Shown here: piece by piece, positions 1-64,000 of the stretch
Layout: each line of letters starts with the position of its first letter
How positions within the stretch are numbered: the stretch's first letter is position 1
NCBI RefSeq assembly: GCF_004348725.1
Contig: NZ_SMKR01000006.1
Coordinates: 1 to 64,000, forward strand
DNA from: Kribbella turkmenica
GTDB lineage: Bacteria; Actinomycetota; Actinomycetes; Propionibacteriales; Kribbellaceae
Direction of reading: 5' to 3'
DNA length: 64,000 bases
The notes under the pieces: generated by a model
What the model saw: the letters and a program-made list of their open reading frames with translations, nothing else
Told to the model about the DNA's origin: nothing
The model's database searches: none
Made by a program: the position numbers and the translations under genes

Positions 1-57
1 CCCCACCCCCAAACCCCTGGACAAACCTGACACACTGTTCCCCTCACCCTCGTGAGA

Positions 58-133
58 GGGCCTCTAGCTCAACTGGCAGAGCAGCGGACTTTTAATCCGC
101 GGGTTGTGGGTTCGAGTCCCACGGGGCCTACCA
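58..133 (+). tRNA. tRNA-Lys (anticodon TTT)
   Basis: Complete cloverleaf of 76 nt including an encoded CCA. The acceptor stem pairs 58-64 with 123-129 (two G-U pairs), the anticodon stem is GCGGA/TCCGC around a loop with TTT, and the T stem is GTGGG/CCCAC. The 3' part from position 96 on is repeated at 16428-16468, which marks this gene as the integration target of the island to its right. Confidence 0.97.
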
Positions 134-136
134 GCC
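96..136 (+). repeat. attL: 41-bp direct repeat at tRNA-Lys 3' end
   Basis: Positions 96-136 and 16428-16468 are identical over 41 bp. The repeat starts just after the anticodon loop, covers the 3' half of tRNA-Lys and runs 3 bp past the CCA. An integrase gene begins 109 bp downstream, the usual layout for tyrosine-recombinase islands. Confidence 0.95.
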
Positions 137-244
137 GGAATCGCCTTTGAAATAAGGCGATTCCGTGCCAGGCTAGGACCGTCGACACCTGTCGCTTCAG
201 TTTCCGTGGGATCAAACGTGGTGCGAGTCGCTAGACTTGGGGCC

Positions 245-1735
245 ATGGCAAAGGCCCCGAAGAGGCGCCAGCGCGCCCGCGGCTCTGTGGAGGAGCTGCC
301 TAGCGGCGCGCTCCGAGTTGTCGTCTACGCCGGCATCGACCCGGTGACGAAACGCCGCCACTACCTCCGAGAGACGATCCCCGCGAACACGCCGAAGGCG
401 GCAGAAGAGGCCGAACGCGCCATCCGGCGACTCCAGAGCCAGGTCGACGAACGGCGGCAGCCTCGGACCAACGCGAGCCTGAGCCAACTGATCGAGCGCC
501 ACCTGGAGCTTGCCGAGCTGGACGAGACCACCCGGCGCACCTACCGCGGGTACGTGCGGAACCACATCGAACCGCTGATCGGCCACGTCAAGGTCGGCGC
601 AGTCGACGCCGATGTCCTCGACTCCTACTACGCCGAACTCCGTCGTTGTCGTCATCATTGCGATCGAAGGCCTTTCACTGAGCACCGCACCAAAACCCAG
701 CACGAGTGCGACCAGCGCTGCCGTTCCCATGAGTGTCGCCCGCTCGGCGCGTCCACAGTTCGTCAGATTCACTTCATTCTGAGCGGCGCCTTTCGGCAAG
801 CCGTTCGGTGGAAGTGGGTATCGGTCAACCCGATGCCCACCGGCAAGCCCCCATCTGCGCCAAAGCCCAATCCCCGGCCCCCGACCGCCGATGAGGCCGC
901 CCGAATCCTCGGCGAAGCCTTCACCGATCCGGCATGGGGCACCTTTGTCTGGCTTGCGATGGTCACCGGCGCCCGGCGCGGCGAGTTGTGCGCTCTCCGC
1001 TGGTCCAAGTTCGACCTCGACCAGGGCACCATCGTCATCGACACCAGCGTGGCCCAGAACAGCAGCAAGAAGTGGCTCAAGGACACTAAGACGCACCAAC
1101 AGCGCCGACTAACGCTGGACACTGAGACCGTCGTCCTGCTGCGTCAGCACCGGCGATCCTGCGACGAAACCGCCGCCAAGCTAGAGACCAAGCTCTGCCC
1201 GGACGCCTTCGTGTTCTCCCTGTCCCCCGACAACAGCGAACACCTGGTGCCTGACAGCGTCTCACAGCGCTACAGCAAGCTAGCGGCGCGCCTAGGTATT
1301 GATACTCACCTGCACAATCTCCGCCACTACTCGGCTACCGAACTCATCGCCGCCGGAGTCGACATCCGAACCGTCGCCGGCCGCCTGGGGCATGGTGGCG
1401 GCGGCACCACAACACTCCGCGTCTACACCGCCTTCGTATCCGAGGCCGACCAGCGAGCCGCAAGAGCGCTCTTCGACCGCCTCCCAAACCGCCCAGAACA
1501 GCCCACCGAACGTGAGCGAATCCTTCGAAACCCGCGTGCGCCCTACGAAGCCATCGCGGGCAAGCTAAGCGCCGCCATCGAGTCCGGGCTGCTGCCACCG
1601 GGCACCTCACTGCCACCTACGAAGCAGATGGCCGAACAACATGGTGTCTCGCAGGGAACGATCCGCCGCGCTCTCGACCTGCTGCGGACGTGGGACCTCC
1701 TCGACGAGTTCCGGCGAATCAACACCGCGAGGTAG
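245..1735 (+). CDS. Tyrosine integrase with C-terminal GntR-like winged helix
   Basis: Site-specific recombinase, 496 aa from the ATG at 245; the open frame extends further upstream through the tRNA, so the internal ATG is the sensible start. Catalytic residues visible are the first Arg (R244 in GARRGE), H357-R360 (HNLRH), H383 (GRLGH) and the nucleophile Y394. The core-binding domain carries a Cys/His-rich insert at about residues 175-215. After the catalytic domain, about residues 425-496 read as a GntR-type winged helix (LPPTKQMAEQHGVSQGTIRR), unusual for an integrase. The relic at 16587-18165 has the same architecture. It probably drives integration and excision of the island at tRNA-Lys; the extra domain may bind arm sites or regulate its own promoter (inference). 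Confidence 0.93.
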   Translation: MAKAPKRRQRARGSVEELPSGALRVVVYAGIDPVTKRRHYLRETIPANTPKAAEEAERAIRRLQSQVDERRQPRTNASLSQLIERHLELAELDETTRRTYRGYVRNHIEPLIGHVKVGAVDADVLDSYYAELRRCRHHCDRRPFTEHRTKTQHECDQRCRSHECRPLGASTVRQIHFILSGAFRQAVRWKWVSVNPMPTGKPPSAPKPNPRPPTADEAARILGEAFTDPAWGTFVWLAMVTGARRGELCALRWSKFDLDQGTIVIDTSVAQNSSKKWLKDTKTHQQRRLTLDTETVVLLRQHRRSCDETAAKLETKLCPDAFVFSLSPDNSEHLVPDSVSQRYSKLAARLGIDTHLHNLRHYSATELIAAGVDIRTVAGRLGHGGGGTTTLRVYTAFVSEADQRAARALFDRLPNRPEQPTERERILRNPRAPYEAIAGKLSAAIESGLLPPGTSLPPTKQMAEQHGVSQGTIRRALDLLRTWDLLDEFRRINTAR

Positions 1736-1881
1736 CGCGTTCTGCCGCTCACCACGGCGGCGGCATCGCTGACTCAGGGTTCATCGCCGTTCTTTGCAGG
1801 CAGGTCGCCCTCGGCTCGGTACTGGCAGCGCTGGATGAATTGCAGCGATACTTGTCCGAGCAAAACCGATGGGGGAGACAG

Positions 1882-2547
1882 ATGACCGATCCGTGGGGGA
1901 GCACGCCGCCCAAGCTTCTTGTGTGGTGCACGGACTGCGAGAAGACCGTGCACGCTACCCAGCGCGGCGTGGTGAGCAAGTGGCACGAAGACCAAGGCAT
2001 CTCGGTCGATACGAAACTGGTGTCGTGCGATGTATGTGATCGTGCCCTGTTATTTGGCCAAGTCGACTGGGGAGACGGTTATGACGAGCCCGTCCGGTGG
2101 TGGCCCGACGCCGACCGACCTCTTAATCCTGTGATCCCTGAAGCGCTCCGAAATGAACACGACGAAGCTCGACGCTGTTATTTGGCGAAGGCGTACACCG
2201 CCACGGTGGTGATGATCCGAAGGACTCTTGAGGGAGTTTGCGCTAGCCACGGCGTCAACGAGCGTACACTGGTGAAAAGCTTAGACAAGCTGCGAGATGA
2301 CGGCCGTTTGGACGCTCGCCTCTACGACTGGGCGACGGAGCTACGCCTACTCGGCAACGATGGCGCGCACTACAGCGGCAATCCCGTGAGCCGCGAGTTC
2401 GCTCGGGATGCGCTCGACTTTGGTGAAGCCATGCTGGACTACATGTACGTGCTCACTGCGCGTTTCGAGGGTTTCAAGCTACGCCGCCAGGCGGACAGGC
2501 AGCAGCACAACCAGGCGAGCACACCTGTCATGTCGCCTGAGAGCTGA
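1882..2547 (+). CDS. DUF4145-family protein with N-terminal zinc ribbon
   Basis: 221 aa from the ATG at 1882, chosen because GGGGGAGA precedes it; the open frame runs further upstream without a good site. Two CxxC pairs near the N-terminus (WCTDC and SCDVC) suggest a zinc ribbon. The helical remainder, with an LGNDGAHY segment, fits DUF4145, a HEPN-like family found alone or fused to restriction subunits. It sits alone between the integrase and the Nudix-like gene. A defence or RNA-related role is inference only. Confidence 0.7.
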   Translation: MTDPWGSTPPKLLVWCTDCEKTVHATQRGVVSKWHEDQGISVDTKLVSCDVCDRALLFGQVDWGDGYDEPVRWWPDADRPLNPVIPEALRNEHDEARRCYLAKAYTATVVMIRRTLEGVCASHGVNERTLVKSLDKLRDDGRLDARLYDWATELRLLGNDGAHYSGNPVSREFARDALDFGEAMLDYMYVLTARFEGFKLRRQADRQQHNQASTPVMSPES

Positions 2548-2793
2548 CAATCCGAGGTCAGCGCGGCGCCCTTCAAGCGTCGGGTAGTCGCGCTATTCCT
2601 CGCGCCAATGCGGAACTGGTCCTCACGAGGACGTGCTCGAGTAGCGCCGCGGTTTCTGGTTATTCGACAGCCCCTGCGTCATGACACCTCGCTCGCCGGT
2701 AAGCATCTCGAGTTGAAGGTCACCGCTGATGCTCGCCGGACTAAGTCTCGTGAGGCACACTACGCCCATGGTTCGGTGTGGAAGGGGGAACGA

Positions 2794-4068
2794 ATGAGTG
2801 CCGATGTCGCGGGGGTAGTTGTCGGTCTCATAGCGCTGGTTGTCGGGGCTATCGGGGCCTTCGCCGCCTTGAGATCCAACTGGTTCGAGAGCACCGCACA
2901 GAGTCAGGAAGAATTCCGTGACGTTCGTCGCCAACTGAAGGAGCATCGGCCAGCCTTGGTGGAACTTGCCGCCAAGCTACATACTTCGACGGCCAACGGA
3001 CCGACGACCGTACCGCGTACGCATCTGCTGACGGACCCGCAGTGGATGCCTGACCGACCTGTTCCACTCGACGCTGTGAGGCTCAGTTGGGTCGGTGGCC
3101 GTGTCGGGCGAGCACCGCAAAAGATTCTTCGGGCAGCCCGCAGGGTTCTGCCCGTATCGACCGGCCGCCGCCGTTTCGACAGCTACAGCAACGCACTCGG
3201 TGCCCTAGCGCGGCCGACATTGTTCTTTGATAACCCAACCTTCAGCCTCGTGGCCTCGGACTGGACTGACCCCGCATCACCTCAGCTGAGTTTCTCTGAG
3301 TGTCGTTACTTTCCAACAATCGACATAGCCGAAGCGTTGTGTCATGAGTTGGCCTCCGTGGCGATCTCTGGTCCAGACGGGGAGGTTCTGCAGCCCAGCT
3401 GGCGCTCGATGCCACTGCGTCGCGCGATGCGCTCACGATTGCTGGACCCGACTTTGCGGCCAATCTCGATCGCGGTCAGTACGCTACTGATTCGGCGCAA
3501 GCCCGATGGAAACGCTGAGTTCTTTCTCAATCTGCGCGATGCTGAGGCGACCGTCACCTATGCTGGCGCGTATATGGTCGTCCCCACCGGCGTATTTCAG
3601 CCAGGCAGCAAGTCGCCAGCGGCGTTGCGCGAAGACTTTGACCTATGGCGAACGATCATGCGTGAGTTCAGCGAGGAGGTGCTAGGCAATCCGGAAGCCG
3701 ATGGCACGCTAGGGATGACAGTGGACTACGCAAACGAGAGCCCGTACGTCGAGCTCGACCAAGCGCGCTTGGCTGGCGAGATTCGCCCGTACTACCTCGG
3801 CTTCGGGCTGGACGCCGTGGAGTTATGGGCGCACGTACTGACTGCCGTTGTGGTGGACGATGCGGCCTTCGGTCGCATCGCGCCAACGCTGGTGGAGAAA
3901 AACGCAGAAGGCATCATGATCGGGCACGTACGCACGAAAGCAGGGATCCGGGGCATCCCGCTGTCAAAGGACCAGGTGGACTTCTATCTGTCCGCTGGGA
4001 TGATGAGTTCACCTAGCGCCGCGTGCCTCGCGCTTGCCTGGCAGCATCGCAGCCTTCTGCTGAGCTGA
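2794..4068 (+). CDS. Membrane-anchored Nudix-like protein
   Basis: 424 aa from the ATG at 2794 (preceded by GAAGGGGGAA); the reading frame is open 186 nt further upstream but without a convincing start. Residues 4-26 form one hydrophobic segment, so the protein is probably tethered to the membrane with a cytoplasmic body. Around residues 260-300 a GVFQPG segment is followed by REFSEEVLG, close to the REUxEE core of the Nudix box, but the spacing to the upstream Glu is imperfect, so hydrolase activity is uncertain. Its 3' end overlaps the convergent GHMP kinase gene by 56 bp. Nudix domains fused to membrane segments occur among nucleotide-signalling defence systems; that link is inference. Confidence 0.6.
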   Translation: MSADVAGVVVGLIALVVGAIGAFAALRSNWFESTAQSQEEFRDVRRQLKEHRPALVELAAKLHTSTANGPTTVPRTHLLTDPQWMPDRPVPLDAVRLSWVGGRVGRAPQKILRAARRVLPVSTGRRRFDSYSNALGALARPTLFFDNPTFSLVASDWTDPASPQLSFSECRYFPTIDIAEALCHELASVAISGPDGEVLQPSWRSMPLRRAMRSRLLDPTLRPISIAVSTLLIRRKPDGNAEFFLNLRDAEATVTYAGAYMVVPTGVFQPGSKSPAALREDFDLWRTIMREFSEEVLGNPEADGTLGMTVDYANESPYVELDQARLAGEIRPYYLGFGLDAVELWAHVLTAVVVDDAAFGRIAPTLVEKNAEGIMIGHVRTKAGIRGIPLSKDQVDFYLSAGMMSSPSAACLALAWQHRSLLLS

Positions 4069-5062
4069 CCACGAGACCGTCATCATCGATCAGGGTTCGA
4101 TGAATTGCAACCGGAAGGTCGCGCAGTGCGATGACGATCCCGTCGGCGCCGTCTGGGTCCGCAAGAACTATGACACATCCACCGGCGCCAGTTCCGGTCA
4201 GCTTGGCACCATAGGCGCCGCGGGACAGAGATCGTTGAACAGTCTCGTCGATCAGATCAGTCGAAACATGTAACCGATCCCGCAGCAGACTTTGACACGC
4301 CGTGAACAGTTCACCGAGTCGGTAAGGTGCTGGTCTCGAGCCAGCCAGCAGGTGGCGCATCTCGGCGACCAACGCGGTGGTCTCGTCCACATAAGTGAGC
4401 ATGTCGGGCTCGTGTGCCGCCCATCGTAGCCGCTTAGTTGCAATTACATCCTTGGTTCGACGCTTGGTGAGCGTGTCAACGATGATGAGTTCCGAATTTG
4501 CAGGCATAGCCAGCTGCTCAATCACCGCCGGCGGATCAGCAGTGCAGTCGAGATACTGCACACCGCCTAGAGCGCATCCATAGAAGTCCATCTGCCCCGC
4601 CCCCGTCCCCAACTGCTCCATCTCGGTAGCGAATGCGGCCTCGATGACCTGATGATTGTCGAGGGGGCGACAGAACACCTCGTTCAGCGCGGCGACGACA
4701 GAGACAACCACGGCGGCGCTGCTGCTCAGGCCCGCCCCCGGCGGCACGGTTGAGCGCACGGCTACGTTCAGCCCATCCAACCGAAGTCCTGTGGTTCGCC
4801 GGAAAACAGCTGCGGCAGCGCGAATATGACTAAACGCCTCCGTTGGATCGTTGTGGTCCAAAGCATCTATCGCGACGAGCTTGCGGCGGCTATACGGTGC
4901 GCCCGTGCTCAGCCCAAGATGGCGCGGCTTCTCGCGCCGACACACGGCGGCCTCGGCGCGAAGCCCAATTGCGGCAAGGATCGATGGCCCCGTTGTCCAA
5001 TCCAGATCTTCCCCTGCAAGGCAGATCCGACCGGGACATGAAGCCGTCATCTCCTTGAGCAT
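4013..5062 (-). CDS. GHMP-family small-molecule kinase (galactokinase/mevalonate kinase-like)
   Basis: 349 aa. All three GHMP motifs are present: PGRICLAGEDLDW near residues 10-22, the phosphate-binding PPGAGLSSSAA at 107-117, and KLTGTGAGG at 287-295. The family phosphorylates sugars or isoprenoid alcohols with ATP; the substrate here cannot be read from the sequence. The start codon overlaps the stop of the upstream radical-SAM gene (TGATG), so the two are translationally coupled. The 3' end overlaps the opposing Nudix-like gene. Confidence 0.88.
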   Translation of the reverse strand: MLKEMTASCPGRICLAGEDLDWTTGPSILAAIGLRAEAAVCRREKPRHLGLSTGAPYSRRKLVAIDALDHNDPTEAFSHIRAAAAVFRRTTGLRLDGLNVAVRSTVPPGAGLSSSAAVVVSVVAALNEVFCRPLDNHQVIEAAFATEMEQLGTGAGQMDFYGCALGGVQYLDCTADPPAVIEQLAMPANSELIIVDTLTKRRTKDVIATKRLRWAAHEPDMLTYVDETTALVAEMRHLLAGSRPAPYRLGELFTACQSLLRDRLHVSTDLIDETVQRSLSRGAYGAKLTGTGAGGCVIVLADPDGADGIVIALRDLPVAIHRTLIDDDGLVVSSAEGCDAARQARGTRR

Positions 5063-6183
5063 CAGATGAACAGATCCTCGTCAGTCTGGTCTACCGGCGC
5101 CAGCATGGGCATGCCTGCGCCGCTGATCCGGAGGAGTTCTAGGTTGGACTCGTGCCGAATGCAATGGAACTCGCAGTCCGTTCTGGGATCGATTCGTCGC
5201 AGCGCCTCGCGTCGCTGGGGTCCTCGCCACAACGTGTTGAAGTCAGTGTTAGTCGGATCGCCGTACCGCGCTCGAGCGTTTCCCCTGTGGTAGGGGCAGA
5301 CATACGCCCCTGATGGTGTCAATAGCGTGCGCAACTCCAGGGTCGGGCACCAATCGTACTCTTTGAGTTGCGTTGTGGGACCGCCCGACAAGACGACGTC
5401 CAGATTGTTGGGCTTCAGCACCGCAAAGGTCTCCGATTGCAGCGCATCGATCCGACCTAATTGCTCGTGCAATTGGCCGACGAGTTTCTCATCCTGGGCG
5501 ATGATGTAGTGCCCCATGTCGTACTCCGGCTTGACTTCGAAGTAGTCACAACCGATGTCGGCCGCGAGACGCGCAGCGGACTCAACCTCATCGAAGTTCG
5601 ACTCTACGACCCGCCCAGCCATGTCTCGTCGCGACATCAACAGATAGGAGAATCCGAGCTTGCCGCGCTTCCGCCCGGCGAGCAGCCGCATGTTAGCCAC
5701 CACCTGCTCGAATTTGGCGCCACCGGACCGAGCCGGACGGAACCGGGCGGAGGTCGAGGAACTGGCGGCATCGACTGAGACTCTGGTCCAGGTGACCTTC
5801 TCCGCCAAAACGTCCAGGCATCGGTCAATTGTCGTTCCGTTGGTAGTCAGCCCGACTTGAACGTCAGCTTCAGCCAAAGTTTTGATCACCTGCGGTGTGG
5901 CGGGATGAAGCAGTGGTTCTCCCCCGCCGATCAGAATCACTGCGCGAACACCGACGGCAGCCAGCTCCTCGGCGAGTGTGGTTAGACGGTCGCGGGTGAA
6001 CCTGGCCTTGTTTAGAAGCGGACTACTGATGCACTCCGGACACGCGAGGTCGCAGAAGCTTGTCGGATCTAGCTCGACCACAATCGGCGCCGAAGGCGAC
6101 TGTCCTCTCGCAAGGGCAGCCAACGCTGGCTGCACCCCCACCTGTCGAAGCTTGCCGGTCAAGTCAAGCGGTCCATGGTTCAT
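5062..6183 (-). CDS. Radical SAM protein with C-terminal Cys-rich (SPASM/twitch-like) region
   Basis: 373 aa. The [4Fe-4S]-SAM motif is CDLACPEC (C44, C48, C51), followed by GGGEP at residues 87-90 for SAM binding. The C-terminal third has further cysteines (DWCP, YVCPYHRG, DCEFHC), as in SPASM/twitch domains that hold auxiliary clusters. It lacks the features of viperin-type enzymes. First gene of a two-gene unit with the GHMP kinase; the product could be a modified peptide, sugar or nucleotide. No precursor peptide is obvious nearby. Confidence 0.88.
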   Translation of the reverse strand: MNHGPLDLTGKLRQVGVQPALAALARGQSPSAPIVVELDPTSFCDLACPECISSPLLNKARFTRDRLTTLAEELAAVGVRAVILIGGGEPLLHPATPQVIKTLAEADVQVGLTTNGTTIDRCLDVLAEKVTWTRVSVDAASSSTSARFRPARSGGAKFEQVVANMRLLAGRKRGKLGFSYLLMSRRDMAGRVVESNFDEVESAARLAADIGCDYFEVKPEYDMGHYIIAQDEKLVGQLHEQLGRIDALQSETFAVLKPNNLDVVLSGGPTTQLKEYDWCPTLELRTLLTPSGAYVCPYHRGNARARYGDPTNTDFNTLWRGPQRREALRRIDPRTDCEFHCIRHESNLELLRISGAGMPMLAPVDQTDEDLFI

Positions 6184-6316
6184 TCTACGATCCCCTCCCT
6201 AGAGCGCACTTCAGGGTACGGCAGCAGTCACGTTCTGCAGCTCCTTCAGCGCGTCGCCCCGCGGCGTCTCCCTATCAATGGTTCGCTTCAACAGGGACCC
6301 GCGGACGGTTGCCACA

Positions 6317-6358
6317 TGCCGCCTGTCGGAACCGAACCAACGACATTCTCATTACGAG
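6317..6358 (-). pseudogene. 3' half of tRNA-Thr(CGT), relic
   Basis: Read on the minus strand, the sequence starts at an anticodon loop CTCGTAA followed by TGAG, has an intact T arm (GTTGG loop CCGAC) and the 3' acceptor strand AGGCGGC plus A, without CCA. The 5' half is missing. A half-tRNA beginning at the anticodon loop is what a tyrosine integrase leaves at an attachment site. A 19-bp stretch (6346-6364) recurs exactly at 33389-33407. Confidence 0.6.
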
Positions 6359-6463
6359 GAGGAAGGTCACCGTCACATCTGCCGTCTTCAGGCGTGATTC
6401 GTTGCAAGGAACCTATCTCCGGTGCCCGTATTTCTCATCCGTATCTGGCAGTTCGCTCCACGA

Positions 6464-6778
6464 ATGGCTCCACGCCGCCGCTACAACTCCCCCGTCCGCT
6501 GGCCCAACTCCGACCCACGATCAGGGGCGGTCTGCACCGCCGCCGGCGTCAACCCCGACCACCACCGGGTCTGGGTGCACGAGGGAACCTCCGCTCTGGT
6601 CGTCAGAGATGTGGAGATCGCAGGGCTCCTATTAGCCGCCGCGGCTCATGCTGACCGCCACGTCAGTGGCGAGCGTCTCGCTATGGCCGACGCACGGCAC
6701 CGAGATCGGGTCAAGCGTCAGGAGATACCCAAGTCTTTGATGATCTGCTCCTTGGACTCCGTGGGCATGCGCCTGTAG
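6464..6778 (+). CDS. Hypothetical protein (doubtful)
   Basis: 104-codon open frame with no recognisable family. It has a plausible helical stretch (GVNPDHHRVWVHEGTS, then an alanine-rich segment). Its 3' end overlaps the opposite-strand zinc-finger gene by about 60 bp. No clear ribosome-binding site is seen. It could be a decayed gene in the otherwise empty stretch between the radical-SAM gene and the defence block. Confidence 0.25.
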   Translation: MAPRRRYNSPVRWPNSDPRSGAVCTAAGVNPDHHRVWVHEGTSALVVRDVEIAGLLLAAAAHADRHVSGERLAMADARHRDRVKRQEIPKSLMICSLDSVGMRL

Positions 6779-7410
6779 GTGGTCCAGGCTCGATCGAGTG
6801 GTGTGGGCCCTCGATGGCCTCGCCGTATCCACCGGTAGATCCGGTCCTGGTCGACCTTGTCGAGGTTCCGGATGTCTGAGAGCAGTCTGCCGATGTCGGC
6901 ACGGTCTGATCGCTCGGTTCCGGCGCGGCAGAATTTGCATAGCGTGACCAACTGCTCGGCATCTGTCCCGTCCGGCAGAGCAACGGTACGCAACGTGACC
7001 GAGAGAACGGCGGTCTGGTGGGGTGCCTCGGGGTAGGGCTCGCCGCCGGCAATGCCGCAGTTGGAGCACTGATAGTTATCGGCCGCGAGCGTGGCCTGGC
7101 GCTGCTTAGCCGAGACCGTCGTGATCGCGGCCTCGCGGCGGGCGTTGCTGTCCCACACTGCTGTGCCTATTTTGACGAGGCGCTGCTCCCCGGATGCCAG
7201 TGAGGCGTCGTCGGTGTTGGTGTGGATTACCCATCCGTAGTCGCGGAGATCGCGGATCCGCCGGTCGGCTTGGGATATCCCTGGGAACGCCTGCCGTACC
7301 TGTTCCTTGGTGAAGACCCCTCCCTCGCCCACTTCGGCGGCGAGCCAGAGCGCGCCCTTGATCATCGTGCCCGCCTTCAGTGCGGGGTCGTCCCATCGAG
7401 GAACAGTCAC
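6718..7410 (-). CDS. Winged-helix plus degenerate HNH/zinc-finger protein
   Basis: 230 aa, GTG start preceded by GGAG. The N-terminal 80 residues look like a winged-helix DNA-binding domain (FTKEQVRQAFPGISQADRRIRDLRDYGW). A zinc site is formed by CSNCG and TLCKFC, the spacing seen around HNH nucleases, but the expected DH and central His/Asn residues between them are absent, so it is probably a non-catalytic HNH-like finger. It is divergent from the ParB-like gene across about 100 bp and probably belongs to the restriction-modification block. Confidence 0.65.
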   Translation of the reverse strand: MTVPRWDDPALKAGTMIKGALWLAAEVGEGGVFTKEQVRQAFPGISQADRRIRDLRDYGWVIHTNTDDASLASGEQRLVKIGTAVWDSNARREAAITTVSAKQRQATLAADNYQCSNCGIAGGEPYPEAPHQTAVLSVTLRTVALPDGTDAEQLVTLCKFCRAGTERSDRADIGRLLSDIRNLDKVDQDRIYRWIRRGHRGPTPLDRAWTTYRRMPTESKEQIIKDLGIS

Positions 7411-7511
7411 GGTAGCTCCGCTAACGCTGGCTGGGGGTCATGGGTTCTCACTGTTCGTGATCGCTGGCAAGATTACACGGGACTCCGAAGGAATCGGGGG
7501 AAGGGGCTGGC

Positions 7512-8921
7512 GTGACTACCAAGAGCGACGTGCCGCCGCAGGGCGAGCAGATTCATTCGATGGTGAAGGAGCGGCTGGAGGAGGCGAGCAAGGCCAACGG
7601 GGAGAAGCTCACGATCGAGTGGCGGGGCGAGCAGCGGCATCTCTATGTGATCTCCATGCCGGTCGATCTCCTGTTCTACAACCCGGACACGCACCGGATT
7701 CGGGCGCAACGATCGCTCGATCCGGAGCGCGACCGCGGGCTCGACGAAGACCCGTGGAGCCCCGCGAGCCAGGACTACCTTGACCGGCTGCTGAAGTCCC
7801 AGCCTTCGGACCCGGACAAGATCGATCCAGATTTCGAGGCGTTGCGGGACAACCTTGAAACTTTCGGCCAGATGACACCTGGCCTGATCACCGTGTTCGG
7901 TGTGCTGGTCAACGGGAACACCCGGTGCGCTGCGTTGCGCGAGCTCGGTGAGAAGTACATCCGGGTCGCCGTCCTGCCCGAGACCTCGACGTGGGATGAC
8001 ATCAGCACCGTCGAGCTGGCGCTGCAGCTCCGCAAGGAGCACAAGCGGGACTACTCCTACATCAACAGGCTGATTGCCATCGACGAGCAGCTGAAGCTGG
8101 GACGGCGCCCTGAAGACATCGCCAGAGACTTCCACATCAAGACCGCGACTCTTGAGCAGGACCGCTGGGTCCACACCATCATCAGGGACGCGATCGCGCG
8201 CAGCCAGACCGATGATGGTGCCGCTCTGCGCATGGTGGACTTCGAGGATCATCAGGAGAAGCTGCGGGAGCTGTATCGGGCTTATACGAAGACTGCGGCG
8301 AGCGACCGGGATGAAGCCGAAGCGCTGAAGGAGTCGCGGCTGGCGATGATCGTTCTGGGCTACGCCAAGACTGATGTCCGGCTGGCTCAGGCGGACTTCC
8401 ACACCAAGTACCTGGATCCGAAGCTCCCGGAAGCCATCAAGCCATCGGTAACGTCGGCAAGCGCGGTCGCCGTTCCCGGCTTAGGGGACCTGACCGTTCC
8501 CGAGACGGCGCCAACAGCGAAGGTCAACAAGGCGCTTACGGATTCGCTGCTGAAGGCGAAGGCCCAAAGCCAGCAAGGGCATGCGGATCAAGCCACGGTT
8601 GCCGCGGCCTCTGACGCGCTGATGCAAGCAAAGGACGCCTTCGACCGCGCACTTACCCCCGCAGGCCGCGATGTCCGCCTGCAGCAGCGCCGGCTTGCCG
8701 CGCCCGAACGGCTGTCGGACGCATGCGATGACATCGAACTTTGCGCCGGCGAGCTGGCACAGGCTCGGGCCACGCGGGCGCTAGACGAGGCGGCGTTCGA
8801 CGACGCCGTGCTGCGTCTGCGTGAGGTTATGCGCAAGCTGGCGAGGGAGGCGGCCCGGACATTCATCGAGCCCGGTGATGGAGTCGCCTGGCTCCTCGAC
8901 ACGGTCGAGGACCATTCGTGA
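7512..8921 (+). CDS. ParB/Srx-like nuclease-fold protein
   Basis: 469 aa, GTG start with a strong GGGGGAAGGGG upstream. The ParB-like signature is FGVLVNGNTRCAALRELG (GNTR at residues 135-138), followed by a helical DNA-binding-like region (EDIARDFHIKTATLEQDRW) and a charged helical C-terminus. ParB-fold proteins bind or hydrolyse nucleotides and occur in defence loci as well as in partitioning; no ParA partner is present here. The stop overlaps the helicase start (GTGA), so the two are coupled. Confidence 0.8.
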   Translation: MTTKSDVPPQGEQIHSMVKERLEEASKANGEKLTIEWRGEQRHLYVISMPVDLLFYNPDTHRIRAQRSLDPERDRGLDEDPWSPASQDYLDRLLKSQPSDPDKIDPDFEALRDNLETFGQMTPGLITVFGVLVNGNTRCAALRELGEKYIRVAVLPETSTWDDISTVELALQLRKEHKRDYSYINRLIAIDEQLKLGRRPEDIARDFHIKTATLEQDRWVHTIIRDAIARSQTDDGAALRMVDFEDHQEKLRELYRAYTKTAASDRDEAEALKESRLAMIVLGYAKTDVRLAQADFHTKYLDPKLPEAIKPSVTSASAVAVPGLGDLTVPETAPTAKVNKALTDSLLKAKAQSQQGHADQATVAAASDALMQAKDAFDRALTPAGRDVRLQQRRLAAPERLSDACDDIELCAGELAQARATRALDEAAFDDAVLRLREVMRKLAREAARTFIEPGDGVAWLLDTVEDHS

Positions 8922-10741
8922 CATCTCCGAGCTTGCAGCTCGCGCTGGGCGATGATGCCGTGACGGCGCGGCTGCGTGCGAGAGCGGGCCGGGAGGAGGA
9001 CCTCCACAGGCTCGCCACCCGGTTCCGTACGGCGCGTTTCCGGACGTACGGAACCGTCGACGTAGCGATCGAAGATCTCCTGCTGAATCTTGCGGAACTG
9101 ACGGCCTGGCCTGAGCCGGAAACGGTGAGGTGGGATCCCGAGCTCGCCGCGCTCGCACTGGACACCACCATGGATGCGCGATCCGTTGGGAGCCGACTTG
9201 AGGGCCAGGCGATCCCCGAGAGCGCCGAAGTATCACCTGATGATGTACCAAGCGTCCTCGGATCGGGCTGGGTAGGGCCGCTCACCGCATTCCAGCGCCG
9301 GGACATCGCGAAGCTTCTCTCGCTCCGCCATGGCGCGAACTTCTCCGTGCCGGGTGCCGGCAAGACCCGCGTCGGCCTGGCCATCTTCCACGCGCTGCGC
9401 CAGGCAGGTCAGGTGAACAGGCTGCTGATCGTCGGCCCGAAGTCCTGCTATGAGGCTTGGCAGGAAGAGAACCAGCTCTGCCTCGCCGATCCCCTTCATA
9501 TGGAAGTACTCGGCTCCGGCATCGATCCGGCCGCGAACGCACTTCTTGTGAACTACGAGCGTCTTCAAGGCTCACTCAATGGACTGGCGCGCTGGCTGAC
9601 AGCTCAGCCCTCCATGCTCATCCTTGACGAGGCGCACCGGATGAAGCTGGGGACTGAGGGCGTGTACGGCGCCGCCTGCATGGCGCTCGGCCCCAGGGCG
9701 CGCCGGCGGCTGATCCTGACCGGCACACCGGCTCCGAATGGCGCCAGGGACCTCGAGAACCTGCTCGGCTTTGTCTGGCCTGGGTATGGACGCCAAGCCG
9801 TTGTGAGAGCTGTTGCCGGGGGCAATCTCGCGCATGCAAGTGAGGTGCTGCGCCCGCTGTTCACCCGCACAACGAAGGGCGAGCTCCAGCTTCCGCCTGT
9901 CACGGTCACGCAGCGCCTTCTCGATATGCCGCCACTACACCAAGAACTCTACGAAGCCCTGATAGGGCTGTACTCCGCCCGGGCAGCCACGTCACAGGAC
10001 GATCTGGAGGCCATCGGCCGGATCGTCGTCTATCTGCTCATGGCCGCGATCAGTCCCGCGTTGCTCGCCGTCGGGACGACCAGGTACGAGCCACTGGCCT
10101 ACCAGGTCCCGCCGCTTGCCATTCCGGAAGGCTCGCCGCTGCTCGACCTCATGCGTGACCTCCCGAGCTACGAGATGTCACCGAAGTATCGCGAGACGCT
10201 CGCAATCGTGGCGGAGAATGCAGCCGCTGGGCGCAAGACCCTGGTCTGGTCAACCTTCATCCGAAGCGTCGCCACCCTCGAGGTGATCCTGAAGGAGTTC
10301 CAGCCTGCCGTCGTCCATGGCGGCACGGAGGACCGCGAGGATCAGATCGCGCGGTTCCGCACCGACCCAGACTGCCTGGTGCTGTTGTCGAATCCCGCGA
10401 CACTCGGAGAAGGGATCAGCCTGCATCACGAATGTCATGACGCCGTCTACGTCGACCGCGACTTCGCCGCCGGGCGGTTCCTGCAAAGCCTGGACCGCAT
10501 CCACCGTCTCGGCCTGAGCCCCGACACTCAAACCAAGATCACGGTGCTGACCAGTACAGGCACCATCGACGAGATCGTGAACCAGCGCCTGGAGATGAAG
10601 CTCCAGTTCATGGGGCGCATCCTGGATGACCCAGCAGTCCAGCAGCTGGCCGACCTTGACGAGGAGCCAGCCATCGGGGCCGGGCTCGACCAGCGGGACA
10701 TGCAGGCACTGATGGGGCACCTTCGTGCCAATTCCACCTGA
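8918..10741 (+). CDS. SNF2-type superfamily 2 helicase/translocase
   Basis: 607 aa, GTG start overlapping the ParB-like stop. Motifs in order: Q-like segment LTAFQRRDIAKLL, Walker A PGAGKT (145-150), DEAH (237-240), motif III LTGTPAPN, and the C-terminal RecA domain with SNPATLGEGISL and LDRIHRLG near residues 490-530. SNF2 translocases are central to DISARM and other defence systems and accompany some type II restriction loci. It probably works with the DUF3883 protein, whose start lies inside its 3' end. Confidence 0.9.
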   Translation: MTSPSLQLALGDDAVTARLRARAGREEDLHRLATRFRTARFRTYGTVDVAIEDLLLNLAELTAWPEPETVRWDPELAALALDTTMDARSVGSRLEGQAIPESAEVSPDDVPSVLGSGWVGPLTAFQRRDIAKLLSLRHGANFSVPGAGKTRVGLAIFHALRQAGQVNRLLIVGPKSCYEAWQEENQLCLADPLHMEVLGSGIDPAANALLVNYERLQGSLNGLARWLTAQPSMLILDEAHRMKLGTEGVYGAACMALGPRARRRLILTGTPAPNGARDLENLLGFVWPGYGRQAVVRAVAGGNLAHASEVLRPLFTRTTKGELQLPPVTVTQRLLDMPPLHQELYEALIGLYSARAATSQDDLEAIGRIVVYLLMAAISPALLAVGTTRYEPLAYQVPPLAIPEGSPLLDLMRDLPSYEMSPKYRETLAIVAENAAAGRKTLVWSTFIRSVATLEVILKEFQPAVVHGGTEDREDQIARFRTDPDCLVLLSNPATLGEGISLHHECHDAVYVDRDFAAGRFLQSLDRIHRLGLSPDTQTKITVLTSTGTIDEIVNQRLEMKLQFMGRILDDPAVQQLADLDEEPAIGAGLDQRDMQALMGHLRANST

Positions 10742-11576
10742 ACCCGTCCTGAGGGCCGCAGCACGCTGGCTCGAACATCTCCCGGCATCCGACCTTGCCC
10801 GTACCCGCGCTCTCTTCACAACACACAGCGGCTTCACCGACATCACACCGACTCAGTACGCCGCAGCACTGGACTGGCTGAAGGACGGCGGGCTACTCAG
10901 CACCGCCGGGACACGAAGCTCACAACGAGCTTCGCTGTTCGAAGCCGCGGTCTTGGAGAGTCTCTGGTTCAGGGACGCCGACGCTCTGATCAGCTCCCCC
11001 GAGGCGCTGCCAGACGACGCTCTGCGGGCCGCGGAGGCTCTTAGCATCGGGCCAGAGGCCGCCCACGCGGTTATCCGGGCCGCATGGGGAAAGGTGGACA
11101 CAGCCGAACGAGCTCGGCTTGGGGCTGCAGGTGAAGAAGCTCTTGTCGAACTGCTGTCGTCAATCGCGGGTGTGTCCGTCGTTCACGTTGCCAAGGAATC
11201 TGACGGCTTCGGTTACGACATCCAGCTCACAACGGACGCGCAGACCGTCCACTTGGAGGTCAAGACGACAACACGCCGCGGGAACCTGAGGATCTACCTG
11301 TCCCGTAACGAATACGACACCATGCTTCGCGATAGAGCCTGGACCCTTGTCGCCGTGCGGCTGACCGAGGAACTCAAGCTTGCCGCCCTTGCCACTATCA
11401 ACCGGGACTGGGTACATGGCGTCGCCCCAGTCGACAGCGCACCAGGCGCCCGGTGGGAAAGTGTCCGGCTCGATGTTCCGCCGGACGTCTTGACCGCCGG
11501 CGTGCCGAGACTAATCGACGCGATCCCTCCGCCGCTCGATCCGCTGCTGCTCGGCAAGCCGGCCTGGCCGGGGTGA
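10725..11576 (+). CDS. DUF3883-like PD-(D/E)XK protein
   Basis: 283 aa from a GTG that overlaps the helicase gene by 17 bp. The C-terminal half has G-E137, then YD165, and E178-V-K180 (HLEVKTT), a D-x12-ExK arrangement typical of PD-(D/E)XK nuclease folds and of DUF3883 domains. The N-terminal half is helical and unassigned. Translational coupling places it in one operon with the ParB-like and helicase genes, probably as the nuclease or DNA-end-sensing partner. Confidence 0.78.
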   Translation: MPIPPEPVLRAAARWLEHLPASDLARTRALFTTHSGFTDITPTQYAAALDWLKDGGLLSTAGTRSSQRASLFEAAVLESLWFRDADALISSPEALPDDALRAAEALSIGPEAAHAVIRAAWGKVDTAERARLGAAGEEALVELLSSIAGVSVVHVAKESDGFGYDIQLTTDAQTVHLEVKTTTRRGNLRIYLSRNEYDTMLRDRAWTLVAVRLTEELKLAALATINRDWVHGVAPVDSAPGARWESVRLDVPPDVLTAGVPRLIDAIPPPLDPLLLGKPAWPG

Positions 11577-11712
11577 GATCCTACGGAAATGCGATCTGCC
11601 GGCGTCTCGATGCTTGGCTGAATCGGCCTGCCTCGCCACGGACGGCCGCGACATGGCTTCCCGTGGTTTGTACCCATTGGCCTGGCTCCGGAGGCTTACA
11701 CTCCGTTTCGTA

Positions 11713-12177
11713 CTATCGTGCTCGCCTGACCGCCTCGAGTACTCTCTCGGCCGCGTCGGCGACGGAATCGTGTTCCCAGATCCGGACGACGGTCCATCCG
11801 GCCTCGGTCAGAGCCGTCGTGTACATCTCGTCCCGCGCAAGGTTCCGCTCTAACTTCGGTCCCCAGTACCCAGCGTTGCGTGTGGGTGGCCGCCCATGCT
11901 CAGGGCAGCAGTGCCAGAAGCAGCCATCGACGAAGACTGCTACGCGGGTCCGGGTGAACACGATGTCGGGCCGCGGCTTGATCGTGCCGAGATCGATGCG
12001 CAGATCCTTCCGGAACCGCAGCCCGGCGCGATGCAGCGCCGACCGCAATGCCAGCTCAGGCTTGGTGTCCGTACGGCGGATGGCTGCCATGTTGCGGGAC
12101 CGGCCCGGGGTCGGTGGAAGGAGCTGTGGTTCTCGTCTCCGCAGGTCATCGACCTCCGGCTTCGACACGCTTCGCAA
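11713..12177 (-). CDS. vsr: Very short patch repair (Vsr-type) endonuclease
   Basis: 154 aa. Family signatures are clear: SRNMAAIRRTDTKPE, RPDIVFTRTRVAVFVDGCFWH with CCPEHG zinc ligands, and GYWGPKLERNLARD. Vsr enzymes nick T:G mismatches that arise by deamination at methylated cytosines, matching the adjacent C5 methyltransferase. It is transcribed away from that gene across about 117 bp. The start could lie a few codons downstream of the first ATG; the conserved region begins at about residue 25. Confidence 0.93.
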   Translation of the reverse strand: MRSVSKPEVDDLRRREPQLLPPTPGRSRNMAAIRRTDTKPELALRSALHRAGLRFRKDLRIDLGTIKPRPDIVFTRTRVAVFVDGCFWHCCPEHGRPPTRNAGYWGPKLERNLARDEMYTTALTEAGWTVVRIWEHDSVADAAERVLEAVRRAR

Positions 12178-12294
12178 AATGTCGGCGCCTCCCGCAATGG
12201 TGGGGGTTCATGGGAGAAGATGCCTTACGGCTAACCTTCCCCGAGCAGTATCGCTCGCCCTCATGCTACGTACGCCCGGACGGATTGGAGCACC

Positions 12295-13281
12295 GTGACC
12301 GACCTCACGACCCTGGAGATTTGTGCCGGCGCGGGCGGGCAGGCGATCGGTCTAGAACTGGCTGGCTTTGGCCACTCGCTGGCTGTGGAGATTGACCCGG
12401 ACGCCTGCGAGACGCTCCGACTGAACCGGCCGGAGTGGAAGATCCATGAGGGCGACGTGCGCGAGGTGAACGGCCGCGACTATCGCGGGATCGACCTGTT
12501 GGCTGGCGGTGTTCCTTGCCCGCCGTTCAGCATCGCGGGCAAGCAGCTCGGCGCCGATGATGAGCGCGACCTCTTCCCGGAGGCCATCCGCCTTGTACGG
12601 GAGGCCAAGCCGACCGCGGTCATGCTGGAGAATGTGAAGGGCCTGGCGACTGCGAAGTTCGCCACATACCGTGAGTCGATCTTGGAGTCCCTGAGCAAGC
12701 TCGGATACGCATCCGACTGGCAGGTGCTCAATGCGTCGGAGTACGGAGTTCCGCAGCTGCGGCCACGCTTCATCCTCGTCGCCATCCTGAAGAAGTACGC
12801 CGACAACTGGCACTGGCCGGAGCCTGTTGGAACTCCGCCGACGGTCGGTGAGGCGCTGCTCCCGCTTATGCAGAAGGACGGTTGGCAGGGCGCCCGGCTG
12901 TGGGCGAAGAAGGCCAATGGGATCGGTCCGACCCTGGTAGGTGGCTCCCGAAAGCATGGCGGCCCTGATCTTGGTCCCACCCGTGCGCGTGCTGCGTGGC
13001 TTGAGCTCGGCGTGGACGGCAAGGGTCTTGCTAACGAGGGTCCGACAAGTGAGACCCCGGTTGACCACATCCCGCGGCTGACGTTGCCGATGGCCGCGCT
13101 GATCCAGGGCTTTCCGGCCGACTGGCAGTTCTTTGGCCGGAAGACCGCGGCGTATCGGCAGATTGGCAACGCGTTCCCGCCGCCAGTCGCGAAGGCCGTT
13201 GGCGTCAGCATCCGCAGGGCCATAGGCGCTGTCGATCAGTTGTCGGCTGCTGCTCCGGTTCAGCGACTCATGGCGGTCTAG
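12295..13281 (+). CDS. DNA (cytosine-5) methyltransferase, NgoMIV-type system
   Basis: 328 aa, GTG start with GGAG 7 nt upstream. Motif I AGAGGQAIGLELAGF, motif IV GGVPCPPFS with catalytic C75, motif VI MLENVKG, motif VIII QLRPRFILVA and motif X GNAFPPPVAKAVG are all intact. The downstream endonuclease on the other strand is NgoMIV-like, so the target is probably GCCGGC (inference). Because that endonuclease is frameshifted, the methyltransferase may now act alone. Confidence 0.94.
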   Translation: MTDLTTLEICAGAGGQAIGLELAGFGHSLAVEIDPDACETLRLNRPEWKIHEGDVREVNGRDYRGIDLLAGGVPCPPFSIAGKQLGADDERDLFPEAIRLVREAKPTAVMLENVKGLATAKFATYRESILESLSKLGYASDWQVLNASEYGVPQLRPRFILVAILKKYADNWHWPEPVGTPPTVGEALLPLMQKDGWQGARLWAKKANGIGPTLVGGSRKHGGPDLGPTRARAAWLELGVDGKGLANEGPTSETPVDHIPRLTLPMAALIQGFPADWQFFGRKTAAYRQIGNAFPPPVAKAVGVSIRRAIGAVDQLSAAAPVQRLMAV

Positions 13282-13284
13282 GAC

Positions 13285-14063
13285 CTACCAGTACCGCAAG
13301 GCCGCGCTGAGAGTGTTGTAGTCGCGCAGCCGTCCCTGGTCGACGACTTCGCCCCAAGCTTCCTGCTGGCCAGTGTTCTTCGACGCGCTCACAGCTGCGG
13401 CGAGTTCGTCAAAGGCGACGTGGTACATGGCATCGACCTCACCGGTCCCTCGGGCGATGCTTGCGAGGCGCGTTGGAAGCGGTTCGGCGGTAACGGTGAT
13501 CAGGTGTGGCTGCCTTCCGCGGCGGTGGCGAACCATCTGGCCAAACTCGTGCCGGATGTTTTGGATCCGGTCCGACCTGATCGTCCACTTGCAGGACACC
13601 GCGGCATGCATCCAGGGCTGTGTCGAGGCGGTAGGGGTTCCGACGAGGCCGACGACCACGTCCGGCTTGATCAGGTAGTCCCGGCCCACGGTGACCCGGA
13701 GGTTCGGGTTCTTGTCCATGACGCTGTCCAGCGCCGTGAGATGCGCGTATTGGGCGTAGTCGGTGATTAGCGCTCCCGTCTGACCTCCCAGAGTCGTGAG
13801 GGGTCGAGGACGGGGAGCTCCTGGGCCAGCGCAGACCTAACGGAATCCTCCAGGTGTGCGCCGGGGTTCGCAGGCGGCTGAGCGGTAGGGATGCCGCCGA
13901 GGTTTGGATTCGGGATGCCGAGGCTGGTCAGCATCGCGGCCGCGAGAGTCAAGGACTCCAGGTTGTCCACATCTGCGACGTTGGGCACCCACGCCAACTT
14001 CGCCTTGTTCTTGGTGCTGGCTTTCCAGCCGAGCAAACTCGACGCGAACTTGGGCGCGGTCAT
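13285..14063 (-). pseudogene. NgoMIV-type restriction endonuclease, frameshifted
   Basis: The N-terminal part (14063 to about 13767, beginning MTAPKFASSLLGWK) and the C-terminal part (to 13285) lie in different frames. The homologous protein continues from EVRRER into LITDYAQYAHL; at about 13768-13772 one C appears to be missing, producing an immediate stop. The C-terminal fragment retains the NgoMIV active-site pattern (KPD, then SCK before WTIRSDR). The intact length would be about 258 codons. The start overlaps the HNH gene stop (ATGA). Either a natural inactivation or a one-base sequencing error. Confidence 0.85.
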
Positions 14064-14923
14064 GCGGTGCCGTCGGTCTTTGCTGCCTTGTTCGCGCGCT
14101 CGCGGCGGCGGATCTCGGCGCTGATGCTTCCTTCGGGCCACGGTTCCCAATGCGTGCACTTGTAGTACGTCCTTACCCGCGCACCTTCGTTGTAGCGCTT
14201 CTCCACGGATATCTCCCAGTCGAGCGTGCGGAACTCCCGCGTTCTCTTCTGGTAGTCCTCCTGATAGGCCGCAGCGCTTGCCACGATACCGATCAGCTCG
14301 GTCGGCACCCATTGTCCCTGCAGCGCCTTGAGCAACTCGCCGATGCGGCGGTGCACTTCCTCGTGGCCGATCGCGGCGCGGATCTCGTCTGCATGCCCGC
14401 TATAGGACTGATACCAGGACCGCTTCCCACCGTTGCATTGTTCGCATAGTGGCTGGAGATTCTCCGGCTCGTCTCCGCCGCCCCAGTCTCTTGGAACCTT
14501 GTGGTCAACCACCAGGACGACGCCGTGATCGAGCGGCGTCCTTCCACACTGGGCACACCGTTGGGGAGCGAGAATCTGCGCACGAAGCTTGTCGCTGATC
14601 CGCGGCCCGGGATGGCGCGGACCGCCGGGGCGCCAGCCCTTCAGGTGATACCTGAATTCCTTGCCGTCACGGATTGCGGGAACGTCAAGGCCACATTCCC
14701 GGAGGACCCGAACCCGCCTGTTGACGTGGGTGGCGTGCCTCCCGGCCTGCGAGGCAGCAAACGCCTCGATCTCGGCCATTGTCGGCGGGTGTTGCCGACG
14801 GCGGAACAGAAACCCGTAGATCCGTTGCTCCACCGTGCCCGGCACGAGGGCGCGGAGTTCTTCACTGTCGGGCTCCGGCAGGCGCCACTCCTCGCCATTC
14901 ACTCTGCGCAAGGTAGCCGGCAC
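14060..14923 (-). CDS. HNH endonuclease
   Basis: 287 aa, GTG start. The HNH core is complete: C123xxC126, D140-H141, the Asn of ENLQPL (N155) and C160xxC163. The first 110 residues look like a helical winged-helix-type specificity region (TMAEIEAFAASQAGRHATHVNRRVR). It is the first gene of a coupled pair with the NgoMIV-type endonuclease. HNH partners of this type accompany several actinobacterial Dcm/Vsr clusters; it may restrict modified or mismatched DNA (inference). Confidence 0.87.
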   Translation of the reverse strand: MPATLRRVNGEEWRLPEPDSEELRALVPGTVEQRIYGFLFRRRQHPPTMAEIEAFAASQAGRHATHVNRRVRVLRECGLDVPAIRDGKEFRYHLKGWRPGGPRHPGPRISDKLRAQILAPQRCAQCGRTPLDHGVVLVVDHKVPRDWGGGDEPENLQPLCEQCNGGKRSWYQSYSGHADEIRAAIGHEEVHRRIGELLKALQGQWVPTELIGIVASAAAYQEDYQKRTREFRTLDWEISVEKRYNEGARVRTYYKCTHWEPWPEGSISAEIRRRERANKAAKTDGTA

Positions 14924-15025
14924 CCGGGCTCGGTGACGAGCCTAGATCGGTGACAGGCGCGCAAGATGCCGGCCGCCAGGGGATGCGGCAGCCGGGGGCG
15001 TAGCCGCTCCCTCAGCGCAAGCCAG

Positions 15026-15241
15026 TTACTGCCGGTCTATCCGGCCAACGACGCCGGTCGTACCCTGAAGTCCCGTGTAGGCGATCAGAGCCCGGCGGAT
15101 TACGTCGGAGAGACTCTCTCCGTTCTCGGCAGCCCTGGCTTGGGCAGCCTCCCATAGGTCGTCGGACACCCGAACCGCCCGGACCTTCGTTGCCGACCTG
15201 TCACCCTTGCGTGGGTCTGACTGCTCCAGGGCCGACATCAT
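15026..15241 (-). CDS. Ribbon-helix-helix (CopG/Arc-like) DNA-binding protein
   Basis: 71 aa starting at the ATGATG that overlaps the stop of the upstream gene. The core VRAVRVSDDLWEAAQARAAENGESLSDVIRRAL is a typical RHH fold: a short beta strand then two helices. It is coupled to the 117-aa gene that carries the palindromic operators in its leader, so it is a good candidate for the repressor binding those sites. Confidence 0.78.
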   Translation of the reverse strand: MMSALEQSDPRKGDRSATKVRAVRVSDDLWEAAQARAAENGESLSDVIRRALIAYTGLQGTTGVVGRIDRQ

Positions 15242-15591
15242 TCCTGTTCGTTCTCGTCTGCGTCGAACCAGACCCACCCGGTGAGGTCGTAGAGAGGCGT
15301 GCCATCAGCGGACTCTCCCGCGCGTGGGAACTCCTCGGGCTCGTCGTCGTCGTTCCGCAGGTAGATCAGGGAGTCACCGACCTCGGTCACGTATCCCCAG
15401 GTGCCGTTGGGGTCATTACGGCGCCAGGCATAGAGGAAGTCACCGAGCGCGTCGGCGGTCGCAAGCGGCCGAAGCCAGCCGTTCCACCGCTCGTCAAGGA
15501 CGCGCTCAGCCTTGAGCGCGAGCTCGGGCGTGATGTTCTCCGGTGCGCTGTCGAGGTAGACGTCCATAGGGGCAAGGTTACGCGTGGTCAT
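15238..15591 (-). CDS. Hypothetical acidic protein, coupled to RHH gene
   Basis: 117 aa. The start at 15591 (MTTRNLAPMDVYL) is chosen because GGAGAGG lies just upstream; the open frame runs on through the operator repeats, where translation is unlikely. The protein is rich in Asp/Glu and Trp, with LYDLTGWVWF near the C-terminus. No family recognised. With the RHH gene it resembles a small two-gene module such as a toxin-antitoxin or accessory control unit; this is inference. Confidence 0.65.
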   Translation of the reverse strand: MTTRNLAPMDVYLDSAPENITPELALKAERVLDERWNGWLRPLATADALGDFLYAWRRNDPNGTWGYVTEVGDSLIYLRNDDDEPEEFPRAGESADGTPLYDLTGWVWFDADENEQE

Positions 15592-15614
15592 TACGGTGGC
15601 CTCTCCGCTCAAAC

Positions 15615-15653
15615 GGTGTATATACACCAAAGCCTAGCTGGTGTATATACACC
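15615..15653. promoter_or_regulatory. Twin palindromic operators GGTGTATATACACC
   Basis: Two identical perfect 14-bp palindromes at 15615-15628 and 15640-15653, 25 bp apart centre to centre; the right one extends to 18 bp (CTGGTGTATATACACCAG). They lie just upstream of the 117-aa/RHH operon and about 110 bp before the divergent gene at 15764, so they can control both. A dimeric repressor, probably the RHH protein, is the likely ligand. Confidence 0.8.
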
Positions 15654-15763
15654 AGTCAATAGCGGGGTGCCTGCAGACCGGGCAGGTGAGCGCCTCCCGC
15701 CACGTGCCCGAGCCACGCCGAAGGCATGGAAATTGTCGGCGGCCGCTGGGATCGTGTTGTGGT

Positions 15764-16162
15764 ATGGAGCTGACTGGCCGGGATTTCGACCGGATACCGC
15801 GGGAGAACCTGCATGTGCCGGTGCGCGAGTTCGCCCGGCTGTGGTTGACGGCTGAGCGGCGCGGTGACGCGCTGTCGGCTGAAGGCCGAGGCGACTGGTA
15901 CCTAGCAGGCGTGCAGGTGACGTGCCGTTGGCTGGCGTGTGCGTTCGTGACGTTCAACTATCCCACCGGGGCGGTCCGGCAGCGGGCGCGCGCTCCGATC
16001 ACCGGGAGCACTAGGAAGGCGTACGAGGAGCTGATCGCGCGGGAGACTGAGGCCGCGGAGCGTGCAGTTGCTCGCGGTGGGCACCCTGTTAGGAGCGGCC
16101 TGTGGCATGCTTGCCGAGCCAGTCTGAGGTCTGAGCGACGCACGAGCGCCTGTACTTGGTAG
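15764..16162 (+). CDS. Hypothetical protein at island right end
   Basis: 132 aa from the ATG at 15764 (MELTGRDFDRIPRENLHV). The frame is open further upstream through the operator. The protein is helical and basic with a WLACAFVTFNY segment and an ELIARETEAAERAVARG coiled stretch; no family assigned. The last 25 or so residues look unlike the rest and may reflect a frameshifted C-terminus. It is the last island gene before the right attachment repeat. Confidence 0.5.
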   Translation: MELTGRDFDRIPRENLHVPVREFARLWLTAERRGDALSAEGRGDWYLAGVQVTCRWLACAFVTFNYPTGAVRQRARAPITGSTRKAYEELIARETEAAERAVARGGHPVRSGLWHACRASLRSERRTSACTW

Positions 16163-16427
16163 GCAAGTGCAGGGTGCCCGCCGGGATGACGCCGCAGGCC
16201 GGCCGGAGGGAAGACGGGTTATGTCGCGGAGTCACTGCTGACCACGAATCTCGTGCATGGCCAGGCGATAACCTCTTCAATCGTGAGCTGTCCGTCCTTT
16301 ACTCCGCTCAATCAACAGAAGATGATGACTATGCAAGATCACCAATGCGCGGCCTGGTTGGGTGAATCCGCAGGTCATGGGTAGATTTGGCAATTGATGG
16401 CAAACGATGAGTGCATTCTTGTCAGAC

Positions 16428-16468
16428 TCCGCGGGTTGTGGGTTCGAGTCCCACGGGGCCTACCAGCC
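16428..16468 (+). repeat. attR: 41-bp copy of tRNA-Lys 3' end
   Basis: Exact 41-bp copy of 96-136, without the tRNA 5' half. It marks the right boundary of the 16.3-kb island. A second integrase relic starts about 120 bp further on, mirroring the spacing between the intact tRNA and the first integrase. Confidence 0.94.
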
Positions 16469-16586
16469 AGAGAATGGTCTCTGACCTGCATGAACAGGTT
16501 GGAGGCCATCCTGTTAGAGCCTCTATCACTAGTTCGAACTCGCCTGATGACACGGTTCTGACGTAGACGGGCCTAGGATCGGGCTG

Positions 16587-18165
16587 ATGGCCAAGGCGAA
16601 CGGTCGTAACTAGCGCGACCGCGGCGGTGTGGATGTGCTGCCGAGCGGCGCCATCCGAGTGCGCGTGTACGCCGGCATAGACCCGGTGTCGAAGCGCCGT
16701 CGCGACCTGACGGGGTCATCCCACCCGGCCCGGACGCCGCGATCTCGCCGAGGAACACGAGTGCGGCTGCTGAACCAGGTGTACGAGCGCCGCAACCCAC
16801 GCACCAAAGCAACTGTGAACCAGCTGCTCGACAATCACCTGTCCGAAGCCGATCTCGAGTTCAGCACTCTCGACGGCTACAACGGCTACGCCGACAAGCA
16901 GATCCGTCCTCTCCTTGGCGGCCTGAAGGTCGGCGCCCTCGATGTCGGCGTAATGGACTACCGGTACGCCGAGCTCCGCCGTTGCCGCGACCACTGCAAG
17001 AACACCAAAGGTGAGGTCGACCCAGAACCACCCGCGAGCACGCATGCGATGAGCGATGCAGACCACACACCTGCAAGCCGCTCGCAGCTTCAACGATCCG
17101 TCAGATTCACTGCATCCTCTACGGCGCTCTGCGACGCGCGGTGCGCCCGAAGTGGGTCACAACCAATCGATCGCCGACGCAGAGCCGCCCGCGGCTCCGA
17201 AGGGCAACCCCGCGCCCATCTACGCCGGAGCAGGCTGCCCGCATCATCAACGAGGCCTTCAAAGACCCAGACTGGGAACCCTCATCTGGCTGACCATGAT
17301 CACGGGCCAACGCCGCGACGAACTCTGCGCAATCCGCTGGCATCACGTCGACTGGACAACGCCGTCCTTCATCTCGAGAAAGCCATCGGCCAGCGCAGTG
17401 GAAGGAAATGGGCGAAGGACACCAAGGCCCACCAGGACCGCCGCATCACCCTCGACCCCGATACCACCGAGCTCCTCCGCGAGCACAAGGCCCGCTCGAC
17501 CGCCCGCGCCGAGCAGCTCCAAATCGAGCTCGCAGACGACTCATTCGCCTTCTCACTCGCCCCGGACCGATCCACCCACCTGATCCCTGACTCCGTCACC
17601 CAGCGCTACAGCAAGCTGGCCAGTCGCCTCAGGATCAAGACCACGCTTCACAAGCTTTGCCACTGCTCCGCCACCGAGCTGATCGCCGCAGGCGTTGACA
17701 TCCGAACCGTCGCCGGCCGCCTAGGCCACGGCGGCGGCGGAACTACCCCATGCGCGCCTACACCGTCCGGGTCTCCGAATCCGACCAGCGCGCCGCTGGC
17801 ACGCTCGCCTCCCGCATTCCCAGTCGGCCAAGGGTCGCAGACGCGGCAACCATCGCCATCACCGATCCTGGCCCCACGAGTCCCTACGAGAAGCTCGCCG
17901 TAGGCCTCCGAGCCCGGATCATCCAAGGCGAGCTCCGCCCAGGCCGACCTATCCCGTCCTCAGGGAACTCGCCGCCCACGGCACCTCAGTCTCAACGGCC
18001 CAACGCGCAGGAGAACTCCTCGCCGAGTGGGGCCTCGTCGAACTCATCTCCGGCTGTCGCACCCTCGTCAAGAACGTCATGCGGCCACAGAACCGATTGT
18101 CGCAACGCCAGCCATCGGCAGCAGCGAGAAAGCTCATGTGCCCGAGGGACGGCGTCGAACACTGA
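16587..18165 (+). pseudogene. Decayed tyrosine integrase-GntR gene
   Basis: Homologous throughout to the integrase at 245-1735. After eight codons there is an in-frame TAG; later the frame shifts several times: the first-Arg region reads in another frame near 17290 (ITGQRRDELCAIRW), the HxLRH motif is changed to HKLCH, the catalytic Tyr lies in a different frame at about 17760 (MRAYTVRVSESDQ), and the GntR domain ends in yet another frame (LAAHGTSVSTAQRAGELLAEWG). Clearly non-functional. It is the remnant of an older element at the same tRNA-Lys site. Confidence 0.92.
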
Positions 18166-18274
18166 CCTCGAGGTCCGCCGCCTTCGCGAGTTGATCGCGA
18201 GGTTCCGCGCCGAAGCCCACCCCGATAACACGACCGATCTCCGCCGTCCGATCGCCCGCGTCGGGCCGTCTGCG

Positions 18275-18715
18275 TCACCCTCGCGCCCTCTGGCTTTGCT
18301 GGCCAGTCCCAGGCTTCGGCCACCGTGCCTCGGCGGCTCGACGCAAGAGGTGGAGAAACGCCGCGAGGCCGAGGACATAGAACACCGAGGTAAGAAGTCC
18401 AGCGACAGCGAACGCGAGGTGCTTCTCAGGAATCCAGCGGGCCGCTGACGCTGCCCCTGGAACGACGGCCAGCGCCACGAGGTTGAGTGTGCCGTGCTCA
18501 CTTGGCGTGAGGGCATAATCGGATGGCTGCTGCGCTCGTGCGGTGAGGCCGACGAGCAGGTATCCAGCGAGGGCGCCAACCACAAATAGCCATACTGCTA
18601 GTGGAGACGGCTTTGGCCAGTGGCTCGTAATCGTCGCCAGCACTCCGCCGACCGATAGCGTGAAGCCCTGTGGAACGCCCAACTGGCGGGCGACTCCCTT
18701 GATGTCGCCGAGCAT
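18275..18715 (-). CDS. Small membrane protein, unknown function
   Basis: 146 aa with about four hydrophobic segments (LAVWLFVVGALAGYLLVGL; LNLVALAVVPGAA; HLAFAVAGLLTSVFYVLGLAAFL). No recognised family. It starts 8 bp after the end of an alpha-hydroxy-acid oxidase relic on the same strand. Coding potential is reasonable but there are no conserved neighbours. Confidence 0.5.
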   Translation of the reverse strand: MLGDIKGVARQLGVPQGFTLSVGGVLATITSHWPKPSPLAVWLFVVGALAGYLLVGLTARAQQPSDYALTPSEHGTLNLVALAVVPGAASAARWIPEKHLAFAVAGLLTSVFYVLGLAAFLHLLRRAAEARWPKPGTGQQSQRARG

Positions 18716-18723
18716 CTGGACTC

Positions 18724-18992
18724 CTATCCGTGCCGTGCCTGAACCACGGCGCTCTCATCGAGTTCGAACACTGAGGGCTACCCCGGGAGCGCGAGGAGGC
18801 TGCCGGTGTCGGCGACAAGATTCGCAGGCACTCGCGTCCGTCGACCATCAGTCCGTAGACGTGCAGCCGCCCAACGAACACGGCATCTGCGCCGACGGCA
18901 ATGGTCTTGTTGACGTCGGAGCATCGTTTGATGCCACCGTTCAAATGGACAGGGACGTCCGCTCCGACGAAGCCTTGCAATGACGGGAGCAC
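18724..18992 (-). pseudogene. FMN-dependent alpha-hydroxy-acid oxidase, C-terminal relic
   Basis: The minus strand encodes VPVHLNGGIKRCSDVNKTIAVG then GADAVFVGRLHVYGLMVDG, matching the FMN-phosphate-binding end of lactate/glycolate oxidase-type enzymes. A frameshift follows, after which PSVFELDESAVVQARHG ends at 18724 in a different frame. The first two thirds of the gene are missing. Confidence 0.7.
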
Positions 18993-19449
18993 GCAGAGCG
19001 GGCACAGACGCTGACGCCCTCGTCCTAACCTAGGCGGTCGGGGACTTCGATCGGGGCCGGGTCAGCGTTGGCGAACCAGGTGTTGCCGCCTGATATGGCC
19101 GTGTATCGACCGGCCAATTCGATGCTGTACACGACCGGGCGGTTCGGAGTAGTCCGCGTCACAGAACCGGAGTGCGCGCCCGAGTCGCGGACTCTCCGAT
19201 TCGCATGGAGAGTGGCTCCACCAGTACAACCGCCACTTCCCCACTCAGCCCTCGGCGGCCACTTACCATCCGCTTAACCAATCTGCCTGGACATGGCACC
19301 TGAGCCTCGATCGACGGTGGCGGCTTCGACCCCCGGCCACCACGGCTGAGGAATCCCACGTGAACTGGCGGCGCAGGAGTGGTGGTGCACCGCCCGGTGT
19401 CCGGGTCCCTATTTCACCCAAGAGTTTGGCCATCTCGAGAATCTCTGAA
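18993..19449. other. Stretch without a supported gene
   Basis: About 450 bp between the oxidase relic and the haloacid dehalogenase. Only short open frames without ribosome-binding sites or recognisable motifs are present; composition is less biased than in the flanking genes, consistent with decayed DNA at an island edge. I found no third copy of the tRNA-Lys attachment repeat here. Confidence 0.5.
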
Positions 19450-20145
19450 TCAGAGAGACTCCTTATCGATAACGTCGCGCAGTTCGGTGAGCGAACTGAC
19501 AGTCGTCAACGGGTGCTCGTCGAGGCCGTCGAATGGGCCGCCGGATCGATTGACCCATGCGGTGGCAAGGCCCGCCGCATGGGCACCGTCGATGTCGAAA
19601 GCGTTGCACGAGACCAGTCGAACAGATGCGACATCGGCGTCCAGTGTTTCGACGAGATGGTGGTAGACGATCGCCGCCGGTTTGAAAGCGCGCACTGGGT
19701 CGATGCTGACCCAACTGTCCAAGTCCTTGCCCAACCCGCTGTTGGCCAAGCAGTTGCCGATCATGTCCGGGCTGCCGTTGGAGAAAACGACCAGCCTGTG
19801 CCCCGCTGCTCTGAGGTCCCGCAGTGCTGGGGCGGCATCCTCGAACGGCTGCAGGTGATCGTACAGCGCGGTCAGGTCGGCGTGTTGCTCGGGAGACAGG
19901 CTGACGTCGCAGGCTGCGGCAGCGAACCGTAAGGCCTGTTCAGTCGCCCACCGGAAGTCACGGTACCGATCCATCACTGTGGCCCGGAACGAGTACTCGA
20001 CCTGCTTCTGCCGCCACAGGCCGGCGATCGCCCGGCCGTCGCCACCCGGGAGCATCCGATCGAGTTCCGCTGCGATCGCGATCGGATCGACGAGTGTGCC
20101 GTACAAGTCGAAGGCCAGCACCGACGGTCTGGTCGACGAGGTCAC
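19450..20145 (-). CDS. L-2-haloacid dehalogenase-type HAD hydrolase
   Basis: 231 aa. HAD motifs: nucleophile D13 in FDLYGTLVD, the Arg of WRQKQVEYSF that binds halide in L-2-haloacid dehalogenases, S122-N123 (FSNGSP), K155 (FKP), and the acidic NAFDIDGA near residue 180. The reaction would be (S)-2-haloacid + water to (R)-2-hydroxyacid. Last gene of the operon gluconate-DH subunit, GMC, GlcG, SDR, HAD. The hydroxyacid-linked neighbours fit a 2-haloacid or short hydroxyacid route, but other HAD substrates are possible. Confidence 0.87.
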   Translation of the reverse strand: MTSSTRPSVLAFDLYGTLVDPIAIAAELDRMLPGGDGRAIAGLWRQKQVEYSFRATVMDRYRDFRWATEQALRFAAAACDVSLSPEQHADLTALYDHLQPFEDAAPALRDLRAAGHRLVVFSNGSPDMIGNCLANSGLGKDLDSWVSIDPVRAFKPAAIVYHHLVETLDADVASVRLVSCNAFDIDGAHAAGLATAWVNRSGGPFDGLDEHPLTTVSSLTELRDVIDKESL

Positions 20146-20203
20146 ACCGCACCTCCTGCAAATGATTGCTGCCCGCAGCGACGGCCGAGTCCATGCTGCA
20201 GGC

Positions 20204-20962
20204 TCATGAGGTGATCCCGCCGTCGACGATGAGGGCCTGCCCCGTCATGTACGACGCGGCATCCGAGGCCAGGAAGGCTAGTGCCTCGGCCATCTCCGAC
20301 GGCCGCCCCTGCCGTGCGAGCGGAACCTCGGCCGCCACCATTGCCTGGTGAGCCGCTTCGCCGCCCATGAAGGTGACGACCGGATCGTTGAAGGGAGTGT
20401 CGACCCACCCAGGGCACAGGCACAGCACCCGGATGTTGTCGGCGGCAACCTCGACGGCCAGCGTCCGGGTGAACGACACGATGGCGCCTTTGGAGGCCGA
20501 GTAGGCGGTCAGGCCACTGATGCCCTTCAGTGCCGCAATGGAGGCGACCGACACGAACTGTCCGCCGCCCGCCGCCCGCAGATGCGGTACCGCGTATTTC
20601 GCCGTCAGGAACACCGATCGCACGTTCACCGCGAACTGCTGGTCCCAGGAATCCGGATCGGTCTCCGCGACCGGGGCCGAGCGCTGGATTCCAGCCACGT
20701 TGATCACCGTGTCGAGTCCGCCCATCGCGTGCGCCGCGGTATTGATCAAATTCTCGACCGACTTCGCGTCGGACACGTCGGCCCACAGGGCCGATGCCTT
20801 GCCACCTGCCGATCCGATCTGCTCCGCCGCGGCGCTGATGCCGTCGCCGTTGACATCGGCCAGCACGACCTGCGCGCCTTCGCTAGCCAGCAGCTTCGCG
20901 GTTCCCTCCCCGATTCCCGAGGCAGCACCGGTGACGATCGCCCGACGTCCCGTGTACCGCAC
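20204..20962 (-). CDS. Short-chain dehydrogenase/reductase
   Basis: 252 aa. Classical SDR: TGAASGIG (11-18) for NAD(P) binding, NVAG around residue 88, and the catalytic S141-Y154-K158 triad. D36 after the second strand (LADVN) suggests NAD(H) preference. The start is 1-2 bp after the stop of the GlcG-like gene, so it is co-translated. It probably interconverts an alcohol or polyol and a ketone in the pathway started by the GMC enzyme. Confidence 0.92.
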   Translation of the reverse strand: MRYTGRRAIVTGAASGIGEGTAKLLASEGAQVVLADVNGDGISAAAEQIGSAGGKASALWADVSDAKSVENLINTAAHAMGGLDTVINVAGIQRSAPVAETDPDSWDQQFAVNVRSVFLTAKYAVPHLRAAGGGQFVSVASIAALKGISGLTAYSASKGAIVSFTRTLAVEVAADNIRVLCLCPGWVDTPFNDPVVTFMGGEAAHQAMVAAEVPLARQGRPSEMAEALAFLASDAASYMTGQALIVDGGITS

Positions 20963-20963
20963 G

Positions 20964-21371
20964 TCAGCCTACCCACGTCGCGGCCGCTGCCTTGGCGACG
21001 GCGTCGTCCTGGTCGGGTGATCCACCTGCAGCGCCGACGGCTCCGACGAGGGTGTCGCCGTCGAGCAGCGGTACTCCGCCGCCGAACGGGATGAACGGGC
21101 GACCATCGGCGCCGCTGAGACCATAGAAGGGTCCGCCCGGCTGGACCAGTGCGGACAGGTCCGCGGTCGGCATCTTAAGTGATCCCGCCGTATATGCCTT
21201 GGCCTGCGACACCTCCAGGCTCGCCAGTATCGCGCCGTCGCTGCGCCCGAAGGCCAACAGGTTCCGTCCGGAATCGACCACGGCCACACTCGATGGAGAG
21301 CCCATCTCAGCCGCTGCCTGGATGCCTGCGGCAACGATGGCTGCCGCCTGTGCGTAGTCCAATTGAGTCAT
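20964..21371 (-). CDS. GlcG/HbpS-family protein
   Basis: 135 aa starting at 21371, where GAGGAG precedes the ATG; the open frame continues upstream without support. The family pattern (VAVVDSGRNLLAFGRSDGA, then PFYGLSGADGRPFIPFGGGVPL and GAVGAAGGSPDQDDAVAKAA) is complete. GlcG/HbpS proteins accompany glycolate, propanediol and alcohol catabolism genes; HbpS binds haem. No signal peptide is seen, so it should be cytoplasmic. Gap of about 30 bp to the GMC gene. Confidence 0.88.
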   Translation of the reverse strand: MTQLDYAQAAAIVAAGIQAAAEMGSPSSVAVVDSGRNLLAFGRSDGAILASLEVSQAKAYTAGSLKMPTADLSALVQPGGPFYGLSGADGRPFIPFGGGVPLLDGDTLVGAVGAAGGSPDQDDAVAKAAAATWVG

Positions 21372-21400
21372 CTGCGCTCCTCGACTGCTAATTCGTCCGG

Positions 21401-23053
21401 TCACAGCGCCGGCGAGAGTTCCTTGGTCTGGGTCTTGGTCTGGGACAGGATCTGCCGGTGGTTGCGTTTGATGTATTCCGCGCACCGCACGGCCAGAGCG
21501 CCGATCGTGCTAGTCGGGTTGACCGCGGCACCGGTGGTCAGCGAACTGCCGTCCACGATGAACAGGTTCGGGACCTCCCACGACTGGTTGTATGCGTTCA
21601 CGACCGAGTCGTCTGGCGTGTTACCCATCCGGCAGGTCCCCATCAGATGCCACGCAGGAGGCGGATGCATCGGTCCCGTGATGTTTGTTTCGGTGGCGCC
21701 CGCGGCCTCGGCGGCCTCCTTCAGCCGCTCGGTGCCAAAGGTGGCCAGAGAGATGTCGTTCTCGCCCAGGCTGTACTCGATGTGGGCGGCGGGCAAACCG
21801 CTGGAGTCGATCGCGCTCGGGTCCAGCGTGACCCGGTTCTCCGGTCGGGGAATGTCGTCGCCCTGCATGAACGAGACCACATGGTGGCCGAAGTGCTTGT
21901 TGAACGAAGGGCGGTGAGCCGCACCCCAGGGATCCGGAGCGGCGGTGTGGGTACCCATCGCACTATAGGCCGCGCCGAAGCTGCCCAGCGTCAGGAAGGT
22001 CATACCGTTGACGAAGTCATGGGAGGCATCGGTGTCGTAGAACTGCTGCGAATGCACCGAGCAGCCGACCGCACCCTTGTAGCCCTCGATCGGATCCTCG
22101 AACCACATGTCGGCGAACGACCAGGTGTGATGCATCAAGTGTGTTCCGACCATTCCGTTGGAATTGCACAGCCCGTCGGGATGCCCCTTCTGGGCAGACA
22201 TCAGCAGCAGGCGCGGAGAACCCACGCCGTTCGCAGCCAGCACGACCAGGTCCGCCTTGATTTCGTGCCGGGCACCGGTGAGCCGGTCGATGTAGATCGC
22301 ACCAGTCGCCCTGCCGTTGCGGGTGGTGATCGACTCGACGCGGGCGAAGGTCCGCAGGTCGACGCCGTTCCGCAACGCCTTCGGCCAGTATGCGACATCG
22401 GCAGAACCGAGCGAGCCCCGTGGGCAGCCACTCAGGCAGTTGCCACAGGAGTTGCAGCTGAACCGGCCGTCCTGGCCGCGGGTCAGGATCGCGTTCTCCG
22501 TCGGCCACCATTGCCAGCCGAGCCGCTGCCAGGCCTCCGCCATCCGGCGACCGCCCTTGCCGGGTTTGATCGGCGGTCCACCCGGGGCCGGCCGGGGCGG
22601 ATACATCGGATCGCCGGCCAGCCCGGAGATCCCGACCTCCGCGTCGTTGATGTCGTAGTACGGCGCCAGGTCCTCATAACTGATCGGCCAGTCGATCGTG
22701 CCACCGACACCGTGCTCGGTACCCTTCCGGAAGTCGACCGGCTTGTACCGGAACCAGTGCCCCGCGTAATGGACGGTGCTGCCACCGACGACGTTCATCA
22801 GACGCGGGCTGGTCAGGCCGGTGATCGGATAGTCCTCGGGGTTCTGCCGCAGGTTCGGATCGAACGCCCACGACCGGTACTTCTCGATTTCCCACTCGTC
22901 GTGGAAATGAGGAAACTGGGTAGGATGGACCCAGTCGCCTTGTTCCAGGCAGGTGACGCGGATTCCGGCGTCGCTGAGTCGCTTGCTCACCGCCGCGCCA
23001 CCCATCCCGGAACCGATCACCAGAACGTCGGTGGTGTTGTCGAATGTGGTCAT
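21401..23053 (-). CDS. GMC-family oxidoreductase with CxxCxxCxxxCP motif
   Basis: 550 aa. The N-terminal dinucleotide fold VIGSGMGGAAVSKRL binds FAD; the C-terminal GMC signature includes HLMGTCRMG and NLFIVDGSSLTTGAAVNPTSTIGALA. Residues 200-211 hold C200xxC203xxC206xxxC210P, the exact spacing of a 4Fe-4S ferredoxin half-site, suggesting electron transfer from FAD to a cluster rather than to oxygen. The upstream gene encodes a gluconate 2-dehydrogenase subunit 3-like partner, so this is probably the catalytic subunit of a two- or three-part dehydrogenase. The substrate is unknown: sugar, polyol or alcohol. Confidence 0.9.
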   Translation of the reverse strand: MTTFDNTTDVLVIGSGMGGAAVSKRLSDAGIRVTCLEQGDWVHPTQFPHFHDEWEIEKYRSWAFDPNLRQNPEDYPITGLTSPRLMNVVGGSTVHYAGHWFRYKPVDFRKGTEHGVGGTIDWPISYEDLAPYYDINDAEVGISGLAGDPMYPPRPAPGGPPIKPGKGGRRMAEAWQRLGWQWWPTENAILTRGQDGRFSCNSCGNCLSGCPRGSLGSADVAYWPKALRNGVDLRTFARVESITTRNGRATGAIYIDRLTGARHEIKADLVVLAANGVGSPRLLLMSAQKGHPDGLCNSNGMVGTHLMHHTWSFADMWFEDPIEGYKGAVGCSVHSQQFYDTDASHDFVNGMTFLTLGSFGAAYSAMGTHTAAPDPWGAAHRPSFNKHFGHHVVSFMQGDDIPRPENRVTLDPSAIDSSGLPAAHIEYSLGENDISLATFGTERLKEAAEAAGATETNITGPMHPPPAWHLMGTCRMGNTPDDSVVNAYNQSWEVPNLFIVDGSSLTTGAAVNPTSTIGALAVRCAEYIKRNHRQILSQTKTQTKELSPAL

Positions 23054-23114
23054 CAGTGCGATTCCTCCGTGCGTAGTCGTGGCGTGACAGCGAACTGGCT
23101 GGGTGCGATGGCTG

Positions 23115-23699
23115 TCACGGGCGTGCCTTCACCGTGGTCCGGACAACGTCAGTTGTGCGGATGTACGAGCCGACACCGGGCGGAATCAGGTCGTCCCAGT
23201 CGGCCGTGGTCTGGTCGTAGCCCCGTGGCAGCGGAGCCCCGTGATAGTCACGCCCTGCCGGCAGAGACCGCAGGGCGACCAGTACAGCTGGCCGTGAGTA
23301 ATAGCCGCCGTACGTCAACGCCCGCAACTGCCCGAAGAAGTCGGGCTCGTCGCGCTCCAAGTTCGCCAACTGGTTGACCCGGCCGGCGGAGTTCGCCGCC
23401 AGGAAGTCATCAGCCAAGGCGTCCACCGCGGCCTTGAACTCTGTCTCGCGAGCGTAGGGGAAGCGGTTAACGACAATGTCCGCAGGAGTGACGTAGCGGG
23501 TGAAGAACTCCTCGACGACCCCCACCGAACTGGGCGCCGGGAATCCGTCGCCCGCGGGAATCAGTTCGTCCGCGATCGCCCCAAGCGCCGCGATCTGCCG
23601 ATCCGTGAACACCACTGGAACCGGATTTCCGCCCAGTTGAGAACTGTCGGCGCGGAACCGGTCCCGCGGATCTTCCAACGGAATGACGACACTAGCCAT
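23115..23699 (-). CDS. Gluconate 2-dehydrogenase subunit 3-like protein
   Basis: 194 aa starting at 23699 (MASVVIPLED), where AGGAGG precedes the ATG; upstream in-frame codons are rejected. The family features FTDRQIAALGAIADELIPAGDG and GGYYSRPAVLVALRSLPAGRDYHG are present. These small subunits pair with GMC flavoproteins in membrane gluconate or sorbitol dehydrogenases. Unlike many relatives it shows no twin-arginine signal. First gene of the five-gene operon, divergent from the AcoR-like regulator. Confidence 0.88.
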   Translation of the reverse strand: MASVVIPLEDPRDRFRADSSQLGGNPVPVVFTDRQIAALGAIADELIPAGDGFPAPSSVGVVEEFFTRYVTPADIVVNRFPYARETEFKAAVDALADDFLAANSAGRVNQLANLERDEPDFFGQLRALTYGGYYSRPAVLVALRSLPAGRDYHGAPLPRGYDQTTADWDDLIPPGVGSYIRTTDVVRTTVKARP

Positions 23700-23732
23700 G
23701 AGGACCTCCTGCACAGGATGACAACCAAGTTT

Positions 23733-23784
23733 CGGCAAGTTTGCCGTCAAATGACCCGCGGTAAGTGTTCCGATCAGGAACACT
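23733..23784. promoter_or_regulatory. Two palindromes in divergent promoter region
   Basis: Within the 167 bp between the divergent start codons lie CGGCAA-GT-TTGCCG (23733-23746) and AGTGTTCC-GATCA-GGAACACT (23764-23784). Both are perfect inverted repeats and lie nearer the dehydrogenase operon. They are the best candidate binding sites for the AcoR-like regulator encoded to the right. Confidence 0.65.
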
Positions 23785-23866
23785 CGCCGAGACTGCGAAG
23801 CGTCACCGACCAGCGGTCCCAGTTGCAGCTGTTGACGCCGGCACGGGTCATCGACACCCTCTAGCT

Positions 23867-25519
23867 ATGGCTTCTGACGTCGTAGCCGATCTTCGGCACC
23901 TGCGCCCGGAAATCGCTCTGTCCTGGCAACGGTCTCTGCTATGCGGCTTGACACCTGACGAGCCGAGGGAGCCCGCGACCATCCCGGAGATCGACCGCAG
24001 CAGCCGACTGCTCGACGCTGCGCGACCAATACTCGAGCAACTGGCCGACGACCTGTCGGGCACCGACTTCTGCCTGCTGCTCGCTAACCGCAACGCGTGC
24101 ATCGTCGATCGCTACTCCAGCGGGCCGGGCATCGCCCGGCAACTCGACGGAATCGGTGCCGTCGTCGGCAGACCGTTCACCGAGGAGCTGACCGGCACCA
24201 ACTCGATCGGCACCGCCCTCGAACTGCGGCACGGGGTTGCCGTCAACGGCAAAGAACACTTCATCGCCGCGATGAAACGGTTCAGCTGCTACGGCCAGCC
24301 CATCCTGCATCCGATCACCCGACGGGTCGAGGCGATCCTCGAGATCACCAGCCCCGTTCAAATCGCGCCCCGGCTCTGGATCCCGATAATCAATCGCGCG
24401 GCGAAGGACATCGAGCACCGCCTTCGAGCTGGGGCACGGCTGGCTGAGCAACGGATGCTCGCCGCGTACGAGGAGGCTTGTGGACGGGGCCGCCGGCCCG
24501 TGGTCGTCCTCGGCGACAACCTAGTGCTGGCCAACCCAGCGGCGGTCGACCTGCTGCACATCGCCGACCACGCGCTGTTGCGAGAGATGGCCGCTCAGCC
24601 GGGCGCGGCACCCCGCTGGGAGCAGAACATCCTGCTCGAGTCCGGTCTCAGGTCCGCCGTCACGTTCGAACGGATCCCGGACAGCAACGGCGCCGGCCTC
24701 TTTGACATCACTGTGCTGGATCGTCCACGCCTCCCGGTACCGCGGCTTGCCGGCGTCAGCGGACCCAGCGAGGCCCTGTCCGACCAGTTGGCGAACTGGA
24801 GGGTCCGACGCGCGCCCCTCGTGATCGCCGGCGAAGCCGGCACCGGTCGTACGACCGTTGCCCGCCAGTTGGCCGGCTCGTTGCCGATGGCTACCGTCGA
24901 CCCGATCACCCTGGCCAAGGAGACAGCCGCCGGCGAGCCGACATGGCCATCGCCGGGGACTTTGCTCGTCGTCGACGGAGTCGGAACACTTCCCGACGAC
25001 GTCGCCAGCCGGCTCCGTCGGCTGCTACGTGATACCCAGACCTGGTTCGCGCTCATCAGCTCGCCACTGGTGTCTATGACCGGTCCCAACGCCGAGCTCG
25101 TGTCCCTCTGCTTGAACCGCGTACAACTGCAGCCGTTGCGCTATCAGCAGGAAGACTTCACACAGATCGTGAACGAGATACTCAGGCGCCTCGCGCCGGG
25201 CCGTACGGCAGGGCTCGACGGCCGCACCTGGAACGCACTGCGAGGACAGCCCTGGCCTGGCAACTATCGAGAGCTAACTGATGTCCTGCACTTTGCGCTG
25301 AACCATAACCCAGCCGGCCCGCTTCGGCCTGAGGATCTTCCCCCAGCCTACCGGCGGGTCCACTCGAAGCACCAGCTGACACATCTGGAACAGGTCGAAC
25401 GGGACACGATCCTGCGGATGCTCGAGGATCTCCAAGGCAACAAGGCGAGAACCGCGCACGCGCTTGGAATCGGCCGGACGACGCTGTACCGCCGACTCCG
25501 CGAACTCGGCATCGACTGA
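23867..25519 (+). CDS. AcoR-like regulator (GAF, AAA-like, Fis-type HTH)
   Basis: 550 aa from the ATG at 23867 (MASDVVADLRHLRPEIALSWQRS). Order: N-terminal LSWQRS segment; GAF-type sensor at about 50-190; a shortened ATPase region with GEAGTGRTT and TLLVVDG in place of classical Walker motifs; WPGNYREL; and a C-terminal Fis-type HTH (KARTAHALGIGRTTLYRRLREL). The GAFTGA loop needed to contact sigma-54 is absent, as usual in actinobacterial relatives, so it probably acts with sigma-70-class polymerase. Divergent from the GMC operon, its likely target. Confidence 0.88.
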   Translation: MASDVVADLRHLRPEIALSWQRSLLCGLTPDEPREPATIPEIDRSSRLLDAARPILEQLADDLSGTDFCLLLANRNACIVDRYSSGPGIARQLDGIGAVVGRPFTEELTGTNSIGTALELRHGVAVNGKEHFIAAMKRFSCYGQPILHPITRRVEAILEITSPVQIAPRLWIPIINRAAKDIEHRLRAGARLAEQRMLAAYEEACGRGRRPVVVLGDNLVLANPAAVDLLHIADHALLREMAAQPGAAPRWEQNILLESGLRSAVTFERIPDSNGAGLFDITVLDRPRLPVPRLAGVSGPSEALSDQLANWRVRRAPLVIAGEAGTGRTTVARQLAGSLPMATVDPITLAKETAAGEPTWPSPGTLLVVDGVGTLPDDVASRLRRLLRDTQTWFALISSPLVSMTGPNAELVSLCLNRVQLQPLRYQQEDFTQIVNEILRRLAPGRTAGLDGRTWNALRGQPWPGNYRELTDVLHFALNHNPAGPLRPEDLPPAYRRVHSKHQLTHLEQVERDTILRMLEDLQGNKARTAHALGIGRTTLYRRLRELGID

Positions 25520-25737
25520 AGTGCCGCGCTCGTCACGCACCTTCCGTGCCTGGCAAAAATGGAAAGGGGCTGTGCAGTGCGGTTGCGGCCGGAGGCCACG
25601 CACGTCACGAGGGACGCGCAAAACCTCGTCGTTCCGCCCCTCCGATGCGAGCCTGCCGTGCTGATCGACGGCCCAGACATGAAGCTTGGGTCATCCCATC
25701 GAAGTCACGTCAGGCGCGGCCTGCGTGATCCTAAAGT

Positions 25738-25781
25738 GTTCCTCCGGTCGACGCTCCGATTGCGACGTCGACCGGAGGAAC
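25738..25781. terminator. Bidirectional hairpin terminator
   Basis: A perfect 16-bp inverted repeat, GTTCCTCCGGTCGACG and its complement, with a 12-nt loop (25754-25765). It lies between the converging ends of the AcoR-like gene and the DUF6351 gene. The rest of the 280-bp gap shows no supported gene. Confidence 0.85.
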
Positions 25782-25798
25782 GCACGCTAGGCAAGCGG

Positions 25799-28060
25799 CT
25801 AGCGCTTCACCGGCACCGAGTGCGGCGGCGGCCCAAGCCGTTCACCTCCCACGACCTGGGAATACGTCAGCCATGATCCTTGCGGCTTCTGCTGCTGCAC
25901 GCCGGGATTGTCCCAGTCGCACACCCCGGTCGGGAAAGCGGCACGAAGCGTCTCCTTCTGACTGGCGGTGAACGTCACGCCACCGTAGTCGCGCCAGTTG
26001 AGTGCCTTGAGCTGACACTTGAAGATGTCGTTTGTCAGCGGCCTGCCAGCGACGAGACGGGGATCCGCGTAGTCTGGAAGGTCACATGCTTCCGTCTGCT
26101 TCCCGGCAACCCAGCAACTGTCCCTGGCTTGAACTGGTTTGTTCCGTACAACCTTGACATTCATTGAAGCGTGGCTGGTATCGACTTCAATCGCGCTGAG
26201 CCACTCGTCCATGGTGGATAAAGCCGCGGCCCATACCTCGACTTGGATGCCTTCGCGCCGGGCCTCGGACACAGCGAGTTTCCATATTGCATGATTGTCC
26301 GCGCGGCGATTCGCAGCGATGATCCGAGCACGTGTTACCTGCGAATATATCGAGACATGGAGGCCGTCATTGAGAGCAAGTGGCATGTCGATAATCGGAA
26401 GATCTGTGAGATGGGAGCCATGGACGACCCGTCCGGACCTGTACGCATTCCTCAAGCCGGCGAGGTCAGCTTGCATTCGCTGCGTTGTCCGTCTGTAATC
26501 GATGTCACGCCCGCCAACCTTGGCGTTGAGATCAACGAACTGCTGTGGCGTAATCTTGCCATCGATCAGGGCATGCAGGCCGTACTGAAGTCCGACGCTG
26601 TCGAATGGACGGTTGGCGAAGCCGTCTGAGGCTCGATATCCGAACACTCGCGCCTGGAAGTCCTGTACGGTACACCGCACACCAGCGGGATTGGTCAGCG
26701 GGTCGTAGGCCCAGTCCGGTTCACCTGGGCTTCCAGTGCAGGCTTCGGTCGGGTCCCACCATCGAATAGGGCTGGCACCTTGTGTTTGGCTCGGTCCGTC
26801 AGCCTCATCGGTCATTCCCAATTGGGCCATAGTTTCGCAAGCTGGACCGCCCATACCGTGTACTGCGCGCTTCTGGTCCGCATCTTGCCACAGATGAGGT
26901 GACGTTCTTGCGAAATACTCAGCCAGGATATGGCAGTCGACAAAATAGCCGTCGATCGTCCACATATCGGGAAAGCTCGCGAACGGAATGATGCCATCAA
27001 ACAGTCCTGGGTAGTTTGCTGCAATCAGGTATGACAGCATCGAGCCACCCGAGCCGCCTAGGCCAACAGTAAAGCGCACAGGCCCGTACGTCTCGGCCAT
27101 ATGCTCCTTGACCATCATCACAGTCTCGGCTCCAACAACATCATTGCAGTTGTTCCCGAGGGTCGTCAGCGTCGACGCGCCAACTGCGAAGCCTTTGCCT
27201 AACGTCAAATCGCGCGCCTGCCCGTTGGGAACGTTCAGCACGTCCATGATTCCCAGTCCGCGTTGTTCATGATCAGGTCCGCAGCCACCGCCCATCGGCC
27301 AGTACAACTTGCCGTTCCAGGCCTGCTGCGCGGACACTGAGCTCGAGGATTCTCTAGGATCGAAGAGGACGGCGATGTCGTAGATGCCCCGATTGATAAC
27401 GCCTCGCTCGCGGCGTACGACATACGGCACTGTCAGGCCCTTGTCCGTCGTGGTCTTGGCGACATCCGGAGCCGGGTTGGCGGGGTCATAGGGTTGAAGT
27501 GCAGTCTTAGTTGGATCAGTTGACTTGTAGAAGAACTCGAAGCGTGTGGGTGCGTCGCAGCCCGGGCCAGTCGCAGCACCCAGTCCAAAGTGCTCGGTGC
27601 CGCAGATCCACGGCTGCACCTGCGGCCCGGAGAAGATCGGGCCCTGGGCGGAGTGATTCGTGATCGTGAGTTTTGCGCCTCGCTGGCTATTACCTCGCGC
27701 GCCCCTGGCGATGAGTTCGTTCTTGCCGTCGCGAAGTCCTGTTACGAGGCCTACGTATCGGTTGCCTGGCTGCCGAGCGAACGCGTCGGTGACGTCTTCT
27801 CCGTTGAGCGACATCCTCACGCGTCCAGAGTCGCTGTGGCTCTGCACATTGACCTCGACCAGAGCGTTTCCGCCGGACACCAGGTCTGCCCGATTCGAGA
27901 GCACGGTGATTACGGGCGTGACGCCGCCGGCCGCGCTGGTCTGCGTAATGACCACTGGCGCGGCCACCGTCAGCAGGGCTACGGCGGCGATTCGCCGACG
28001 AGTGCGCCGATGGTGGCCGGTGGGTGGTCCTGAGCTTGACGTGCCCATGTTTTTAGACAC
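25799..28060 (-). CDS. Secreted DUF6351-family protein, alpha/beta-hydrolase-like
   Basis: 753 aa. The N-terminus has Arg-rich residues then a hydrophobic segment (IAAVALLTVAAPVVITQTSAAGG), a probable secretion signal with a twin-Arg-like region. A Ser-nucleophile-like elbow GLGGSGGSM lies near residue 330 and several Cys pairs suit an exported protein. DUF6351 members are uncharacterised. Last gene of an operon with a symporter, an amidohydrolase and a flavoprotein, so it may release substrate outside the cell that the symporter imports. GC is lower than in the right half of the window. Confidence 0.85.
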   Translation of the reverse strand: MSKNMGTSSSGPPTGHHRRTRRRIAAVALLTVAAPVVITQTSAAGGVTPVITVLSNRADLVSGGNALVEVNVQSHSDSGRVRMSLNGEDVTDAFARQPGNRYVGLVTGLRDGKNELIARGARGNSQRGAKLTITNHSAQGPIFSGPQVQPWICGTEHFGLGAATGPGCDAPTRFEFFYKSTDPTKTALQPYDPANPAPDVAKTTTDKGLTVPYVVRRERGVINRGIYDIAVLFDPRESSSSVSAQQAWNGKLYWPMGGGCGPDHEQRGLGIMDVLNVPNGQARDLTLGKGFAVGASTLTTLGNNCNDVVGAETVMMVKEHMAETYGPVRFTVGLGGSGGSMLSYLIAANYPGLFDGIIPFASFPDMWTIDGYFVDCHILAEYFARTSPHLWQDADQKRAVHGMGGPACETMAQLGMTDEADGPSQTQGASPIRWWDPTEACTGSPGEPDWAYDPLTNPAGVRCTVQDFQARVFGYRASDGFANRPFDSVGLQYGLHALIDGKITPQQFVDLNAKVGGRDIDYRRTTQRMQADLAGLRNAYRSGRVVHGSHLTDLPIIDMPLALNDGLHVSIYSQVTRARIIAANRRADNHAIWKLAVSEARREGIQVEVWAAALSTMDEWLSAIEVDTSHASMNVKVVRNKPVQARDSCWVAGKQTEACDLPDYADPRLVAGRPLTNDIFKCQLKALNWRDYGGVTFTASQKETLRAAFPTGVCDWDNPGVQQQKPQGSWLTYSQVVGGERLGPPPHSVPVKR

Positions 28061-28166
28061 GGGAGCCTCCCTTTCAAGGTTTCAGCAGTGCTGACTGGTG
28101 CTCGCCGACCAGTGCGCGCTATTGCGCGCTGCTGGCGCGTTTGACTATTACCGCTAAAGTCGAAAC

Positions 28167-29504
28167 TCAGGCGGGATCGCTCTCCGGCGCGGCAAGGCGT
28201 CCACTCGAGGTGCGTTCCGCGGCTGGCTGTTCCCGGGTCTCGGGCAATGCGACCAGGATGGCCACGAGGGCGATGGCGGCGATCGCGGTGATATAGACCG
28301 CAGGTGCGATATGTGCACCACTCCACTCAACGAGCGCGGCGCCGACCAGTGGGGCTGTGCCGCCGAAGACCATGTAGGCGGCGTTGTAGCCGACTGCCGA
28401 GCCGGCGTAGCGCACGGCGGCCGGGAACAGTTCCATGATGGCGGGCATCATGACCCCGGCGAGCATGGCGTAGGGGCCCACGAGCAGCAACTGTCCGGCC
28501 AGCGCCCCGGTCAGGCCGCCGCCGACGTCGACGACGAGGAAAGCGGGAATCGTCAGGATGACGCCTAACGTGGCGGCCACCGTGATGACGGGCTTGCGGC
28601 CGACGCTGTCGCTGATTCTGCCAGCCGCCGCACCGAGCATGGCACCGACCAGCAGCGCGACGCCCGCAGCGATTAGAGCGGTCCGCCGCGGCAGTCCTAC
28701 GGTTTCGGTCAAGTAGATAGGCAGATAGCCGAGGATGCTGTGCGCCGCCAGGCCGGTGTAGGCGAAGACACAGAAGATGAGGAGAAGCTGCCCCGGGTAG
28801 TGACGGAAGGCGGCCCGAAGCGGACTTTGCTTAACTTCTCGGCGGGCCTTGAGGTCGCGGAACACGGGGGTCTCGTCGAGCCGAAGTCTGAGATACAGGC
28901 CAACCAGTGCTACGAGTCCGCCGATGAGGAACGGCACTCTCCACGCCCATGCGGCATACTCGTCGGGGAATGCTGTCGCGAGCGCGAGGATGGTGAGTGC
29001 GGCGGCTCCCGCGCCGACGAGCGAGAACATGCTCACGCCTGATACCCAGAGTCCGCGCCGGTTGGCTGAGACATGTTCAGCGACGAAGGTTGCCACGCCG
29101 GTAAACTCTCCACCGGCTGAGAATCCTTGCGCAAGCCGTGCGATGATAAGCAGCGTGGGTGCCAGGATGCCGATTTGGTTGTACGAAGGCAGCAAGCCGA
29201 TAGCTGCTGTGGCACTTGCCATGACGAGAATGACGATTGCCAATGTGTTTCGGCGTCCGATGCGGTCGCCGATACTGCCGAAGAATGCGCCACCTAGCGG
29301 CCGGAAGAAGAACGCCACGCCGTAAACGGCAAGCGTTGCCATCAGCGCAGTTGTGCGGTTGCCGGCCGGGAAGAAGTGTGTCGCCAGAACCGTTGCGGAA
29401 AAGCCGTAGATGACGAAGTCGAACCATTCAACAAAGTTCCCGACGCCACTCGCCGCGACAACGCGCCGGCTCTGGTTCGCCGTGGTTTGCGATTCAGCCG
29501 CCAT
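28167..29504 (-). CDS. MFS metabolite:H+ symporter (MHS family)
   Basis: 445 aa with 12 predicted transmembrane helices. Hallmarks: GNFVEWFDFVIYGF in TM1, the loop motif GSIGDRIGRRN, and RLAQGFSAGGEFTG in TM4, as in proline/betaine, alpha-ketoglutarate and shikimate transporters. It imports an organic acid or zwitterion with protons. It lies between the amidohydrolase and DUF6351 genes on the same strand, so it is likely the uptake step of this pathway. Confidence 0.92.
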   Translation of the reverse strand: MAAESQTTANQSRRVVAASGVGNFVEWFDFVIYGFSATVLATHFFPAGNRTTALMATLAVYGVAFFFRPLGGAFFGSIGDRIGRRNTLAIVILVMASATAAIGLLPSYNQIGILAPTLLIIARLAQGFSAGGEFTGVATFVAEHVSANRRGLWVSGVSMFSLVGAGAAALTILALATAFPDEYAAWAWRVPFLIGGLVALVGLYLRLRLDETPVFRDLKARREVKQSPLRAAFRHYPGQLLLIFCVFAYTGLAAHSILGYLPIYLTETVGLPRRTALIAAGVALLVGAMLGAAAGRISDSVGRKPVITVAATLGVILTIPAFLVVDVGGGLTGALAGQLLLVGPYAMLAGVMMPAIMELFPAAVRYAGSAVGYNAAYMVFGGTAPLVGAALVEWSGAHIAPAVYITAIAAIALVAILVALPETREQPAAERTSSGRLAAPESDPA

Positions 29505-29523
29505 GATAATCGCTCCTCTGTCG

Positions 29524-30744
29524 TCACGCCTCTAGGATGTTTTTCTCGATTGCGCCAGCCTTCATGACCAGCGCAATCCGGTTTGGGTCGTTGAGGGCCC
29601 TCGGGTTGTCGAGCGGATCTTCGTTCACGACGATGAGGTCCGCTAATTTGCCTGTTTGCACCGATCCGGTCTGGTGCTCGATGCGAAGTACTCTGGCGTT
29701 GTCGAATGTGGCCGTACGGATCGCCTGCATCGGTCCGACGATGTCGGCGACGAGCGCTACCTCAAGTCCGTAGTCTTTCTGGTTCGGTCCGATGAGGTCA
29801 GCGCCGCAGCCGACGAGGACGCCGGCGGCGTGTGCGACCTTGATCGCCCTGCTCATGCCCTCCTTCACGCCAGCGATGCGGTCGATAACCTCGGTAGGGA
29901 GGAAGTCCGCGTTGTTCCGATAGGTTTCGGCCACCGTCAGTGTGGGAACGACCGCGGCTCCCGATTCAGCAATGGCGGCTGCGGCTTCATCGTCTAGTGC
30001 GGTGACGTGTTCGAAGCACTCAACGCCGGCCTCGAGACCGCGATAAATTCCCTCGTTGTTGTGCGTGTGCACGGTCACGTACGTATGGCGGGCTCGTGCC
30101 TCCTGCACCGCCGCCGAGATCTCCTCGACGGTCAACTGACTGTCCTCCAAAGAATCCGTAAGTGAAGTGACTCCGCCGGACACGCAGAGCTTCAGAAACT
30201 TTGCGCCACGCTTGAATGCAAGGCGGGCTGCCGCGCGGACCTCATCCGGCCCTGTGACAACGTGACTGAATCTGGCGAGACCGGGAACGCCCTGATGGTG
30301 CACACATGGATCCATCACCCACTCGGGTCGAAACTCCGTGTGACCGCCGAGCTGCACGATGAGCGGTCCGCTTGGGATGATTCGTGGCCCACGAGCGATG
30401 CCCTGACTGATTGCCATCGGCACGCCACCGTCGAGACCACCCGTGTCCCTGCACGTCGTGATTCCAAGCTCAAGGGCGCGGCGGCAGTGCTCGAAGGTCC
30501 ATGCCGCAATCACTGCCGCAGGCACCGTGTCCTCTTGCAGTAGTGCTACGCCTCCCAGATGGCTGTGCGCGTTGATGATCCCGGGCATAAGCGTGCGTCC
30601 CTGCAGATCGACAACGGCATCATCCCGGTGAGGCATCACATCCAGTCCGGTGATCCTGTTGTCGTCGACGCGTACCGACGCGTCATCCCGTGGATCGCGG
30701 CCCGTGCCGTCGATCAGGCGGGCATGCACGAATACCGTCGCCAT
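29524..30744 (-). CDS. Metal-dependent amidohydrolase
   Basis: 406 aa. Amidohydrolase superfamily: H60-S-H62 metal ligands (NAHSHLGG), likely carbamylated K185 (FLKLCVSGG), VHTHNN and ECFEHV His ligands, and GCGADL as the metal Asp; a C-terminal beta-sandwich ends KLADLIVVNEDP. These enzymes cleave C-N or lactone bonds (dipeptidase, imidazolonepropionase-like branch). Located 27 bp after the DAO-type gene in the same operon. The substrate cannot be deduced; an N-acyl or cyclic amine derivative would fit the flavoenzyme neighbour. Confidence 0.9.
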   Translation of the reverse strand: MATVFVHARLIDGTGRDPRDDASVRVDDNRITGLDVMPHRDDAVVDLQGRTLMPGIINAHSHLGGVALLQEDTVPAAVIAAWTFEHCRRALELGITTCRDTGGLDGGVPMAISQGIARGPRIIPSGPLIVQLGGHTEFRPEWVMDPCVHHQGVPGLARFSHVVTGPDEVRAAARLAFKRGAKFLKLCVSGGVTSLTDSLEDSQLTVEEISAAVQEARARHTYVTVHTHNNEGIYRGLEAGVECFEHVTALDDEAAAAIAESGAAVVPTLTVAETYRNNADFLPTEVIDRIAGVKEGMSRAIKVAHAAGVLVGCGADLIGPNQKDYGLEVALVADIVGPMQAIRTATFDNARVLRIEHQTGSVQTGKLADLIVVNEDPLDNPRALNDPNRIALVMKAGAIEKNILEA

Positions 30745-30771
30745 GAGTGATCCCTCCTCAACCGGTCCGCG

Positions 30772-31926
30772 TTAGCCAAGGATGCGTGCGGACCCGTACC
30801 TGCTGACGAGTGGCTGACCGCCGCATCGAAAGCGATCTGGGTGGAACTGCGCCAGGCTCGGGTCCGGGTTTTCACCCAGCACAAGTCGGGCGACGTGGGC
30901 ACCCATCGCGAGCGCGAGTTTGAACCCATGACCGCTGCTGCCAGCGTTGACGTAGACCTGGTCTGCGACCTCCCCGATCACTGGCTGCCAGTCGGGGCTG
31001 ACGTCGTACAGGCTGGCCCATCCTCCGCGCAAGGTTGCGTTGCCGACGCCCGACAGTCGACGCTCGAAGGTCTCGGCAAGCTCCGCGACCTCACCGTCGC
31101 CGACTCCGGCAACCGGCTCGTCGGGGTCTGCCGACGGACCAGGCTTGAGAGATCCAAGGAGGAACTGATCGCCGGTCTCGGGCTTCACGTAGTAGCCCCC
31201 GAGCATGTCAACGAACACAAATGGGAGCGTTACCTGCGCCGGTAGGCCGCATTGCGCCACGATGTGCCGTTCGACGGTGAGCGGCAACTCAACCCCGATC
31301 GAGGACATGATGCCAGCTGTCCACGGCCCGGCCGCAACCAGCAGCCGCTCGACGACATCCTGTCCGGACTCATGTAGCACCTTGACTCGCGCGCCCGGAC
31401 TGACCGACAAGACACGCGTCCGGGACCACACCGCTGCGCCCGATCTTCTGGCGGCGGCGAGGAGACCTTGAGTGGTGGCCACAGGATCGGCATAGCCAGC
31501 ATTCGGCTCCCACACCACTGCTGAGCCATCAGAAAGATCAAGACCTGGAGCCAGACGAACTAATTCCTGCCCGGTCAAGATCTCGACACGGGTCCCGCCA
31601 GCTGCCAGGGCGCGAACAGTTTCATCAACCACGGAAACATCGTCCAGCGGGTGGACGTACAACGCTCCCGTCCTGCGAAAGTCCGCCTGCTCACCGTCGG
31701 TGAGCGCTGCGAACTCTGAGAAGGCGAGCAGACTGTCTCGTGCAACCTCGGCAAGGAACGAGTTGGTGTAATAGGCGCGACAAACGGCGCTGGACAAGCC
31801 CGTCGGACCGCCGGCCGGGGCCGCGCGCTCGTACACGACCACGCGGTGGCCGGCCTTCGCCATGTGGAACGCCGCGCTCGCGCCATGTACTCCGGCGCCG
31901 ACGATCCCAACGTCATAGTGAGCCAT
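30772..31926 (-). CDS. FAD-dependent amine oxidoreductase (DAO/sarcosine oxidase-like)
   Basis: 384 aa. FAD-binding GIVGAGVHGASAAFHMAKAG at the N-terminus, a central substrate domain, and the closing VNAGSSGHGFKLALAMGAHVA typical of DAO-family oxidases such as monomeric sarcosine or glycine oxidase. It oxidises a secondary or primary amine of an amino acid. First gene of a four-gene operon with amidohydrolase, symporter and DUF6351, divergent from the PucR-type regulator. It is not near thiS/thiG, so a role as ThiO is unlikely. Confidence 0.9.
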   Translation of the reverse strand: MAHYDVGIVGAGVHGASAAFHMAKAGHRVVVYERAAPAGGPTGLSSAVCRAYYTNSFLAEVARDSLLAFSEFAALTDGEQADFRRTGALYVHPLDDVSVVDETVRALAAGGTRVEILTGQELVRLAPGLDLSDGSAVVWEPNAGYADPVATTQGLLAAARRSGAAVWSRTRVLSVSPGARVKVLHESGQDVVERLLVAAGPWTAGIMSSIGVELPLTVERHIVAQCGLPAQVTLPFVFVDMLGGYYVKPETGDQFLLGSLKPGPSADPDEPVAGVGDGEVAELAETFERRLSGVGNATLRGGWASLYDVSPDWQPVIGEVADQVYVNAGSSGHGFKLALAMGAHVARLVLGENPDPSLAQFHPDRFRCGGQPLVSRYGSARILG

Positions 31927-32048
31927 GTGGCTACCTCCTTGTCATATGACGCTAGGCCGGACAGCCCAGGCACAGCCACCTACCACAGGAGGAACATTGT
32001 GCGTATCCTTCATAAAAATGTCGGCCAAGTCGTGGCGGGATACAGTCG

Positions 32049-33305
32049 ATGAGCGTCCAGCTACAGAGCATCGTGGAGAAACTCGCTGCGCAGCTAAACC
32101 GGGCTGTAGCGATCGACGATCCCCACCTACGCCTGCTCGCGCACAGCCCTCACGATGAGCCAGTTGATCAGGTGCGAATCGACTCAGTCATGCACCGCCG
32201 AGTCCCGGACGAGGTCACCAGGTATGTCCTGTCCCTCGGGATCGACAAGGCCGCAGGAGCGGTCCGGCTACCCGCGAATCCTGCACTGGGTATGTGGTCA
32301 CGCGTATGCGTGCCGATCCGAGGCCAGGATCTGCTGCTCGGGTACCTCTTCTTCATCGACAGCGACGACCTGTGCTCTGCCGACGACCTTGCCCTCGCCG
32401 AGTCTGCGGCGCACATGGCCGGCTTAGTTCTCTATCAGGAACGGTTGCTCGCAGAGGTCGAGCACGCGAGGGAGCGTGAGCTCGGCCAAGACCTACTTAA
32501 TGGAGACCTCCAACTTCGCCAGAGTGCGGCAGCTGAACTAATCGAGCGCGGATTCTTCGCCCGTGACACAACCGCCACGGTCATGGTCGTCCAAGCAGAG
32601 ACTCCATCCAACGGCCATCAGGTCACTTCCGCCACAGACCTCCACCTCGCAATTGCCTCCGCCCTCGAAGACGCAAGGCAGAACATGCCGCACCGCAAAG
32701 GCCTCCACATCGCCCGCCCGGGCCACGGCGTTGTCATCGTCGACACCAGCACAGGAGGTATGCGTAGCACCCAAGTCGCCAGCCTTGCCGAGCATCTACG
32801 AGCGAGTTTGATACGACGCCTCGCCAGCGCCGGAGGCGGGCCACGCGTCGTCGTCGGCATCGGCGAACCACATGACTCGCTCGTAGAAGCCGAGGGGTCC
32901 TACAGTCAAGCCCTCGCCGCCGCACGAGTGTCTTCGATCATCCCGTCACTCGGCGACCTAACTTCATGGGCCGGGCTTGGAATCTACCAAGTGCTGTCCA
33001 GGATGCCTGTCGAGGAACTCACAGCGGATGTCCTACATACTGGGGTTAAACGCCTGCTCGCTGAGGCCCGCCACCGACCCTTGCTTGAAACAGTCGAGGT
33101 ATATCTCGACAACGCTGGAGATTCACTCAGAACTGCGGAGAAATTGTCGATTCATCGCACGAGCCTTTACTACCGCCTAGAGAAGGCGGCGTCGGTGGCG
33201 GGTGTCGACCTACGCAATGGTCATGACAGACTCGCGCTGCATCTCAGCCTGAAGGTCGCGCGCCTGTGCGGAGCGCTCGAGCCTCCTCGCACCCAAGCCC
33301 GCTAA
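32049..33305 (+). CDS. PucR/CdaR-type transcriptional regulator
   Basis: 418 aa. N-terminal GAF-like sensor (about 1-140), a central GGDEF-like helical region (PRVVVGIGEPHDSLVEAEGSYSQALAAARV) and a C-terminal PucR HTH (DSLRTAEKLSIHRTSLYYRLEKAASVAGVDL). Such proteins activate purine, sugar-acid or amino-acid catabolic genes in response to a ligand. Divergent from the DAO operon across 122 bp and therefore its likely controller. Confidence 0.9.
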   Translation: MSVQLQSIVEKLAAQLNRAVAIDDPHLRLLAHSPHDEPVDQVRIDSVMHRRVPDEVTRYVLSLGIDKAAGAVRLPANPALGMWSRVCVPIRGQDLLLGYLFFIDSDDLCSADDLALAESAAHMAGLVLYQERLLAEVEHARERELGQDLLNGDLQLRQSAAAELIERGFFARDTTATVMVVQAETPSNGHQVTSATDLHLAIASALEDARQNMPHRKGLHIARPGHGVVIVDTSTGGMRSTQVASLAEHLRASLIRRLASAGGGPRVVVGIGEPHDSLVEAEGSYSQALAAARVSSIIPSLGDLTSWAGLGIYQVLSRMPVEELTADVLHTGVKRLLAEARHRPLLETVEVYLDNAGDSLRTAEKLSIHRTSLYYRLEKAASVAGVDLRNGHDRLALHLSLKVARLCGALEPPRTQAR

Positions 33306-33855
33306 CGTTCGAGCCCGCCCTCTCTACATCTCGCTGGATCGATCAACCGGTCCGAGGTCCCCCGGGATCGAGAATCGAACCGATGGCCTTCTCATTACGA
33401 GGAGGAATCCGTTGTCGCATCGGCTCTCTACCAGCGATTCTCGTAACACGGCCGCTCGCGGCGCACGCGAGATTCCCCATGAGTTTCGACGATTTTGTGC
33501 ACGAGTGATGCCACGGTAGTCGGTCTCGAGGTGCGACACGTCCTAACCCATCTGATCGTCGCGCGCCGAACCGCGCTCCAGCAGTTGGTCGGCCGAGACG
33601 GTCGCGCGGACGGAGCCGACTCGACGCGGCGGTCGGCCACCGAGCCTCCTGCGCGCAAGGACTATCACTGCCGCGCCGGATCTGCCGCTGATTCGGGTCC
33701 ATTGCACCGTCTGTTCGACATCACCGCGGCGTCGAGGCGCTAGTTCCGCACCTCACTGCAACAACGTTCGAGAGACTGCAAAACCATTGGCTGATGGCGT
33801 GGGTGGGCTGCTACCGTGTCGTGGTCCGTAACGTCACGCTTGGAGGTGAGAACCC
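33306..33855. other. Non-coding stretch with tRNA relic
   Basis: About 550 bp without a supported gene. It contains the second half-tRNA-Thr relic, and CGAGAATCG (33369-33377) is repeated inverted at 33435-33443 around it. Short open frames on both strands lack ribosome-binding sites. It ends with the strong GGAGGTGA site of the leader ORF described next. Confidence 0.5.
33372..33401 (-). pseudogene. Second tRNA-Thr(CGT) 3'-half relic
   Basis: Minus-strand CTCGTAATGAGAAGG followed by a damaged T arm (CGGTTCGATTC) matches the 3' half of tRNA-Thr from the anticodon loop on; the acceptor end is lost. It shares a 19-bp exact match (33389-33407) with the relic at 6346-6364 in the same orientation. 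Probably a worn attachment site. Confidence 0.45.
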
Positions 33856-33912
33856 ATGAACGCTGTGGTGCAGTGGGTGCTCCCCCTCTCGTGGTCATGG
33901 GCGGGCGATTGA
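33856..33912 (+). CDS. 18-residue Trp-rich leader peptide
   Basis: ATG at 33856 follows a near-perfect GGAGGTGA site; the ORF encodes MNAVVQWVLPLSWSWAGD and stops 55 bp before the GNAT gene. Strong initiation, three Trp residues and a downstream hairpin that can cover the next ribosome-binding site are features of attenuation leaders that sense ribosome stalling. Confidence 0.6.
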   Translation: MNAVVQWVLPLSWSWAGD

Positions 33913-33914
33913 CG

Positions 33915-33968
33915 TAGGTGTCGCCGGGAGCGCCTCGAGACGTCGGCACTCCCGAAGGGAAACACCTA
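33915..33968 (+). promoter_or_regulatory. Attenuator-like hairpin upstream of GNAT gene
   Basis: TAGGTGT (33915-33921) pairs with ACACCTA (33962-33968), and inside it GGGAG (926-930) pairs with CTCCC (949-953). The GNAT ribosome-binding site GAAGGGA (33954-33960) and the A of its start codon fall within or beside the stem, so folding would hinder initiation. Translation of the leader could open it. Confidence 0.55.
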
Positions 33969-34762
33969 TGAACTCTTTGCCTTCCCGTCCGGGCCTCGGC
34001 GCCCACGCGGTGACGATTTCACGCGTCGCGGACAATCAGTGGCACGCGATCGAGAACGATCTGGTGGTCGGACGCGGTCACGCCTCGCGGCGGCTCGACG
34101 GCCGGATCTTCCTCAGCATCGACACGTGGCGCGACGAGGTCTTCGATCAGCTCGCCGCCGCGATGCTGGCCGACCAGCGGGCACCGCGGTACACGGTGGT
34201 CGACGAGACCGATCGCGACCTCGCGGCCAGTTGGGTACGCGCGGGGTTCGCGACGTGGCGTCGCGAGACGGAGTACGTCGTACGCACGGAATTCCCGACG
34301 GCGGCCGCGCCTGATGGGGTGGTGATCGCGACCGGCGATCAGGTGGCCAAGGCTCCGCTGCGTGAGCTGGACCTGGCGATTCGCGCCGAGGTCGAATCCA
34401 CCGTCGGTTGGTACACGATGCCCGCGGAGGTGCTGCCTTGGCAGGGCGGAACGATGCCGATCGACCCGTCCAAGTATACGGTCGCGATGCAGGGCGATCG
34501 GTACGTCGGTTTGGTCCGAGTAGCGATGATGACCCGGCGCCCGCGTATCGGACTGATCGCAGTCCTGGCGGCCGAGCAACGGCGCGGCATCGGCCGGGCG
34601 TTGCTGAGTCAGCTACTGGCCGGGTTGCACCGCTGCGGTTACGAGGCGGCCACGACGGAGGTCGACGAGACCAACAAGGCCGCGACGGCGCTGTTCGAGG
34701 GGCTCGGCGGGCGCCGTACGGGCAGCAGTCTGGAACTCATCCATCGGCCGGGAAAGGCCTGA
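33968..34762 (+). CDS. GNAT-family N-acetyltransferase
   Basis: 264 aa. The acetyl-CoA pocket is visible at [35 protein letters not shown]; the fold continues [21 protein letters not shown]. The N-terminal half looks like a second, worn GNAT-like domain. Acceptor unknown. Two bp separate it from the IF-1 gene, which, together with the leader-peptide control, suggests a response to translational stress or a ribosome-targeting compound (inference). Confidence 0.85.
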
Positions 34763-34764
34763 CG

Positions 34765-34989
34765 ATGCCCAGATCAGCAGGCGGAATCGAAGTCGAGGGC
34801 ACCGTCATCGAGTGCCTCCGCAACGCCAACTTCCGGGTCGAACTCACCAACGGCCACCAGGTCCTCGCCCACATCAGCGGGAAGATCCGGAAGAACTACA
34901 TCAAGATCCTCCCCGAGGACCGCGTCCTCGTAGAGCTCAGCCCCTATGACCTGGACCGAGGCCGGATCATCTTCCGCTACCGCACCTGA
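34765..34989 (+). CDS. infA: Translation initiation factor IF-1, divergent paralogue
   Basis: 74 aa with the full S1/OB fold: [20 protein letters not shown], then [17 protein letters not shown], then [20 protein letters not shown]. It differs from the usual actinobacterial IF-1 start (MPKKDG) and at several positions, and it is not in a ribosomal-protein operon, so it is probably a second, accessory copy. Cotranscribed with the GNAT gene 2 bp upstream. An IS481 fragment begins at its very stop codon. Confidence 0.88.
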
Positions 34990-35989
34990 CCGCAGGGTGA
35001 CCACGCCGGTGTGGTCGACGCGGTCGGTGCCGACGCGGTGATGGGCCTCGCCAGTCCGGTCGGTGGTCGAGGTGGCCTTTGGGCGGGCGGTGTAGGCGGT
35101 GCCCGGGGTGCAGCGGTGCGGCAGGGACCGGTGCGGGCGATGCTGGTTGTACTCGGCGACGAAGGCGTCGAGCAGGACCTGAAGTTCGGCGAGCGTGACC
35201 GGCTGGACGGGCTGGGCGCGCAGCCACCGCTTCAGCGTCTGCTGGAACCGCTCCCACCTTCCCGCAGGTGGTCGGGTGGTTCGGCCGCGAGTTCTTCTGG
35301 GTGATATTCAGGCGGCGTAGCTCAGTCTCCAGGCCGTTGCGGCCGCCCTTCCCGCCCGACGATCTCGTCGTGTAGACCATCCCGTCGTCGGTCAAGGTGG
35401 AGGCCGGGATCCCGTACCGGGCAACGGTTTCGCGGAACGTCGAGACCACAATCTGCCCGGTGATCCGCCGAGGCGCGGTGACGTGCAGGGCCAGACGGGA
35501 GTGGTCGTCCAGCCAGCTGATGATATCCACCTCGCCCGCATCGGCGAGCCGGGAGTGGGTGAAGTCGGACTGCCAGCACTCGTTCGGCTGGTCGGCGGCG
35601 AACCGCAGGTACGACGATCTGGGCCGCTTCCCGGGGTCCGGGGTCACGGCGGCGTGCCGGGTCAGGATCCGGTGGATCGTGGCCCGCGACAGCTTGACCT
35701 GGTGGTGGTGTTGCAGGTGTGAGCCGATCGTGTCCGCCCCGGCGTCCAAGCCCTGCTCGGCCAGCCGTTTACGCAGCGCCAGCACCAACTCGACCGTCTC
35801 CATCGGTGTAGCCCGCGGTGAGGACTTCGGCCGCCGGCTGCGCGGCTCGAACGCCGCCTCACCCTCGGTCCGGTAACGCGCGAGTAGCTCGTACAGCCAC
35901 GACCGGGCAACGCCGTACTCGGCAACCACCTCGGCAACGGACCGCTTCTCCACCGTGATCGCGGTGATCACCAACCGGGCCTTCGACAT
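34990..35989 (-). pseudogene. IS481-family transposase, frameshifted and 3'-truncated
   Basis: Begins MSKARLVITAITVEKRSVAEV with an N-terminal HTH and the DDE core (WQSDFTH, WLDDHSRL, TDDGMVYT). After PTTCGKV an extra G at about 35265 shifts the frame; the expected continuation (ERFQQTLKRWLRAQ) is in another frame. The C-terminal tail is missing because the sequence runs directly into infA. An inactive copy. Confidence 0.88.
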
Positions 35990-36007
35990 GCCCGAGCATC
36001 AACACCC

Positions 36008-36076
36008 CGTCCGGCATCTCCTGAGACATCAGTCCGGTATGTCCTGAGACACCCGTCCGGCATGTCTTGAGCCACA
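36008..36076 (+). repeat. Three tandem 23-bp repeats at IS481 end
   Basis: Units at 36008-36030, 36031-36053 and 36054-36076 share CGTCCGGCATxTCxTGAGaCA with a few mismatches. They sit just upstream of the transposase start, where IS481-family elements carry terminal and sub-terminal transposase-binding sites. Confidence 0.7.
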
Positions 36077-36116
36077 ACACTGCCGGGGCACGATGTGATC
36101 TGTCAGGAGATCGGCG

Positions 36117-36148
36117 ACAGCTGAACCCACGGTTGTGGGTTCAGCTGT
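36117..36148. terminator. Hairpin terminator of second IS481 copy
   Basis: ACAGCTGAACCCAC, loop GGTT, then GTGGGTTCAGCTGT: a perfect 14-bp stem, 3 bp beyond the stop codon of the second transposase fragment (minus strand). Confidence 0.75.
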
Positions 36149-36150
36149 TG

Positions 36151-36717
36151 TTATTTCGGGGTGTTGGTGCCGCGGGGTTGATAGTCGCGGTTGGGGTCGA
36201 GGGTGAGTTCGCGGAGGAGTTCACCGGTGGTGGCGTTGACCACCCGGATGTTTAGGTCCTGGGCGAGCAGGATGACGCGGGTTCCGGTGTCGGTTCGGCC
36301 GATGCCCATGTGGTGGAGTCGGCCGGCGTGTCGCAGGGTGATGCAGCCGGTCCGATCGATGTGGTCGTGCCGGATCCGGTCGTGGGTGTCGGGCCGCGGG
36401 TGCCGGCCGGGAGTGCCTGGGCAGGGTGGCGTAGATCGTGGCGATGGTCGCGCGATGCGGCAGAGACCGGTGCGGTCGGTGCTGGTTGTAGGTGGCGGCG
36501 AAGGTGTCGAGCAGGACCTGAAGCTCGGCCGGGGTGGCGGGCTGGGTGGACTGGGCGCGCAGCCAGTTCTTCATCGTCTGCTGGAAGCGCTCCACTTTCC
36601 CAAGTGGTGGGGTGGTTGGGGCGGGAGTTCTTCTGGAGGATGTGGAGGCGAAGTAACTCGGCTCCGAAGCCGTTGCGGCCGCCTTTCCCGCCGAACAGCC
36701 CGGTGTGAACACATGCC
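36151..36717 (-). pseudogene. IS481-family transposase, C-terminal fragment
   Basis: Contains GGKGGRNGFGAELLRLHILQ and QKNSRPNHPTTW, then, after a frameshift, KVERFQQTMKNWLRAQ and the intact C-terminus ending in a basic tail with the stop at 36151. The N-terminal half is missing. It is clearly related to, but diverged from, the copy at 34990-35989. Confidence 0.85.
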
Positions 36718-37054
36718 GTTGAGTTCCTAAGAGATGTCAAGCGGCTCCGGGGCGGTTGCCGTGGGTGGTGGTCGGGCCGGTTGATGGAGCACCTCGTGAC
36801 TCCTTGCTTCGCCGGCCCGTCCCCGCCGCGGTGGTTGTTGTCGTACTGCCCGACGCTTGCTTCCGTCGGCCGTCGGAGGGGTGGCGGCATGAAGCGGTGG
36901 TTACGGAGCGTTAGTTGCGTTGGTGCAGAGGTGACGATCGCGTTGATTCGGAAACGCGTTTCTCATTGGTGAGTGATGACGTCATTCACTGACGGCGTGG
37001 GCGGCCCGGCGATCAGGATGTTCGCGAGGCGTTCGATGAACGGGGGCGGGCGGT
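36718..37054. promoter_or_regulatory. Upstream region of lanthipeptide operon with palindromes
   Basis: No supported gene in about 340 bp. Two palindromes lie close to lanKC: GAAACGCGTTTC (36951-36962) and ATGACGTCAT (36976-36985), the latter extended by AGTG on the left and, after one T, CACT on the right. These are plausible operator sites for the cluster regulator. The left part may be insertion-sequence debris. Confidence 0.5.
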
Positions 37055-39637
37055 ATGGAGCGGTACGAGCTTTACTGTCTCGCCGACCGGCACTTCTACG
37101 AGACCCCCGCGAACCGCGGTGGTGAGGACCCCGACTTCGCGATCGGCTCCCGGCCGCTGCCCGACGGCTGGGAGCACGACCCCGGCGAGGTCTGGATGCA
37201 CTACGCGCCGCGCGGCGTCGACTTGCCCCTGCAGGGCTGGAAGATCCACGTCTCGTCCTGCCTGGAGGATGCCGAGCGAACGCTCGAGGCGGTCTGGGAC
37301 TACTGCGTTCCGCGCGGCGTCGCGTTCAAGTTCCTGCGCAGCACCTCCGTCGCGATCATGATGAACTCCAAGGCCGCCTTCCGCGGATCGAGCGGCAAGC
37401 TCGTCACCATCTATCCGTCGGACGAAGACCGGCTCGAGCTGGTGCTGAAGGAACTGGCGGAGATCCTCGACGGCGTCCAGGGCCCCTACATTCTCAGTGA
37501 TCTCCGGTACGGCGAAGGCCCGCTCTTCGTCCGGTACGGCGCCTTCGCCGAGCAGCACTGTCTGTCGGACACCGGCGAACGGGTGCTTGCCCTCGCGAAT
37601 GCCGACGGCCGGCTGGTTCCCGATGTCCGCGGCCCGGTCTTCTCGATGCCGGCCTGGGTGTCACTGCCCTCGTTCCTCGAACAGCACCTGGCCGCGCGCA
37701 ACGCGGTGACGACCAACGACATGGCTTACGACATCGAGAACGTAATCCACTTCTCCAACGGCGGCGGCGTGTATCTCGGCCACCACCGGGAGACGGATGT
37801 CCGAGTCGTCCTGAAGGAGGGCCGGCCGTTCGCCGGGCTCGACGAGGCCGGCCGGGACGCGGTCGCACGGATGCAGCACGAGCGGGACATCCTGGGCCGG
37901 CTGGCGGGGCTGGACGTCGTACCAGAGGTGCACGACTACTTCGTTCTGGGCGGACACCACTTCCTGGTGCAGGAGTTCATCGATTCGAATCCACTCCAGC
38001 GCCTGCTGGTCAGGCGTTACCCGCTGACTCGGCCGGACCCGTCGCCCGAGGCACTTGGAGACTACGCGGAGTGGGCGCTCGGCATGCTGGCCAGGGTCGA
38101 GGCAGCGGTTCGGGCGCTGCACGAGCGCGGTGTGGTGTTCGGCGATCTGCACCCCGACAACATCCTCATCGACGCGAACAACCGGCTGGCGCTCATCGAC
38201 TTCGAGGTGGCCACCCTCGCGGAGCAGCGAGCCCGGTCGGTTCTGGCGCATCCGGGGTACCTGGCACCTCCCGGCCGCCGGGGTGTCGACGTCGATCTGT
38301 ATGCGCTTGCCTGCCTCTGCCTCGGGTTGTTCGCTCCGCAGACGACAATGCTGCTGCAGCTCCACCCGGGTAAGGTCCGGCACCTCGGCGAGCTCATCAC
38401 CGACACCTTTCCGGTGCCAAAGGCAACCATCGACGCGGCCGTCCGCACCATTGCCGGGGGCAACCAGGACACGGAGCTCGACGCGATCCCACTCCCCGGC
38501 CGCGACTCCTGGCAGGACGTGCGCGCCGCGCTCACCCGGGCGATCGTCGCCAGCGCGACCCCGGAGCGCGACGACCGGTTGTTCCCGGGCGACATCGCTC
38601 AGTTCCAGCCCGGCGGCGGCGTCAGCCTCGCGTACGGCGCGGCCGGCGTGCTGTACGCCCTCCACCGCACCGGCGCCGGCCGCTTCCCGGAGTACGACGA
38701 CTGGCTCCGCAGGCACGCCCTGGATCCGGTGAAGGGGATCGGTTTGTACGACGGCCTGCACGGCGTCGCGCACGTCCTGGACGAACTGGGCTACCACCAG
38801 GATGCGCTGGATGTGATGGACCGCTGTGTCGCGGATCCGCTCGAGTCCTGTGAGCTCGGACTCCACTCCGGCCTGGCCGGGATCGCGCTCAATCTGCTGC
38901 ACTTCGCCGGCGAGCCAGGCTTGCAGACGGCGGCGGCCCGGGTCATCGACGTGGTGGCCGACCGGCTCGGTGGCCCGGACGACGTCCCCGAGATCAGCGG
39001 TGAAGGGCATCCGCGGGCGGGCTTGATGTTCGGCTCGTCCGGGGCCGCGCTGCTCTTCCTGACCGCCTACGAGCAATTCGGAGACACCGGCTTGCTGGAC
39101 CTCGCGGCGACCGCACTCCAGCAGGACCTGCGCCGCTGCGTCAGCGACCCGTCCGGGACCTTGCAGGTCAATCAGGGCTGGCGGACGTTGCCCTACCTCG
39201 AGGAAGGTTCGGCCGGCGTCGCGCTCGTGCTGGACCGCTATCTGCGACACCGCCCGGACGACGAACTCGCCGAGGCGCTGGCCGGACTCCGACGGGTCAA
39301 CCACTCCCGGTACTTCGTTCAGCCCGGACTCTTCATGGGCCGGGCCGGCCTGATCGCCTCGGCCGCGATGCAGGCGGGTACGCCGGGACACCCCGACCCG
39401 GTCGTCTCCGCCCTGATTCGCGGACTGGACTGGCACGCCCTGCCGTACCGGGGCGGCCTCGCGTTCCCGGGCAATCAGCTGCTTCGCCTGTCGATGGACC
39501 TGGCGACCGGTACGGCCGGCGTACTGCTGGCCTTGGGCACGGCGCTGCACGACCAGTCCGTTGCCCTCCCCTTTCTCGGACCCCCGACCGCGGCGGGTCG
39601 TCCGACCATCCCTACCAGTGAACGGAAGGAGGTGTAA
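37055..39637 (+). CDS. lanKC: Class III lanthipeptide synthetase (LanKC)
   Basis: 860 aa in three parts: N-terminal phosphoSer/Thr lyase (about 1-220), Ser/Thr-kinase-like domain (about 230-480) with the catalytic loop FGDLHPDNILID near 362-372 and LIDFEVA, and a C-terminal LanC-like cyclase (about 520-840). The cyclase lacks the Cys-Cys-His zinc ligands of class I, II and IV enzymes (WRTLPYLEEGSAG at the relevant place), which assigns class III. It phosphorylates, dehydrates and cyclises the precursor encoded next door. Its stop lies 3 bp before the precursor start. Confidence 0.95.
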   Translation: MERYELYCLADRHFYETPANRGGEDPDFAIGSRPLPDGWEHDPGEVWMHYAPRGVDLPLQGWKIHVSSCLEDAERTLEAVWDYCVPRGVAFKFLRSTSVAIMMNSKAAFRGSSGKLVTIYPSDEDRLELVLKELAEILDGVQGPYILSDLRYGEGPLFVRYGAFAEQHCLSDTGERVLALANADGRLVPDVRGPVFSMPAWVSLPSFLEQHLAARNAVTTNDMAYDIENVIHFSNGGGVYLGHHRETDVRVVLKEGRPFAGLDEAGRDAVARMQHERDILGRLAGLDVVPEVHDYFVLGGHHFLVQEFIDSNPLQRLLVRRYPLTRPDPSPEALGDYAEWALGMLARVEAAVRALHERGVVFGDLHPDNILIDANNRLALIDFEVATLAEQRARSVLAHPGYLAPPGRRGVDVDLYALACLCLGLFAPQTTMLLQLHPGKVRHLGELITDTFPVPKATIDAAVRTIAGGNQDTELDAIPLPGRDSWQDVRAALTRAIVASATPERDDRLFPGDIAQFQPGGGVSLAYGAAGVLYALHRTGAGRFPEYDDWLRRHALDPVKGIGLYDGLHGVAHVLDELGYHQDALDVMDRCVADPLESCELGLHSGLAGIALNLLHFAGEPGLQTAAARVIDVVADRLGGPDDVPEISGEGHPRAGLMFGSSGAALLFLTAYEQFGDTGLLDLAATALQQDLRRCVSDPSGTLQVNQGWRTLPYLEEGSAGVALVLDRYLRHRPDDELAEALAGLRRVNHSRYFVQPGLFMGRAGLIASAAMQAGTPGHPDPVVSALIRGLDWHALPYRGGLAFPGNQLLRLSMDLATGTAGVLLALGTALHDQSVALPFLGPPTAAGRPTIPTSERKEV

Positions 39638-39640
39638 AAC

Positions 39641-39781
39641 ATGGCGCTTCTCGACCTTCAGGGGCTCGAGGCCCCCGGCGGGGGTCACGGCGGCGGCCAC
39701 CACGGTGGCGGCAGCGGGCTGACGCTGCTCACGTGCGGTTCGCAGTCCCCCAGCAACCTCAGCGTGGCTCTTTGTCACTGA
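39641..39781 (+). CDS. lanA: Class III lanthipeptide precursor, SapB/AmfS-like
   Basis: 46 aa, preceded by AAGGAGG. The leader begins MALLDLQGLEAP, carrying the LxLQ recognition motif of class III precursors. The core holds two Ser-x2-Ser/Thr-x3-Cys units: S25-T28-C32 and S38-S41-C45, as needed for two labionin or lanthionine rings. Between them and the leader is PGGGHGGGHHGGGSG, unusual in place of the acidic segment of AmfS or RamS. The only leader proline, P12, is a natural cut site for the prolyl oligopeptidase encoded downstream. Confidence 0.93.
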   Translation: MALLDLQGLEAPGGGHGGGHHGGGSGLTLLTCGSQSPSNLSVALCH

Positions 39782-39799
39782 CACGCAGGCAGGTTCCAC

Positions 39800-39835
39800 G
39801 ATCCTGGGCGGGATGAAGTCGTCCCGCCCAGGATC
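39800..39835 (+). terminator. Attenuator hairpin between lanA and protease gene
   Basis: GATCCTGGGCGGGA, loop TGAAGTCG, then TCCCGCCCAGGATC: a perfect 14-bp stem 18 bp after the lanA stop. There is no T-run, so it probably acts as a partial terminator or mRNA stabiliser that raises precursor transcript over the downstream genes. Confidence 0.8.
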
Positions 39836-39859
39836 CCATCGCCGGGAAGGAGGGCCTGG

Positions 39860-41863
39860 GTGCAGGGGCTCGACATCAGATATCCCGAGGCCGTCCGGAC
39901 GCCCGTCGTCGACCAGCTTCACGGGCACACGGTCGCCGATCCCTATCGCTGGCTGGAAGACGCGGCTGATCCGCGGACCGTCGCCTGGCAGGCGGCGCAG
40001 AACCAGCTGTGGCTTCGGCATGCCGCCGAACTGCCGCGGCGCTCGCGGTTCCGGAGCCGGGTCACGGAGTTCAGCCGCGCCGGAATCGAGACTCCGCCGC
40101 TGTGGCGTGGCGGACGCCGGTTCTTCCTGCGCCGATCCGCTCCCCAGGATCACCCGGTGCTGTACGTCGCCGAGCCGGAACAGGCCCTGATCGACCCGGT
40201 GCTTCTCGATCCGACCGGCGGGACGACGCTGGACGCATGGCAGCCGTCTCCGGACGGCCGGCTGCTGGCCTTCCAGCTCTCACGCGGCGGCACCGAGGAG
40301 TCCAGTCTCTACGTGATGGACACCGAGACCGGCCAGGTGATGGACGGCCCGCTCGACGGCTGCCGGTATTCCCCCGTGGCCTGGCTACCCGGCGGACAGG
40401 CCTTCTACTTCGTCCGCGACCGTCAGGTCCGACTGCACCGACTAGGCCAGGCCGACGAAGTACCGGTGATGACCGACGAGGCGTCGTACGGGCTGGAGCT
40501 GAGCGCCGACGGCCGATGGCTGACGATCTCCGCCGCACATGGTCCGAGCAACGATCTCTGGCTCGCCGACCTGTCCGACCCGGAGAATCCCGAGCTGACC
40601 GTCGCACAACGCGGTGTGGACGCGCGCAGCGGTTTGATCGTCGGCCGGGACGGGCGCCTGTACGCCGTCACCACGCTGGGAGCGCCCGCGGGCAGGATCT
40701 GTGTCGGCGATCCGAACCGGCCCGCACCCGAGGAGTGGCGGGAGCTGGTGCCCGAGGATCCAGGAGCACCACTCAGCGAGTTGGCCGTCCTCGACGGACC
40801 TGCGCTGTCCCGGCCGCTGCTCGTGGTCGCCCGGACCCGGCACGCGCTCGGCGAGCTCGCGCTCCACGACCTCCGGACCGGCAAGCGGGTCGGCGACGTG
40901 CCGCTGCCCGGGCCCGGCTCGGTCGGCTCGCTGACCACTCGCCCCGACGGTGGTCACGAGGTCTGGTTCAGCTTCACCGGTAGCGTGACTCCGGCGACGG
41001 TGCATCGGTACGACGCGCTGACCGGCGAGACCACCGTGTGGGCCGATCCTCCCGGCGCTGTCGATCTACCCGAGGTCACGTCGCGGCAGGTGGTGTACCG
41101 CTCTGCCGACGGTACGCCGGTCCGGATGCTCGTCATCGCACCACCCGGCCCGCGCGGACCGCGACCGACGATCCTCTACGGTTACGGCGGCTTCGGCCAG
41201 CCGCTCACCCCGACGTACTCCTCCTTCACCCTCGCCTGGGTCGAGGCCGGCGGGGTCTTCGTCACCAGCAACCTGCGCGGCGGCGGCGAGGAAGGTGAGC
41301 GGTGGCACCGGGCCGGACGACTGCGTAACAAGCAGAACACCTTCGACGACTTCATCGCTGCGGCCGAGACACTCATCGCCGACGGCTGGACGACGCCGGA
41401 TCAGCTCGGTATCTGCGGTGAGTCGAACGGTGGCCTGCTGGTGGGTGCCGCCGTGACCCAGCGGCCGGAGTTGTTCGCCGCGGCCGTCTGCTCGGCACCG
41501 GTGCTGGACATGCTTCGCTACCAGTACTCCGGCCTCGGCGCATCGTGGATCCCGGAGTACGGCTCCAGCGCCGATCCGGACCAACTCGAGTACCTGCTGG
41601 CCTATTCGCCGTACCACCGGGTGTGCGAGGGCATCGACTATCCCGCGGTCCTGTTCACCGTCTTCGGCGGTGACACCCGGGTCGACCCGCTGCACGCGCG
41701 CAAGATGTGCGCCGCACTCCAGCACGCGACGACCGGATCACAGCCGATCCTGTTCCGGCGGGAGGAGAACACCGGGCACAGCACGTCCGCGGTGAGTCGT
41801 GGCGTCGAGCTCACGGCCGACATGCTCGCCTTTCTCGCCGCTCACACCGGGTTGTCGACGTGA
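39860..41863 (+). CDS. lanP: Prolyl oligopeptidase (S9 family), lanthipeptide leader protease
   Basis: 667 aa, GTG start with GAAGGAGG. N-terminal YPEAVRTPVVDQLHGHTVADPYRWLED is typical for S9A; a beta-propeller follows, then the hydrolase domain with S522 in GESNGG, acidic GGDTRVDP near 605-609 and H640 (ENTGHS). In Kribbella flavida a prolyl oligopeptidase (FlaP) trims the class III lanthipeptide flavipeptin, so this gene is expected to cut after P12 of the modified precursor. No signal peptide: cytoplasmic cleavage. The stop overlaps the transporter start (GTGA). Confidence 0.93.
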   Translation: MQGLDIRYPEAVRTPVVDQLHGHTVADPYRWLEDAADPRTVAWQAAQNQLWLRHAAELPRRSRFRSRVTEFSRAGIETPPLWRGGRRFFLRRSAPQDHPVLYVAEPEQALIDPVLLDPTGGTTLDAWQPSPDGRLLAFQLSRGGTEESSLYVMDTETGQVMDGPLDGCRYSPVAWLPGGQAFYFVRDRQVRLHRLGQADEVPVMTDEASYGLELSADGRWLTISAAHGPSNDLWLADLSDPENPELTVAQRGVDARSGLIVGRDGRLYAVTTLGAPAGRICVGDPNRPAPEEWRELVPEDPGAPLSELAVLDGPALSRPLLVVARTRHALGELALHDLRTGKRVGDVPLPGPGSVGSLTTRPDGGHEVWFSFTGSVTPATVHRYDALTGETTVWADPPGAVDLPEVTSRQVVYRSADGTPVRMLVIAPPGPRGPRPTILYGYGGFGQPLTPTYSSFTLAWVEAGGVFVTSNLRGGGEEGERWHRAGRLRNKQNTFDDFIAAAETLIADGWTTPDQLGICGESNGGLLVGAAVTQRPELFAAAVCSAPVLDMLRYQYSGLGASWIPEYGSSADPDQLEYLLAYSPYHRVCEGIDYPAVLFTVFGGDTRVDPLHARKMCAALQHATTGSQPILFRREENTGHSTSAVSRGVELTADMLAFLAAHTGLST

Positions 41864-43512
41864 CGACGTTCGGCGCTGTGGTCCGGCACGGCCGCGGCTG
41901 GCTTCCGCTCATCGGGCTGGCTGCCCTGCTCGACAGCGCCGTCACACTCGCGCTGCCGACCGTGCTCGGCCGGTCCGTGGATGCCATTGCCTCGGGCAAT
42001 GACTCCGAACGCTGGCTGGGACTGGCGGCCGGGCTCATCCTGCTCGGCGTGGTCTGCGCCCTGGTCGACGTTCTCGCCAGTACGACGTGCGTCGCGGGAA
42101 CCACCGCGTGGCTCCGGCACCGGCTGGTCCGGCGCGTTCTCGAAGGCGGGCCGGAAGGGGTACGCCGGTTCGACACAGGCGACCTCGTCAGCCGGGTGTC
42201 GGGCAGCGCGAGCGACGCGGCCCAGGCCGGACCGGCAACCGTGACCGCCGTCGCGGCAGTCATTCCCCCGGTCGGAAGCCTCGTCCTGCTGGCGTTGATC
42301 GATCCCTGGCTGGCGGCCGCGTTCCTCGCCGGCGTCCTGCTGGTGATCGCGGTGCTGTGGGTGTTCGCCCGCCGAACCACTGAGATCAGCCTCGCCTACC
42401 AGGAAACACAGGGGCGGATCGCGGCGCTGCTGACCGAGGCTCTTGCCGGGATCCGTACCATCGCGGCCGCCGGGACTGCCGGCCAGGAGGAACGCCGGGT
42501 GCTGGGGCTGCTGCCGGAACTGCACCGGCAGGGCCTGTTGACCTGGCACGTCCTGGCCCGCTCCGGCGCCCAGGCGGCGATCGTCGGGCCGCTGGTCCTG
42601 GTCGCAGTACTGGCCATCGGCGGCCTGCAGCTCGTCGACGGCCGGATCACCGCCGGCGAGCTGTTCGCTGCCGCGCAGTACGCCGTGATCGGCGCGGGTC
42701 TCGGCAGTCTGACCGGCCTCCTGGGCGAGCTCGCCCGGGCCCGGGCCGGCATCCGGCGCAGCGCCGAGGTGCTGGCTGTCAATCCAGTTGCCTATGGCAT
42801 TCTTTCGCTTCCGCCAGGACCAGGGCGCCTGGTGTACGACGACGTCAGCGTCGTCGTGGACGGTGTGCCGCTGCTCGATCACGTCGACCTGAACCTTCCC
42901 GGTGGAGCGACCGTCGCCGTGGTCGGACCCAGCGGCGCGGGCAAGTCGGTGCTGGCAGCTCTGGCAGGGCGGCTGCGTGATCCGGACTCGGGTCTGGTGC
43001 TGCTCGACGGCGTACCGCTGCAGGCGGTGCGGCGGTCCGTACTGCGCCGGGCGGTCGGCTGTGCCTTCGAGCGCCCCGTGCTGGTCGGTAGGACGGTGTC
43101 CGAGTCCATCTCGGGCGGGCGGATCGCACCGGTCGAAGTACTCGCGGCCGCCCGGGCCACCCACGCGCACGACTATGCCAGCCGGTTGCCGCAGGGCTAC
43201 CACACGCCGTTGCCCGAGGCGCCGATGTCCGGCGGGGAGGCACAGCGGCTCGGGCTGGCGCGCGCCTGGCACACCGGTCGGCTGCTGGTGCTGGACGACG
43301 CCACCTCGAGTCTCGACACCGCCACCGAGCGGCAGATCAGCCGGACACTGACCGAGGACCGCCACCGCCGTACCCGGCTGATCGTCACCCATCGCGCGTC
43401 CACGGCCGCTCGCGCGGATCTGGTGGTCTGGCTCGACCGCGGCCGGGTTCGCGCGGTCGGACCCCATCAGCGGTTGTGGCAGGACCCGTCGTACCGGGAG
43501 ATCTTCGGATGA
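41860..43512 (+). CDS. ABC transporter, fused membrane/ATPase, lanthipeptide export
   Basis: 550 aa from the GTG overlapping the protease stop. Six-helix membrane domain (about 1-300), then ATPase with Walker A VGPSGAGKS (about 355), signature MSGGEAQRLGLARA and Walker B LLVLDDATSSLD. Its stop overlaps the start of the second transporter (ATGA); the two probably form a heterodimer like AmfA/AmfB or RamA/RamB. Confidence 0.92.
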   Translation: MTTFGAVVRHGRGWLPLIGLAALLDSAVTLALPTVLGRSVDAIASGNDSERWLGLAAGLILLGVVCALVDVLASTTCVAGTTAWLRHRLVRRVLEGGPEGVRRFDTGDLVSRVSGSASDAAQAGPATVTAVAAVIPPVGSLVLLALIDPWLAAAFLAGVLLVIAVLWVFARRTTEISLAYQETQGRIAALLTEALAGIRTIAAAGTAGQEERRVLGLLPELHRQGLLTWHVLARSGAQAAIVGPLVLVAVLAIGGLQLVDGRITAGELFAAAQYAVIGAGLGSLTGLLGELARARAGIRRSAEVLAVNPVAYGILSLPPGPGRLVYDDVSVVVDGVPLLDHVDLNLPGGATVAVVGPSGAGKSVLAALAGRLRDPDSGLVLLDGVPLQAVRRSVLRRAVGCAFERPVLVGRTVSESISGGRIAPVEVLAAARATHAHDYASRLPQGYHTPLPEAPMSGGEAQRLGLARAWHTGRLLVLDDATSSLDTATERQISRTLTEDRHRRTRLIVTHRASTAARADLVVWLDRGRVRAVGPHQRLWQDPSYREIFG

Positions 43513-45203
43513 GGCGCGAACTCGGGTTCGGGGTGGCCGCCCTGCGGCGGCGGCCGGCGCTGGAGTTCGCCGCCTGGTCCCTCCCGGAGATCCTGCCGAC
43601 CGCGGTCTACGGGATCGCGGTCGCCCACGCGACGGACGCGTTCCTCGCCGGCCGGGGGGCGACGGGACTTGCCTGGCTGGGTGGCCTGGTGGCGGCTGCG
43701 TGTCTCGGAGCCGTCGGCGCCCGGCAGGCGTACCGGCGGCTCGGTGACCTGGTCGAGCCGTTCCGGGACGAACTGGTCCGCCGGGTGGTGAGCGGTGCGC
43801 TGCGCAACGCCGGCCGGATCGACGGAGCGGTGTCGCGGCTGAACCGGCAGGTCGAGATCGTCCGGGACACGTTCGCCGGACTGATCGTGGTGACCCGGAC
43901 GTTCACCATCACCGTGGTCGGTGTCGTGACCGGTCTGCTGTCGCTCGACCCCTTGATCGCGGCACTCGTCGTTCCGCCGTTCCTGCTCGGCTTCGCCGCG
44001 TCGCTGGCCATCCTCGGCCTGGCGGCCGACCGGATGAAGGCCTCCTTGTCCGCCGACGAGCAACTGGCGACGTCGGCGGGTACGGCGTTCGCTGCGGTTC
44101 GGGACGTCACCGCGACCGGTGCCGAGGACTTCACCGCGAACCTGGTCGGTGAACCGGTCGAGGCGCACGCGGCGGCCGAGCGAGCGCTGGCCAGGGTCGC
44201 CGCGCTCCGGACTCTCTGCTTCGCCGTCGGCGGATGGCTGCCCCTGCTGATCCTGCTCGCGGCGGGTCCATGGCTGGTCGGACGCGGCGTGAGCACCGGC
44301 ACCCTGCTCGGCGGGTTGACCTACGTATTGCTGGGCCTGCAGCCGGCGCTGAGCACTGTCATGTCCGCACTCGGGGACGGCGGACTCCGGTACGTCGTCA
44401 CCCTCGGTCGCATCCTGGACACCGGAGCTCCGGCCGAGCGGCCCGCGTCGATCTGCCTGCCTCGCGGCCACCAGGTGAGGCTGCACAAGGTCTCCTTCGC
44501 GTACGGCCCCCAGGCGGAGCCGGTGCTGCGGTCGCTGGATCTCGTCGTACCGGAAGGTGACCACCTCACCGTCGTCGGTCCGAGCGGCATCGGGAAGTCG
44601 ACTCTCGCCGCACTCGTCTGCGGGATGTTCCCGCCGACCGAGGGAAGGCTGCTCGTCGGTCGCGTTTCACCGCATGAACTGTCCCCCGAGCAGCTGGCGC
44701 GGACGCGTGTACTGATCCCCCAGGAGGCGTATGTCTTCTCGGGCACGGTCCTCGACAACCTCTCCTACCTCGCTCCGGAGGCTCCGGTCGCTCACGTGAA
44801 TCGGGCGATCGAGGCTGTCGGGGCCGAAGCGCTGGTCGCGCGGCTCGGGGGGCCGAAGGCGTCGATCCGGCCCGGCCAGCTCTCGGCCGGTGAGCGGCAG
44901 CTGATCGCCCTGGTCCGGTCCTATCTGTCGCCGGCACCGCTGGCCGTGCTCGACGAGGCCACCTGTCACCTGGATCCCGAGGCCGAGCGGCGCGCCGAGG
45001 AAGCATTCTCGGCCCGGCCCGGAACACTGATCGTCGTCGCGCACCGGATCAGCTCGGCGTTGAGAGCACGCCGGATCCTGGTCCTGGACGGGAACGAGGC
45101 CATGGTCGGGCGGCACACGACCTTGGTGCGCGAGTCACCGCTGTACCGGGACCTCCTCGGTCACTGGCAACCGCGACCCGATCAGATCCAGCCTGCCTCC
45201 TGA
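43509..45203 (+). CDS. ABC transporter, second half of heterodimer
   Basis: 564 aa from the ATG overlapping the previous stop. Membrane domain followed by ATPase with VGPSGIGKSTLAALV, signature LSAGERQLIALVRSY and LAVLDEATCHLD. Last gene of the biosynthetic operon; its 3' end overlaps the convergent regulator gene by about 22 bp. Confidence 0.92.
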   Translation: MRRELGFGVAALRRRPALEFAAWSLPEILPTAVYGIAVAHATDAFLAGRGATGLAWLGGLVAAACLGAVGARQAYRRLGDLVEPFRDELVRRVVSGALRNAGRIDGAVSRLNRQVEIVRDTFAGLIVVTRTFTITVVGVVTGLLSLDPLIAALVVPPFLLGFAASLAILGLAADRMKASLSADEQLATSAGTAFAAVRDVTATGAEDFTANLVGEPVEAHAAAERALARVAALRTLCFAVGGWLPLLILLAAGPWLVGRGVSTGTLLGGLTYVLLGLQPALSTVMSALGDGGLRYVVTLGRILDTGAPAERPASICLPRGHQVRLHKVSFAYGPQAEPVLRSLDLVVPEGDHLTVVGPSGIGKSTLAALVCGMFPPTEGRLLVGRVSPHELSPEQLARTRVLIPQEAYVFSGTVLDNLSYLAPEAPVAHVNRAIEAVGAEALVARLGGPKASIRPGQLSAGERQLIALVRSYLSPAPLAVLDEATCHLDPEAERRAEEAFSARPGTLIVVAHRISSALRARRILVLDGNEAMVGRHTTLVRESPLYRDLLGHWQPRPDQIQPAS

Positions 45204-45811
45204 GCCTTCCGGACCGCCTCGATCCGGCTGCGCGCCTCGGTCTTCGTCAGGATGTGCGACAGGTAGTTCCGGACCGTTCCCGCGGTCAGGTTGAGCCGTC
45301 GCGCGATCTCCTGGGCGGTCGCGCCCGTCGTCACCAGCCGCAGCACCTCGCACTCCCGCTCGGTGAGCGGATTCTTGACCGCTCGCAGGGCAGCCACGGC
45401 AACCCCCGCATCGATCACTGCCGCGCCCTGCGCCAGCTGCCTGACAGCCTCCGCCAGATCGGCGGGCGACGCGTCGGTGGCGATGAACCCGACCCGCGGT
45501 GCCAGCCGGACAAGCGCGAGACTGGCCCCGTTGAGCAGGTTGCGGTCGATCAGGATCAGGATGCCGGGCTCGCGCAACTGACTGCACAACTCCTCGATCC
45601 TGATCTTTCCGTCCAGCATCGGATCGAGCACGACCACATGCGGCCGCGTCCTGTCCACCGCGGGCAGGACGTCGTCGGCCGTCTCGACCTCCGCCAGCAC
45701 CTTCAGATCAGCTTCTTGTGACAGCACCGCGGCAAGCGCCCCTCGTACCAACGCGCCGTGATGCCCGAGCACGACTCGGATCACGCCCCTGCCCCCCAGG
45801 TATCGCGACAC
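45182..45811 (-). CDS. LuxR-family atypical response regulator of lanthipeptide cluster
   Basis: 209 aa from the upstream ATG; a GTG at 45784 (VIRVVLGHHG) is equally plausible and leaves the full receiver domain. The phosphoacceptor-like Asp is present (VVVLDPMLDG), but the acidic pair at the start of the receiver is replaced by GHH, so normal phosphorylation is unlikely. The C-terminal LuxR HTH is NPLTERECEVLRLVTTGATAQEIARRLNL. It corresponds to RamR/AmfR, the activators of SapB-type clusters. Convergent with the transporter gene. Confidence 0.88.
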   Translation of the reverse strand: MSRYLGGRGVIRVVLGHHGALVRGALAAVLSQEADLKVLAEVETADDVLPAVDRTRPHVVVLDPMLDGKIRIEELCSQLREPGILILIDRNLLNGASLALVRLAPRVGFIATDASPADLAEAVRQLAQGAAVIDAGVAVAALRAVKNPLTERECEVLRLVTTGATAQEIARRLNLTAGTVRNYLSHILTKTEARSRIEAVRKAQEAGWI

Positions 45812-46060
45812 CTCTTCGGAGACTCCCCAGTCACGAAAAGTACCAGGAACCCCCTCCCGGTGACGCTTAGTGTGGATCGTCCAGGTGGGTTTGTCACGCC
45901 CTCACTTTCCTCGACATCGGATATCCGGGCCGAAGGAGCGGTGCGCCACCTCCGGATCGTCCTCCGGAGATCGGGGGGGCCGTCGCCCGAGACGGGGCGG
46001 GACACCCCCGGGCGGGCGGTCAGCGCAGCGCTCGGGCTCGGGCCGGTGGACCGCTGCCGG

Positions 46061-46642
46061 CTACGCGACGACCACCCGGTGCCATGGAGTCAGCTTCGAC
46101 GGATTGAGGACGATGTAGATCGTCTCGATCTCGGTCGGGGTCGTGGTCAGGGTGATGACGGCGACGGCTCTGGCGGCCTGACGGAGGATCAGGCCGGGGT
46201 GCCCGTTGACCGGTTCGGTGCTCAGGTGGGTGCCGGGGTGGCGGGTCAGCAGGGTCGCGGCGTGAGTGGCTACCTGGTCGGCGCCCTGCATCGGGTGCGG
46301 CGTGGTTCTCAGATGGCCACCGGTGTCGGTGATCAGGGTGACGTCGCCGGCCAGAGTCGCGCGCAACCCGGGTACGTCGCCAAGAGTGCAGGCCAGCGCG
46401 AAGCGGTGGACCAACGGGTTCACCGGTTCGAGGCCGACGAGCTCGATCGTGCTGGCCAGCTGCGTCAGCCAGGAGCGTGGTTCGACCTCGTCTCGTTCGG
46501 CCGGCGCGAGGGCATACCAGCGGCGGTACGTCTCCTGGACCACCCGCTCGGCGGTGGCCGGTGACCCGAACCTCCACTGGGCGATCTCGAGGAGGTGCTC
46601 GCGTTCCTCGAGGAGCTCGGCCAGCGATGCGGTGACTTCCAT
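46061..46642 (-). CDS. Sigma-region-2-like protein with SnoaL domain, lacking region 4
   Basis: 193 aa. The first 70 residues resemble sigma region 2 (ATAERVVQETYRRWYAL, then SWLTQLAS), but the region 4 HTH is missing and the protein goes straight into a SnoaL-like domain (FALACTLGDVPGLRATLAGDVTL, ending NPSKLTPWH). It starts 7 bp after the ECF41 sigma gene. It could be a degenerate sigma factor or a modulator of its neighbour. Confidence 0.7.
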   Translation of the reverse strand: MEVTASLAELLEEREHLLEIAQWRFGSPATAERVVQETYRRWYALAPAERDEVEPRSWLTQLASTIELVGLEPVNPLVHRFALACTLGDVPGLRATLAGDVTLITDTGGHLRTTPHPMQGADQVATHAATLLTRHPGTHLSTEPVNGHPGLILRQAARAVAVITLTTTPTEIETIYIVLNPSKLTPWHRVVVA

Positions 46643-46649
46643 GGTGTTC

Positions 46650-47522
46650 TCAGTTCTCGAAGGCGGCGAGCTTGGCCGGGTTCAGCTGCCAGAGCACTTG
46701 CTCGATGCCGGCGGCCGACGCGTTCACGGTGAGCAGCGCGAAGGCGACGCCGTCGCGGCGCAGGACCGCGACCGCCTGGCCGTTCGCCGTTCCCAGCTCG
46801 ACGTCGGCACCTTCCCAGAAGCGGTCGGCGAACGCCTTGTGGTACTTCGCCACCCGCTCCATCCCCACCACCGGGAACCGGGACGCGCGGACGGCGCCAC
46901 CCCCGTCGGAGTAGCTGATCGCGTCCTCGGCCAGCAACTGCTCGAGCGCCTCCAGGTCGCCGGACCGGGCCGCGGTGACGAACGCGCTCAACAGCTCCCG
47001 CCGCTCCTGGCCGGTGACCGGGTTGTGGCGTTCGGCAACGATTCGCTTGCGCGCCCGGCTGACCAGCTGCCGGGTCGCGGTCTCGGAGGACCCGATGATC
47101 TCGGCGATCTGGCCGTACGGGTAGTCGAACGCCTCCCGCAGGATGTACGCCGCCCGCTCGGTGGGCGACAGCCGTTCCAGGATCAGCAGTACGGCGAACT
47201 CCAGCGCCTCGTTGCGTTCGGCGCCGAGCGTCGGATCGGCGCTGGTGTCGACCGGCTCCGGCAGCCACGGCCCGATGTACGTCTCCCGCCGTACCCGGGC
47301 GGACTGCATGGTGTTGATCGCCAGCCGGGTGATCGCCGTCGCCAGGTAGGCCGCCGGGTTCGACACCGCGGCCCGGTCGGCGGTCTGCCACTTCAGCCAG
47401 ACGTCCTGCACCAGGTCCTCGGCCTCGGAAGCACTGCCGAGCATCCGGTACGCGATGCCGAACAGCCGTGGCCGCACCTCGGCGAAAACGGCCGCCGCCT
47501 GCTCCAACTCCATCGAGGTCAT
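46650..47522 (-). CDS. ECF41-type sigma factor with SnoaL-like extension
   Basis: 290 aa from the ATG overlapping the stop of the ferritin/CDGSH gene (ATGA). Region 2: FGIAYRMLGSASEAEDLVQDVWLKW; region 4: LSPTERAAYILREAFDYPYGQIAEIIGSSETATRQLVSRARKR. The C-terminal SnoaL domain carries the ECF41 hallmarks DGGG (YSDGGGAV) and NPAKL, which in this group substitute for an anti-sigma factor. It is coupled to its upstream gene, which departs from the usual oxidoreductase or carboxymuconolactone-decarboxylase neighbours. Confidence 0.92.
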   Translation of the reverse strand: MTSMELEQAAAVFAEVRPRLFGIAYRMLGSASEAEDLVQDVWLKWQTADRAAVSNPAAYLATAITRLAINTMQSARVRRETYIGPWLPEPVDTSADPTLGAERNEALEFAVLLILERLSPTERAAYILREAFDYPYGQIAEIIGSSETATRQLVSRARKRIVAERHNPVTGQERRELLSAFVTAARSGDLEALEQLLAEDAISYSDGGGAVRASRFPVVGMERVAKYHKAFADRFWEGADVELGTANGQAVAVLRRDGVAFALLTVNASAAGIEQVLWQLNPAKLAAFEN

Positions 47523-49222
47523 TCTTCGCGGAACTTGATCTCGCGGTGCGTGCCGTCGCACAGCGGCTTGTTCGACGAGTGACCGCATCGGCACAGCGTC
47601 ACCCGGTTACGGGTCTCCTGCACCTGTCCGTCGGGCCGGTGCACCGGCAGCCCACCGGTGACCCACAGGGCACTCGCCTGCCCGTCCTCCTCCTCGAGAA
47701 CCGAGATCGCTCGCGGCAGATCCGGCTCGATCGTCTCCCCGCCACGGCTGAGCGCGTAGCTGTACGACCCCGAGGGGCAGTGATCGATCCGTCCCATGAC
47801 GTCGGAGCGTACGTCGCTGTCCCCGGTGTCGGCGAGCATCTTGGCGATCGGCCGGGTCCGCCCGATGCAGAACGCCGCGTGGATGCACAGCTCGCCGACG
47901 CGTTGCGCCGAGATTCCGGTCCCCTCGTGCACGTGCTGCATCTCCCGGTACGGCGGCATCGGCGCGGACTCCTTGCCGTCGAAGCCGACGACCGCATGGG
48001 TCCCGTCGCAGAACGGCTTCGAGCCGGACCGGCCGCACCGGCACAGCGCGTACGTCTCCTCGGTCTCGAGCTGCGGCCCGGTTCGCCAGGTGAGCGAGTC
48101 GTTCTCCGCGGACACGACCTTGTACTTGCGACGCAGCGGCACCCGGCCGTAGACGATGTACGGGCCGCTCGGCAGGACGGCGACGCGCTGGCCCGAGCCG
48201 ACCGCCCATTGCCGGGCCGTCGGCGCGACGTAGTCGAAGGTCGGACCAGCCGTGAAGCCCTCCCCGTCGGCCATCTGCATCAGCTCCGAAACCTGGGCCT
48301 TGAGCGCGTACATGGTCCCGGTGGCCGCGGACAACATCCGCGGGCTGCCGTTGAACGCCTGCTCGAGCAGATGCAGCACAGCGCAGTACGTGTGGTTGAA
48401 CTCCTCCTGCGCGACGCGGATCGGGTGGCCCTCCGGGTGGTCGGTCAGCCGCGGGTTCGGCCGCATCGGCCGTACGCCGTTCGGGTCGAAGCCGATAGCC
48501 TCGCCGGTCGGACCGGACTCGGGGGTGTCACCGCGCCGGTACCGGCGACCGAGCTTGAGCTCCTGGAACCGGTAGTAGTGCGCGACCTCGTCACGGTCCG
48601 GGTGGAACATGTCCGCATCCCCGTCCCACACCTCGCCGCGCGCCGTACCCTCACCCTGTTCGACGATCTCCTCGAGGGCCTCGAGCGCGGAGGCGAGGCT
48701 GTCGACCACGATCAGCCGCCCGCCGCTGTGCCGGAAGTGGGCGTTGCTCACCTGCCGGAAAGGGTCGCCGCTGAAGACCGCCTCCTCGCCCAACGACGAG
48801 CACAGCGACCGCAGCCCGTGCTCGACGGCGTCGTAGAACTGCCCGATCGTGTCGTAGTTGTCGTCCTCCGGCGGCGCGCCCGGGAGAGCGGGGCGTTCGA
48901 TCGCGAGGAACAGCTCCAGCGTCTCCGGACCGAACGGCGCCAGCGACAGTTCGATCCCGCCGTGCGGCATCCGGCGCGGGTGCGGCGGCAGCATCTCCGG
49001 GGTGTCGAGGCGCGGGCGGCCGCCGACGGCGTTCAGGAGGTTCGCCGCGAGCGCGAGGTGCAGCATCTCCTCGGAGAAGACGCTGCTGACGACCTGGACG
49101 GCCTCCGGGTTCCGCTCCGGGTCGAGCGAGTAGAGCGCGCACGAGTACGGCGGCAGCGTCGCGTGCTCCAGTTCGAGCGCCCACTGCAGATGTTCACGGA
49201 GGCTCTCCAGCGTCCACGTCAT
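47519..49222 (-). CDS. Ferritin-like (VioB-type) protein fused to two CDGSH iron-sulfur domains
   Basis: 567 aa. Residues about 1-230 are a ferritin-like fold of the VioB family (WALELEHATLPPYSCALYSL, EEMLHLALAANLLNAVGG). Two CDGSH motifs follow, CRCGRSGSKPFCDGTH near residue 397 and CRCGHSSNKPLCDGTH near the C-terminus, with a divergent ferredoxin-like region between them (ELCIHAAFCIG, DHCPSGS). Each CDGSH domain should bind a [2Fe-2S] cluster through three Cys and one His. A redox or iron-handling enzyme is likely; the reaction is unknown. Head of an operon with ECF41 and the sigma-like protein. Confidence 0.85.
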   Translation of the reverse strand: MTWTLESLREHLQWALELEHATLPPYSCALYSLDPERNPEAVQVVSSVFSEEMLHLALAANLLNAVGGRPRLDTPEMLPPHPRRMPHGGIELSLAPFGPETLELFLAIERPALPGAPPEDDNYDTIGQFYDAVEHGLRSLCSSLGEEAVFSGDPFRQVSNAHFRHSGGRLIVVDSLASALEALEEIVEQGEGTARGEVWDGDADMFHPDRDEVAHYYRFQELKLGRRYRRGDTPESGPTGEAIGFDPNGVRPMRPNPRLTDHPEGHPIRVAQEEFNHTYCAVLHLLEQAFNGSPRMLSAATGTMYALKAQVSELMQMADGEGFTAGPTFDYVAPTARQWAVGSGQRVAVLPSGPYIVYGRVPLRRKYKVVSAENDSLTWRTGPQLETEETYALCRCGRSGSKPFCDGTHAVVGFDGKESAPMPPYREMQHVHEGTGISAQRVGELCIHAAFCIGRTRPIAKMLADTGDSDVRSDVMGRIDHCPSGSYSYALSRGGETIEPDLPRAISVLEEEDGQASALWVTGGLPVHRPDGQVQETRNRVTLCRCGHSSNKPLCDGTHREIKFREE

Positions 49223-49326
49223 GCTTGTCTCCCCGATCCGGTCGCAGGTACCAGTTGCATCGACAGCTGTTCGTCGCCGGACTCGGCCGCCATCGCCGCA
49301 GCGGTCATCACGGTTCCAGCGGGCGA

Positions 49327-49731
49327 TCAGGAGCGCGGCGCGCGGCGATCCTTGCGCTGGGCAAGTTCCTCCTCGGGCACCAGGGTGAACATCTCCTGGT
49401 CCGGTGCGCAGAGCATCGTCACCGTGAAGCGCAGGGGGACGTCGTCGCGGTTGTTGCCGTCCTGGTAGTGGATGACGTCACCTCCGGGCTCCCAGAACAC
49501 GTCGCCCGCCGTGAACACCCGCTCCGGCTCGCCTTCGAGCTCGAACCGCATCTCCCCTTCCAGCACGTAGCCGAAGGCCGGTCCGGAGTGCCGGTGCGGT
49601 GGCGCGCCGGGATCGCCCGGCGGGTACTCGATCACCACCGTCATCGCGTGCGCACCCTCCGGGACGAACGGGGGCGTCACCTCCTGCAGCACCGTGAGTG
49701 CTGTCTGCCAAGCCGTCGACCTGGTCTCCAT
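49327..49731 (-). CDS. Cupin-domain protein
   Basis: 134 aa from the ATG at 49731, with GAAGGG 6 nt upstream; the much longer open frame on this strand overlaps the opposite hydrolase gene and is rejected. Cupin motif 1 is PGDPGAPPHRHSGPAFGYVLEGEM and motif 2 is GDVFWEPGGDVIHYQDG, giving the His/Glu/His metal site. Such single cupins act as small dioxygenases, isomerases or sensors. Divergent from the alpha/beta hydrolase. Confidence 0.85.
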   Translation of the reverse strand: METRSTAWQTALTVLQEVTPPFVPEGAHAMTVVIEYPPGDPGAPPHRHSGPAFGYVLEGEMRFELEGEPERVFTAGDVFWEPGGDVIHYQDGNNRDDVPLRFTVTMLCAPDQEMFTLVPEEELAQRKDRRAPRS

Positions 49732-49881
49732 GGCGAACCCTTCCGTCGTCGCTGCCATCCACTCGCCAGCTAAGACAGCGCAGTACCCCGCCCTGTGACA
49801 GCCGCGACACCGCCATCCGGTCACAAACGCGCAAGCTGCCAGGTCTGAGTAGGCGACATCCGTTTCCCGAAGGAGTTCCGC

Positions 49882-50592
49882 ATGAACGACCGAAGTCCTG
49901 TCGTCGTCCTCGTCCACGGCGCGTTCGCCGACGCCAGCAGCTGGAACGGCGTGGCCGAGCGACTGCTGGAGCGATCGATCGACGTGGTCGCCGTCGCCAA
50001 CCCGCTGCGCGGCCTGAGCACCGACGCGTCCTACGTTCGCGACGTCGTCGCCGGAATCGGCCGCCCCGTCCTGCTGGTCGGTCACTCGTACGGCGGCATG
50101 GTCATCACCCAGGCCGGGGCCGACAACGAGAACGTGGTCGGCCTGGTCTACGTCGACGCCTTCGCCCCGGACCACGGCGAGAACGCGTTCCAGCTCTCGC
50201 TCCAGTTCCCCGGCAGCACGCTCGGTGACGCGCTGAACGCCTACCCGGTCGCGGGCGGCAACGAGTTCGCCATCCGGACGGACGACTTCCAGCAGCAGTT
50301 CTGCGCCGACGTCCCGGCCGCCGAGGCCGCCCTGATGGCCGTGACCCAGCGTCCGGTCACCGAGGCCGCGCTGACCGAGGGCCTGCCGGCCCAGACCCCG
50401 GCCTGGAAGTCGCTGCCGTCCTGGTTCGTCTACAGCGACGGCGACCGCAACATCCCGGTCGAGCTGCACCGGTGGCTCGCCGAGCGGGCCGGCGCGAAGG
50501 GCCGCAAGGAGATCGCGGGCGCGTCCCACGCCCTCAGCGTCTCCGAGCCGGCCGCGGTCACCGCGACCATCCTCGAGGCGCTCGGCAGCTAG
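49882..50592 (+). CDS. Alpha/beta hydrolase
   Basis: 236 aa. Oxyanion motif VLVHGAFADASSW, nucleophile elbow GHSYGG (Ser near residue 69), acidic residue in YSDGDRNIP and catalytic His in GASHALS. It belongs to the small esterase/salicylate-esterase-like group common in actinobacteria. A strong terminator follows, so it is monocistronic. Confidence 0.92.
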   Translation: MNDRSPVVVLVHGAFADASSWNGVAERLLERSIDVVAVANPLRGLSTDASYVRDVVAGIGRPVLLVGHSYGGMVITQAGADNENVVGLVYVDAFAPDHGENAFQLSLQFPGSTLGDALNAYPVAGGNEFAIRTDDFQQQFCADVPAAEAALMAVTQRPVTEAALTEGLPAQTPAWKSLPSWFVYSDGDRNIPVELHRWLAERAGAKGRKEIAGASHALSVSEPAAVTATILEALGS

Positions 50593-50610
50593 TGCGGGGG
50601 ACTCGAACCC

Positions 50611-50659
50611 ACCGAACCCCTGCCGGACCCCTCGGCAAGCGCCCCGGCAGGGGTTCGGT
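50611..50659 (+). terminator. Terminator hairpin after alpha/beta hydrolase
   Basis: ACCGAACCCCTGCCGG and CCGGCAGGGGTTCGGT form a perfect 16-bp stem with a 17-nt loop. It separates the hydrolase gene from the thiamine operon. Confidence 0.85.
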
Positions 50660-50715
50660 GACCTCTGTCCGTGGACACCGCGGTCGCGGTGGTTGATCGC
50701 ATCGGTTAAGGTCGA

Positions 50716-51803
<1,088 letters not shown>

Positions 51804-51804
51804 C

Positions 51805-52650
51805 TCACGCGAGGAACTCCTCGACCGTGGTGACGCGACCGAGGATCTTCGCCGTGGCCGTCGGATCGGCCGAGACCGGGTTCGTCGCCAGCCAGCGCCA
51901 CATGGTGGTCAGGTCCTTGCCGACGAAGCGCTCGAAAAGCCGGACCGGCATCGGGAAACCGCGCGGCGACCGGCCTTTCACCGCGCTCCAGGCTCGGCGC
52001 AACTCGTCGATCGAGCGGTACTCCGCCGCCAGCGGGAGCTCCGCACCGACGTACCCGGCGGGTTCGGCGAAGACCCGGGCCGCGATCGCGCCGAGGTCGT
52101 CGGCGGCCACCCACGGGATCAGCGTGTGCTCACCGGCCAGCTTCGGCATCAGGTGCCAGGTCGACACAGGTGGGTAGAAGTCCTTGTCGGTCATCAGTTC
52201 CATGAACGCCATCGGCCGGAGCACGGTCAACGGAACGTCCTGCGAGCGCAGATAGTCGGCGACGAGCAGTTTCGCCTCCCACGAGTCGACGCCGGTGCCG
52301 CGCAGACCCGGTCCCGCCGAGCCGTAGACGACGTGCTGCACACCGGTGGCTCTGGCTGCGTCCGCGACGTTCTTGCCCTGCCTGACCTCACCTTCGTGCC
52401 CGGCGATCATTGGGTTCTGCACGCTGTAGACGCCGTACGCGCCTGCGAAGACCTCGAGCAGCGAGTCGGGGTCGGCCATGTCGCACTGCGCAACCTCGGC
52501 GCCGGCGGTCCGGAGAGCGTCGCTGGCTGCTGAGGTCGGCGTCCGCGTCAGGGCGCGGACACGCCGACCGTCGGCGAGCAGGTGCCGGGCGACCGCGCCG
52601 CCCTGACGTCCTGTGGCCCCCAGCACCGCGATGACCCCGCTGTGTTCCAT
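51805..52650 (-). CDS. NmrA-like NAD(P)-binding protein
   Basis: 281 aa from the ATG at 52650, preceded by AAGGAG. N-terminal VLGATGRQGGAVARHLLADG is the NmrA/atypical SDR dinucleotide site; VYGSAG and SWEAKLLVADYLRSQDVPLTVLRP follow. It may be an NADPH-dependent reductase or redox sensor. Its stop lies 1-2 bp from the convergent thiG stop. Confidence 0.9.
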   Translation of the reverse strand: MEHSGVIAVLGATGRQGGAVARHLLADGRRVRALTRTPTSAASDALRTAGAEVAQCDMADPDSLLEVFAGAYGVYSVQNPMIAGHEGEVRQGKNVADAARATGVQHVVYGSAGPGLRGTGVDSWEAKLLVADYLRSQDVPLTVLRPMAFMELMTDKDFYPPVSTWHLMPKLAGEHTLIPWVAADDLGAIAARVFAEPAGYVGAELPLAAEYRSIDELRRAWSAVKGRSPRGFPMPVRLFERFVGKDLTTMWRWLATNPVSADPTATAKILGRVTTVEEFLA

Positions 52651-52670
52651 TCCGCGCTCCTTACGGCAGG

Positions 52671-54560
52671 CTAGGGCCGCCGGAGTCTCGCGGCCAGATC
52701 TGAGGCCTCGGTGGGGTTGATCGAACGGTCCAGGAGCAGAGCGGTGAGGGACAGCGACAGGGTCTGATCGGGTTGGAGAGCCAGGGCGCTCTTCCAGGCC
52801 AGGGCCGGGCCGGCGCCCACGTACTCGGCGGCGCGAAGGAACCACGGCCGGACGATGTTGCGTTGGACCAGGAGCAGCGTGGTGACAGCGCCGGCGTGCT
52901 GCTGGACGAAGGCGAGCCACGGGCTGAGCGAACCGTAGGCGGCGTCGGCGCCCTCGCCCCGCTCGCTCAGTACGACGGTGGCCTCAGCGCACCGGAGTCG
53001 CCAGAAGAGGCCGCCGTACCCGGCGCCGGGGCGGCCCACAGTGGCCGGGCTGTCGATGCGGATCGGGCCGTAGCGGGCGGTGAGCACGCTGTCCCAGTCG
53101 AGCCGCCAGCCACCCTCGGCCAGCGAGCCGCTGAGGCGCCGGCGTTCGAGCACTTGCGGCCGGCCCTGCTCGTCGTACCAGGTGATGTCGTCGGTGAGTG
53201 AGTTGCCTGGCTCGCCGTCGACGGTGACGCTGCGACTGCGTTGCTGGCCGTGGTTCGTCAGGAGCGTCGGACCGCGGCCCGGGAGGAACGTCCGGCCGCC
53301 CCAGTGCGACGTTCCGTTGACTGCGGCGACGGCGAGCGAGGCTCCGTAGTGGTGCCGGTGGTCGACCGGGCTCACCTCGGTGAGCGGGTGTCCGCCCAGT
53401 GTGCGCACGGGATGCAGGTACGGCCGCGGTGAGTGCACCTGCGGCATCCGGCGCCCGAACTCGTAGTGCGCGAGCAGCCCGGCCTCCGACCGCAGTACGA
53501 ACGTCTCCCCCTGCTGCTGCCAGCGGATCGGCCCCACCGGCGCATCGCCCCGGGTCGCCTGCGGAACGGGCCCGGTGCTGGCCCGCAAGGCCAGTCTCAG
53601 GTCCGGTACCTCGCCCACGTCGCTCGCTGACCCGGCGATCTGCGAGTGCAGCAGCCGCCAGGCCAGCTCGCCCAGCCCCTGCTGCGGCACCCGTACCGTC
53701 GTCAGCGACGGTACGGCGAACCGCGACAACCCGATGTCGTCCATCCCCGCGACCGACAGGTCGGCCGGTACGGCGACGCCGACCTCGTTCAGCCGGGCCA
53801 GCAGACCGAACGCGACCAGGTCGTTGAACGCGACCACCGCCGTGGCGTCCGACTCGAGCACGCGCTCGACCGCGGCGTACCCGTCCTCGATCGACGAACC
53901 GCACTCCAGCCGGACGATCTCCAGCCCGGGGATCTCCCGCTCGGCGGTCGCCAGCGAGCAGAGGCGGTCCGTGTTCGACGCGCTGCCCGGCGGGCCGGCC
54001 AGGTAGGCGAACCGGCGATGGCCGAGTCCGACCAGGTGATCGACCACGATCCGGATCGCGCGGCCGAAGTCGACAGCGACCGACGCGACGTCCGGCGGCC
54101 CCGGGCGGTTGACCAGGATGACCGGCTCCACCTCCGGCAGCAGGTCGAGCAGGCGGTCCTCGGCCAGCCGGGGCGAGACCATGATGAGCGCGTCGCACCG
54201 GCGCCGGGCCTCCACCGCGATGTCCGCCTCGGCCAGCGGGTCCTCGTCGGTCTCGGCGACCAGGACCTGGTAGCCGGCCGCGGCCGAGGCGTTCGTGATC
54301 CCGCGCATGATCTGCTGGAACAACGGGTTGCCGAGGTCCGGGACCACCAGCGCGACCATGTTCGTCCGGCCGAGGGACAGGTTGCGGGCCAGGTCGCTCG
54401 GCCGGTAGTTCAGCCGGTCGGCGGCGGCCCGGACCCGTTCGGCGATCTCGGGCGCGACCGTGGCGGCGCCGTTCATCACCCGCGACACGGTCGCCCGCGA
54501 CACGTCCGCCGCCCGCGCGACATCGGCGATCGTGATCGAGCCCTTCGGTGACCTGCCCAT
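52671..54560 (-). CDS. LacI-family regulator fused to DUF6807 (PmoA-like) domain
   Basis: 629 aa from 54560 (MGRSPKGSITIADVARAADVS). LacI part: HTH with VSRATVSRVMNG, then the periplasmic-binding-protein-like sensor to about residue 335. The C-terminal 290 residues (from GETFVLRSEAGLLAHYEFGRR onward, with SPVDHRHHYGASLA and SHWGGRTF) match DUF6807, normally a separate enzyme-like protein beside sugar-catabolic oxidoreductases. The fusion suggests a regulator that also binds or processes its ligand. Divergent from the ridA-like gene. Confidence 0.88.
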   Translation of the reverse strand: MGRSPKGSITIADVARAADVSRATVSRVMNGAATVAPEIAERVRAAADRLNYRPSDLARNLSLGRTNMVALVVPDLGNPLFQQIMRGITNASAAAGYQVLVAETDEDPLAEADIAVEARRRCDALIMVSPRLAEDRLLDLLPEVEPVILVNRPGPPDVASVAVDFGRAIRIVVDHLVGLGHRRFAYLAGPPGSASNTDRLCSLATAEREIPGLEIVRLECGSSIEDGYAAVERVLESDATAVVAFNDLVAFGLLARLNEVGVAVPADLSVAGMDDIGLSRFAVPSLTTVRVPQQGLGELAWRLLHSQIAGSASDVGEVPDLRLALRASTGPVPQATRGDAPVGPIRWQQQGETFVLRSEAGLLAHYEFGRRMPQVHSPRPYLHPVRTLGGHPLTEVSPVDHRHHYGASLAVAAVNGTSHWGGRTFLPGRGPTLLTNHGQQRSRSVTVDGEPGNSLTDDITWYDEQGRPQVLERRRLSGSLAEGGWRLDWDSVLTARYGPIRIDSPATVGRPGAGYGGLFWRLRCAEATVVLSERGEGADAAYGSLSPWLAFVQQHAGAVTTLLLVQRNIVRPWFLRAAEYVGAGPALAWKSALALQPDQTLSLSLTALLLDRSINPTEASDLAARLRRP

Positions 54561-54682
54561 CGAACTCCCATCGGGAAACCGCCTTCCGAATGGTAGTCGG
54601 AGCCCGCCGCCCGGGCACCATCTCTTCGCGGAAGGCCCGGCCGCGGAGGGAGAATGAGCCGACGACGATCCGGGAGGAACTC

Positions 54683-55083
54683 TTGAGCAAGCTTTCACAC
54701 CCCACGCCCGAAGGTGTCGCGGCGGGCAACGGGTACAGCCATGTGGTGACCGGGCCAGGACAGTGGGTGGCGATCGCCGGGCAGGCCGCCTTGGATGCCG
54801 ATGGCAACTTCGTCGGGGCCGGCGACCCGGCGGCGCAGGCGCGCCAGGTGTTCGCGAACCTGGACAGCTGCCTGCGCGCCGCCGGCGCCACCTTCGCCGA
54901 CGTGGTCAAGCTGAACTTCTACGTCACCGACATCGCCCACCTGCCGGCGATCCGGACGGCGCGGACGAGTACGTCGACACCGCCACCCCGCCCGCCAGCA
55001 CCGCGGTCCAGGTCGTCGCCCTGTTCAAACCCGAGGCGTTGCTCGAGATCGAGGCGTACGCCGTCGTCCAGCGGACCGCCTAA
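54683..55083 (+). pseudogene. RidA-family deaminase, frameshifted
   Basis: Probable TTG start after GGGAGGAAC. The N-terminal two thirds (KLSHPTPEGVAAGNGYSHVV through KLNFYVTDIAHLPAIR) are intact; near 54964 one G seems to be missing, and the true C-terminus DEYVDTATPPASTAVQVVAL ending VVQRTA continues in another frame to 55083. RidA proteins hydrolyse reactive enamines. Either a recent pseudogene or a base missed in a G run. Confidence 0.8.
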
Positions 55084-55952
55084 CGCAGCAGATCGACCGC
55101 CGCCCGGGCCGCTTCGCCGATGGCCGCGTCGACCCGGGGCTGGCGGAAGTCACCGCGAGCGGCCAGCGTGAAGACCGCGATCGCGAACGCGGCGCCGCCG
55201 GGAAGCGTGACCACCCCGACCTCGTGGCGCAGCGCTCCGAAGGTGCCGGTCTTCCCGGCGACGCGAACTCCGTCGTGCGGGAAGCCGGACGCCATCCGGT
55301 GCTGGAAGATCTGCCGGTGCATCGTCGCCTGCACGAACTCCGTCTGCCCGGCCGACAGCAACTCGCCCGCCCACAACCGCCGGAGCAGCAGCGTCATGTC
55401 CCGCGGAGTGCTCGCCGACGCGTTCGCCGCCTCATAGACACCCACCGGGTCCGTCCGGTCGTTGTCGGCGAGAACGGCGAGCGCCGCATCCGGGTCGTCC
55501 AGGCCCGTCCGCCGCTGCAGGTCCCGCAGGTTCGCCGCGGTCCCCCGCCGTACCCACGTCCGGTGCAGGCCGAAGGATTCGAGCAGGTCCGCCAGCCGCC
55601 GCAGCCCGACCAACCCCAGCAGTGCGTCGGCGGAGGCGTTGTCCGACACCGTCATCATCGACACGGCCAGGTCCCGCAGGGACATCGTCACCGGATCCGC
55701 CAGAACCGAGAGCCCGGTCGGCCCGGCCGTCCGTTCCGACGGATCCAAGGTCAGTCGCTCGAGCGGGTCGAGCTCCCCCAGGTCCACCAGCCGGCAGAAC
55801 CCGGCCAGCAACGGCAGCTTGTACACCGACGCCATCGGTACGACGCCGTCCGCGTCCACCTCGACCGTGTCCGACGGCGAGTCGAACGCGACCGCGTGCA
55901 GCCAGCCGCGTACGCCGGCGTCCTCGAAGACCGCCCGGATCCGCGCGTTCAC
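55080..55952 (-). CDS. Class A beta-lactamase-like serine hydrolase, no signal peptide
   Basis: 290 aa. S42-V-Y-K45 (SxxK), SDN in MMTVSDNASAD, an E-x-x-N omega-loop pattern (YEAANASASTP) and KTG near residue 235 are all present. The N-terminus (MNARIRAVFEDAGVRGW) has no export signal, so a role as a secreted resistance enzyme is doubtful; a cytoplasmic amidase or esterase is possible. The start overlaps the stop of the LysR gene (ATGA), so the two are coupled. Tail-to-tail overlap with ridA. Confidence 0.88.
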   Translation of the reverse strand: MNARIRAVFEDAGVRGWLHAVAFDSPSDTVEVDADGVVPMASVYKLPLLAGFCRLVDLGELDPLERLTLDPSERTAGPTGLSVLADPVTMSLRDLAVSMMTVSDNASADALLGLVGLRRLADLLESFGLHRTWVRRGTAANLRDLQRRTGLDDPDAALAVLADNDRTDPVGVYEAANASASTPRDMTLLLRRLWAGELLSAGQTEFVQATMHRQIFQHRMASGFPHDGVRVAGKTGTFGALRHEVGVVTLPGGAAFAIAVFTLAARGDFRQPRVDAAIGEAARAAVDLLR

Positions 55953-56830
55953 GACACCACCAGCGCGTTCGTCAGTTGCGCCATCACGTCGGCCGGCCGC
56001 AGGAACGGCGTACGCGTCCTGGACCAGACCAGCCGCAACCGGACCGGCAACGGATCGTCGACCAGGCGGTGCCGCCCTACCCCTGGTGCCGCCAGCGCAG
56101 GATCCGCGGTCACCACGATCGCCTGCCCCGCGGCTGCCATCGCGAGCCCGGCCCGCTCGTCGGTGACCACGACGGTCCCGCCGTCCGGCCGATGCAGCGC
56201 CAACGTGTCCAGGAACAGGTCGCGAGCCGCCGGCGCCTCCGCCCGCGGCCGGACGGCGACCGGCACCCCGCTGAGCTGCCGCAACTTCACCTCGCCGCCG
56301 TCATCGGGCACGAGCGCGGTCGGGACCAGCGCATACGTCGGCAGCAACGTGACCGCGCCCGCCTCGAGCCCGTCGAGGACGGCGGGATGCAGTACGACGG
56401 CGAGCGTCAGCCGGCCCGCGGACACCTGACCGACCAGCGAGCTCGTCGGCGCGGACACCACCGTCACCCGGCTGCCCGGGATCGCCGCACCACAGGCCGC
56501 CGCCACGGCGGCACCAGCGGACGACGGCACCTCCGGCGCCAGCCCGAGCCGGATCTCCGGGCCCTCCGGATCGCGGGCGACGGCGGCCTGGTGCAACTCC
56601 TCGATCGAGCTCAGCGCACGGCGCGCGTACGGCAGCAGCGCCGCCCCGGCCGGAGTCAGCTCGACCCGGCCCTGCCCGCGCTCGAACAGCTTGGCGCCGA
56701 CCAGCGCCTCGAGCCGCCGCAGCCCCTGCGACAGCGGCGGCTGGGTGATCCCGACGACTCGGGCGGCGTCGCCGAAGTGCTGCTCCTCGGCCAGCGCGAT
56801 GAAGATCTGCAGGTGCCGCTCAGTCAGCAT
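55949..56830 (-). CDS. LysR-family transcriptional regulator
   Basis: 293 aa. N-terminal HTH LQIFIALAEEQHFGDAARVVGITQPPLSQGLRRLEALVGAKLFER and a LysR substrate-binding domain. Upstream of and coupled to the serine hydrolase, divergent from the Tat-exported metallo-beta-lactamase-fold protein; either could be its target. Confidence 0.93.
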   Translation of the reverse strand: MLTERHLQIFIALAEEQHFGDAARVVGITQPPLSQGLRRLEALVGAKLFERGQGRVELTPAGAALLPYARRALSSIEELHQAAVARDPEGPEIRLGLAPEVPSSAGAAVAAACGAAIPGSRVTVVSAPTSSLVGQVSAGRLTLAVVLHPAVLDGLEAGAVTLLPTYALVPTALVPDDGGEVKLRQLSGVPVAVRPRAEAPAARDLFLDTLALHRPDGGTVVVTDERAGLAMAAAGQAIVVTADPALAAPGVGRHRLVDDPLPVRLRLVWSRTRTPFLRPADVMAQLTNALVVS

Positions 56831-56947
56831 GACGCTGCTGACCTGCAGTGATATGTCGCGGCAATCGACTCATGCCCGAGAGCATATTCGACACCACGCA
56901 ACCGGCTCGCCTTGACTGGGTGCTCCGGTACGACGAGAGGAGACGGC

Positions 56948-57886
56948 GTGAAAGTGAGTCGGAGAGGAATCATCACGGGGGCGGCGGCGGCCGGTGCCGC
57001 CGGAGTCGTCGGGGTGGCGACCCGCGGCGAGGCGGCGATCGCGGAGGAGACCGCCACGGCAGCATCCCAGGAACGGCAGGGCGTCCAGCTGACCTGGTTC
57101 GGAACGCACGCGTGGCAGGTCCGGTCGGGGAAGAACATCGTCCTGACCGATCCGTGGATCACCCGGTTCAAGACCGGCACGTTCACCCCCGAAGGCGCCG
57201 ACCCCAAGGCCGAACTGGTCATCAAGCCGGACGTCATCGACCGCTACATCTCCACGGCCGACGCGATCCTGGTGCATCACGGGCACTACGACCACATGGC
57301 CGACGTACCGTACGTCGCCAGGAAGACACAGGCGACCGTGCTCGGCACCGAGTCGCACGTCAACATGCTGAAGGCCATGCGGACCCCGGCGAACCTGCTG
57401 TCACCCGTGCGCGGCGGCGAGTACCTCCCGTTCGAGGGGTTCACCGTCGAGGTCTTCCCGTCGCTGCACTCCTGCGGCGGCCGGCACCACACCTACGCGT
57501 ACCCGGGCTACCGGCTCGACGGCGTACCGCCGCGGCCGCGGGTGATCGAGGACCTACTCGAGGGCGGGACGCTCGCGTACGTGATCACCATCGGCGGTGT
57601 CCGGATCCTCAGCCTGAGCACGGCGAACTTCGACCCGAACGCCCTGCGCGACCTGCAGGTGGACGTCGTCCTCGCCGCCCCGGGCGGCGAACCCGGCATC
57701 ACCGACCGACTGCTGCGCACGATCAAGCCGGTGCGCACGGTCATCGCCACCCACTGGGACGACTTCGACCTGCCGCTGGACGAGCCGGGAGTGCCTTGGA
57801 CCGACCTGACCAAGCTGCGCACCTCGGTCGAGAGGGCCGGCGCGGAGTTCGTCGTCCTGGACCATCTGGAAAAGCTCAGCCTTTGA
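56948..57886 (+). CDS. Tat-exported metallo-beta-lactamase-fold hydrolase (UlaG-like)
   Basis: 312 aa from the GTG at 56948, with GAGAGGAGA upstream; the earlier ATG at 56912 lies ahead of the ribosome-binding site. Twin-arginine signal SRRGIITGAAAAGAAG then an Ala-rich cleavage region. Metal motif HHGHYDHMAD, later SLHSCGGRHHTYAYPGY and THWDDFDLPLD as further ligands. The arrangement LTWFGTHAWQV at the start is that of UlaG-like phosphodiesterase or lactonase members. Substrate unknown. Confidence 0.87.
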   Translation: MKVSRRGIITGAAAAGAAGVVGVATRGEAAIAEETATAASQERQGVQLTWFGTHAWQVRSGKNIVLTDPWITRFKTGTFTPEGADPKAELVIKPDVIDRYISTADAILVHHGHYDHMADVPYVARKTQATVLGTESHVNMLKAMRTPANLLSPVRGGEYLPFEGFTVEVFPSLHSCGGRHHTYAYPGYRLDGVPPRPRVIEDLLEGGTLAYVITIGGVRILSLSTANFDPNALRDLQVDVVLAAPGGEPGITDRLLRTIKPVRTVIATHWDDFDLPLDEPGVPWTDLTKLRTSVERAGAEFVVLDHLEKLSL

Positions 57887-58655
57887 CGCGGTAGTGGTAC
57901 CGCGAGACGGTCAGGAAGCCGAGCCGGTCGTACAGGGCCCGGGCCGGCTCGTTGGCCACGACCACCTGCAGGAACGTCCGCCGGACTCCCAGAGTGGTTG
58001 CCTGCTGCAACAACGCGCGCATGACCGCCTGGGCGAGCCCCTGCCGGCGGTAGCGCTCGTCGACGGCGAGGCAGTACAGCCCGGCCCAGTCGTCGACGAG
58101 CGCCAGCCGGCCGATCGCCTTGACCGGACCGGTCGACGGGACGGTGGCGTAGAGGGCGCGGCTGCGATCGAGGATCTCCCGGGCGGTCGCCTGCTCGTCC
58201 GCGCCACCGTGCCCGTCGATCCGCCACCAGGCATCCATCCAGGCGTCGTCGGGCGCGGAGGAAATATTCACCTCGACCGGCCCGTCGGGCAACCGGTCGA
58301 GCAGGTCGGCCACCTCGGCGCACTGCACCAGCGTCGGTGCCTGCACCGCATAGCCCCGGGCTTCCAGCCGCTCGTCCAGGTCAGCGGGCTGGACCGCCGG
58401 ACTGATGTGGAAGCTCGGCGTGATGCCGTGCGCCTGGTACAGGTTCTCCACGTAGTCCAAGGCTCGTTCGAGGTCGAACGGCGCGCTCGCCGGCAGCACG
58501 GAGTTGGCTCGCTTGGTGACGCCGCGGTTGCGGCGGAGGACCCAGCCGTCGAGCTCGGTCTTGGCCTCGGCGGGCCAGCCCTGGTTCATCAAGCTGTCGA
58601 TGCGAGCTGCGCTGATCACTCCACCCAGCGTAGAAGCAAGCGAATCAACTTGCAA
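57876..58655 (-). CDS. GNAT-family N-acetyltransferase
   Basis: 259 aa. The acetyl-CoA motif is LYCLAVDERYRRQGLAQAVMRALL, followed by VVVANEPARALYDRLGFLTVSRYHYR. The N-terminal half is a degenerate GNAT lobe. The first residues may be untranslated, with GTG-initiated VISAARIDSLMNQGWPAE a plausible alternative. It lies 12 bp after the MocR gene, so it is likely cotranscribed. Confidence 0.87.
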   Translation of the reverse strand: MQVDSLASTLGGVISAARIDSLMNQGWPAEAKTELDGWVLRRNRGVTKRANSVLPASAPFDLERALDYVENLYQAHGITPSFHISPAVQPADLDERLEARGYAVQAPTLVQCAEVADLLDRLPDGPVEVNISSAPDDAWMDAWWRIDGHGGADEQATAREILDRSRALYATVPSTGPVKAIGRLALVDDWAGLYCLAVDERYRRQGLAQAVMRALLQQATTLGVRRTFLQVVVANEPARALYDRLGFLTVSRYHYRVKG

Positions 58656-58667
58656 GCAGATGGATGT

Positions 58668-60074
58668 TTATTCACTCACGCCGGATACCGCGGCCGCGAG
58701 CAGGTCGATGCCCTCGACAACGGCCTTCACAGTCAGACTGCCGTAGCCGAAGACCAGCCCGGACCGTCCCTTGCCGTCCATCCAGTACGGCGCCAGCCCG
58801 TAGACCCCGAGCCCACGCTCCAGCGCCGCCGCGGTCACCGCGCTCTCGGACAGGCCCGGCGGCAGCCAGGTCATCACATGCAGGCCGGCCGACACCCCGA
58901 CCGGGACCAGCTCCGGCAGCCGCACCGCCATCCGGTCGACCAGCGTGTCCCGGATCAGCCGGTACTGCGGCCGCATCCGGCGCAGATGGCGGTCGAACTC
59001 ACCCCGCGCGACGAAGTCCGCGAACGCCAACTGCTCCAGCACCGGCGACCCGCGATCGTCCATCAGCTTCGCCTCGGACATGGCCTCGACCAGCCGCGGC
59101 GGCAGGATCAGCCACCCGAGCCGCAAGCCCGGAGCCAGCGTCTTGCTCGCGGTCCCGGCGTACGCGACCCGGTCCGGTGACAGTCCCTGCATCGCGCCGA
59201 TCGGCTCCCGGTCGTACCGGTACTCCGCGTCGTAGTCGTCCTCGATCACCAGTGCGTCCCGCCGCGCCGCCCACGCCACCAGCGCCGCCCGGGTCTCCGG
59301 CGACGCCACCGCCCCGGTGGGGAACTGGTGCGCGGCCGTGACCAGGACGAGGTCCGCCCCGGACTGCTCGAGCGCGTCGACATCGATCCCGGTCTCCAGC
59401 ACGGGTACGCCGACTACCTCCAGCCCGGCCGCCACGGCGACCTCTCGGAGCTCGTTGTCCGACGGGTCCTCGACCGCGAGCCGCCGGTAGCCCTGCTTGG
59501 CGAGGACCTGCAGCAGCAACCGCGATCCCTGGGCGAAACCGTTGCAGATCAGCATGTTCTCGGGTCGTGCCGCCGTACCGCGGACCCGGTTCAGGTAGTC
59601 CGCCAGCGCGTGCCGGAGCTCGAGCGCGCCGCGGCCGTCGAGGTAGGCGAGGCTGAGGTGCGGCATCTCGTTCAGCACCTTGCGGAGGGACCGCATCCAG
59701 GCAGCGCGCGGGAACTGGGAGACGTCCGGCTTGCTGTACTTGAAGTCGATCCGGAGCGAAACCGCGGTGGTGCGAGCGGTCGCCGAGGCCTCGGCCACGG
59801 CGACGTCGGCGACCTGGGTGTAGCCGCCGCCCCGGCTGACCAGATAGCCCTCGGCCACGAGTTGCTGGTAGGCCTCGACCACCACGCCGCGGGACAGGCC
59901 GAGGTCCGCGGCGAGCGCGCGGGTCGACGGCATCACCGTGTCGGCGCGCATCAGGCCCTGCCGGATCCGGTCCCGGATCGCCTTCTCCAACTGCTGGTGC
60001 AAGGGCACGCCGGCGTCCCGCCGGAGCTCCACCAGCAGCTCGCCGGCGCCAGAACTGGTCCTGGTTCGGCTCAC
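58668..60074 (-). CDS. MocR-type regulator (GntR HTH plus aminotransferase-like domain)
   Basis: 468 aa. N-terminal GntR HTH (MPSTRALAADLGLSRGVVVEAYQQL), then a fold-type I PLP domain with the Schiff-base Lys in YAGTASKTLAPGLRLGW and IEDDYDAEYRYD. MocR/PdxR proteins control PLP, GABA or amino-acid genes. Divergent from the FAD oxidase across 73 bp, which may be its target. Confidence 0.92.
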   Translation of the reverse strand: MSRTRTSSGAGELLVELRRDAGVPLHQQLEKAIRDRIRQGLMRADTVMPSTRALAADLGLSRGVVVEAYQQLVAEGYLVSRGGGYTQVADVAVAEASATARTTAVSLRIDFKYSKPDVSQFPRAAWMRSLRKVLNEMPHLSLAYLDGRGALELRHALADYLNRVRGTAARPENMLICNGFAQGSRLLLQVLAKQGYRRLAVEDPSDNELREVAVAAGLEVVGVPVLETGIDVDALEQSGADLVLVTAAHQFPTGAVASPETRAALVAWAARRDALVIEDDYDAEYRYDREPIGAMQGLSPDRVAYAGTASKTLAPGLRLGWLILPPRLVEAMSEAKLMDDRGSPVLEQLAFADFVARGEFDRHLRRMRPQYRLIRDTLVDRMAVRLPELVPVGVSAGLHVMTWLPPGLSESAVTAAALERGLGVYGLAPYWMDGKGRSGLVFGYGSLTVKAVVEGIDLLAAAVSGVSE

Positions 60075-60147
60075 GCAACTGGACCTTATCGGAGTACCGC
60101 TGCGCTGTCAGGGTGATGGAGAGCCCGAATGGACAAGGAGCGGAACG

Positions 60148-61440
60148 ATGAACAAGCTGCTGCAGGCCGGGGACGCCGGCTACGACGAGGCCCGGTCCGT
60201 CTGGAACGCGATGGTCGACTGCCACCCGGCCGCGATCGCGCGCTGCCACGACACCGCGGACGTCGTCGCCGCGGTCCGGTTCGCCCGGGAGACCGGTCTG
60301 GAGATCGGCGTCCGATGCGGCGGCCACAGTATCGCCGGCCACGCCGTTCCCGACGGTGGCCTGATGATCGACCTCACCCCGATGAACGCGGTCCGCGTGG
60401 CGCCGGAGCGGAAGCGGGCGTACGTGCAGGGAGGTGCGTTGCTGGGCGAGCTCGACAAGGCGGCCCAGCGCTACGGCCTGGCGACGACCGCGGGAAACGT
60501 CTCGCACACCGGCGTCGGCGGCCTGACGCTCGGCGGCGGGATGGGCTGGCTGGCCCGGCAGTTCGGGCTGGCCTGCGACAACGTGGTGTCGTACGAGCTG
60601 GTCACCGCGGACGGTGACGTCGTCCGGGCGAGCGCCGACGAGAACTCCGAGCTGTTCTGGGGTCTGCGCGGTGGAGGCGGGAACTTCGGCATCGTCACGT
60701 CGTTCGAGTTCCGGCTGCACCACATCGGCACCCGGGCCCTGGTGGCCGAGTTCAGGTATCCGTCCGCGGCCGGCTTCGACGTACTGCGGGCCTGGCGTGA
60801 GCTCAGCACGACCGCGCCGCGGGAGGCGACGTTCACCGCGAGCATCACGGCCGACGCCGTCACCGTCGGATACGTGTGGGTCGGCGACGGCGGCTACGAG
60901 TTGCTGGACGCCTTCCAGGCCCTGGGTCCGGCCGACGAGTACGTCGAGGAGATGCCCTACCTGACCCTGCAGAGCCGCGACGACAGCGTGCAGGGTCACC
61001 GCTACCGCCGCTACTGGAAGGGCCACTACTTCAAGTCGCTGCCCGACGACGCGATCCACGCCCTGCTGCGCACTCCCGGTGTGTCCGCCAGCCTGCAGGC
61101 GTACGGCGGCGCGATCGCCGACGTGGCCGACGACGACGCGGCCTTCAGCCACCGGGACACGCAGTTCGAGTTCGTCACCGCCACCCGCTGGGAAGACCCG
61201 GCCGAGGACCCGACGCGGATCGCCCGGCTGCGCGACTACGCCGCCACCCTGGCGCCGTACGCCGGCGGCGCCTACCTCAACGTCCTCAACGGCGACTCCA
61301 TCGACCGCGCGTTCCCCCCGGCCAAACTCGCCCGCCTGACCGCCCTCAAGACCCAGTACGACCCCCACAACACCTTTCACCTCAACCAGAACATCCGGCC
61401 CGCCGGGTCGGCCGCTGTGGTCGGCATGATGGGTGGGTGA
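60148..61440 (+). CDS. FAD-linked oxidoreductase (berberine-bridge-enzyme-like)
   Basis: 430 aa from the ATG at 60148 (AAGGAGCGGAACG upstream). FAD-binding type 4 domain with RCGGHSIAGHA, whose His carries the covalent 8-alpha bond; TLGGGMGWLARQFGLACDNV; and a C-terminal BBE segment (YDPHNTFHLNQNI). The Cys of bi-covalent members is not at its usual place (GNVSHTGVGG), so single covalent attachment is expected. It oxidises alcohols, sugars or alkaloid-like substrates with oxygen. Stop overlaps the TPR gene start (GTGA). Confidence 0.92.
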   Translation: MNKLLQAGDAGYDEARSVWNAMVDCHPAAIARCHDTADVVAAVRFARETGLEIGVRCGGHSIAGHAVPDGGLMIDLTPMNAVRVAPERKRAYVQGGALLGELDKAAQRYGLATTAGNVSHTGVGGLTLGGGMGWLARQFGLACDNVVSYELVTADGDVVRASADENSELFWGLRGGGGNFGIVTSFEFRLHHIGTRALVAEFRYPSAAGFDVLRAWRELSTTAPREATFTASITADAVTVGYVWVGDGGYELLDAFQALGPADEYVEEMPYLTLQSRDDSVQGHRYRRYWKGHYFKSLPDDAIHALLRTPGVSASLQAYGGAIADVADDDAAFSHRDTQFEFVTATRWEDPAEDPTRIARLRDYAATLAPYAGGAYLNVLNGDSIDRAFPPAKLARLTALKTQYDPHNTFHLNQNIRPAGSAAVVGMMGG

Positions 61441-61940
61441 CGACAACTGAGCTGACGGCGGAGTTGCGGGCAGCGATCGAGGAGGGGTTCGCGCGGCGGG
61501 ACCGGGCGAACATGCAGCCGACGATCGACTTCTTCGAGAAACTGCTGGCCGACCATCCGGACTACCCGTACGTGCTCTACCAGGTCGGCGGCTCCTATGA
61601 CACTGCCGGCCAGGAGGAACAGGCGGTCGCGTACTACGAGCGCGCGCTGCCCGGCCTGACCGGTGAAACCCGGCGCAAGTGCCTGCTCCAGTACGGCAGT
61701 ACCCTGCGGAACCTGGACCGCTTCGACGAGTCGCTGGCGGTGTTCAAGGCGGCCTGCGCCGAGTTCCCGGAGTCGGACTCGCTGCGCGTCTTCAAGTCGC
61801 TCACGCTGCACGCGGCCGGCCACAAGGACAAGGCCCTGGCCACCCTGCTGCTGGTCGTCGCCGACCGTCTCGGGACCCCGGAGATCAAGCGCTACGAGGC
61901 CGCCATCCGCGGCAACGCCGAGGAGCTCGCCAACCTCTGA
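61437..61940 (+). CDS. Tetratricopeptide repeat protein
   Basis: 167 aa, GTG start coupled to the oxidase stop. Repeats are visible in PYVLYQVGGSYDTAGQEEQAVAYYERAL and CLLQYGSTLRNLDRFDESLAVFKAAC, followed by a helical tail. A protein-interaction scaffold; no enzymatic motif. Confidence 0.85.
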   Translation: MTTTELTAELRAAIEEGFARRDRANMQPTIDFFEKLLADHPDYPYVLYQVGGSYDTAGQEEQAVAYYERALPGLTGETRRKCLLQYGSTLRNLDRFDESLAVFKAACAEFPESDSLRVFKSLTLHAAGHKDKALATLLLVVADRLGTPEIKRYEAAIRGNAEELANL

Positions 61941-61941
61941 G

Positions 61942-62415
61942 TCAGCAGGCGCAGGCGATCCCGCGCGGGGCGGTCAGCGGGTCGGCCGGCCCGCGTTCGA
62001 CGCCGTCGGCGGTCTCCACCGGCAGCCCCTCGCGGTGCCAGTACTCGAAGCCGCCGATCATCTCCTTGACCGGGTAGCCGAGCCGGGCGAACTCGAGCGC
62101 GGCCTTAGTCGCGCCGTTGCACCCCGGCCCCCAGCAGTACGTGACCACCGTCGTGCCCGGCGGTACGACGGTCGCCGCGCGGGCCTCGATCTCCCGGGTC
62201 GGCAGATGGATCGCGCCGGGTACGTGACCCTGGTCCCAGCTCTCCTGGCTCCGGCTGTCGACCAGCACCCAGCCGGCCACGCCGGCGCCGATGTCGGCAG
62301 CCACGTCGGAGACGTCGGCCTCGAAGGACAACCGGCCGGCGAAGTGCGCGACGGCCGCGTCCCGCCCGGCGGCGGGGGTCTGCAGAACAGCCGAGGTATG
62401 CAGGTCAACGGACAT
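61942..62415 (-). CDS. Rhodanese-domain protein
   Basis: 157 aa from the ATG at 62415, preceded by AAGGAG. Rhodanese features: VLVDSRSQESWDQGHVPGAIHLP, the active-site loop YCWGPGCNGATKAA and GYPVKEMIGGFEYWHREG. The extra Cys in the loop and the final CAC are notable for a sulfur-transfer or arsenate-reductase-like role. Convergent with the TPR gene. Confidence 0.88.
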   Translation of the reverse strand: MSVDLHTSAVLQTPAAGRDAAVAHFAGRLSFEADVSDVAADIGAGVAGWVLVDSRSQESWDQGHVPGAIHLPTREIEARAATVVPPGTTVVTYCWGPGCNGATKAALEFARLGYPVKEMIGGFEYWHREGLPVETADGVERGPADPLTAPRGIACAC

Positions 62416-62508
62416 CCAGGGCTCCTTGTCGGTCAGCGGAGCCACCAGCGTCCGGCATCCCGTCACCGCGCGAAAGTGGCAGAAATGCCCTGGTGCAACA
62501 AGATGCAG

Positions 62509-62676
62509 TCACGCCTTCATCGTGGCCCGTGCCTGAGCCACAGGAGCGCGGCCCAGGATGGCCGCGGCCAGCTCCGCGGAGCTGCCCGCCTGGGTCCGGA
62601 GAAAGGCACGCACGGGTGCCGCGAACTCCCGCCGCCAGCTGGTCCGGCCGCTCAGCAGCGCGGAGAAGTCCGCCAT
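62509..62676 (-). pseudogene. Possible NhaA antiporter N-terminal relic
   Basis: 55-codon frame beginning MADFSALLSGRTSWRREFAA then VRAFLRTQAGSSAE, which resembles the start of actinobacterial Na+/H+ antiporter NhaA (FLRTEAGSAAVLL). It diverges where the first membrane helix should begin and soon stops. It could also be a genuine small protein. Confidence 0.35.
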
Positions 62677-62759
62677 GGCCTCACTGTATCGTTCTGGGTT
62701 CCGGGACCCAGAAATCGGCGGGCGATCCGGCTAACAGTTTGAGGGGTGCGGGCTGCATT

Positions 62760-63524
62760 ATGTCTCCTGAGGATCACTCCAGCCACGGGGTGCCCGATGG
62801 CTCGAGCATGACTGGAGTCCCCTTGACCGAGCAAGACCTCGCCGCGACGTCAGCCGACGCCTTCGCTCGGCTGGCGATCGAGATGCACGACGCACCAGGA
62901 GTGGAGGAGACGATCGACGCGGTCGTCCAGTTCGCTCTCCAGGCGCTGAACTGCAGCTACGCCGGCGTCGCCCTGTACACCCGTGGCTCCCAGCCCGAGG
63001 TCGCCGCCACCACCGATCCGGTGGTCGACGACGTGTACTCCCTGCAGATCAACAGTCAGAACGGCCCGCTGGTCACCGCCCTGCGGGACCGCGCGACCGT
63101 CCTGATCCGCGACACCCTGACCGACGACCGCTGGCCGGAGTGGGCCGAGAAGGTCGCCGCGCTCGGTGTCCGCAGCGTGCTCGACGTCCCGCTGACCACC
63201 GGCGACGGGAACCGCTCGACGGTCGGCGTCCTCGGCCTCTACAGCCCGATCCCGGACGCCTTCGGCGAGGACGACGAGGCCATCGCGCACATCCTCGCCC
63301 GGCACGCCTCGGTCGCGGTCGCCGCCGCCCGGCACGAGGAGACGATGGCCCAGGCCGTCGACGCCCGCAAGCTCGTCGGCCAGGCGATGGGCATCCTGAT
63401 GGAACGCTTCGACGTCGACGGCGACCGCGCCTTCGCCATCCTCAAGCGCTATTCGCAGGACACCAACACCAAGCTCCGCGACGTCGCCCAGCAACTCATC
63501 GACACCCGCAAACTCCCGCACTGA
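62760..63524 (+). CDS. GAF-ANTAR antitermination regulator
   Basis: 254 aa from the ATG at 62760; a start a little downstream is possible. GAF sensor from about residue 30 to 180 and a C-terminal ANTAR domain (LVGQAMGILMERFDVDGDRAFAILKRYSQDTNTKLRDVAQQLI). ANTAR domains bind paired RNA hairpins and prevent transcription termination. Stand-alone GAF-ANTAR proteins are common in actinobacteria and respond to small ligands or redox. Confidence 0.9.
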   Translation: MSPEDHSSHGVPDGSSMTGVPLTEQDLAATSADAFARLAIEMHDAPGVEETIDAVVQFALQALNCSYAGVALYTRGSQPEVAATTDPVVDDVYSLQINSQNGPLVTALRDRATVLIRDTLTDDRWPEWAEKVAALGVRSVLDVPLTTGDGNRSTVGVLGLYSPIPDAFGEDDEAIAHILARHASVAVAAARHEETMAQAVDARKLVGQAMGILMERFDVDGDRAFAILKRYSQDTNTKLRDVAQQLIDTRKLPH

Positions 63525-63796
63525 CACCGCCTGGTCGTGTCCGGCGGCCCGCCGGACACGTTGAAACGTTCCGAAAATATAGGAAAACAGCGACCGCCTT
63601 TCAGGTGTCGCGGGTGCATACTTCAAGAAGAATTGGGTACTTCGCCCGCACTTGGTCCGCGCTGGCGCGCGTTCCGGACACCTGCGGACCGTGGGGTTGA
63701 ACTCGACGCCGGGGCTTGTGCGGCCAGAACCGCGGACCGGGTCACGTCCCGGCGTCCAACCCGCCCTGCACGACGACCACCGTTTACCCTGGGCGC

Positions 63797-64000
63797 GTGG
63801 GTGAATGGCGACCATTGACGGGTCCGTCTCGGCAGGTGGCGCTGGAGATCCTGCTGGACGGGCCGCTGTCGCGCGCCGAACTCTCCCGCCGGGTGGGACT
63901 GTCGCCGGGCAGTCTGACCCGGCTGACGAAGCCGCTGGTGGAGTCCGGGCTGCTCGTGGAGGTCTCGGCCGGCCCGACGGACGCCCGCGTCGGCCGGCCG
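63797..64000 (+). CDS. ROK-family regulator/kinase, N-terminal part (cut by window end)
   Basis: GTG start, 68 codons to the window edge. The sequence LEILLDGPLSRAELSRRVGLS then GSLTRLTKPLVESGLLVE is the winged-helix domain of ROK repressors, which continue into a sugar-kinase-like domain. The preceding 270 bp show no gene. Confidence 0.78.
   Translation, partial: MGEWRPLTGPSRQVALEILLDGPLSRAELSRRVGLSPGSLTRLTKPLVESGLLVEVSAGPTDARVGRP

Follow-up and report, generated by a model that had tools for sequence, protein, structure and literature searches.

A ParB-like, SNF2 and DUF3883 gene set linked to a C5-cytosine methyltransferase in Kribbella turkmenica: a candidate ATP-dependent restriction module

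What function is served by a ParB-like protein, an SNF2-family motor and a predicted nuclease that are encoded side by side with genes of a type II restriction-modification (R-M) system? This question is raised by positions 6718-14923 of a 64,000-nucleotide stretch of Kribbella turkmenica DNA (contig NZ_SMKR01000006.1 of assembly GCF_004348725.1), the whole of which is called the window here. A previous, sequence-only reading of this DNA described eight genes in three transcription units, in which a type II core had been joined by a translocase and nuclease set. The analysis presented below indicates that the locus holds two things: a type II R-M set, made up of a methyltransferase (MTase), Vsr, a frameshifted NgoMIV gene and an HNH endonuclease (HNH2), and a separate, conserved four-protein module that comprises a winged-helix-turn-helix (wHTH)/zinc protein (HNH1), the ParB-like protein, the SNF2 ATPase and the DUF3883 protein (the quartet).

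Gene content and mobility of the locus

The genes of the locus occupy at least five strand blocks rather than three transcription units, with HNH1 on the reverse strand, ParB-SNF2-DUF3883 on the forward strand, Vsr on the reverse, the MTase on the forward and HNH2-NgoMIV on the reverse. The coupling that had been claimed within the ParB-SNF2-DUF3883 and HNH-NgoMIV groups is borne out by overlaps of 4 bp between ParB and SNF2 (8918-8921), 17 bp between SNF2 and DUF3883 (10725-10741) and 4 bp between HNH2 and NgoMIV (14060-14063). Across related loci, the ParB and SNF2 genes lie on the same strand and within 30 bp of each other in 86 of 86 pairs, as do SNF2 and DUF3883 in 56 of 56 pairs, 40 of which have the identical 17-bp overlap.

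Within the quartet, HNH1 (6718-7410, reverse strand) contains a winged HTH followed by a CxxC..CxxC zinc domain of degenerate, HNH-like character. Among 83 sequences C115, C118, C158 and C161 are invariant with no conserved histidine, another residue stands where the catalytic histidine would be expected, and a Pfam search of this gene gave no HNH match. The lack of the catalytic histidine beside invariant zinc cysteines argues against an HNH nuclease, so this one assignment of the earlier gene list appears not to hold, while those of the ParB-like protein, SNF2, DUF3883, Vsr, the C5-MTase and the second HNH protein do. The wHTH signature Q47 x D49 R50 R51 x R53 x L55 R56 is invariant in 83 relatives; the AF2 model of HNH1 (pLDDT 92.9) has no significant fold match in the PDB, and searching PDB sequences with profiles of ParB and HNH1 gave no relevant match. 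Since winged helices are known to sense methylation in other restriction enzymes (PMC11037411), HNH1 is proposed as a candidate methylation reader.

The ParB-like protein (7512-8921, forward strand; AF2 pLDDT 91.4) has a ParB N-domain with the motif GNTRxAA, an HTH and a long C-terminal helix, and residues G130, N136, R138 and A141 are invariant in related loci. It is matched by ParB in PHROGs (5e-5) and has no match in Pfam. Its modelled N-domain and HTH align with Noc, ParB and KorB (Foldseek 1.7e-4, probability 1.0), which makes an NTP-dependent clamp or switch plausible, though its box II reads GNTRxAA. Nicking of DNA by proteins of the ParB superfamily has also been reported, as cited in PMC12839542. 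The SNF2-family ATPase/translocase (8918-10741, forward strand; PF00176 1.5e-13) carries a Walker A motif SVPGAGKT and a DEAH box, its motifs are invariant in 86 sequences, and its top PDB match is an Snf2/Rad54 helicase (3e-26). The DUF3883/NOV_C protein (10725-11576, forward strand; PF13020 4.8e-9) is a predicted PD-(D/E)xK nuclease in which E137, D165, E178 and K180 are invariant among 54 sequences, so that the E...D...ExK catalytic set is complete. A tRNA-Leu call at 10868-10957 falls inside this coding sequence and is probably a false positive.

In the R-M set, the C5-cytosine DNA MTase (12295-13281, forward strand; PF00145 over residues 5-306, 3.2e-70) is intact and is accompanied by a Vsr T:G mismatch endonuclease (11713-12177, reverse strand; TIGR00632 3.7e-40, above the cut-off; PF03852 7e-20). 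These parts of the proposed type II core therefore stand, but no intact cognate restriction endonuclease (REase) goes with them. The NgoMIV-family gene (13285-14063, reverse strand), which had been taken as intact, is split between two frames, with the N-terminal part at 13767-14063 and the C-terminal part, matching PF09015 (5e-39), in the other frame at 13285-13836. Uninterrupted relatives are found in loci L014 and L036, and the L014 protein aligns with the window over residues 4-85 in one frame (14051-13782) and 92-255 in another (13767-13288). The frameshift lies between 13782 and 13767, in a draft assembly of 351 contigs, so a sequencing error is possible. HNH2 (14060-14923, reverse strand; PF01844 2.6e-9) is a wHTH-HNH endonuclease with an intact HNH motif.

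The target-recognition core of the MTase (VGGSKKHGGADLGPTRAK..W) is the same in enzymes encoded beside NgoMIV, NaeI, GmrSD, Z1 or no REase. NaeI and NgoMIV both cut GCCGGC. Because MTases that neighbour these two GCCGGC cutters have this core in common, the mark is predicted to be placed at GCCGGC or a variant of it. In the chromosomal part of the window this site occurs at 0.95 of its expected frequency, and avoidance, considered as a sign of long-standing restriction, is not seen there.

The whole defence locus is carried as cargo by an integrative island of 16.3 kb (~96-16468) at a tRNA-Lys(ttt) gene (58-133, forward strand; ARAGORN), because a 41-bp repeat within the 3' end of this tRNA (96-136, forward strand; left att) has an identical copy at 16428-16468 (forward strand; right att) and an integrase gene lies just inside the left end. 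This tyrosine integrase ORF (104-1735, forward strand; PF00589 9.7e-20; PF00392 3e-12), whose true start is downstream of the tRNA, has a GntR-type C-terminal domain. In several relatives, partial copies of the tRNA-Lys end also occur tens of kb from the tRNA, and the gene is therefore a used integration site.

Other features of the island and its borders can be described in their own right. The GntR-type HTH of the integrase is perhaps a fusion remaining from an actinobacterial integrative element (int plus a korSA-like gene), and a DUF4145 protein gene (1690-2547) adjoins it. Farther inside, a GHMP-kinase gene (4013-5062) overlaps a radical-SAM gene (5062-6183) by 1 bp, and convergent with this pair is a 486-aa ORF (2608-4068) that has no Pfam match and includes a REFSEE stretch that recalls NUDIX; the genes at 2608-6183 are possibly a small modification cassette. 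Immediately beyond the right att, a second, weak tyrosine-integrase match (16629-17903) is probably the leftover of another element at the same site.

Recurrence of the quartet and its link with the methyltransferase

To place the locus among its relatives, an SNF2 alignment was scanned against 84,980 species genomes, yielding 437 relatives of which the best 80 were read; these 80 and four loci from relatives make up the 84 scored loci. Far from being confined to this genome, the ParB-SNF2-DUF3883 trio recurs widely, among soil bacteria and in several other phyla: in the 84 loci a ParB gene is present in all, HNH1 in 82, the C5-MTase in 79, Vsr in 72 and DUF3883 in 54. The REase at these loci, as judged from gene maps and family scans of adjoining genes, is NaeI in 13 and NgoMIV in 4, and neighbours also include GmrSD in 7 loci and Z1 proteins in a cluster of 13 loci, one representative of which was identified, so the quartet is kept while the REase is NaeI, NgoMIV, Z1/CglI-type, GmrSD or unrecognised. 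Among 148 relatives, ParB homologues with 50-56% identity are found in three and homologues with 25-29% identity in two more; none was found in phage records. A copy of the quartet on a Nocardioides gilvus contig (L007, 12925-16485) has a TrwC relaxase gene nearby and may reside on a conjugative element.

At least 15 Streptomyces loci (L052, L053, L056, L059, L068-L071, L074, L078, L080, L084, L086, L091 and L092) contain HNH1-ParB-SNF2-MTase-Vsr with neither DUF3883 nor a recognised REase in the locus, and they may hold an unrecognised or unlinked enzyme. Two further candidates in Streptomyces were set aside: a conserved gene of ~300 aa upstream of HNH1, considered as a hidden REase, resembles an XRE-type regulator instead, and a gene of ~340 aa after Vsr is a SEC-C-type chromosomal neighbour. 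About 22 Streptomyces loci (L023, L025, L027, L034 and members of L051-L092) share a sodium-solute symporter neighbourhood in which the content and orientation of the module differ, and this spot is a chromosomal defence hotspot.

The pairwise distances of HNH1, ParB, SNF2 and DUF3883 correlate with one another at 0.86-0.92, with those of the MTase at 0.67-0.73 and with those of Vsr at 0.16-0.50, all values that include shared species history. By these correlations the four members form one evolutionary unit, so the trio described previously has to be extended by the gene at 6718-7410. The SNF2 tree departs from a species tree: it places the window with the myxobacterium Corallococcus (support 0.97), and the MTase tree places it with Arthrobacter (support 0.99); parts of the locus thus travel and reassort, yet the MTase is retained. 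Of the five loci that have no MTase nearby, L024 and L077 lie where their contigs end, in L066 the gene comes ~5.7 kb further along, and for the two Kribbella loci L009 and L010 (genomes G022 and G005) an enzyme of this MTase family is encoded next to NaeI and Vsr at another place in the genome.

When presence of the MTase in the 148 relatives was scored at E <= 1e-50 and identity of at least 55%, it was found in three of three genomes with a close quartet versus seven of 145 others (Fisher p 2e-4). A distant ParB is present in one of these seven, G005; the remaining six carry the MTase but lack both the quartet and any such ParB, so the dependence is one-way: the module needs the MTase and not the reverse, as expected of a restriction component. 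A caution for reading the quartet in this manner comes from a solitary Caulobacter MTase of YGCCGGCR specificity, the loss of which is harmful via a Vsr-like protein, showing that an MTase-Vsr dependence can arise without restriction (PMC12907096). The MTase-Vsr linkage seen here could likewise come in part from repair rather than from restriction.

More distant forms of the set hint at a role for the first protein. On plasmids of Azospirillum, Kozakia, Rhizobium and Mesorhizobium, and in one Kribbella genome (L011), ParB-SNF2-DUF3883 is preceded by X, a conserved protein of ~285 residues that is unrelated to HNH1 and occupies its place; genes for a C5-MTase and Vsr are close by, frequently along with one for a GIY-YIG nuclease. 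Since the companion protein, HNH1 or X, swaps together with the type of MTase, a specificity role for it would fit, as judged from these two types. No MTase is present within the stretch read of the distant or plasmid loci L099, L100, L105 and L107, and the genome of L099 (G149) has no close homologue of the window MTase. In Lactiplantibacillus (Bacillota), a ParB-SNF2 pair is located between dcm and Vsr. A locus on Rhizobium plasmid pRL11 (L103) includes pieces of a GIY-YIG gene (7018-7423) and, beside the MTase, a second X copy of 29% identity (3995-4531).

A putative restriction module and the alternatives to it

From these observations, we regard it as fairly probable that the quartet is an ATP-dependent restriction module licensed by its partner MTase. 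In such a pathway, target DNA that lacks the 5mC mark or carries it wrongly would be recognised by HNH1, by the ParB-like protein or by both. The ParB-type NTP-binding domain would be loaded as a clamp, with the SNF2 ATPase as the translocating motor and DUF3883, or in some loci another nuclease, as the proposed cutter. Host DNA would be spared through its marking by the MTase, and Vsr would repair the products of 5mC deamination. The suggestion of the sequence-only reading, namely a ParB-SNF2-DUF3883 unit of its own that is linked to the state of methylation, agrees with its recurrence, its distance correlations, the retention of the MTase and the exchange of the REase. Counting against a restriction module are the distant or plasmid loci with no MTase in the stretch read, the possible repair basis of the MTase-Vsr linkage, the lack of GCCGGC avoidance and the absence of DUF3883 from 30 of 84 loci. 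This last gap, together with the at least 15 Streptomyces loci among them that show no recognised REase either, makes the cutter assignment only putative. What the comparison shows is the gene content, coupling, coevolution, linkage to the MTase, exchange of REases, intact motor and nuclease motifs and mobility; a defence function, the reading of methylation, the identity of the cutter and the GCCGGC target are predictions drawn from it.

A more ambitious form of this proposal, which we put forward tentatively, is that the quartet represents its own type of stand-alone restriction system, in which a ParB-type NTP-dependent DNA clamp would be loaded where a swappable specificity protein (HNH1 for actinobacteria, X for Alphaproteobacteria) reads the DNA, and would bring in an SNF2 motor and a nuclease. 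The C5-MTase would then only license self DNA, and classical REases would be optional.

The adjacency of the quartet to many different REases could instead mean that it helps type II systems, by clearing or repairing DNA that has been cut by the REase or is mismatched, or by degrading ends after REase cleavage. DNA processing commonly involves SNF2 motors and wHTH/Zn proteins, and both unlinked Kribbella cases also hold an NaeI gene with the MTase in the genome. Against a helper, the quartet core is accompanied by MTase and Vsr but by no recognised REase in at least 15 loci; in the window it is the REase that is frameshifted and the quartet that is intact, and DUF3883 retains a nuclease motif of its own. 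We consider this account somewhat unlikely.

Less likely still is a role of the quartet in regulation or epigenetics, in which it would use the 5mC mark to control transcription or chromosome structure, or for ParB-like organisation, and would take no part in restriction. Noc, ParB and KorB, the nearest matches of the ParB fold, bind DNA without cutting it, and many Streptomyces loci have an XRE-type regulator beside the module and Vsr as the only nuclease. This explanation is hard to reconcile with the mobile-island and hotspot setting, co-inheritance with R-M genes, a PD-(D/E)xK motif that is invariant wherever DUF3883 occurs, and a patchy distribution (3 of 395 other genomes in a sample of the phylum). 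Finally, defence genes do cluster, and the different sister taxa of the window in the SNF2 and MTase trees show that parts reassort, but a chance meeting of two unrelated defence units is very improbable given how often MTase and Vsr accompany the quartet, compared with 66 background Vsr matches across 149 genomes, which are several Mb in size, and given that the two complete exceptions carry the MTase in trans.

If the quartet is a restriction module, its retention of the MTase and its exchangeable REase would account for many of the 'R-M systems' and 'orphan' methylases of GCCGGC type found in actinobacteria. It would also be a rare case of a ParB-type switch in defence, and would have relevance to the transformation of Streptomyces and its relatives, which is hampered in practice by restriction.

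Relation to known systems

The locus resembles type II R-M systems of the NaeI/NgoMIV kind in its C5-MTase, Vsr and NgoMIV-family gene, and its relatives have NaeI; it differs in adding a coevolving four-gene ATPase module and in an REase that is frameshifted here and exchanged or unrecognisable elsewhere. The likeness to DISARM noted previously rests on a generic SNF2-type motor and a C5-MTase, and the absence of the standard genes was stated correctly: the locus has no drmA, drmB (MZB/DUF1998) or drmC (PLD), DrmD models reach at most ~28 bits on its proteins, SNF2 scores only 11 bits against DrmA, DrmC has no match, and the only MZB/DUF1998 protein of the genome is on another contig (C55). 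The locus is therefore not DISARM. An identity with Druantia type II is also rejected, since DruE, DruF and DruG have no match among nine locus proteins, although the best PADLOC model for the MTase is DruM2 (594 bits, versus 418 bits for a plain type II MTase model). PADLOC-DB 2023 has no models that cover the ParB or HNH1 of the quartet. Compared with ParB of ParABS, Noc and KorB, the ParB-like protein shares the fold of the N-domain and HTH, and is distinguished by a box II of GNTRxAA versus GERRxRA, a large extra helical C-terminus and a constant SNF2 partner; ParA has no match among the locus proteins.

Closer in composition are R-M operons in which an SNF2 helicase is fused to DUF3883 (PMC3710099) and MORC/SNF2/HNH/MTase/Vsr operons built around MORC ATPases (PMC2292703). 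In the accessible portions of these two articles, the operons contain the same kinds of parts as the locus (a SWI2/SNF2 ATPase, DUF3883 as an REase-type domain, a C5-MTase, Vsr and HNH-type proteins) but centre on HEPN or GHKL/MORC proteins, and those portions do not describe a ParB-SNF2-DUF3883-wHTH/Zn set. The window has no HEPN or GHKL ATPase match; the GHKL ATPase (HATPase) of MORC/paraMORC R-M is absent from the locus proteins and present in L007 and L041. The CglI and NgoAVII systems, in which a C5-MTase acts with an NTP-dependent restriction complex of R and helicase subunits (PMC5737866; PMC4267653), provide a precedent for the way the quartet may work, and some of its relatives have a Z1 neighbour, but the motor is of a different family and the window has neither a Z1 helicase nor an R.CglI protein.

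No published name for the set was found in the literature searched, which included no preprints and few subscription-journal papers. Methylation-linked, ATP-dependent restriction is already known as a kind, and published precedents for the quartet consist of single pieces only; the quartet is probably a restriction machine not described before, one that would leave DNA bearing the mark of its host uncut.
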